Assembly (NCBI GenBank): GCA_021767845.1
Contig: JAASSQ010000003.1
Span: 1-34,511, forward strand
Origin: Roseovarius sp.
GTDB lineage: Bacteria > Pseudomonadota > Alphaproteobacteria > Rhodobacterales > Rhodobacteraceae
Reading direction: 5' to 3'
Length of the DNA: 34,511 bases
Below are positions 1-34,511 of the stretch, in pieces. Made by a program: the position numbers and the translations under genes. Every line of letters begins with the position of its first letter. Position 1 is the first letter of the stretch. Below the pieces are notes generated by a model. It did not search any database and had not been told where the DNA came from. It saw only the letters and a program-made list of their open reading frames with translations.

Positions 1-263
1 CCGCGGTCGAGCGCGGCACGCACCATGGGCGCGTGAAGGCGTGTCGGGGTGGCGATCACCACCGCATCGAGCGGTTCGGTGTCCAGCATCCTGTCGTAGT
101 CGCGATACACCTTGGCCGGGATGTTGCGGTCCAGCATATCGACCATGAATCCCGTCGCGTCACAGGCCACGGTATCGGTGTCGGGATGCGCGTTCACGAT
201 CGCAAAATGAGACAACCCCATCTTGCCCAATCCCACGACAGCAATGCTGATCTTCTTCGACAT
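1..263 (-). CDS. Gfo/Idh/MocA-family oxidoreductase, N-terminal fragment (runs off left edge)
   Basis: Reverse-strand ATG at 263 gives MSKKISIAVVGLGKMGLSHFAIVNAHPDTDTVACDATGF...; Rossmann GxGxxG-type start and '...LDAVVIATPTRLHAPMVRAALDRG', typical of Gfo/Idh/MocA. Not in the ORF track because it is truncated. Confidence 0.8.
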   Translation of the reverse strand, partial: MSKKISIAVVGLGKMGLSHFAIVNAHPDTDTVACDATGFMVDMLDRNIPAKVYRDYDRMLDTEPLDAVVIATPTRLHAPMVRAALDR

Positions 264-371
264 GCTATTTCTTTTCACAAAATTCGCGTCAGTATTATGG
301 GCCGTCCATGTTCAGACTTTGGCGCGACTTGTCCAGCTTGATGATGGCAGGCGCGTGTCATTCCCGGCAGG

Positions 372-1226
372 TCAGGCGCGGCACAGGGCGGGCATGTCGA
401 ACAGGGTTTCGGCAATGTCCCGCACCCGGGGGTCATCGACGGCCTTCCTGAAGCGTGGGTCGTCCTGGAACCCGCGCCACCGGTCAAAAACGCCGCGTTG
501 GATCTGCTGGTGGTCGATGTCGTAGCCGTCAAACGAGCTGCCGCCGCCGTTCATCGGCACGTCATCGAGCCCGGCGTCGCCCTGCGCCAGATCGAACTGG
601 CGAGACAAATCGTTGCGAAACGCGGGATCAGCCAGGAGGCGGTTGTAGTAGATCGGCCGGATGGGCGTGTCGCCGAACAGTGCTTGCGCATCGCGGGACA
701 GGTTGCAGTGATCGAGATACATTTGCCGTTGCGCGGCGATGTCCGCCCCGGATTCGAAACGCTCGGGCCACTTTTTCAGGCGGCTGGCGAACAGGTTGTA
801 GGGGTCGCGCAGGACCACGCCGCAGAACAGGCGCACCCCGGGCTTGGCGAGGCGCTGTTCGAGAAAGGGCAAGAGCGGCCCGGATCGAACGGTGTCGAGG
901 GACTGGTCCTCGTAGCTCAGGATGATCCGGGGGCGGGCCGGGCCGCGGTGCAGGCTGTAATCCGGCCATGCCTTGAACGGGTGCGAGGCGGTCTTGATGT
1001 TGTTGAAAAAGACGTTCGTGGCGTGGGTCTGCCCCCTGATCCAGTTGATGACCAGATGATTGCCCGAGCGGCGCATTCCGAGAATGACCAGGATGTCATA
1101 GCTGTCAGCGGCCGAGATCCAACTTGCGACGGCGGCGCTGGACCATCGCCGGGTCTGACGCTTGAGCCATCGCGCCGTCCGGTGGACGGGCGGCACCTGT
1201 TTCACGGCTGATTTCAGAGTATCCAT
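372..1226 (-). CDS. P-loop sulfotransferase-like protein
   Basis: 284 aa; 'DILVILGMRRSGNHLVINWIRG' resembles the 5'-phosphosulfate-binding loop; '...GVVLRDPYNLFASRLKKW' resembles the 3'-phosphate-binding region. Confidence 0.65.
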   Translation of the reverse strand: MDTLKSAVKQVPPVHRTARWLKRQTRRWSSAAVASWISAADSYDILVILGMRRSGNHLVINWIRGQTHATNVFFNNIKTASHPFKAWPDYSLHRGPARPRIILSYEDQSLDTVRSGPLLPFLEQRLAKPGVRLFCGVVLRDPYNLFASRLKKWPERFESGADIAAQRQMYLDHCNLSRDAQALFGDTPIRPIYYNRLLADPAFRNDLSRQFDLAQGDAGLDDVPMNGGGSSFDGYDIDHQQIQRGVFDRWRGFQDDPRFRKAVDDPRVRDIAETLFDMPALCRA

Positions 1227-1274
1227 CGGATTTAAACCTGTTGGGAGGCCGGGCCGATCGTAGCACGGGAATGG

Positions 1275-3086
1275 CTATCCGGCCGCCATTTTGCGGAATG
1301 TCTCGTTGCGATCGACAAGATCGTCGTAGGTGCCAACGGCCTGCACCCTGCCCCTCTCCATCAGGAATATCCGGTCGCAGTTCCGTATCGTGCTGAGGCG
1401 GTGGGCGATCATGATGACCGTCTTGGTGTTGCGCACACGCTGGACGGCCTCCATCACGGCCCGTTCCGTAAGGTTGTCCAGCGCCGAGGTCGCCTCGTCG
1501 AGTATCAGGAGCGAGGGATCGTGATAGAGCGCGCGCGCGATTCCGATCCGCTGACGCTGTCCCCCGGACAGGCGCACACCGCGTTCGCCGACCACGGTTT
1601 CGTATTTCCGCGGCAAGTCGGACATTACGAAATCATGAAGCGCGGCAATACGCGCCGCGCGCTCGACGGCCTCCATGTCGATCCGATCGGGCGGGATGCC
1701 GAAGGCGATGTTCTGCGCGATGGTGGAGTCCGTGAGGTAGATGGTTTGCGGAACATACCCTATCGTCCGACGCCACAGGTGCAGGTTCTCAGCCGTCAGC
1801 ACCTGACCGTCCACCATGATCCGACCCGAATCCGGGGTCAGCAGGCCGAGGATGATATCAACCACCGTGGTTTTCCCCGCGCCGGTGCCGCCCACAATGC
1901 CGATGGTGCTGAGAGCGGGGATCTCAAGGCTCAGGTCTTCGATGGCCGGCCTGTCACCGGAGCTGTAGTGGAACGTGATATTGTCCAGTTCCAGAGAGCG
2001 GGTCAGCGGCAAGTCCGTCTCGTGCGGCGCGGAGGTGGAGCGATCCGCGACATTGACCACAGCTTCGGTATATTCCTTGTGGATGTGGTCGAGAATTGGC
2101 CTGGTCGCCCGGATATTTGCGAAGGCGCCATAGACCTGCTGCAAGGCGGGCAGCAGCCGCATGGCCGATATGCCGAACACGCCCAGAACCGGCACGGCAG
2201 CGGCCAGATCACCGCTGTTGCGCACCAACAGGATCAGGATTGCGCCGAACAAGACCGCGTAGGTCAGGGCCTCAAGTGCGAAGCGCGGAGTCTGGTTCAT
2301 GATCTGGTTCATCGCCGTGGCCCGCGCGAAAGACCGCGCCGGAGCGCGAAAACGATCGACATAGGGAGCTTCGAGCGACATCAGCTTGACTTCCTTGAAG
2401 CCGCCCGTGGCCTCGTTCGTCAGCCGGAAGCGGCCCTGATTGGCCGCAAGCTGCGCCTCTCCGACGCGCAGCATTTTCTTGCGCAGCCAGAGGTATATCC
2501 CGATATACGCCCCACCCAGCAAGGTGGCTGCGAGAATAGCGACCAGAACGTCAACGAAGACCAGAAAGGCGATCACCATCACCGCGAGGATGATGTTGGC
2601 AACCATCTTGGCCCCAGAGCCGATGATGCCGTTGACGACCATGTGCACCTCGTTCAGCACGCTCTTGGCCACATCGGCGCTGTTCTTTTCAAGGAACCAC
2701 GCATAGGGCTGATGCAGATACGCCTCCAGCAGGCGGCTGGAAATCGCATAGCCACGCATCGTCGCGAAGCGGATAATCGTGTAGGCGCCCGCGGCCTTGA
2801 TCACCAGGCTGAGCGCCATCGCCAGCAGCACGCCGACGGACATCGCGACCTGGAAGCTGAACTGGGTCGTGAAGCCAAAGGTCTCGTACCCCCAGTTGAG
2901 GTATTCGTTCTCAAGAATCTTCTGCGGGTCCGACAAAACGCGCAGCAGAACCAGAAACAGGGAGATGCCCAAGACCTCGGCGAAAGCGACAAAGACCATG
3001 ATGACCACGAGCCCCCAGAACAACCGCCGCTCGTGCGGGCTGAAGAGGTCCATCACTTTCCTGTAGGTTTCATACATTCCAGTCAC
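1275..3086 (-). CDS. ABC transporter, fused permease-ATPase (MsbA/PglK-like, candidate lipid-linked oligosaccharide flippase)
   Basis: 603 aa; N-terminal TM domain; Walker A GGTGAGKTT, signature LSGGQRQRIGIARAL, Walker B LLILDEATSALD, H-loop IAHRLSTI; 'SAMRLLPALQQVYGAFANIR' in the TM-NBD region is PglK-like. Confidence 0.9.
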   Translation of the reverse strand: MTGMYETYRKVMDLFSPHERRLFWGLVVIMVFVAFAEVLGISLFLVLLRVLSDPQKILENEYLNWGYETFGFTTQFSFQVAMSVGVLLAMALSLVIKAAGAYTIIRFATMRGYAISSRLLEAYLHQPYAWFLEKNSADVAKSVLNEVHMVVNGIIGSGAKMVANIILAVMVIAFLVFVDVLVAILAATLLGGAYIGIYLWLRKKMLRVGEAQLAANQGRFRLTNEATGGFKEVKLMSLEAPYVDRFRAPARSFARATAMNQIMNQTPRFALEALTYAVLFGAILILLVRNSGDLAAAVPVLGVFGISAMRLLPALQQVYGAFANIRATRPILDHIHKEYTEAVVNVADRSTSAPHETDLPLTRSLELDNITFHYSSGDRPAIEDLSLEIPALSTIGIVGGTGAGKTTVVDIILGLLTPDSGRIMVDGQVLTAENLHLWRRTIGYVPQTIYLTDSTIAQNIAFGIPPDRIDMEAVERAARIAALHDFVMSDLPRKYETVVGERGVRLSGGQRQRIGIARALYHDPSLLILDEATSALDNLTERAVMEAVQRVRNTKTVIMIAHRLSTIRNCDRIFLMERGRVQAVGTYDDLVDRNETFRKMAAG

Positions 3087-3301
3087 CCGAAGCGCGGGCG
3101 CACGCTACGACAGCGGTATGGCCATGATTTGGCACGTTCGTGACCTGCAAATGAATATCCAAGAATTATAATACCAAACATTGTATTTCTTTTCAGTCAT
3201 ATCACCTTGGCGCGGGCGTGCGAAAGGATTTGCTGGTGTCGGCCGATGAATGGGATAGTGTTGCTTGGGGAACGCGGCATTTCACGGTCCGCGATGCAGC
3301 G

Positions 3302-3829
3302 ATGACAGACAGGCATACCGGCGACCAGATCATTTCCGCCAGCGCCCCGGACTGGACCCGCGAGGCGCCGCGCGGCCTGTGGGATCCTTCGCGAAGGTTG
3401 TTGCGCAGCCTGCGCGGCTACCAGGCCGCGCGTGGCCGGCAGGGGGTGATGGCACGGCTTGCGCGCGGGCTGCACGCGGTTTCGCATCGGCTGTGGTCGG
3501 TGCTGACCCAGGCCGAACTACCCTTGACCTGCCGGATCGACGGGGGATTGAAGCTTCCGCATCCCAACGGTGTGGTGATCCATCCACGCACGATAATCGG
3601 GCCAAATTGCATTATCTTTCAGCAGGTCACGCTTGGCACCTCGGGCAACGGCCCCGGCGCGCCGGTGGTTGGGGGCGGGGTGGACATCGGCGCCGGGGCC
3701 AAGGTTCTGGGGCCGGTCACCATTGGAGATCATGCAATGATCGGAGCCAATGCGGTGGTGACGCAGGACGTGCCGAAGGGCGCGATCGTGGCCGGAGTTC
3801 CGGCGCGGGTCATCGGAAACCGCTGGTAG
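3302..3829 (+). CDS. Serine acetyltransferase-like hexapeptide-repeat acyltransferase
   Basis: Left-handed beta-helix repeats 'GVVIHPRTIIGPNCIIFQQVTLGTSG...VDIGAGAKVLGPVTIGDHAMIGANAVVTQDVPKGAIVAGVPARVIG'. ORF opens at 3218; ATG at 3302 preferred. Confidence 0.85.
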   Translation: MTDRHTGDQIISASAPDWTREAPRGLWDPSRRLLRSLRGYQAARGRQGVMARLARGLHAVSHRLWSVLTQAELPLTCRIDGGLKLPHPNGVVIHPRTIIGPNCIIFQQVTLGTSGNGPGAPVVGGGVDIGAGAKVLGPVTIGDHAMIGANAVVTQDVPKGAIVAGVPARVIGNRW

Positions 3830-3881
3830 GGCTGCCACAAAACGCTTGGCAGGGTGCCGTAACATCGGACAGACTTGGGGC

Positions 3882-5453
3882 ATGATATTGCCCCTAGTCA
3901 GACGCCTTTCGATATGTCTTCTGGCCGGCCTGACCGTCACGCCATTGCCGGCGCGGGCCGACCCGGGCGTGGTGAGCGTGGACGAACTGACCTCGCTTGG
4001 ACAGATCGGTTTCGCGGCAACCGGGTTCGAAATGCCGCAGATGTCGCCAGCGTTGCCGCTCCTGAACCCCGAGGACAGCTCGCCCGAGGCAGCCTTGTTG
4101 CGGCGTCTCGAAAACGCGGGCAAGGCGGCAGGATTCGAAGGCGTCTTGTATGACAACCGCGACGGCGGGCATTCGGTGCTGCCGCAAGGCACCTTTCCGC
4201 GCCTTGCCAAGCTGCAATACGGCCCGCAATTGCAGGAAAAGGGAGCGGACTACGGGTTGGCCGGCAAGATTCTCCTGCCGGCCATCGTGATCGGCAATTC
4301 CTCGACCGCGATCACCAGGGGGAAGATCAACCGCAGCCAGCCGCGCCTTGCCATGGCCACCGAGAAAGGAAGCGTGCGGGCCTTCCTGACCTATGTCAGC
4401 AACCACCTGTATATCTATCCCGAGCATAAGGATCACGATACGGTCGATCTGTATCCGGCCAACTGGCCCTACATGGTGATCTCGCAAGGGTCGTCGCGGT
4501 CGGACAAGCCGTTCTTGCGGGCCTTGCTGATGACGGTGGCCGCGCTGCAGCCCGCGACCCGCGACATCCTGCGCGACAAGAAACTGATCGCCCCCACCCT
4601 GCAGATGATTTTACGCCGCTCGCAGAAAGGGGTGTATTCGCGCGACGACTACATGAGCGGGCGGGCACATCCTGTCGTGTTCGACAAAAAGGGGCTGGCG
4701 CCGGAACGTATGGTGTCGATGGCTGCGGCACTTTCTCCTGACGAAATCCCCCCCGTTGTACAGCTGACGGTTGAAGAAGAAAGCTTTCGGGAAAAGGCGG
4801 GGCTGGCGCGTTTGTCCGAAAAGCTGTTCACGACGCCGTCGGCCATCGCCCGGTTGTGGCGCAGTCCCGATTACACGCAGCGCATGGTCGTTTCGGCAAG
4901 TGAGACCGAAGACCCGAACGGTTGGCGGCTGAAGTTCTACTGGGTGCTGTTGCAAGGTGACCCCGAGCGAGTACGCATAAAGACCAGGGGCCAGAACGAA
5001 ACCGGCGCAGAGATCGAGATCGACTGGCATGACACGTTCGCGCCCCCGGCGGTGCAACCCAGGCCCACGAACCGCGTGGATATTGGCGTTTTCGCTTGGA
5101 ACGGCGCGCATTACAGCGCCCCGGCCATCATTTCGATCGGCTTTCCCGGCCATCAGGCGCGGCGCTACGAGCCGGCGCCCGACGGGTCGGGCCGGCGGCT
5201 TGTCTCGATCGATTATGATGCCGAGGGGCGCAAGGCCTACTACGACCCGTTGCTTTACTGGACCGCCCCCTGGGCGGACACACTCAGCTATGACCGGGCG
5301 GGCGGCATCGCCGGAATCACACGCCGCACAAACGGCGACACGATGCGCCTTTCAACACCCGACCGTCTGCCCGACGGGCGCTTGGTGAGCTATCTGCCCG
5401 AAGACACCAAGCGCGGCAGATATCTTACAATGAGGATTGAAGCGGCTGAATGA
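3882..5453 (+). CDS. Secreted protein of unknown function (about 524 aa)
   Basis: Open to 5453; ATG at 3882 gives a signal peptide (MILPLVRRLSICLLAGLTVTPLPARA-DPG). I recognise no domain family. Confidence 0.75.
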   Translation: MILPLVRRLSICLLAGLTVTPLPARADPGVVSVDELTSLGQIGFAATGFEMPQMSPALPLLNPEDSSPEAALLRRLENAGKAAGFEGVLYDNRDGGHSVLPQGTFPRLAKLQYGPQLQEKGADYGLAGKILLPAIVIGNSSTAITRGKINRSQPRLAMATEKGSVRAFLTYVSNHLYIYPEHKDHDTVDLYPANWPYMVISQGSSRSDKPFLRALLMTVAALQPATRDILRDKKLIAPTLQMILRRSQKGVYSRDDYMSGRAHPVVFDKKGLAPERMVSMAAALSPDEIPPVVQLTVEEESFREKAGLARLSEKLFTTPSAIARLWRSPDYTQRMVVSASETEDPNGWRLKFYWVLLQGDPERVRIKTRGQNETGAEIEIDWHDTFAPPAVQPRPTNRVDIGVFAWNGAHYSAPAIISIGFPGHQARRYEPAPDGSGRRLVSIDYDAEGRKAYYDPLLYWTAPWADTLSYDRAGGIAGITRRTNGDTMRLSTPDRLPDGRLVSYLPEDTKRGRYLTMRIEAAE

Positions 5454-5480
5454 ACATAGTGTTCATCGATTCAGCATGTG

Positions 5481-5501
5481 ACAGCGCACGCCTTGCGCTG
5501 T
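5481..5501 (+). terminator. Hairpin between the secreted protein and the sulfotransferase (weak terminator or attenuator candidate)
   Basis: Perfect 8-bp arms ACAGCGCA (5481-5488) / TGCGCTGT (5494-5501), 5-nt loop, followed by T-rich ATCTTTATCCTTTT. Confidence 0.35.
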
Positions 5502-5537
5502 ATCTTTATCCTTTTAGAGACAGGAATTTTCCACCGC

Positions 5538-6149
5538 ATGAAATCCAGAAAGGTCTTTTGCCTCGGCTTCCAGAAAACCGGCACGTCGTCCTTGGGAAAG
5601 GCGCTGGAAGAATTGGGATATTCGGTGGCCGGCTATCACCCGTTTCGTGATCTCGCAGACAAAACCGATGTCACATGGGAAGCCATCTCGAGCCGGGCCT
5701 GCCGCATCATGGAGGATCACGATGCCGCGCAGGATACGCCCTGGCCGTTGCTGTACCGAACGCTTGATGCGGCCTTTTCCGGCGCACGGTTCGTGCATAT
5801 CACCCGCGATCCCGATGCGTGGATCAACAGCGCAGTCAAGGATTTCGGGCGTCACCCCAACGCCATTCACAACCTGATCTACGGCTGCCCCTACCCCGGC
5901 GGCAATGAAAAAACATGGGTTGATCGCTATCTGCGCCACAATGCAGAGGTGAAAGCCTATTTCGCGGACCGGCCCGACGATTTCATTTCACTCGATCTGA
6001 ACAAGGGTGAGGTCAACTGGCAAAACCTTTGCGGGTTCCTTGGTGAGCCGGTCCCCGACGCCACATGGCCTCATGCGAACCCCTATGGCGTGAAACAACG
6101 CCAGCAGAGATACCGAAAGGTCAAGAAACTGCTGGGCCTGAAACCCTGA
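5538..6149 (+). CDS. Sulfotransferase family protein
   Basis: MKSRKVFCLGFQKTGTSSLGKALEELGYSVAGYHPF...; phosphosulfate loop GFQKTGTSSL; 'FVHITRDPDAWINSAVKDF'. ATG at 5538 chosen. Confidence 0.8.
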   Translation: MKSRKVFCLGFQKTGTSSLGKALEELGYSVAGYHPFRDLADKTDVTWEAISSRACRIMEDHDAAQDTPWPLLYRTLDAAFSGARFVHITRDPDAWINSAVKDFGRHPNAIHNLIYGCPYPGGNEKTWVDRYLRHNAEVKAYFADRPDDFISLDLNKGEVNWQNLCGFLGEPVPDATWPHANPYGVKQRQQRYRKVKKLLGLKP

Positions 6150-6177
6150 GCAGCGCCTGATCGCCGGCAAGGCATGG

Positions 6178-7062
6178 TCAATAGCCGTATTCCTTGCCGT
6201 ATTCCTCATGCCGATCAAGATACCGGCATTTGTTCAGGACAACACCCAGAACGTTGGTTCGGGCCGCCAGTTCCTGTTCGCATTTATCGACTTCCTCGAT
6301 GGTGGACCGTTCGGCCTCGGCAATCAGCAGGACGCAATCCACCTGATCGAGAAACGCGATGGTGTCGTCCCCGGCAAACATCGGAGGGGTGTCGAGAATG
6401 ATGATATCAGGCCTGTAGTTGGCTTCCAGGTTGTCAATGACGTGTGCCGCGCGTGCGCCTTGCAGCAATTCGGCCGGGTTGCGCGCAGGGGTCTGGTTGG
6501 CGCCAAGAAGCAGGTTGCGGCCGTAGCGCCGCATGTGCGCCTCGGGCTCTTCCTCGCCCCTGAGCACGCGGGAAAACTGGCAGGCGTCTTTCAGGCCGAT
6601 GCTTCGAGCCAACGCGGGTTGGCGCATGTCCAGTTCGAGCAGCATCGAGAAAACGTCGCTTTGGCGCGACAGGCTGAAGGCGAGGTTCAGGCTGGTCATT
6701 GTCTTGCCGGCCCTCGCCGAGGGCGAGGTGATGGCAACGCGGGTCCACTTGTTCTGGCGCATCTTGTGCAGAAGCTTGGTGCGCATCACGTCGTATGGCA
6801 CGCTGGCCGGGCTGGCCATGTGAGCAATCAGCCGGTGACGGTCCAGCACCTTCTCGGACGGGTTGATCGCGGGTATGGTTTTCCAAAGTTCTTCACGATC
6901 GCCCAAGGCCATGTCCGGGCTGAGCAAGAGCGCGTCAGGGTCGCGCGCCGCGCGGGCATCGCGCATGTCATCGGTGGCCGACACGGGGTGTTTCGCGTTC
7001 GGCTGGTCCAACCCCGAACGTGTTTCGCGAGCTTTCTTCAGCGCGGCCTGAATGCGTTCCAT
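6178..7062 (-). CDS. CpsD/CapB-family (BY-kinase-like) polysaccharide biosynthesis tyrosine autokinase, PEP-CTERM/XrtA-type
   Basis: 294 aa; 'VAITSPSARAGKTMTSLNLAFSLS', 'MLLELDMRQPAL', 'PDIIILDTPPMFAGDD'; C-terminal tyrosine cluster EYGKEYGY; directly downstream of a Wzz-type gene. Confidence 0.85.
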   Translation of the reverse strand: MERIQAALKKARETRSGLDQPNAKHPVSATDDMRDARAARDPDALLLSPDMALGDREELWKTIPAINPSEKVLDRHRLIAHMASPASVPYDVMRTKLLHKMRQNKWTRVAITSPSARAGKTMTSLNLAFSLSRQSDVFSMLLELDMRQPALARSIGLKDACQFSRVLRGEEEPEAHMRRYGRNLLLGANQTPARNPAELLQGARAAHVIDNLEANYRPDIIILDTPPMFAGDDTIAFLDQVDCVLLIAEAERSTIEEVDKCEQELAARTNVLGVVLNKCRYLDRHEEYGKEYGY

Positions 7063-7070
7063 TCGATCTG

Positions 7071-8639
7071 TTACCCTGCCTGGAATACGGTTTTTAGCTG
7101 TTCGGCGATGCCGGAGAGTCCTGTCTTTTCGAGCAGTTTCTCGATCAGCAAATCCATCGGCAAATAGAAGACATGAAGAAGATAAAGGCCAACCGGGATG
7201 CCGATCGTGACAGTCAGCAAGGCCGTAGCAATAAGAATGCGCCGCCTTCGCACCTGACGATTGGTGCGAATATAGGGAATCGACGCGAAAGGTGTGATCC
7301 CCAGCCGGTTGCTGAGATCCACCGGGCGGCGGATGGAGCGGTTCAACATTTCCAACAGGAAGATAAAGGCCACCCCTAGTCCGATACCGCCCGCCACGCC
7401 CGCCGCGGCAATCTTCTTGCGCGGGGGGCTGGTGGGCACGCGTGGCACGGTGGCCTGTTCGACAACGGTGATCCGCTGGCCGCGCGATTGGGCCTCGATC
7501 TGGTCGCCGGTGCGGGCGGCGGCCAGATCGCGGGTGGCCTGCTGATACTGGATGCGCAGGTTTTCATAGTCGCGCTCCAGCGTTCCAAGCGCGATGGCGT
7601 TCTCCGGCGTGGCGTCGATGGATTCTTCCAGCCTGACCAATTCCTCTTCAAGCTGGGCCTTTTCCCCGACGATGTAGTCCATCTGGGAATCCAGATCGGC
7701 CAACTGGATTTCATAGGCCGAAAGTACTTCGCCACCTTCTCCGGCCTGCTGCTTTTGTCGCAACACGATCTTGGACGCGGCCTCGACTTGCGCACGCAGG
7801 GTTTTGACGCGCGGGTTCTGGTCGGAATAGATCACCAGGGCCGAGGCCAGCTGGTTCTGCAACTCTTGCAGGCGCTGCATTTCGGGGGTCAGGTCCTCGA
7901 CCTCGACCGAGACTTCGCCGGTGCGTTCATAAAGCTCGGTCAGACGGGCGCGGCGATCGCGCAGAGCAGCCAGTTCGCGCTCCATCTGCAGGACGCGTTC
8001 CTGGAGAGAGGCCTGGCGTGAGCGCCTGAATTCCAAGCTGTCGGGCAAGGCGCCCTGTTTCGTTTTCTTGAACGTCAGGATCTTGGCCCCCTGTTCGGCC
8101 AATTCCTGATCGAGACGGGCGACCTCCTGCCTGAAAAACTCTAGCGTCTGCCCGGTGACATCGGTCCGCAGGCGGCGGTTTTCCTGCAGGATGCGCGTGA
8201 CGAGTTCATTCGCCACCTGCGCCGACAGCCGCCCTGAGTCGGAGCGAAACGAGACGTAGACGAACGACGCGGCATCGCGGCGGCGCGGCAACGAGATTCC
8301 GATACGGCCGCGCATGTCGCTGACGATATTGTCGGCGCTGATGTCGGGTCGGTCCGCATAGACGTCGAAATCGCTCGCGATCTCGAGCAAGTTGGCCCGC
8401 GTCCGCACCCGTTGAGCAATGATCTCAAGCACCTCGTCGGTGCCGGCCCGCACGGTGGATTCGGCCAGATCATCGGGAATCTGCGGCGATTCAACCAGCA
8501 AGGTCGCCCGAGCGGAGTAGCTGGGCGGCAGCGTATAGGCGATGGTCGCGCCAATGGCGGCGACTGTGAGTGCGATCAAAAGAAAGTAATGAATTCGCCT
8601 GAAAAATAACGAAGCCAGAAATTTGATATCAGGAAGCAT
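7071..8639 (-). CDS. Wzz/GumC-type polysaccharide chain-length determinant
   Basis: 522 aa; N-terminal TM (YFLLIALTVAAIGATIAYTL) with 'PPSYSARATLLVESPQIP', long coiled-coil centre, 'VPRVPTSPPRKKIAAAGVAGGIGLGVAFIFLLEMLNRSIRRP'. Confidence 0.9.
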   Translation of the reverse strand: MLPDIKFLASLFFRRIHYFLLIALTVAAIGATIAYTLPPSYSARATLLVESPQIPDDLAESTVRAGTDEVLEIIAQRVRTRANLLEIASDFDVYADRPDISADNIVSDMRGRIGISLPRRRDAASFVYVSFRSDSGRLSAQVANELVTRILQENRRLRTDVTGQTLEFFRQEVARLDQELAEQGAKILTFKKTKQGALPDSLEFRRSRQASLQERVLQMERELAALRDRRARLTELYERTGEVSVEVEDLTPEMQRLQELQNQLASALVIYSDQNPRVKTLRAQVEAASKIVLRQKQQAGEGGEVLSAYEIQLADLDSQMDYIVGEKAQLEEELVRLEESIDATPENAIALGTLERDYENLRIQYQQATRDLAAARTGDQIEAQSRGQRITVVEQATVPRVPTSPPRKKIAAAGVAGGIGLGVAFIFLLEMLNRSIRRPVDLSNRLGITPFASIPYIRTNRQVRRRRILIATALLTVTIGIPVGLYLLHVFYLPMDLLIEKLLEKTGLSGIAEQLKTVFQAG

Positions 8640-8653
8640 GAAGCTGTCTCTTG

Positions 8654-9820
8654 TTAATCTGCGGTCTCCTCTGGAAACGCACCCGCATAGAAGAATGCTC
8701 CATCGGCAAGAACTTCTTCAACTGTCGTCAGGGTAACCGTCTTTTGGTTTTTGGTAAAAGCATAAACCATTGAAAGATCACAAAGTTGGTTCACCAAGCG
8801 GGGGACTCCGCCGGTTTTTTCATGAATCCTGTTGCACGCGACCTCGGCGAACAGGTTGCGGGTCGCCCCGGCAACGCGCAACCGGTGCGCAATGTAGTCG
8901 CCCACCATTTGCCGATCCATGGCATCAAGGTGAAAGCTGGCGGCGATACGCTGCGCGAATTGCCGAAGCTCTGGGCGGTAGATCGTTTCGCGCAATTCCG
9001 GCTGCCCGACCAGCACGAGCTGCAGAAGTTCATCCTTGTTAGAATTGATGTTGGTGAACATCCGCAGTTCTTCGAGGGTTTCAATGCTCAGATTCTGGGC
9101 CTCGTCGAAGATGAGTATCACCCGGTTCCCGGCAGCGTATTCGGAAATCAGGTATTTCTGGAACGTCTCGAACAGGTCCACGTAGGTTGCGTCGCGATCG
9201 GCTGTCTGGTCAAGCGCCATGAGCACCCATCGCAGCAACTCCCCGCGCGACCCGTGAGCGTTCGAGATCAACCCGATTCTCACATCCTCACCGATGCCCT
9301 TGAGGAACTTGTGCAGCAACGTGGTCTTGCCCGCACCGACCTCGCCAGTGATCAGGGTGATCGGCGCGCCGGTGAGAGTGCCGTATTCCAGCATGGCAAA
9401 CGCGCGCTTGTGGGCGGGAGACCAGAACAGAAAATCGGGGTCCGGCACGAGGGTAAAGGGGCGCGATGTCAGTCCGAAATGCTGTGTATATATATCAAGC
9501 GCGCCGCTCATGGATTTGATGTAACTCGATTCTCGCGCCTCATCCAATGTTTTGGGTGCACTATTCGTCTGTTTTCCCCTCGCGGCCAAGGCCGTGGCGT
9601 TCGGCGGCGGCTGGGTTCCGCCCCCTTGTGCCTCGGCGGGCCCTGGGCGAACGCTGCGAAAAATCGGGGCAGCATCTACCATCTTCGACTGCCGAGACTT
9701 GCGCAGACCCAATACGCCATGGCGCAAGGCCAAGCTGCGGGCACTGGTCGTTGCCGGCAAGGGCTCATGCGCCCGGTTCGCAGGATCGCGATCTGGAGAG
9801 AAAATATTATCCCGATACAT
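8654..9820 (-). CDS. AAA ATPase, ExeA-like, of the type associated with PEP-CTERM/XrtA EPS loci
   Basis: 'YTQHFGLTSRPFTLVPDPDFLFWSPAHKRAFAMLEYGTLTGAPITLITGEVGAGKTTLLHKFL', 'VILIFDEAQNLSIETLEELRMFTNINSNKDELLQLVLVGQPELRE'. ATG 9820 (MYRDNIF) or 9511 (MSGALDIY); ORF remains open to 9982. Confidence 0.85.
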   Translation of the reverse strand: MYRDNIFSPDRDPANRAHEPLPATTSARSLALRHGVLGLRKSRQSKMVDAAPIFRSVRPGPAEAQGGGTQPPPNATALAARGKQTNSAPKTLDEARESSYIKSMSGALDIYTQHFGLTSRPFTLVPDPDFLFWSPAHKRAFAMLEYGTLTGAPITLITGEVGAGKTTLLHKFLKGIGEDVRIGLISNAHGSRGELLRWVLMALDQTADRDATYVDLFETFQKYLISEYAAGNRVILIFDEAQNLSIETLEELRMFTNINSNKDELLQLVLVGQPELRETIYRPELRQFAQRIAASFHLDAMDRQMVGDYIAHRLRVAGATRNLFAEVACNRIHEKTGGVPRLVNQLCDLSMVYAFTKNQKTVTLTTVEEVLADGAFFYAGAFPEETAD

Positions 9821-10116
9821 CTGACCCTCTTGAAAAGCATTCACGATTGAACGGTTGAGACAGTGTATGAGCCTCGGGGTATTGCCGTGCGAGGCTACGA
9901 CGCTGGCATAAAAGTATAACTGAATTGAATGCTTTGGCGATATGGCGACAGGACTGCGGTGATTTCGTGTCATTGCCCGCATGCAAGGGGCAGATGCAAT
10001 GATTCGGGCTGTTTCCGAGTGGCACCAAATCCGCGCGGCTCACAATCCTGCCTTATTTCGGACAAAATCCACCCGAATGCTGAAATTTGTTTCGAGATTT
10101 GCACGCGGAAACTCGC

Positions 10117-10150
10117 TTAGGTTGTTTGATTGACTTTATAAACAACCTAA
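10117..10150. promoter_or_regulatory. 11-bp perfect inverted repeat in AT-rich leader
   Basis: TTAGGTTGTTT (10117-10127) - 12 nt - AAACAACCTAA (10140-10150). Confidence 0.45.
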
Positions 10151-10200
10151 ATTTGCATTTTGAATCTAGTCTTTGCTTATGCGATGGCTGGGTGTTAATC

Positions 10201-10229
10201 TATCTTAAGATAATTGAAGATTTCTTAAG
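10201..10229. promoter_or_regulatory. Palindrome TATCTTAAGATA plus second CTTAAG 20 bp downstream
   Basis: TATCTTAAGATA at 10201-10212; CTTAAG at 10204-10209 and 10224-10229. Confidence 0.35.
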
Positions 10230-10238
10230 TGAAGGGCA

Positions 10239-10317
10239 AACGGCTCCAAGCCGTTGCTTAAAAACAATAAATCAGAGCAGTAAAATAATTGATCCGCTGG
10301 CTTCTTTTTCAAGCCAG
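10239..10317 (+). promoter_or_regulatory. Two further hairpins in the leader of the sugar transferase gene
   Basis: AACGGCT-CCA-AGCCGTT (10239-10255) and CTGGCTT-ctttttc-AAGCCAG (10297-10317). Confidence 0.4.
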
Positions 10318-10384
10318 ACAGTTGGATTTCGAGAGTGGTGTTGATCGCCTTTTTTGTGTGAGGATTTTTGAGGATTGGCTATTT

Positions 10385-11086
10385 ATGACTGTTCAAGACA
10401 AAGATATCAGACCGAATTTCGAGATCATTGCCGCCCAGCCCCGCCTAACCGAGCCGCAGCAGAAGCAGCAACGCGATCGCGATCTCTATGCGCGCGTCTT
10501 CAAGCGTGTGCTGGATGTGGTCTTGGTGCTTCTGGCCTCGCCGATCGTTGTGCCGTTCGTCGCTCTTGTCGCGTTTCTGGTGGCTCTGGACGGGCATAAT
10601 CCATTTTACAGTCAGAAGCGCGTTGGAAGGAATGGTCGGGAATTCCGCATGTGGAAGCTGCGCAGCATGGTTCACGACGCCGATGCGCAACTGCACCGAC
10701 ACCTGGAATACGATTCAGCCGCCCGCGCAGAATGGCGCGACAAGCAAAAGCTGACCAACGATCCGCGAATTACCACGATTGGCCGTGTCCTGCGCAAAAG
10801 CTCGATGGATGAGCTGCCGCAGCTTTGGAACGTGTTCATCGGGGAAATGAGCCTCGTCGGCCCGCGCCCGATGATGCCCGAACAGCGCGATCTGTATCCC
10901 GGCGTCGCGTATTTCGAGATGCGGCCCGGAATTACCGGCTACTGGCAGATTCTCGACCGCAACGAGACGCCTTTTGCCGCCCGCGCGTCATTCGATGTTC
11001 GGTATCACGCCGACATCAGCCTGGCCACGGATCTGCGGGTTCTGATGAAAACAGTTGCTGTCGTCCTGCGTGGCACTGGATGTTGA
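10385..11086 (+). CDS. Undecaprenyl-phosphate sugar-1-phosphate transferase (ExoY/WbaP-like initiating transferase)
   Basis: 'RVFKRVLDVVLVLLASPIVVPFVALVAFLVALDGHNPFYSQKRVGRNGREFRMWKLRSMV...LRKSSMDELPQLWNVFIGEMSLVGPRPMMPEQRDLYPG...RPGITGYWQI' is diagnostic of the bacterial sugar transferase family. ATG at 10385. Confidence 0.95.
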   Translation: MTVQDKDIRPNFEIIAAQPRLTEPQQKQQRDRDLYARVFKRVLDVVLVLLASPIVVPFVALVAFLVALDGHNPFYSQKRVGRNGREFRMWKLRSMVHDADAQLHRHLEYDSAARAEWRDKQKLTNDPRITTIGRVLRKSSMDELPQLWNVFIGEMSLVGPRPMMPEQRDLYPGVAYFEMRPGITGYWQILDRNETPFAARASFDVRYHADISLATDLRVLMKTVAVVLRGTGC

Positions 11087-11111
11087 AACACGGCCTCGTG
11101 TGTTCATGATG

Positions 11112-11148
11112 CAAGGGCCATCCAGGGCAGTGACCTTGGGTGGCCTTG
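11112..11148 (+). terminator. Long bulged hairpin with following T-rich stretch between sugar transferase and TPR lipoprotein (terminator or attenuator candidate)
   Basis: CAAGGgCCATCCAGG - gcagtga - CCTtGGGTGGCCTTG: about 14 pairs including one G-U, two single-nt bulges, followed by TTTCCTTTT. Confidence 0.4.
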
Positions 11149-11235
11149 TTTCCTTTTGGCCGAAATCGGGCCTCGCTGTAATGTGTTGGTCAACAAGTGC
11201 CCGAAATCCGATTGATTCAAGTCTTGGAAAACTCA

Positions 11236-13680
11236 ATGCGCCGACGTTCTGTTGCCCTGCCTGCCCTTGTCCTGAGTGCGATGGTCGCCCTTGCCGCATG
11301 TGAAAGCTCGGAAGAGCGGGCCCAGCGCCATTTCGAAACCGCCATGCAATTGCTGGCCGACGGCGATGCCGAACGCGCCTATGTCGAATTCCGAAACGTG
11401 TTCAAGCTGAACCCGCGCCACAAGGAAGCGCGCATGGAGTACGCCCTTGCGCGGCTCGAGGCGGGCGACAAATCCGAAGCTTACGGGCAGCTTTTGCGCC
11501 TGGTCGAGCAACACCCGGACGCCATCGAGGCCCGTATCATGCTGGCCGAGCTGGCAATTCAGAACCGCAAGTGGGAAGAAGCGAACCGCCATGGCGAGAA
11601 GGCGGTTGAGCTGGCGCCGCAGGATCCGCGCGTGACGGTGATCAAGACCGCGCTGCACTATGTCGAGGCGACCAAGGCAAGCGACACCGCCGCGCGAGCC
11701 GAACAGGCTGAGATCGCCCGCGCGGAAATGACCACCGCGCCGGACAATTTCATCGCCCGAAGCATCGTGATTGATTACCTCGCCGCGACTGGGAATGTCG
11801 AAGAGGCCCTGCCGCTGATCGACGAAGGGCTGGCGCAGCGACCCGAGGACTCCAACCTGCATCGGATCAAGCTGCAGGCGCAACTTCAGGCCGGCAAGAC
11901 CGATCTGGTGGGCGACACGCTGCGCACGATGGTCGAAACATTCCCCGATGACGAAGACGCCCGGCGCATGTTGATCACCTGGTATATCCAGCAAGGTGAC
12001 ATGGAGGGTGCCGAACGGTTCTTGCGGGAACTGGCCGCGCGTCCCGATGCAGATGCCGGCGCGCATGTCGCCGTCGTGCAGTTCCTGCGCCGCGCCGAAG
12101 GCGAAGACGCTGCGCGAGAAGAACTGCAGCGTCTGATCGAGACGCAGGAATCACCCGCGGTTTACATCTCGATCCTGGCGTCGATGGATTTCGAGGCCGG
12201 CGACAAGGATGGGGCGATCGCCGCGCTGGAAAACCTGGTGGACGGAATTGAAACTCCGACCGTTGAGACGAATAATGCGAAATTCCTCCTGTCCCAGATG
12301 CTGGGGGCGACCGGGAATCACGTGGGTGCGAGGGCGCGGATCGAACAGATCCTGGCCGACGACAACTCCCATGTTCAGGCGCTCAAAGCACGGGCAAGTC
12401 TGCTGATCGAGGACGACAAGCCAGGCGAGGCGATCATCGATCTGCGAACGGCCCTGTCGCAGGACCCAGAGGATGCAGAAATCATGACCTTGATGGCGCG
12501 TGCTCATGAACGGGCCGGGGACCGCGCCCTGGCCGGAGAGCGGTATGCGCTGGCGGTCGAACTGTCAGACCGCGCACCGGCGGAATCGCAACGTTATGCC
12601 CGCTATCTCGTGGTCGAAGACCGACTGGATGCCGCCATCGCAGTGCTGACCGAGGCGTTGAACGAAACCCCCGAGAACGTGAGCCTCATAAAGATGGCCG
12701 CCGGATTGCACCTGCGCAACCGCGACTGGAACGAGGTTCAGCGCGCCATCTGGAAGCTGCGGAAGGTTGGCACCGAGGATGCGGTTGCGGCCGCCAATGC
12801 GCTGGAAGCGGAAATGCTGCTCTTGCAGGATCGGCTGGACGAATCCGTCGCGTTTCTTGAAAATCTGTCCAGCGGATCGGGCGACATTGGCGCGGTATCC
12901 GCCCTGGTGCAGGCGCAGTTGCGCGCGGGAAACATTGAGGCGGCCCGGGACATTATCGATGAGCGTCTCGAAGCCGCTCCAGATGATCCGGCACTGCGGT
13001 TCTTGCGCGCGGGCCTGCACGTCGTCGCAGGAGAACGGGCCGAAGCGGAAACCATTTACCGCGCACTTCTTGAAAACCACCCCGGCAGCGACGCCGTGAT
13101 CCGGGCGCTTTACAGTGTCTTGCAAGCCGAAGACCGGCTCGACGATGCCCGCGCGATGCTGGAGAGCCAGCGAGCCCTCGCGCCCCAGGCGATGAATGTG
13201 CGGCTTTTGATGGCGGAACTTATGGAACGCGGCCGTGATTTCGATGGCGCGATCGAGATCTACGAGGAGCTGTATGACGAGAACAGCAACAACCTTATCG
13301 TCGCGAACAATCTGGCCAGCCTTATGGCTTCCCATCGAACGGACGACGAGAGCTTGGACCGGGCCTACTCCATTGCCCGGCGGTTGCGCGGCAGTGACAT
13401 CCCGCAGTTGCAGGATACCTATGGCTGGATCGCGTTTCGCCGAGGCGATTTGAACGAGGCGTTGGCGCACCTGGAGCCCGCTGCCAAGGGGTTGCCCGAT
13501 GATCCGCTGGTGCAATACCATTTGGCGCGCACCTACGTTGAGCTTGACCGGATCAATGACGCCCGCGTGCAATTGGAGAAAGCAATCGAGCTGTCCGGGG
13601 ACGCGCCCCTGCCGCAAATTGAACAGGCACGCGAGATGCTGGACTCTCTGCCTGATCCTGTAAACGCCTCGACCGAATGA
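11236..13680 (+). CDS. TPR-repeat lipoprotein, PrsT-like (PEP-CTERM EPS system)
   Basis: About 814 aa; lipobox in MRRRSVALPALVLSAMVALAACESSEERAQRHFETAMQLL; many TPR-like repeats to the C-terminus. Confidence 0.85.
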   Translation: MRRRSVALPALVLSAMVALAACESSEERAQRHFETAMQLLADGDAERAYVEFRNVFKLNPRHKEARMEYALARLEAGDKSEAYGQLLRLVEQHPDAIEARIMLAELAIQNRKWEEANRHGEKAVELAPQDPRVTVIKTALHYVEATKASDTAARAEQAEIARAEMTTAPDNFIARSIVIDYLAATGNVEEALPLIDEGLAQRPEDSNLHRIKLQAQLQAGKTDLVGDTLRTMVETFPDDEDARRMLITWYIQQGDMEGAERFLRELAARPDADAGAHVAVVQFLRRAEGEDAAREELQRLIETQESPAVYISILASMDFEAGDKDGAIAALENLVDGIETPTVETNNAKFLLSQMLGATGNHVGARARIEQILADDNSHVQALKARASLLIEDDKPGEAIIDLRTALSQDPEDAEIMTLMARAHERAGDRALAGERYALAVELSDRAPAESQRYARYLVVEDRLDAAIAVLTEALNETPENVSLIKMAAGLHLRNRDWNEVQRAIWKLRKVGTEDAVAAANALEAEMLLLQDRLDESVAFLENLSSGSGDIGAVSALVQAQLRAGNIEAARDIIDERLEAAPDDPALRFLRAGLHVVAGERAEAETIYRALLENHPGSDAVIRALYSVLQAEDRLDDARAMLESQRALAPQAMNVRLLMAELMERGRDFDGAIEIYEELYDENSNNLIVANNLASLMASHRTDDESLDRAYSIARRLRGSDIPQLQDTYGWIAFRRGDLNEALAHLEPAAKGLPDDPLVQYHLARTYVELDRINDARVQLEKAIELSGDAPLPQIEQAREMLDSLPDPVNASTE

Positions 13681-13744
13681 TCCCGGTAAAAGAGGGTCCG
13701 ATAAGCAGGGACGTGACTTGTCATTCAGATCACATCGATGGACC

Positions 13745-13773
13745 AAAAATTAAGGGGCCCGAAGGCCCCTTAA
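13745..13773 (-). terminator. Rho-independent terminator of the VPLPA-tailed protein gene
   Basis: Perfect 10-bp stem TTAAGGGGCC (13750-13759) - CGAA - GGCCCCTTAA (13764-13773). Read on the minus strand the loop is TTCG and the stem is followed by TTTTT. Confidence 0.85.
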
Positions 13774-13802
13774 CCGTGTCGCATCGCGGTTGACCGTTCG
13801 CG

Positions 13803-14480
13803 TCAGGCCGCTTTCTTCTTGCGGCGCACAGCGGCCAAGCCACCAAGCGCCGTCAGCAGAAGCAGACCACCGGCCGGAAGCGGAATAACCGAGATCCGCA
13901 CGACCATGTCATCAAAGTCACTGTCGCCGCGGCCGTCACCGAAGAAGGCGAGCGCGTTCTTCGAATCTTCCAGGTAGAAACCCATGCTCAGCGGCACCGA
14001 GGTGCCCGAGGGCGCCCCACCGGTATTGTTGGTGATCGAGCCCAGGCTGACCGCCGGGTTGTTCGTCTTGAACGTCTCGAACGTCAGGTCCACCCACGAG
14101 GCCAGGTCGAAGCTCTGGATGCTGGCGCCGGCTGCGCCGGTGTTGCTCAGAGAGCCCCCTGCGAAGTTCATCGCAGCGTTCTTGGCCCCGGCCTCTTTCC
14201 CGAGGAACGTGATACGAACCGGCGCATCATTGTTAAGCATTAGACCATTGGACCCGTCGAACGCTTCGAAGCTCGAACCGCCAAACGCGAGAATGTCATC
14301 GCCCGCCCCAACGGTCGGAGCACCTGATACCAGCGCGGTGTAATCGGGATTGTGCTTGTTGGACCCAGATCCCGACAGTGTTTCCGTGGTTCCCCCAACA
14401 ATTGATAATGACGCAGCGGTGGCGGCCGACGCGATAAACGCCGACGAAATGGCAGCGCCAACTGCTAATTTAAAGTTCAT
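13803..14480 (-). CDS. Secreted protein with VPLPA/PEP-CTERM-type sorting tail
   Basis: Signal peptide MNFKLAVGAAISSAFIASAATAA; C-terminus 'GDGRGDSDFDDMVVRISVIPLPAGGLLLLTALGGLAAVRRKKKAA' = PLPAG motif, TM helix, basic cluster. AAGGAG upstream of ATG at 14480. Confidence 0.88.
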   Translation of the reverse strand: MNFKLAVGAAISSAFIASAATAASLSIVGGTTETLSGSGSNKHNPDYTALVSGAPTVGAGDDILAFGGSSFEAFDGSNGLMLNNDAPVRITFLGKEAGAKNAAMNFAGGSLSNTGAAGASIQSFDLASWVDLTFETFKTNNPAVSLGSITNNTGGAPSGTSVPLSMGFYLEDSKNALAFFGDGRGDSDFDDMVVRISVIPLPAGGLLLLTALGGLAAVRRKKKAA

Positions 14481-14784
14481 GTCAAAACTCCTTTTATCGT
14501 GAAACCGGCCCAGGCGTTTACGAAAATGATCGGGCATAAAAATTCGGCCTCAAGTGGTAACAGGATACTCTAAAGGGCCGTTTAAAAAAAGCCTTCAATG
14601 CTCTGCAAAGCCTTATCCGACACGATTGACGCGGGTGCGAGGGTAATTCATACGGGTGAAGGCCACCAAAAGGCATGCGAGCGGTGGAATTGATTACCTA
14701 TCGTGAACAATTCGGTCATTCTTGCAGCATTGTTGCGAGGGACCACTTTTGACGAAGGGATTACCGAATCGCTTGGGCCACCCC

Positions 14785-15006
14785 TCACATGGAGCCATCG
14801 GTGGAACGTTTCTGGTATCTGTCACGGCTTTCCCCGCGTTGATCCATCGTGGCACAGACAAGGGCACGCAAGAAAGCCAAGCCAAGCACGCAAAACCCTG
14901 TGGCGACGTAAACCCCGAACGCCCCCCAAATCGACGCACCAAGAAAGAGGGATGAAAGGCTTGCCGCGGCCCCAGCGATCAACGCGGTAAGAACAAAAGC
15001 GATCAT
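14785..15006 (-). CDS. Small membrane protein (73 aa)
   Basis: MIAFVLTALIAGAAASLSSLFLGASIWGAFGVYVATGFCVLGLAFLRALVCATMDQR...; two predicted hydrophobic helices with a polar tail. Confidence 0.45.
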   Translation of the reverse strand: MIAFVLTALIAGAAASLSSLFLGASIWGAFGVYVATGFCVLGLAFLRALVCATMDQRGESRDRYQKRSTDGSM

Positions 15007-15123
15007 TGCACTATCTCGGCTCGGACGTCATGGATCAAAAACGCTTCCTATACATGAATATCCGTAGCACGAAAGCGGGTCAAAGTGGGTAAAGTGAATA
15101 AAAATAATGACATTTTCGTGTCC

Positions 15124-15196
15124 AACCTGTGGCCCGGCCACCTTTCGCCCTGACCGCGCCGAAATCTTGCCACAATCGCATGACCGCCCACAGGTT
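15124..15196. promoter_or_regulatory. 9-bp inverted repeat pair upstream of the Wza-type gene
   Basis: AACCTGTGG (15124-15132) and CCACAGGTT (15188-15196), centres 64 bp apart. Confidence 0.25.
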
Positions 15197-15335
15197 TGTT
15201 GTAATGCTGGCACTTCGCGGCGCGTACTTCGGTGTTCGGGCCCGAAAACCCAGAAAAACCTTTCGAAACGAAAATTTGCGGCGTATTTTTAATGTCGGAA
15301 GATTTGTCATCCCATAGATCGAAAGAGAGCCCGGC

Positions 15336-15950
15336 ATGACACGTATATTCGCTTTTTTCGCCGTTTTTCTCAGTGTTTCATTCATGTCCCTGCCTGCGAG
15401 TGCGCAGGACAACTATCGGATCAAGGCCGGTGACGTGGTGCGCGTCGAAGTGCTGGAGGATTCCAGCCTCAATCGTGACGCGCTGGTGTTGCCCGACGGG
15501 CGCATTTCCCTGCCAATGGCCGGTTCGGTTTCGGCCAGCGGACGCACCGTGGAACAGCTTCGCAATTCGATCCGATCGCAACTGGCACCCAACTTCGCAT
15601 CTGATCCAACCGTGCATGTCGCACTGAGCCGTCTGGCCCCGCCCGCCCCTGCGAGCGCCGCCTCGGCCCCGGCGACCGACACGATCTACATTCTTGGCGA
15701 AGTGAACAATCCCGGCGCAGTCGAACTGGAGGAAGGGACAACCCTGCTTCAGGCGCTGGCCGCCGTCGGCGGGTTTTCCAAATTCGCGGCGACCAAGCGG
15801 ATCCAGCTGCGTCGCACCGATCGTTCGCGCGTGGAGCGGATCTACAACGTCAACTACCAGGACATTCTTCAAGGCAAAACAAGCATCGGGACAACCGTTC
15901 TTGCCTCGGGTGATGTGATCATCGTGCCGCAAAGGCGGCTTTTCGAATAG
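15336..15950 (+). CDS. Short polysaccharide export protein (Wza/OPX family)
   Basis: 204 aa; signal peptide ending PASAQ; 'DNYRIKAGDVVRVEVLEDSSLNRDALVLPDGRISLPMAGSVSASGRTVEQL' (export domain) and 'IYILGEVNNPGAVELEEGTTLLQALAAVGGFSKFA' (SLBB). Confidence 0.92.
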   Translation: MTRIFAFFAVFLSVSFMSLPASAQDNYRIKAGDVVRVEVLEDSSLNRDALVLPDGRISLPMAGSVSASGRTVEQLRNSIRSQLAPNFASDPTVHVALSRLAPPAPASAASAPATDTIYILGEVNNPGAVELEEGTTLLQALAAVGGFSKFAATKRIQLRRTDRSRVERIYNVNYQDILQGKTSIGTTVLASGDVIIVPQRRLFE

Positions 15951-15972
15951 TCGAAGCCATTTCGGGGGCGCA

Positions 15973-17367
15973 GTGGTGAAAAGCAGAAGACTGATACAGG
16001 CAACAGTCGCTGGCGGACTCGCGTGCGTCGTCCTTCCTGCTTTCGCGCAGGAGGGCAGCGGGCTTCGAATGATTTTCGGCCTACAGCAGGAATTTGAGGC
16101 CGGCGACAACCTCTCCCTCGAAATCCCCTCGGAAGGCTCGACCGCGCTGTCGACTACGACGCTCTCGTTCGATCTGTTGTCGGAGACGCGCACGCAATCC
16201 CTGTCATTCGGTTTGGCCGGCAGCCTGCGCGAGGGCGATATCCCGCGCGGCAGCGACATTTCCACCGGCTTTGTCGATCCCGTCGTCACGCTTGGCTATA
16301 GCCGTGAGGCCGCCAATGCGCGCTTGTCTTTCGACGGTCGTTATCGTGAAAGCGACGTATCCTTCCTCGATCCGCTGGCGTTGCTCGTGGATGACACGGG
16401 CGTTCTGGTTCTGCCCGAAGATTTCGAAACGCTCAACGCGACGGGCACGCGGCGCAGCTACAACGTTTCCACAAAACTGGAGACCGGCATAGACGGACCG
16501 TTCGGCCTTGTTTTCGACGCCAAGGCCAGCGGGATTTCGTATGGCGATGGCGCGTCGGCGACGCTGGATGACTCTCGGCGCTACGGATATGGTCTCGAGG
16601 CGCGGCTGCGGTTTTCGCCGGTCACTACGGGATTTGCCGGGTATGATCGCGATTATTACGAATCCGACGATGCGCAGGATTCGGAGAACGAGACAGACGC
16701 TTTCGAAATCGGTGTGAACCATGCTCTTTCGCGGCGGGCCTCGATCGAGGTGGCGATCGGCTACAGCGAAAGTTCGGAAACCGAAAACCTTGTCACCACA
16801 AAAAGCGACGGACTGACTGGCCGGGTTGTCTATGGTCTTGAGATGCCGAATGGGGCGCTTGACCTATCCTACGAGGCGACGCGAGATCAGGACGGCAAAC
16901 GCGAATTCGTGCGTTTTGACAGGTCTTTCGAGCAACCCCTAGGGGTATTCTCTTACAACATCGGCGCAACTCGCAAGGGCAGCGGCGACCCTGACCTCAT
17001 TGGTGGGCTGACCTGGCGTCGCGACCTGCCGGCCGGTCGCATCACCCTGGGCATGAAGCGCGGCGTCACCGTGAACGACAACGACGACGAGCGGATTTCG
17101 ACCACGGCGACCTTCGGCTACCTGTATCAGATCAATCAACTGTCCAGCCTAGGCTTCGACGCGTCCTACGGCCTGACGGAAAGCAGCGCATCCCGGAACG
17201 ACACGCAGCGAACCGACCTGACGACCAGCTACAACTACGCGCTGACACCGGATTGGTCATTGAGCACGGGGGTTTCCTACCGGGTTCGGGACGAAGACGC
17301 CGCTGGACGCTCGGACTCGACCTCGGTTTTCCTTCGGATCGGGCGCGAATTCACCATTTTCCGATGA
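15973..17367 (+). CDS. Predicted outer-membrane beta-barrel protein of EPS export
   Basis: 464 aa, GTG start; signal peptide (LACVVLPAFAQ); repeated alternating beta-strand pattern (e.g. 'TATFGYLYQINQLSSLGFDASYGLTESS', 'DLTTSYNYALTPDWSLSTGVSYRVRDED') and aromatic-rich C-terminal strand 'FLRIGREFTIFR'. Confidence 0.75.
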   Translation: MVKSRRLIQATVAGGLACVVLPAFAQEGSGLRMIFGLQQEFEAGDNLSLEIPSEGSTALSTTTLSFDLLSETRTQSLSFGLAGSLREGDIPRGSDISTGFVDPVVTLGYSREAANARLSFDGRYRESDVSFLDPLALLVDDTGVLVLPEDFETLNATGTRRSYNVSTKLETGIDGPFGLVFDAKASGISYGDGASATLDDSRRYGYGLEARLRFSPVTTGFAGYDRDYYESDDAQDSENETDAFEIGVNHALSRRASIEVAIGYSESSETENLVTTKSDGLTGRVVYGLEMPNGALDLSYEATRDQDGKREFVRFDRSFEQPLGVFSYNIGATRKGSGDPDLIGGLTWRRDLPAGRITLGMKRGVTVNDNDDERISTTATFGYLYQINQLSSLGFDASYGLTESSASRNDTQRTDLTTSYNYALTPDWSLSTGVSYRVRDEDAAGRSDSTSVFLRIGREFTIFR

Positions 17368-17435
17368 TCCATCGGCGGCGGGCCTGAAAAGGGCGGGCTA
17401 TTGCAAGCCTTAGCAAGGGATGCTCATCGGGCGCC

Positions 17436-18086
17436 ATGACCTATAGCCAGTCTTTTCCGCTCCGTTTACCGCTTGCTCTCGTTCTGCTCATTCTGCCCTC
17501 TGCGGGGATCGAGCTGGCCTTGCAGTTGGCGGACTGGGGGCTGATCGGCACCCCCCGCTGGCGGGGGCTTGCCTACCAGTTCGGTGCGTTCTGGCCGGGT
17601 TTGTTGTCGGGGTGGCGACCGAACTACACCGTGCAGCCGGAGGTGATGTTTTTCAGCTATGCTTTTCTGCATGGCGGGCTGGTGCATCTGATCGTCAACA
17701 TGATCGCGCTTGTTTCACTGGGGGGCGCGGTAATCGCACAGGTGGGCCAATGGCGGTTTCTGCTGATCTACGCCGTGTCGGCCGTTTTGGGCGGTGCGGC
17801 CTTTGCGATTCTGTCGGCCAGCGGGTTTCAACCAATGGTTGGCGCCTCGGGATCGCTGTTCGGGTTGGCGGGCGCGCTTGTCGTCTGGGGTGTTGTCATC
17901 ACGCTTCACCAGCGGGCTGGGATCTGGACAACGATTGTCGCCATCGCCTGGCCGGTGGGGCTCCTGACAGTTCTCAACATCGTGATGTATGTCGGCACCG
18001 ACGGGGCGGTCGCTTGGGAAACCCATCTCGGCGGGTTTCTGGCCGGGGCCGTTGTGGCGCTTTTCATGTCACCACGAGCGGAATAG
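17436..18086 (+). CDS. Rhomboid-family intramembrane serine protease
   Basis: 216 aa polytopic; 'FFSYAFLHGGLVHLIVNMIALVSLGG', catalytic-type 'GASGSLFG', and 'WETHLGGFLAGAVVALF' histidine motif. Confidence 0.9.
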   Translation: MTYSQSFPLRLPLALVLLILPSAGIELALQLADWGLIGTPRWRGLAYQFGAFWPGLLSGWRPNYTVQPEVMFFSYAFLHGGLVHLIVNMIALVSLGGAVIAQVGQWRFLLIYAVSAVLGGAAFAILSASGFQPMVGASGSLFGLAGALVVWGVVITLHQRAGIWTTIVAIAWPVGLLTVLNIVMYVGTDGAVAWETHLGGFLAGAVVALFMSPRAE

Positions 18087-18101
18087 CGAGAGCGTTGACG
18101 C

Positions 18102-19532
18102 CTATTGCCCGTCCACTGCATGCTTGTCCGGCACGGAGCCGAGTGCGGCCGATGACACGGCAGCGCGCGTGACCTGCGCTGCTTCGGTCGGCTTTTGATC
18201 CTCGATGATATCCTCGTAGCCGATGCCCAGCCCGACGCGCAGGTCAATATATGCCAGCGCCAGGTCGCGCAAGGCGCCCGCTTGCCGCGCCCGAGCGGCC
18301 GACAATGAACGTTCCCGGTCGATCACGTCCAGCACGGTTGCTTCGCCCCCCTCGCTGACTAGGCGCCGCGACAGTTCGAGCGCACGTTTGTTCAGTGACA
18401 CCAGATCACCCGTGGTGTTCACGGTGTCGCGCGCCGCCTGAAGGCGTGTCAAGGCGTTCTCCACCTCTTCAACTGCGGTCAGAACGTTCTGGCGCCATTG
18501 CAGATAGGCCTGCTGTGCGCGCGCTTCGGCCGCGTCGGCCGAGGCGACAAGGGCCGGTTGCGCAAAGACCGGCATGGTCAGTCCCGCCACGATCCTTTCG
18601 TTCCATGATCCGCTTTCAAGCGGCGCGGTGATCAATCCGCTGAGATTCAGGCTGGGATAACGGGAGGCCTGCGCCACCCCAAGATCTGACACGGCGGCGG
18701 CATAGCGCCGTTCGGCAATGCGTATGTCTGGCCGGCTTCGCAACAGGTCGGCGGGCACGCTGGCTTGGCCGGTCTGGCGCGGCAGCGGTTGTTTGCCTTG
18801 ATACCCCAGATCCACACCAAGGGTGCCGACGGGCTGACCCAGAAGGGTCGAAATACGATTGCGCTGCGCGATGATGCCGGCCCTTATGTCCGGGACCTCG
18901 GACCGGGTTTCCGAGACAAGGGCGCGCGCGCGCAACACGTCGAGCTGGGTGGCGGCACCGGCCTCGAGCAGTGTGTTGAGATCGCGCAAGGTGCGGCGCC
19001 GCGATGCCAGATCCTGCTGGCGGGTCTCAAGGCTGCGTTGAAGGAAGCGCATCTGAACGTAGGCGTTACCCAGTTCAGAAAGCAACAGGCGGCGGGCCTC
19101 GTTTTCCCCGAGTTTTGCGGCTTTAAGTCTTTGACGCGCGGCGCGGCTGGCCCATTGAGTACGCCCTGCCAGGCCGAAATTTGCCTCGATTCCGGCCGAG
19201 GCGGTGTCGGAGCCGTTGGAATTGCCACGCGCCGAGGCGGTGGCGTTACCGGTGATCGCAACACTGTCGCGGCGCAAGATGGCTTCAGCCTCGCGGATAC
19301 GTTGGCGGGCCTGCGCAACGCTCAGGTTGCCGTCCATTCCGGCGTCAACAAGGCGGGTGAGAACCGGATCATCGAAATCAAGCCACCAGTCCAGATCGGC
19401 GCGGCTCACTTTACTGACCGGCTCCAGCAACGAGTAGCGGTCGGGAAGGTCTATTTCAGGGAATTGGTACGTTGGACCGACAGTGCATGCCGACAACGCC
19501 CACCCCGCGCAAACGCATAAAAATATACGCAT
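18102..19532 (-). CDS. Outer-membrane efflux lipoprotein (TolC/NodT family)
   Basis: 476 aa; lipobox MRIFLCVCAGWALSACTVGPTYQFPEIDLPDRY; 'DLDWWLDFDDPVLTRLVDAGMDGNLSVAQARQRIREAEA', 'RSRPDIRIAERRYAAAVSDLGVAQASRYPSLNLSGLI'. Confidence 0.92.
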   Translation of the reverse strand: MRIFLCVCAGWALSACTVGPTYQFPEIDLPDRYSLLEPVSKVSRADLDWWLDFDDPVLTRLVDAGMDGNLSVAQARQRIREAEAILRRDSVAITGNATASARGNSNGSDTASAGIEANFGLAGRTQWASRAARQRLKAAKLGENEARRLLLSELGNAYVQMRFLQRSLETRQQDLASRRRTLRDLNTLLEAGAATQLDVLRARALVSETRSEVPDIRAGIIAQRNRISTLLGQPVGTLGVDLGYQGKQPLPRQTGQASVPADLLRSRPDIRIAERRYAAAVSDLGVAQASRYPSLNLSGLITAPLESGSWNERIVAGLTMPVFAQPALVASADAAEARAQQAYLQWRQNVLTAVEEVENALTRLQAARDTVNTTGDLVSLNKRALELSRRLVSEGGEATVLDVIDRERSLSAARARQAGALRDLALAYIDLRVGLGIGYEDIIEDQKPTEAAQVTRAAVSSAALGSVPDKHAVDGQ

Positions 19533-19703
19533 TGAAAATGCCTGTTTTCTGCCTCACGAGCCATCACGCACGCATTTTCTGCGCATCTCTAACTTGGCTC
19601 GTTTGCGAGTTTAGCAAAAAAAGGGCCATTATTCCACGGCCTTGTCCGCTTTGCACAGGTTCGCCCGTACTGTTGCGTATTTACGTCAGCGCCGAATTCC
19701 ATC

Positions 19704-21017
19704 CTATTCGCGAAAGGCACGGTGGAAAAACCGGGCCATCGGCTCGACCAGGTAGGCAAGAGGCGAGCGCGCTCCGGTTTGAATGAAGCACTGCACAGGC
19801 ATTCCCGGCAACAATGTCTGATCCTCGAGTTTGGAAATCTGGGTGCTGTCGGGCACAATTTCGACCGAGTAGTACGCCTGCCCAGTGGCCTCGTCACGCA
19901 ACACGTCCGCCGACAGGCTGCGCACCGCACCCTTGAGTTCGGGAACGTCGCGCTGGTCGAAGGCCGAGAATTGCAACGAGGCCTCCTGCCCGGCGAACAC
20001 CTCGTCGATATGGATCGTATCGACGCGCGCCGAAACGACCAGCGGCTGATCCTGCGGGATGATGTACATCAGCGGCTGCGCCGGCTGAACCACCGATTGC
20101 GTGCCAAACACCTGAAGGCCGTACACAATTCCGTCTACAGGGGCGCGGATATCGAGCTTGGAAATGGTGTCGCGAAGGCTGAGGCGGCGCTCGGACAGCT
20201 CGATTTCACGGAATTCCAGATCGCGCAGCCGGGTCACCGCGTTCTCCCGACGCTGTGTCGTAAGCTGCAGCAGCGCGATCCCGTTGCTGGTTTTCTGGCC
20301 GCGGAGCTCTGCCGCTTCCGCCTCCAGCCGCCCGATCTGGCCTTCCAGCCTGGCCAATTCGCGTTTCAACTCGCTCACGCGAGAGGCGCGCGTGAGGTTC
20401 TTGTCGAGCAGCTGGAGTTCAGAGTCGAGATCCTCCTGGACCAAGGCCGCCTGTTCGTTCAGGGCATCAAGCTGCGCCATCAGGCCCGCGATCCGGTCCT
20501 CGATCTGCTGGTTCTGCTCCTTGAGCAGGCTGACTTCCTGTTGCAGGGAGTCATTGCGCGATTGGAACAGGGTGCGTTCGCCCTGCAGCAATTTCTTGAT
20601 CTCCGGTTGCGTTTCAGCCTCTTGCAAAAGCACGGGATCAAAGGAAATGGACTGCGCGCTGTCCCGTTCGGCCTGCAGGCGGGATTTGCGGGCCGAAAGT
20701 TCCCGCAATTGTGCCTCTACGATGCTCAATTCTGATTTCTGGCGGCTTCCATCCAACTGGATCAGGATATCGCCTTGTTCGACGCGGTCGCTCTCCTTGA
20801 CCAGCACGGTTTCGACCACACCGCCTTCGGGGTGTTGCACGGCCTGTCGGTTGGTTTCGACCTTCACCTGCCCCGGCGCGACCACAGCGCCCGACAACTC
20901 GGCCCGGACCGACCACACTCCCAGCCCTCCCACCAGCGCGATCAGCGCAAGAATGCCGGCGGTCAGGGGGAACACCCCCTTCCATTTCGGATCTTCGTCC
21001 TTGTTCGGATTGCTCAC
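19704..21017 (-). CDS. Type I secretion periplasmic adaptor (HlyD/PrtE family)
   Basis: GTG start at 21017 overlapping the upstream stop; 'SGAVVAPGQVKVETNRQAVQHPEGGVVETVLVKESDRVEQGDILIQLDGSRQKSE', coiled coil, 'LDIRAPVDGIVYGLQVFGTQSVVQPAQPLMYIIPQDQPLVVSARV'. Confidence 0.92.
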   Translation of the reverse strand: MSNPNKDEDPKWKGVFPLTAGILALIALVGGLGVWSVRAELSGAVVAPGQVKVETNRQAVQHPEGGVVETVLVKESDRVEQGDILIQLDGSRQKSELSIVEAQLRELSARKSRLQAERDSAQSISFDPVLLQEAETQPEIKKLLQGERTLFQSRNDSLQQEVSLLKEQNQQIEDRIAGLMAQLDALNEQAALVQEDLDSELQLLDKNLTRASRVSELKRELARLEGQIGRLEAEAAELRGQKTSNGIALLQLTTQRRENAVTRLRDLEFREIELSERRLSLRDTISKLDIRAPVDGIVYGLQVFGTQSVVQPAQPLMYIIPQDQPLVVSARVDTIHIDEVFAGQEASLQFSAFDQRDVPELKGAVRSLSADVLRDEATGQAYYSVEIVPDSTQISKLEDQTLLPGMPVQCFIQTGARSPLAYLVEPMARFFHRAFRE

Positions 21018-22762
21018 GGCGCCACCTTGTTCGACTTGCTTGCCTGCGCCGTCGCAAGGCGGGGTTTGCGGGGGTCGGCGACTGTCTTGGACAGAACCTC
21101 GTCTCTTGGCCCGAAGGCAACCGCCACCCCCTTGTCCATGACGACCAGCATGTCGCATTCGGCAATCGCCGCCGGCCGGTGGGTCGTGATGATCACGGCT
21201 TTGCCTCGTTGCTTGAACCGTTTCACCGTCTGGTTCAGAGCCTCCGATCCGTCGGCATCCAGCATTGAATTCGGCTCGTCAAGAATCAATAGAACCGGAT
21301 CACCATAAAGCGCGCGGGCCAAGGCTATCCTCTGGCGCTGCCCCCCGGAAAGCTGGTTTTCACTGCCCTCGAGATATGTGTCATACCCATCGGGCAGTTG
21401 GGTGATCATGTCGTGCGCGTTGGCTTGCTTTGCGGCCTCGACAACGCCCTTCGAGTCGGCTTCAAGCGACATTCGACGAATGTTTTCCGAGATCGTTCCG
21501 GCGAAAAGGCTGACGGTCTGAGGCAGATAACCAACATGGCGGCCAAGGTGCATTGGGTCATATTGATTCAGGGTCGCGCCTCCCAGCCGAACCTCACCGG
21601 CAGCCAAAGGCCAATATCCTGTCAGCACGCGCGCCAGACTGGATTTGCCCGAGCCGCTTTTGCCGATTATGCCTAGGGCGTGTCCGGGCTCCAGCGTGAA
21701 GGAGACGTTGCGCACCGTCGGTTTCTTGGCGCCCGGCGGCATGACGGTGACCCCGTTCGCCTGCAAGCGCGCCGGAGGCACCGGGAGTTCCGTTCGGTCC
21801 GGCGACAGGGGCACCGTCGCCAGAAACCGTTCAAGCGTTTTCCACCCGGCGCGTGCACGTTGCAGGACCGGCCAGTTGCCCATGGCCTGTTCGACCGGCG
21901 CAAGGGCGCGCCCCAGTAGGATGGAACCCGCGATCATCGAACCCGGTGTCATCTCTCCCTGCAGCACGAAATACGCGCCCAGACCCAGGATCGCGGATTG
22001 CAGGAACAACCGGAATGCCTTGGTAAGCGAGGTGAATATTCCGGTCCAGTCATTGGCCTTGATGTTCTCGCGCAACGCCAGATTGCGCAGCCGCTTGTAG
22101 CGAACCAGCAGGCTGTCACGCATGCTCTGGCTGAGCGCCACTTCACTTGAAGCCTGGGTCTGCTCGGCAAAGGCGTGGGCCCGTTGCGTCGCAATCTGCG
22201 ACATACGCACCCGATAAGAGGTGACCACCTGGTTCAAAAGTGCCAAAACCACGATCACGCTTGCACCCGCCACGGCGACCCACCCCAGAACGGGATGGAA
22301 GATGAAGATCGCGGCGATGAAAAGCGGGGTCCACGGCATGTCCATGATCGCGGTCAGAACCGGGGAAACGAACAGGTTTTGCAACGCGTCCAGATCCCGG
22401 ATCACGGCGGTGCAAGCCGGGCGCTCATGCGGGTTGACAGACCTTTGCAGCGTCGCCCGGAATAGCCGCGCATCCAATGCCGTCTGAAACCGCGCCCCGA
22501 CCCGGGCCATCACCCGGCCGCGGGCATAGTCCAGCACGGCCATCAAGCCATAGAGCATCGTGACCAGCAGCGACAACGCAACCAGTGTTTCCACAGATTT
22601 CGAAGCCAACACCCGATCGTAGACCTGCAACATGTAAAGCGGGCCGGTGAGCATCAGGATGTTGACGAAAACCGAGAATACGAAAGCCCAAGTCAACAGC
22701 CACCGGCCCTTGCGCCGCGCGGCCTGAAGCTCAGGAAGCCCCGTGTTTCTCTCAGTTGCCAT
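21014..22762 (-). CDS. Type I secretion ABC transporter (PrtD-like)
   Basis: 582 aa; 'LTGPLYMLQVYDRVLASKSVETLVALSLL', Walker A GKSGSGKSS, 'QLSGGQRQRIALARALYGDPVLLILDEPNSMLDADG'. Confidence 0.93.
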   Translation of the reverse strand: MATERNTGLPELQAARRKGRWLLTWAFVFSVFVNILMLTGPLYMLQVYDRVLASKSVETLVALSLLVTMLYGLMAVLDYARGRVMARVGARFQTALDARLFRATLQRSVNPHERPACTAVIRDLDALQNLFVSPVLTAIMDMPWTPLFIAAIFIFHPVLGWVAVAGASVIVVLALLNQVVTSYRVRMSQIATQRAHAFAEQTQASSEVALSQSMRDSLLVRYKRLRNLALRENIKANDWTGIFTSLTKAFRLFLQSAILGLGAYFVLQGEMTPGSMIAGSILLGRALAPVEQAMGNWPVLQRARAGWKTLERFLATVPLSPDRTELPVPPARLQANGVTVMPPGAKKPTVRNVSFTLEPGHALGIIGKSGSGKSSLARVLTGYWPLAAGEVRLGGATLNQYDPMHLGRHVGYLPQTVSLFAGTISENIRRMSLEADSKGVVEAAKQANAHDMITQLPDGYDTYLEGSENQLSGGQRQRIALARALYGDPVLLILDEPNSMLDADGSEALNQTVKRFKQRGKAVIITTHRPAAIAECDMLVVMDKGVAVAFGPRDEVLSKTVADPRKPRLATAQASKSNKVAP

Positions 22763-22933
22763 GCGCGCCCCAGAGCCTGTGGCTCAATTCAATTCCGAAA
22801 AGAAACTGGTTGATTGATATACGGAAACAATTGCCGAAAATTATATGACGTTTTCCCTGAACTGTTTCCAGAAAAAACGGGGAAAAGAGCCAAAAGTCGC
22901 CAGTTAACTATCCGCATGGTCTGACGCGGACCT

Positions 22934-23995
22934 TTATTCGGTTGTCGCACCCTCGCACTGCATTGACAGTGCTGTCTCGAGTGCGCGGACGTCAACCTCG
23001 AAAGACTGCAGTGAAAATTTCACGAAGGGCCTGGACAGATCATAGGCCGGCTCGACATGTTCGGGCTTGATCTTGCCCCTGACGCCTGTCCACGCGCATC
23101 CGACCTGATGCGCCATCACGCGGAAATTGTCTGTCATGTGACCGCACGGAAAAAGCTCGATCACGCCGGTCAGACGGGACATCCCCGAACGATAGAGCAA
23201 CGGCGCCAGCCCCGCGCCATGAATGGCCACAATATGCTCGGCCCGTTCGAACAGCCTGAACTGGTCGGCCACGCCGAGATCCTCGGGGTAGACCTTGGTG
23301 TAGCCGCGTTGCGCGAGAAAGGCTTCGACCTCGGCCTCGTTCTCGAGGTTGCGGGTATTGCGCCGGGACACGAACGCACGCCTTGGCAGACTGCCTTGCC
23401 GGCCGTCGCGAATTCCGGCGCTGTCCAGCGTTTCGGTCGGAAAAGGCAGATGGGCCCATTGGGCCCGGATCGACCGGCATTTGACCCAGTGGTCTGTTTG
23501 GAATGTCATGGCATCACCGTGAACCGGGACATCGGTGCACAAGGTATGCAAGCCGAAAAAGTCCGCGGCGTGCTGTATGAAGCCGGGCGTTTTACGCGGC
23601 AGGATCAAAAGCGTATCCGCGGGATGCAGACCCAATTCGTGTGTGATGTTGAAATAGATCGGCAGGTGGTCGTTCAAAAAATGCGCCCAGTTTTGCGGAA
23701 ACTTGAGCCGGAAATCGAACAGGATCTTGTTGTCGATGTGGATTGGGCCTGAACGGGGACTGCTTGCGCCCAGATATCGGCGAAGCCCCGTTCTGGCGCT
23801 TTGCGCTTGGAAGGATAGCGTCACGTTCTTTTCCAAGGCGCACCAAAACTCTCCGCCGCCCACGCTTTTGGAGGGCAGGTGAATGATTTCACAGTCAGGC
23901 ACCACGCGATCGATGAAATACGACCGCGCGGAAACCATCACATCCGCCGGACACTGGAACGGGGCAAATACCCAAGTGGCCGATACCTGCTTCAT
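22934..23995 (-). CDS. Glycosyltransferase family 61-like protein
   Basis: 'FRLKFPQNWAHFLNDHLPIYFNITHELGLHPADTLLI', 'RRAFVSRRNTRNLENEAEVEAFLAQRGYTKVYPEDLGVADQFRLFERAEHIVAIHGAGLAPLLYR' is typical of GT61. ATG at 23995; ORF open to 24139. Confidence 0.82.
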   Translation of the reverse strand: MKQVSATWVFAPFQCPADVMVSARSYFIDRVVPDCEIIHLPSKSVGGGEFWCALEKNVTLSFQAQSARTGLRRYLGASSPRSGPIHIDNKILFDFRLKFPQNWAHFLNDHLPIYFNITHELGLHPADTLLILPRKTPGFIQHAADFFGLHTLCTDVPVHGDAMTFQTDHWVKCRSIRAQWAHLPFPTETLDSAGIRDGRQGSLPRRAFVSRRNTRNLENEAEVEAFLAQRGYTKVYPEDLGVADQFRLFERAEHIVAIHGAGLAPLLYRSGMSRLTGVIELFPCGHMTDNFRVMAHQVGCAWTGVRGKIKPEHVEPAYDLSRPFVKFSLQSFEVDVRALETALSMQCEGATTE

Positions 23996-24002
23996 GGAAC
24001 CC

Positions 24003-25541
24003 TTATCCTTTTCGCGGCTGGCGAATATGCAAGGGACGCACGCCGGAAACATTTTCGCCCCGTCGCGCGGTGACTGGGCGCGGGGACGTGGGACTGTCAC
24101 GCTCAGGACGCGGACGGGATTGAAGCATGCTGGTCGCACCTTGTTTTTCTCCCGCCTTCGCCGTCTGGTAGCGTCCCATCAGCGCCCCGGCGACCAGCCA
24201 GATGACAGGCGAGATACTCGCGTTCGGGATCAGGTTGATCAGGGCGCCCCCCATCACAAGGCAAAGGCCCGAGGTGGCGGCGCTCAAATTCAGCCGTTTG
24301 CGATTGAATGCCAGCAGAATCGTGGACATCCCCAGCAGCCCGAACTGCGCGATGTATCCAAGCCATCCATAGACCCCTGCTATGATCACCCAGTAGCCGT
24401 CGGTTATGCTAATATCGCGGCCTTTTTCATCGCGAACGCGATTGCGGCCCCAACTGCCCCAACCAGCCAAGGGTTTGCGGTTCGCACGCTCGAGCAACAG
24501 GTCTTCATTGTCGAACCGAACCTGCAGGGACGCGGCCCGGTTCGGATCGACCTGCTGGACCAAGGCATGAATCCTGTCGGTCGGGATCACATCTGCGCCG
24601 CGCAGCATCGGGAATAGAAGCACCGTGCCCGCGATGGCCGCGGCCAATAGCATCTGCATGCGGATGGTGAAAAAGAATATGGCCGGCACCAGCAGGGCGA
24701 CGACGATAAAGGCGGTTACGGTTTTGCAAAGAACAACGACGAAACACAGGTAAATGCCAGCGATGAGCCAGCGGGTCGCCTGGTTCGACCCCAGTTTTTC
24801 GCGCCACAGCGCCATCGCTGCAATGGCCGCCAAGGCGAACAGGATGGCCACCCAGATCCCGTGAAACAGAAAAATGACCGGGCGGAAGCCACCATATCTG
24901 AACTGCTGGGAAAATGATCCGATGTTGATTCCATAGATTTGCTTGCTCAACTGCGGGCTCATCCGCACTTCCCAAAGGGCCAGCAGAGAATACCCCAATG
25001 CGGCCACGACAAAGACTGTCAAAAGCACCACATGGCTTTCGGCGCTGGCCAGATAGCGCCGGGCCAGCAGGAACGGCGCCAGCGCGACAAGCAGGTCGAG
25101 ATTCAGCGACAGCCCGTCATACAACCGCATCCCGGCCTTGTAGGTATAACCGTCATAGATCGCCTCTGCATTGGTCAGAGTCGTGATGATCGGTGAGATG
25201 AAGAGCAAGATGATCAGCGACCAGAACAAAAGCCGCCCGCGCCGCACGACGAATTCGTGCTTGCCGCTGCACGTTGCCCCGTCCCGAACACGCGGCATTG
25301 GGGCGCCCTGCGCAGGTTTTCGCGTCACGACATAGCACATGATCGCCGCGAAAAGGCTGGGGACCAGCGCCTTGTTCCAACCCGGCAGCATCGGCAGATC
25401 AAACGCCGTGAAGCGTGGCAAAAGCATGTAACCGGCGATGATCGACCATGCCAACGCCTCGTCAAGCGGGCGCTTGCGGAACAAGATGACAACAACCAGC
25501 GGCCACAGGTAAAGGGCAAGATATGCGAAAGTCGAAGGCAT
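24003..25541 (-). CDS. Wzy-like polysaccharide polymerase / O-antigen ligase-like membrane protein
   Basis: 512 aa, roughly 10-12 hydrophobic segments with a large central loop; 'RANRKPLAGWGSWGRNRVRDEKGRDISITDGYWVIIAGVYGWLGYIAQFGLLGMSTILL' resembles the Wzy/WaaL-type region. Confidence 0.72.
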   Translation of the reverse strand: MPSTFAYLALYLWPLVVVILFRKRPLDEALAWSIIAGYMLLPRFTAFDLPMLPGWNKALVPSLFAAIMCYVVTRKPAQGAPMPRVRDGATCSGKHEFVVRRGRLLFWSLIILLFISPIITTLTNAEAIYDGYTYKAGMRLYDGLSLNLDLLVALAPFLLARRYLASAESHVVLLTVFVVAALGYSLLALWEVRMSPQLSKQIYGINIGSFSQQFRYGGFRPVIFLFHGIWVAILFALAAIAAMALWREKLGSNQATRWLIAGIYLCFVVVLCKTVTAFIVVALLVPAIFFFTIRMQMLLAAAIAGTVLLFPMLRGADVIPTDRIHALVQQVDPNRAASLQVRFDNEDLLLERANRKPLAGWGSWGRNRVRDEKGRDISITDGYWVIIAGVYGWLGYIAQFGLLGMSTILLAFNRKRLNLSAATSGLCLVMGGALINLIPNASISPVIWLVAGALMGRYQTAKAGEKQGATSMLQSRPRPERDSPTSPRPVTARRGENVSGVRPLHIRQPRKG

Positions 25542-25817
25542 GAAATCAATGCTCGGTCTTCAATGGCCGCGTGTTTGCCGAGGCGGTCAAATAATCCACC
25601 CCCCATCCTTCATACGAGGTTTGGCGCAATCTAGGAACCATGCATTATCCCGGCGGAAAGAAGTCGCCGCGACGCACATACCAATCCTGGCACGGGGCAA
25701 GCATTGTTTCGCGTCGCAAGACAGGGCTTTACGGGACAACCATGGGATTCCTATAGTTGGGCATTGATCCAGAGTTTCGGATTTTTCTTGGCAATTCGTA
25801 CGGCTCTTACGCCAGAC

Positions 25818-26777
25818 ATGCACAAAGTCGTTGTTTCGATCATAAATTACCGGACGGCGGAGATGACGATCCGCTGCATTCAGTCCGTGCTCGACGATCT
25901 TGCGGGGATCGACGGCCACGTCGTCGTGGTTGACAATTGCTCGGGCGACGGCTCGGTCGAGACGATCGCGGCATGGATCGAGGATTTGCCGGACGGCGCT
26001 CCGGTCAGCCTTGTTCGGTCGGCCACGAATTCGGGGTTCTCGGGCGGCCACAACCAGGGGATCGGTGCCCGCAAGGCCGAATTTTACCTTGTTCTGAATT
26101 CTGATGCGATCGTGCGTCCGGGCTTTTTCTCGGCAATCCTGGCCGCGGCGGAGACCCACCCCGAGGCCGGACTTCTCGCGCCTTGTATCGAAACGGACGA
26201 CGGTGAACCGCAAGTCAGCTGTTTCCGCTTTCCCTCGCCGGCCAGCGAAATGATGCGCGGAGCTCAGAGCGGGCCAGTCAGCCGCATCCTGGCGGGGCAT
26301 CAGGTGGCGCTGTCTATGCCCCCCCGTGCAGACCAGATCGAATGGGCCAGCTTCGCGTGTATCCTGTTGCGGGCGCGGATGCTGGCACGGATCGGCCCCA
26401 TGGACGAAGGGTATTTCCTTTATTTCGAGGATGTCGAATACTGCTGGCGCGCGCGTCAGGCAGGGTGGCGCATCGCCTATGTGCCAGAAGCCCGCAGCGT
26501 GCACTACCGAGGCGGCAGCGGACCCGTGAAAGCCCTCGCGAGAGAACGCAAGCGGCTTCCGCCATATTACTATGCCTCGCGAACTCGGCTGTTTCGTCAG
26601 ACACGCGGTGTTTTCGGGCCTTTTCTGGCCAATGCCGCGTGGTTCTCGGGCCGTGTGATCGCACGGCTCCGGGTGCTGGCAGGGAAATCCGTCCCGCCCA
26701 GCAATGCGCATGAGGCGCGCGATATCTGGATCAACGTCCTGTCGCCCCTCGGCGACAGGCGCGAAACCGGGGCTTGA
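25818..26777 (+). CDS. Glycosyltransferase family 2 (rhamnosyltransferase-like)
   Basis: MHKVVVSIINYRTAEMTIRCIQSVLDDLAGIDGHVVVVDNCSGDGSVE...'ATNSGFSGGHNQGIGARKAEFYLVLNSDAIVRPG'...'FLYFEDVEYCWRARQAGWRIAYVPEARSVHYRGGS'. Confidence 0.93.
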   Translation: MHKVVVSIINYRTAEMTIRCIQSVLDDLAGIDGHVVVVDNCSGDGSVETIAAWIEDLPDGAPVSLVRSATNSGFSGGHNQGIGARKAEFYLVLNSDAIVRPGFFSAILAAAETHPEAGLLAPCIETDDGEPQVSCFRFPSPASEMMRGAQSGPVSRILAGHQVALSMPPRADQIEWASFACILLRARMLARIGPMDEGYFLYFEDVEYCWRARQAGWRIAYVPEARSVHYRGGSGPVKALARERKRLPPYYYASRTRLFRQTRGVFGPFLANAAWFSGRVIARLRVLAGKSVPPSNAHEARDIWINVLSPLGDRRETGA

Positions 26778-26780
26778 TTG

Positions 26781-27629
26781 ATGCCCCTGCCTGATTTCCT
26801 CCTTGTCGGTGCCATGAAATGTGGCACCAGCACTCTGGCGGCACAGCTTGGCGCCCAGCCGGGCCTGTTCATGACCGACCCCAAAGAGCCGAATTTCTTT
26901 TCCGACGATGCAATCTTTGCCAAAGGGCGGGATTGGTATGAACGCCTGTTCGACCAGGCCGGGAGGGACATCAAGGGCGAGGCCAGCACACACTACACCA
27001 AGCTGCCGACCCATCCCGCGACCCTCGGGCGCATGCGCGCGATGCTGGACGCCCCTCGGATCATCTACCTTATCCGTGATCCGGTGGCGCGCGCGGTGTC
27101 GCACTATATCCATGAATGGACGATGGGTGTCATGTCGGGGGAAATTGAACGGGCGTTCGCCGAGCATGCCGAATTGATCGAGTATGGCCGCTATGCGATG
27201 CAGATCGCGCCCTATGTCAAGGCTTACGGCAAGGACAATGTTCTGATCCTGAGCCTTGAAACGATGAAAGCCGCACCGCAATCCACGCTGGAACGGGTTT
27301 GTGAGTTCCTCGGTCATGATGGCAGGCCCGAATGGCGCGAAGACCACGCGCGGGTCAATGCCTCCGGCGAGCGGGTCAAGCGCTTTCCCATGCACCGGCT
27401 GGTGTTCGACAATCCCGTCGCGGCAACGCTGCGCCGAACACTGGTTCCGCAATCCATCCGTGATCGGATCAAGAAATCGCGCCAGATTCAGGATCGGCCC
27501 GAGCTGACCCCTGCCCTGACGCACAAGTTGCGGACCATTTACACCAAGGATTTCGCACGCCTGAACGAGTTGTTCCCCGAGCGCGAGGATTTGCGCGCCA
27601 GCTATCCGTTTCTGACCAATGCAGGATGA
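26781..27629 (+). CDS. Sulfotransferase (heparan-sulfate-sulfotransferase-like domain)
   Basis: 'MPLPDFLLVGAMKCGTSTLAAQLGAQPGLFMTDPKEPNFFSDD', 'APRIIYLIRDPVARAVSHYIHEW': both PAPS-binding motifs. Confidence 0.93.
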   Translation: MPLPDFLLVGAMKCGTSTLAAQLGAQPGLFMTDPKEPNFFSDDAIFAKGRDWYERLFDQAGRDIKGEASTHYTKLPTHPATLGRMRAMLDAPRIIYLIRDPVARAVSHYIHEWTMGVMSGEIERAFAEHAELIEYGRYAMQIAPYVKAYGKDNVLILSLETMKAAPQSTLERVCEFLGHDGRPEWREDHARVNASGERVKRFPMHRLVFDNPVAATLRRTLVPQSIRDRIKKSRQIQDRPELTPALTHKLRTIYTKDFARLNELFPEREDLRASYPFLTNAG

Positions 27630-28596
27630 TCCGGCCACGGGCGCGGTCGTCATTGGCCGCAACGAAGGAGACAGGCTGATCCGCTGCTTCAATTCGGTTC
27701 GCGGTCGAGTGGCGCATATAGTCTATGTCGACTCCGGCTCCACCGACGGCAGCGTGGCCGCCGCCCGCGCGCACGGGGTTCACGTCGTCGAGCTTGATTT
27801 GAACAAACCGTTTACCGCCGCCCGGGCACGCAACGAAGGCCTTGCGGCGCTGCTGGACTTGTCGCCGGTTGAGTACGTGCAATTCATCGACGGCGATTGC
27901 GAGTTGCAACGGGGCTGGCTCACGGTCGCGCTGCCGTTTCTGCAGAGCTCGAAGGATGCTGCCGTGGCCTTTGGTCGCCGGCGCGAACGTTTCCCAGAAG
28001 CCTCGGTCTACAACCGCCTGTGCGATTGGGAATGGGACCGCCCGGTTGGCGAAGCGGAATCCTGCGGCGGAGATGCCCTGATGCGCACTCGCGCACTGCA
28101 GCAGGTGGGCGGTTACAATCCAAACCTGATTGCAGGTGAAGAGCCGGACTTGTGCGTGCGGATGCGCGAAAAGGGTTGGCGCATCTGGCGGCTGGATCAC
28201 GAAATGACCCTGCACGACGCAGCGATGACACGGTTCGGCCAATGGTGGGCCCGCACAAGACGGGCCGGCCACGCCTTTGCCGAGGGTGCGGCCCTGCACG
28301 GCTCGGGGCCCACCCGGCACTGGGTGCGCGAAACCCGAAAGGCCGTGATTTGGGGACTGGTGTTGCCGTCGATGATCGTGCTTGCCGCATTGATACTGGG
28401 CCCTTGGGGTTTGGTCGGGCTTGCGATCTATCCCCTGCAACTGGTGCGGCTGGCCCTGCGCGAGGGTGGTGGCAAAGCGGCATGGGAGCGGGCCTTTTTC
28501 CTGGTAATCGGCAAATTCCCCGAAGCGTTGGGTGTGGTGCAGTACTGGTGGGGCCGGCTGTCGGGCCGGCGTGGACGTTTGATCGAATACAAGTAA
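27619..28596 (+). CDS. Glycosyltransferase family 2
   Basis: MQDDPATGAVVIGRNEGDRLIRCFNSVRGRVAHIVYVDSGSTDGSVAAARAHGVHVVELD...'VEYVQFIDGDCELQRGWL'; C-terminal TM segments; overlaps the preceding stop by 11 nt. Confidence 0.92.
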   Translation: MQDDPATGAVVIGRNEGDRLIRCFNSVRGRVAHIVYVDSGSTDGSVAAARAHGVHVVELDLNKPFTAARARNEGLAALLDLSPVEYVQFIDGDCELQRGWLTVALPFLQSSKDAAVAFGRRRERFPEASVYNRLCDWEWDRPVGEAESCGGDALMRTRALQQVGGYNPNLIAGEEPDLCVRMREKGWRIWRLDHEMTLHDAAMTRFGQWWARTRRAGHAFAEGAALHGSGPTRHWVRETRKAVIWGLVLPSMIVLAALILGPWGLVGLAIYPLQLVRLALREGGGKAAWERAFFLVIGKFPEALGVVQYWWGRLSGRRGRLIEYK

Positions 28597-28671
28597 CGAC
28601 ACCCCTCAGCGAGTGTCGCGCGCTGATGCTTCGGTTCTGGGGCCTTGATACCCTCAAGGAGATGGCGACTG

Positions 28672-29526
28672 TCAGCCTTCCGCAGCGTTGCGCAACAATG
28701 TCTCATGCGCTGTGCCGCGCACGGCTTGAAGGCAGTCTTCGAAATTCTCGATCACTTGATTGGCAGGCGCGCGGATGATCTTGGTCATGCGCTCGCGTGT
28801 CGTGACAGGCGCGACCCCCAGAAACCCGAACACGCTTTCCATGATCCGCTGGCGGCTTTCCGGCTCCGCGAACAACTCATCGTAACGGATGACGAATTTG
28901 CGATGGTCCGGCAAGCGCGCCAACATGGCGTCGAGATCGGCGTTCTCGGCTTCGATATCGCACAGCAGGGCGGCGATGCGATCCGGGTCGATGTGCAGAG
29001 TGCGGGTCTTGCCACCTGACCCGCCTCGCGCGGCAACCACACCTGTGGCGCCCAGCATCGCATTGGAAATCATCCGGTCCACAACGTTTTCACGGACCAG
29101 GCCAATCACCTTGATGTCCGGTCGTGCGTCAAGGTAGCGCGTCAGCCCATAGCGTCGGAAGTTGAGCGAAAAGTCCTTTATGCCGAATGTCTTGAGATCG
29201 CGCCGCCGCTTCGCGGACGCGCGCTGACCAGCCATCGTCTTGCTCAGCGATCGGAGTGCATTCACGCTGCGCAGGAAAGTCGGCGAATACAGCACCCAAT
29301 CCAGGAATGCCTCGTCCGATCGGGGCAGCAAAAAAGTCTTGCGCTGCAGCTTTCGGATCGTGTTCCACTCACCAAGGACTTCTCCGAAGTTCAGCACCTC
29401 GGGGCTTTGATTGAGCATGTCTCGCAGAGTGTTGCTGCCGCTGCGGCCAAGCGTGAGGATGACGTGGTGCTCCATGATCAGGCTTCGGCTCCGTTGCGGA
29501 ATGGCATTCAGCGCCCCCTGTTCCAT
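28672..29526 (-). CDS. Sulfotransferase-like protein
   Basis: 'MEHHVILTLGRSGSNTLRDMLNQSPEVLNFGEVLGEW' loop, 'PDIKVIGLVRENVVDRMISNAM', 'KFVIRYDELFAEPESRQRIMESVFGFLGV'. Start 29526 or 29475. Confidence 0.78.
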   Translation of the reverse strand: MEQGALNAIPQRSRSLIMEHHVILTLGRSGSNTLRDMLNQSPEVLNFGEVLGEWNTIRKLQRKTFLLPRSDEAFLDWVLYSPTFLRSVNALRSLSKTMAGQRASAKRRRDLKTFGIKDFSLNFRRYGLTRYLDARPDIKVIGLVRENVVDRMISNAMLGATGVVAARGGSGGKTRTLHIDPDRIAALLCDIEAENADLDAMLARLPDHRKFVIRYDELFAEPESRQRIMESVFGFLGVAPVTTRERMTKIIRAPANQVIENFEDCLQAVRGTAHETLLRNAAEG

Positions 29527-30383
29527 TCCTTGCTGTCCCCGCGCAGGCGCACCGCGACATGCACGCCGGCATAGACAAGAAAGGATACAGGCATTGTCAA
29601 AAACAGTCTTGCCAGTCTTGTGCGCGTGACCCGGGCCTTGCCCTCGCGGGCGGGCATGTCCGGGTAAAGCCTGTGGATTTCGCGCACTCCCGCATCCTGC
29701 CTGCGCCGCACCTTGACGAGGTTGGCAAAGCCTTCGACCATCGGCCAGTGATAGCGCGCAGGCACCTCGATGCGTTCATCCGGGGTGAAAAGCAGCCGCA
29801 CGTAGGTATCGTCGGAAATGATGTCCGGGAACTCTCCCCATCGCCCGCGCCCGGCCCGATTGACGGCGAATAGCCCCGCCCCCACCGCACCGCCCTGCAC
29901 GAAGGGTAGCCGCGTCCAGAACCGGGCGTAGCGCCGGGTGATCCAGGTTTTCGCAGGCGCGACATTCAGTGTGCCGGTCGCATAGCGCGGTGCACTCGTC
30001 GCCAGTGCGAGCCGGATCTGGCCCAGCACTCCGCTGTCCAGTCGCACGTCCGCATCGAGAAAGACCAGCTCGTTCCCCTTTGCGGCACTGTCCCCGGCGT
30101 TGAGTGCGTTGACCTTGCCGGCGCGGGGCACATCAACGATGACCAGCGACCAACCGCGCGCGTCGAAGCCGGGCCGGTACGCGGCTGCGACATCGACGGT
30201 TCGATCAGTGCAGGCATTGGCCGCCAATATCACCTCGACCGTTCCGGCGCTGTCATCCTGGTCCAGAAGAGATTGCAGGCACGGCCCGATATAGGCCTCC
30301 TCGTTGCGGGCCGCTATGATGACGGACAGGATACCGTCCGCTTCCTGTTCATCCGTTCCATCCAGTTTGGCCTGCGCCGCCAT
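29508..30383 (-). CDS. Glycosyltransferase family 2
   Basis: 'ILSVIIAARNEEAYIGPCLQSLLDQDDSAGTVEVILAANACTDRTVD', 'GNELVFLDADVRLDSGVL', C-terminal TM. ATG at 30383 preferred over 30494. Confidence 0.9.
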   Translation of the reverse strand: MAAQAKLDGTDEQEADGILSVIIAARNEEAYIGPCLQSLLDQDDSAGTVEVILAANACTDRTVDVAAAYRPGFDARGWSLVIVDVPRAGKVNALNAGDSAAKGNELVFLDADVRLDSGVLGQIRLALATSAPRYATGTLNVAPAKTWITRRYARFWTRLPFVQGGAVGAGLFAVNRAGRGRWGEFPDIISDDTYVRLLFTPDERIEVPARYHWPMVEGFANLVKVRRRQDAGVREIHRLYPDMPAREGKARVTRTRLARLFLTMPVSFLVYAGVHVAVRLRGDSKEWNRGR

Positions 30384-30640
30384 ATGTTTGAATCCCTTTG
30401 CCCGCGTCGTCCGTGGAACGTGTGAGGTGATCAGATCGATAGCCGGTTCCGGCCTCTTCTGTCGATGTTCCGACCCAATTTCCCCCGCCAGCACCGAAAC
30501 ATTGGACGGGCTTGCAGCGCTGGTCTACAAAAATAGCAAGGCGCCTTGGTGGGTAGCCTGAAGGTTTTTGTTTTTTTTGAGGACAAGCATTTCCCCGATA
30601 CGGCCATATTCATGACAAGCACCTGGGGCAGGAAGCCCAA

Positions 30641-31786
30641 ATGACGCGGATTGGCATCATAGGCACGGGCTTTGTGGCCGATCTTTACATGCGGTCACTG
30701 GAAACGGCGCAAGGTCTCGATCTGATTGGCGCGCATGACGTGCGCGATGCGCGTCTGTCGCAATTCTGCGAATATTGGAACGTGAAAGCGTTCGAAACCC
30801 GTGACGCCCTGCTGTCGGCGATAGGCCCGGGAGGGATCTTGCTTAATCTCACCAACCCTTTGGCGCATTACGAGATCAGCAAGGCCGGGTTGGCCGCAGG
30901 CTGCCATGTGTATTCCGAGAAACCCCTGGCGATGCGGATGGATCACGCCCAGGACCTGCACGCACTTGCCGCCAAGGCGGGCCTTATGCTGGCTTCGGCC
31001 CCCTGCAGTTTTCTGGGCGAGGCCGCGCAGACCGTCGGGGCGGCCTTGCGCGGGGCCGTAGCGGGGAAACCCAGGCTGATCTATGCCGAGCTGGACGATG
31101 GTTTCATTCCACAGGCACCCTATGCCAAATGGCAAAGCGAAAGTGGCGCGCCGTGGCCCGCAGGCGATGAGTTCAGGGTAGGATGCACGCTGGAACATGC
31201 AGGGTATTACCTGACATGGCTGATCGCACTTTTCGGATCGGTGCGCACCGTGGTCGCGGCCTCAAGCCGGCAGGTCAGCGACCAGCTGCCGGTGGATGAT
31301 CCGGCACCCGATGTTTCGGTGGCGATCCTGTTTTTCGCGTCGGGCGTGATGGCGCGGCTGACATGCTCAATCATCGCGCCGCACGATCACGCCCTGCGGA
31401 TCATCTGCGACAAGGGCGTGATCGAACTGGACGAGGCCTGGAACAACGCAGCCAAGGTCCGGTTTCGTCGGCGCTTCGCAATACGTCGGCGGCTGGTATC
31501 TGCACCGTTTGCCCGCACCCTGCGTGTGCCCGGGCCGACCCGTCCCAAGACTGGCCGGTGGGGCTCGGCCTCGATGAACTTCATGCTGGGCGTTTCCGAA
31601 ATGGCCGAGGCGATCGTTCAGAACCGCCCATCGCGCATGTCAGCGGACCTTGCCCTGCACCTCACTGAAGTGACCTTGGCCATCCAGAACGCGGGCGAAA
31701 CGACCGGGGCGCAAACGATGCGAAGCAGGTGTGACCCGATCCAGCCGATGCCGTGGGCGCAACGTCTGAAAAGGGGCCGGCGATGA
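30641..31786 (+). CDS. Gfo/Idh/MocA-family oxidoreductase
   Basis: MTRIGIIGTGFVADLYMRSLETAQGLDLIGAHDVRDARL...'GCHVYSEKPLAMRMDHAQDLHALAAKAGLML' (EKP motif). Confidence 0.93.
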   Translation: MTRIGIIGTGFVADLYMRSLETAQGLDLIGAHDVRDARLSQFCEYWNVKAFETRDALLSAIGPGGILLNLTNPLAHYEISKAGLAAGCHVYSEKPLAMRMDHAQDLHALAAKAGLMLASAPCSFLGEAAQTVGAALRGAVAGKPRLIYAELDDGFIPQAPYAKWQSESGAPWPAGDEFRVGCTLEHAGYYLTWLIALFGSVRTVVAASSRQVSDQLPVDDPAPDVSVAILFFASGVMARLTCSIIAPHDHALRIICDKGVIELDEAWNNAAKVRFRRRFAIRRRLVSAPFARTLRVPGPTRPKTGRWGSASMNFMLGVSEMAEAIVQNRPSRMSADLALHLTEVTLAIQNAGETTGAQTMRSRCDPIQPMPWAQRLKRGRR

Positions 31787-32847
31787 GCGATGCCATCAGA
31801 TTGGGAATCGTCGGTACCGGCCGAATGGCGGCCAGGATGGTGCAGGTCGTGACCCTTGCGCCGGACCTGGTGGTGCAAGCGGTAGCCTCGGGACAACCTG
31901 AGCGCGCCCGATGGTTCGCGGCGCAATGCGGGACGGGCGATGCGATGGAGACGGTCTCGCAGATGGTCGCAAGCGACCGCGTGGATGCGATATACGTGGC
32001 CGGTCGCACCCGGGATCATGCCGCCGTCGCGCACGAGGCCGTGCGCGCGGGCAAGCCCGTACTGGTGGAAAAACCACTGACCGCCGACCCCGACACCGCG
32101 CATGCACTGGCCAAAGCGGCCAGCGAATCAAAGTGCCTTCTGGTTGAAAACCTTTGGTGCCTTGCTTTGCCCGCCTATCGTGCGCTTGCCGATCACCTTG
32201 CCAGCGGCAGCTATGGCACAGCCTTGCATCTGCATTTCGACTTCGGGTACCCGGTGCAGCCCGAAAGCTATCCGTCACTGTTCGACGCGCGGGATGGTGG
32301 CGCAACCCTGGATCGCGGCGTCTACGGTGTGTCGCTGGCCTTGCACCTTCTGGGCCCCGTTACAAAGGTTCAATGCGCGGCACAAACCGATGGCAAGGGC
32401 GTCGATCTGGTGTCCAGCATTCAATTGCAGCACGCATCGGGGGCCACGTCGCACGTAGCGGTCGCGCTCAATGCGCTGATGTCGAACACGGCCTCCCTGG
32501 CCTGCACGCATGGTTTTCTGGGGCTCGGGGCGCCGGCGGTCGGATCCGAGATATTGCAGGCCACGCAGATGCTGCCGCAGGTGGCGCCGCAGGCTGATCC
32601 GGGTCGGCACCCAGGGATAACGCAACGGATCAAGACCGCGCCCCTGGCCCGCCACTTCAAGCGACGGCGCGATGCGTCTGCCGGTCGGTTCTTGAGCTAC
32701 GGCGCCGATCCTTACCTGCCTATGCTGTCCCACTTTGCCGACATGATACGGTCAGGCCAAACCGAAAGCGATCTTGTTCCGCTGGACCTGTCAGTGCGCG
32801 TTCAGGACATCCTTGACGAGGCGCGCCGTCAGGCAGGCAAGGTTTAG
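31783..32847 (+). CDS. Gfo/Idh/MocA-family oxidoreductase
   Basis: MSDAIRLGIVGTGRMAARMVQVVTLAPDLVVQAVAS...'AGKPVLVEKPLTADPDTAHALAKAASESKCLLVENLWC'; ATGA overlap with the preceding gene. Confidence 0.93.
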   Translation: MSDAIRLGIVGTGRMAARMVQVVTLAPDLVVQAVASGQPERARWFAAQCGTGDAMETVSQMVASDRVDAIYVAGRTRDHAAVAHEAVRAGKPVLVEKPLTADPDTAHALAKAASESKCLLVENLWCLALPAYRALADHLASGSYGTALHLHFDFGYPVQPESYPSLFDARDGGATLDRGVYGVSLALHLLGPVTKVQCAAQTDGKGVDLVSSIQLQHASGATSHVAVALNALMSNTASLACTHGFLGLGAPAVGSEILQATQMLPQVAPQADPGRHPGITQRIKTAPLARHFKRRRDASAGRFLSYGADPYLPMLSHFADMIRSGQTESDLVPLDLSVRVQDILDEARRQAGKV

Positions 32848-32851
32848 ACCG

Positions 32852-34054
32852 ATGCGCATTGGTTACCTCATGAATGCCTACCCGATGACCAGCACCACGT
32901 TTATTCGGCGCGAGATAAACGCGATCGAGGCCGAAGGGGTCGAGGTGTTGCGGTATGCCATCCGGCCTTGGTCAGAGCCCTTGGTTGACGAACAAGACCG
33001 GACGGAACAGGACAAGACCTTTTATCTGCTCGTGGGGCGGCTGCCCGCCCTGTTGGGAGATTTCGCGAAAGAGACACTTTCGAACCCCCGTGGCATGGCA
33101 CGAGCGGTGAAAAGCTGGTGGCGTTTGTGGCGCAATGCGGGGCGCGGATTCGTGCCGCATGTGGCCTATATGCTGGAAGCGGTGTCACTGAAGCGGCGCG
33201 CGATACATGACGGGATCGGTCATTTGCACACCCATTTTTCGACCAACTCCGCCGCGGTCGCCATGCTGTCGCACGAGCTTGGCGGACCCGGCTACAGTTT
33301 TACCGCGCACGGGCCCGACGAATTCGTGGATTGGGGGCGTTCGTCTCTGGACCTGAAAGTGGCCAAGGCACGCTTCGTGGTGGCGATTTCGCAATTCTGC
33401 CGCGTGCAGATCGCCCGCGCGGCCGGGATGGCGTACTGGGGCAAAATCCATATCGTGCGCTGCGGGATCGACACCAGTCAATTTGCGCTCTCGGATGCCC
33501 CATTCAATTCGCAAGCGCCATTCGTGACCGTGGGGCGGCTGTGCCCGCAGAAGGCACAGACCCTGATTGTCGAGGCGGCCGCCCGATTGGCCCCGGCGTA
33601 TCCGAATTTACGGATTGTGCTGATTGGCGACGGCGAAACCCGCAATCAGATCAAGGGCGCGATTGCCCGCCACGGATTGCAGGACATCGTCACGCTACTT
33701 GGCTGGTGCGACAACATGCAGGTCCGCGAAACCCTTGGCCGTGCGCGCGCGCTGTTGTTGCCCAGCTTCGCCGAAGGTCTGCCCATCGTCATCATGGAAG
33801 CACTCGCGCTTGGGCGGCCCGTGATCTCAACATATATCGCGGGTATCCCCGAGCTGATCGACGACGAGTGCGGTTGGATCATTCCCGCCGGATCGGTCAG
33901 CGCCCTCACGCAGGCGATGCGATCAGCGCTTGACGCACCGCCCGAAACCCTTGCCGCCATGGGCGCCGAGGGCCGTCGACGCATCGAGACCCGGCACGAG
34001 GTGGCGATCAATGCCCATCGCCTCAAGACGCTGATTGAAGGCCATTACGCATGA
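32852..34054 (+). CDS. Glycosyltransferase family 4
   Basis: MRIGYLMNAYPMTSTTFIRREINAIEAEGVEVLRYAIRP...'TVGRLCPQKAQTLIVEAAARL'...'LLLPSFAEGLPIVIMEALALGRPVISTYIAGIPELI'. Confidence 0.95.
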   Translation: MRIGYLMNAYPMTSTTFIRREINAIEAEGVEVLRYAIRPWSEPLVDEQDRTEQDKTFYLLVGRLPALLGDFAKETLSNPRGMARAVKSWWRLWRNAGRGFVPHVAYMLEAVSLKRRAIHDGIGHLHTHFSTNSAAVAMLSHELGGPGYSFTAHGPDEFVDWGRSSLDLKVAKARFVVAISQFCRVQIARAAGMAYWGKIHIVRCGIDTSQFALSDAPFNSQAPFVTVGRLCPQKAQTLIVEAAARLAPAYPNLRIVLIGDGETRNQIKGAIARHGLQDIVTLLGWCDNMQVRETLGRARALLLPSFAEGLPIVIMEALALGRPVISTYIAGIPELIDDECGWIIPAGSVSALTQAMRSALDAPPETLAAMGAEGRRRIETRHEVAINAHRLKTLIEGHYA

Positions 34055-34151
34055 CGGCGGGGGCGAGGCGCCTCCGGCCCGTCCGGCTCCACGGCTCCCA
34101 TCTGGTCGTATCGGAGTGTCGCCTCGCGCGGCCCGGAAAGGACAGGGAACA

Positions 34152-34511
34152 ATGAAGATCACGTTCGTCAGCCCTCCGCCCAACCTCTCCGGGGGCACGC
34201 GCGTAATCGCGATCTACGCAGATTTGCTGGCCGAGATGGGCCATGACGTGACAGTCGTGGCGCAGACACGCAGGAAACACGGGGCGCTTCGGCGGGCCAA
34301 GGATTGGCTCAAGGGCCGCAAGCGCAAAGTCTTTGCCGACACCAGCCATTTCGACACCATGCAGACCCGCCTGCACCTCGTGCCCCACAATCGGCCTATC
34401 ACCGAGGCGGATGTTCCCGATGCGGATGTTGTGATTGCGACCTTCTGGACAACGGCCCATTCAGTGGCCGAACTGCCGGCCCGAAAGGGGCGAAAGTTCT
34501 ATTTCGTTCAG
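34152..34511 (+). CDS. Glycosyltransferase (GT4-like), N-terminal fragment running off right edge
   Basis: MKITFVSPPPNLSGGTRVIAIYADLLAEMGHDVTVVAQTRRKHGALRRAKDWLKG...FYFVQ; frame open to the window end. Confidence 0.8.
   Translation, partial: MKITFVSPPPNLSGGTRVIAIYADLLAEMGHDVTVVAQTRRKHGALRRAKDWLKGRKRKVFADTSHFDTMQTRLHLVPHNRPITEADVPDADVVIATFWTTAHSVAELPARKGRKFYFVQ

Follow-up and report, generated by a model that had tools for sequence, protein, structure and literature searches.

It is assumed that each exosortase is matched to a tail of its own, and the tail-sorting protease myxosortase belongs to the CPBP family. Rhomboids cut their substrates in or near membrane helices; in V. cholerae, RssP cuts GlyGly-CTERM inside the helix, and VesB is cut by two rhomboids, RssP and GlpG, at different places and with different destinations (PMC11389362). 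Here we describe a locus of Roseovarius sp. in which genes for a VPLPA-CTERM protein and a rhomboid lie among exopolysaccharide (EPS) genes. It resembles the XrtA/PEP-CTERM EPS locus in that kinase, Wzz, ATPase, sugar transferase, PrsT, Wza and barrel occur in similar company. Our literature search returned no paper on XrtD and none that links VPLPA tails to a rhomboid.

According to profile searches, positions 6178-18086 of the window (the whole analysed stretch of 34,511 nucleotides) comprise a PEP-CTERM-type EPS core, one genuine VPLPA-CTERM protein and a rhomboid (Table 1). These searches and the translations recovered, each in its place, all of the genes listed by a first-pass annotation that had been made from the sequence alone. 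The EPS proteins match models of the XrtA locus, yet all of them score below the XrtA-specific cut-offs (TIGR03007, TIGR03015, TIGR02917, TIGR03027, TIGR03016 and TIGR03018). The locus is therefore of a sister type, related to the XrtD type, and XrtA is ruled out as its exosortase. The BY-kinase-like protein carries C-terminal tyrosines (...YGKEYGY). In a comparison of neighbourhoods, its gene is kept in the locus across genera, as is the position of the beta-barrel gene ahead of xrtD and the rhomboid gene. The N-terminal stretch of about 150 amino acids of the ExeA-like ATPase is doubtful, and the real start probably lies further inside. The rhomboid gene begins 68 bp past the beta-barrel gene and is co-directional with it.

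Table 1. Coordinates, strands and supporting matches of features in the EPS locus of the window.
Feature	Coordinates	Strand	Support
BY-kinase-like tyrosine autokinase, EPS core	6178..7062	-	TIGR03018 91.6 bits (cut-off 230.7); TIGR01007 79.9
Wzz/PCP chain-length determinant	7071..8639	-	TIGR03007 194 bits (cut-off 279); Pfam Wzz 31.6 bits
ExeA-like AAA ATPase, PEP-CTERM EPS type	8654..9982	-	TIGR03015 257 bits (cut-off 325), match from residue 164
Polyprenyl-phosphate sugar transferase	10289..11086	+	PF02397 200 bits
TPR lipoprotein, PrsT type, lipobox LAAC	11197..13680	+	TIGR02917 241 bits (cut-off 312)
VPLPA-CTERM protein with signal peptide	13803..14537	-	TIGR03370 40.8 bits (cut-off 25.35)
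VPLPA-CTERM tail: PLPA motif, hydrophobic helix, RRKKK	13812..13886	-	
Short Wza-like export protein (Poly_export + SLBB)	15336..15950	+	PF02563 74.5 bits; TIGR03027 118 bits (cut-off 180)
Outer-membrane beta-barrel, TIGR03016 kind (weak match)	15973..17367	+	TIGR03016 24.8 bits (cut-off 90.9); Porin_4 37.7 bits
Rhomboid protease, VPLPA/XrtD-linked clade	17436..18086	+	PF01694 90.6 bits
Catalytic Ser138 codon of rhomboid (GASGSLFG)	17847..17849	+	invariant in 26 sequences
Catalytic His197 codon of rhomboid (AWETHLGG)	18024..18026	+	invariant in 26 sequences

The PLPAG-tailed protein that the first-pass annotation had seen among the EPS genes is a VPLPA-CTERM protein by TIGR03370 (Table 1), with a tail that reads VIPLPAGGLLLLTALGGLAAVRRKKKAA. 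Its identity stood, and its start did not: the gene had been placed at 13803-14480, from a downstream in-frame start codon, and is longer than that. As read off the sequence, MNFKLAVGAAISSAFIASAATAAS comes after an internal Met. The neighbourhood comparison identified syntenic homologues in Roseovarius. Only two proteins of the whole source genome pass the TIGR03370 cut-off (the second, at 38.7 bits, is encoded on contig C295), and no tail does so in 14 control genomes; the tail in the window is thus not a chance match.

A PF09721 search gave no match within positions 1-34511, in line with the absence of an exosortase noted earlier, and the only match in the genome is on contig C295. There, at 18.4 kb, lies a full-length XrtD gene, whose product scores 651 bits against TIGR04152 (cut-off 400) with 486 of 486 model positions covered and has a fused EpsI domain (118.6 bits); the second VPLPA gene is 5 kb from xrtD. 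Hence one of two possibilities raised at first reading, that the exosortase is encoded elsewhere in the genome, proved right. Its absence from the window is a question of gene location, and the lack of an exosortase as a trait of the organism is ruled out. The genome is a draft of 2.97 Mb in 363 contigs, about 86 per cent complete with a contamination estimate of 1 per cent, and contig C295 was assigned to it by binning and similar composition, which do not prove that it belongs there. The tetranucleotide correlation between C295 and the window is 0.948, and that between the two halves of the window is 0.942; other genera reach up to 0.93, so composition is not proof of membership.

The source genome encodes four rhomboids. 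That of the window groups in a separate clade, apart from two clades of housekeeping rhomboids that are both present in every genome checked. Its Ser138 (GxSG), His197, His84 and Asn88 (HxxxN loop) do not vary among 26 relatives, and for this reason it should be an active protease. The first-pass annotation had suggested a search for rhombosortase; against that family model (TIGR03902, cut-off 84) the protein scores 29.5 bits, no better than housekeeping rhomboids. All 26 relatives match TIGR03902 weakly, as do housekeeping rhomboids, and the model is not discriminating. By family, the rhomboid lies outside the rhombosortases, although it may function like one. An AlphaFold model of it, built from four sequences, was poor (mean pLDDT 49.7). 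NCBI names members of the clade simply 'rhomboid family intramembrane serine protease'.

To place the rhomboid among its relatives, we surveyed 398 genomes of the family, representing 353 genera, and assigned proteins to the rhomboid clade at a threshold of at least 245 bits. A genome counted as XrtD-positive when it had a PF09721 match at E <= 1e-40; this proxy lets through a few other large exosortases as well (e.g. that of genome G050, with only 152 bits to TIGR04152). VPLPA tails were counted up to about 20 per genome. The first-pass annotation had suggested comparing the co-occurrence of the rhomboid with VPLPA tails, and the clade tracks them: genomes with the clade number 69 with and 5 without tails, and genomes lacking it 55 and 269, respectively (n = 398, odds ratio 67, Fisher P-value = 1.6e-36; the P-values and co-occurrence counts of the survey ignore shared ancestry, which the rhomboid tree addresses in part). 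Among the 300 genomes that are free of XrtD, the corresponding counts are 15, 5, 19 and 261 (odds ratio 41, P-value = 2.7e-12), i.e. 15 of the 34 VPLPA-positive genomes have the rhomboid, versus 5 of the 266 tail-less ones. With a looser cut-off of 225 bits, they become 15, 11, 19 and 255 (P-value = 9e-10). The rhomboid co-distributes with VPLPA tails independently of XrtD.

Fifty-four genomes of the survey have both enzymes. In 41 of them, rhomboid and XrtD are encoded on one contig, always at most 43 kb apart, and in 19 the two genes are adjacent and co-directional; across 121 genomes, the orthologue is often directly 3' of xrtD. The canonical order that emerged from the neighbourhoods is kinase-Wzz-ATPase / transferase-PrsT-Wza-barrel-xrtD-rhomboid, and in 12 of the 15 XrtD-free genomes the rhomboid gene directly follows the barrel gene. 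Fifteen public plasmids encode the rhomboid, and xrtD accompanies it on 14 of them; for the remaining one, from Rhodobacter sp. CZR27, xrtD is on a sister plasmid. Roseobacter litoralis Och 149 (pRLO149_63) and R. denitrificans OCh 114 are marine strains in which the two genes share a plasmid. VPLPA, xrtD and rhomboid genes are consecutive in Pseudorhodobacter turbinis, and a VPLPA gene lies 116 bp ahead of the rhomboid gene in Haematobacter massiliensis. Chance falls far short of explaining the linkage, plasmid co-residence and co-occurrence.

The strongest argument for a bond between rhomboid and tail comes from a tree built on 50 members of the rhomboid clade. On this tree, the presence of XrtD changes about 10 times, and at least 5 of these changes are forced by strongly supported branches. 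The five VPLPA-free genomes form a single side branch (support 100/99). VPLPA tails occur in all sampled genomes of the main clade, within which XrtD is now present, now absent. The persistence of the tails while XrtD varies argues that the rhomboid goes with the tail, and not just with XrtD. This pattern, together with the conserved catalytic residues, the separate clade, the linkage and the co-occurrence, suggests that the rhomboid of the window is catalytically active as an intramembrane serine protease and specifically serves the VPLPA-CTERM system of Rhodobacterales, either next to XrtD or in its place. We assign this reading a probability of roughly 0.6. More tentatively, and at what we judge to be a little short of even odds, the clade would be a true VPLPA sorting enzyme that shares tails with XrtD in many Rhodobacterales and is the sole enzyme in several lineages without XrtD. 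The new pairing of rhomboid and tail proposed at first reading is therefore supported by linkage and co-occurrence; that the tail is cleaved we infer. It does not exclude the other proposal, an XrtD encoded elsewhere.

Alternatively, the rhomboid could be a part of the EPS machinery that trims or degrades, for example, Wzz, PrsT, the barrel or a regulator, with its link to the tail arising through the shared EPS locus. EPS and VPLPA are only partly separable in the survey, and the rhomboid gene is situated right behind the barrel gene in most loci. The VPLPA-free side branch also fits this explanation: its locus order differs (transferase-rhomboid-ATPase), so that the rhomboid gene adjoins those for the sugar transferase and the ATPase in genomes that lack VPLPA tails, PrsT and Wza, and a search of these loci for variant tails found none. 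However, the rhomboid is encoded away from the EPS locus, with tails present, in several genomes (G087, G109, G119 and G036), and its gene has xrtD as a direct neighbour in 19 genomes and, in Haematobacter, a VPLPA gene. We therefore regard a role confined to EPS as rather unlikely.

The dedicated-protease reading can be examined further in genomes without an exosortase. For the first-pass annotation, an XrtD gene located elsewhere in all genomes that have the locus would have been part of the case against a role of the rhomboid in tail processing. We found 15 VPLPA-positive genomes that have the rhomboid gene in the EPS locus and lack XrtD, and 14 of them (G074, G099, G116, G140, G141, G160, G168, G192, G214, G227, G240, G297, G335 and G358) have no PF09721 match at E <= 0.01, the limit applied across the 398 genomes. 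These 14 genomes encode from 3 to at least 20 tails each. The fifteenth, G129, has just a weak match to another exosortase (71 bits). Both G240 and G129 are single-contig genomes, which makes an assembly gap an unlikely reason for the missing XrtD there. In G074, G099 and G116, the VPLPA proteins have signal peptides and normal VPLPA tails that look the same as those of XrtD-only genomes. A tail variant specific to the rhomboid was not found, the tails of rhomboid-only (36), XrtD-only (24) and neither-enzyme (30) genomes being alike.

It is also conceivable that an undetected enzyme, either a diverged exosortase or a member of another family, processes the tails of XrtD-free genomes and that the rhomboid is merely accessory. 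Nineteen VPLPA-positive genomes of the 398 have neither XrtD nor the rhomboid clade, so VPLPA tails can exist without both and another route probably exists. Five of the 19 have 9 to 19 tails (among the matches listed) and no exosortase match at all. Those checked for rhomboids encode just the two housekeeping types, plus one divergent extra in G057, and no candidate protease gene adjoins the VPLPA genes of neither-enzyme genomes. Either a third enzyme acts in these genomes, or their tails persist unprocessed. Against an undetected enzyme where the rhomboid is present, PF09721 finds nothing in G074, G099 and G116 even at E <= 10, and the rhomboid is concentrated in the VPLPA-positive fraction of the XrtD-free genomes, as counted above. 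We consider this explanation unlikely.

If XrtD did the sorting, the rhomboid could be a clean-up enzyme that degrades leftover tail helices or unsorted precursors. This would agree with its position next to xrtD in many genera and with the larger number of tails in two-enzyme genomes (a median of 7.5, versus 2 with XrtD alone, among the matches listed), a difference that also fits a division of labour and has other explanations. Nevertheless, the rhomboid is kept in the 15 VPLPA-positive genomes without XrtD, where there are no XrtD leftovers to remove, and we deem a clean-up role improbable. Finally, XrtD might be the sole processor of the tails and the rhomboid an unrelated chance neighbour, as the separate contig of the source genome's XrtD and the many XrtD genomes without the rhomboid might imply. 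This explanation is contradicted by the linkage, plasmid co-residence and co-occurrence statistics and is highly improbable. The XrtD genomes without the rhomboid, 44 in the survey, indicate that the rhomboid is not essential to XrtD.

If the rhomboid is dedicated to VPLPA tails, it would most likely cut VPLPA-tailed precursors, its presumed substrates, at a putative site within or beside the C-terminal membrane helix. Where XrtD is present, the rhomboid might act alongside it, for example by making a second or alternative cut that would choose between anchoring and release; where there is no exosortase, the rhomboid alone would remove the tail. In the source genome, both VPLPA proteins would be expected to be substrates of XrtD as well as of the rhomboid. 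That the tail is retained in at least 14 genomes in which no exosortase was detected and the rhomboid gene lies within the EPS locus provides a concrete candidate enzyme. Such genomes are clean natural single-enzyme strains, in which the poorly understood fate of VPLPA/PEP-CTERM proteins becomes testable. The clade, which accompanies the tails across marine bacteria, may be a second, so far unrecognized tail-processing enzyme and, if so, two unrelated intramembrane enzymes would serve one sorting signal.

Among known systems, XrtD (TIGR04152) with VPLPA-CTERM (TIGR03370) shares with the rhomboid identical tails and the same EPS locus, and the source genome has both enzymes; however, exosortases are another family, and XrtD is missing from the 15 rhomboid- and VPLPA-positive genomes. 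Rhombosortase (RssP/RrtA) with GlyGly-CTERM is likewise a rhomboid subfamily co-distributed with a tripartite tail of motif, helix and basic cluster, and is sometimes encoded beside its target (PMC3237569, PMC11389362). In our case, the tail is VPLPA and not GlyGly, and the rhomboid gene is linked both with an EPS locus and with the gene of an exosortase. VesB with RssP and GlpG offers a model for two intramembrane proteases acting on one tailed substrate (PMC11389362), but both are rhomboids there, whereas the pair proposed here consists of an exosortase and a rhomboid. Myxosortase with MYXO-CTERM, although a different protease with a different tail, demonstrates that an intramembrane protease other than an exosortase can sort tripartite tails (PMC11980579).

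VPLPA-tailed proteins are also present in surveyed genomes in which both the exosortase XrtD and a rhomboid of the window's type are absent (G028, G073, G122, G207, G210, G323 and others). Such genomes carry up to 19 tails each, and many of them encode no exosortase of any kind. Either their tails are processed by a third route, or they are left unprocessed.

A second rhomboid of the window's own genome shares 44 per cent identity with the window rhomboid and belongs to a neighboring clade, from which linkage to the exopolysaccharide (EPS) locus is absent. A side branch of the window-type rhomboids resides in a different polysaccharide locus, with the gene order sugar transferase–rhomboid–ATPase, in genomes with neither VPLPA tails nor XrtD; a substitute tail was sought near these side-branch loci, and none was found.

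Features discussed in the text, with their locations
Feature	Location	Strand	Genome
Secreted protein, 535 aa	window 3846-5453	+	G000
Outer-membrane efflux protein, HlyD-like adaptor and following gene	window 18102-22762	-	G000
Second rhomboid	C225:2511-3095 (L006)		G000
Side-branch rhomboid loci	L058, L243-L247		G032, G159, G177, G273, G368
VPLPA loci, no XrtD or window-type rhomboid	L251-L270		
Two-half proteins	L050; L051; L053		G043; G066; G030

The secreted protein of the window had no match in a Pfam search. Its homologs adjoin the rhomboid in divergent orientation in three genomes (G099, G116 and G087) and lie close to it in G082, and the protein is possibly an additional member of the system. 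Downstream of the rhomboid, the efflux and adaptor genes and the gene that follows them, which together look like a type I secretion set, are syntenic with the EPS locus in Roseovarius in the neighborhood comparison.

A broken xrtD-like stretch (49 per cent identity) occurs in a 24-kb Bacillus velezensis plasmid record (NZ_CP061940.1). The stretch is out of place in Bacillus, and the record is probably a contaminating contig.

Three large proteins combine an exosortase-like half with a half that resembles a CPBP-type protease. One is the sole exosortase of a genome with at least 11 VPLPA tails (G066); we take all three to be of the XrtE kind.
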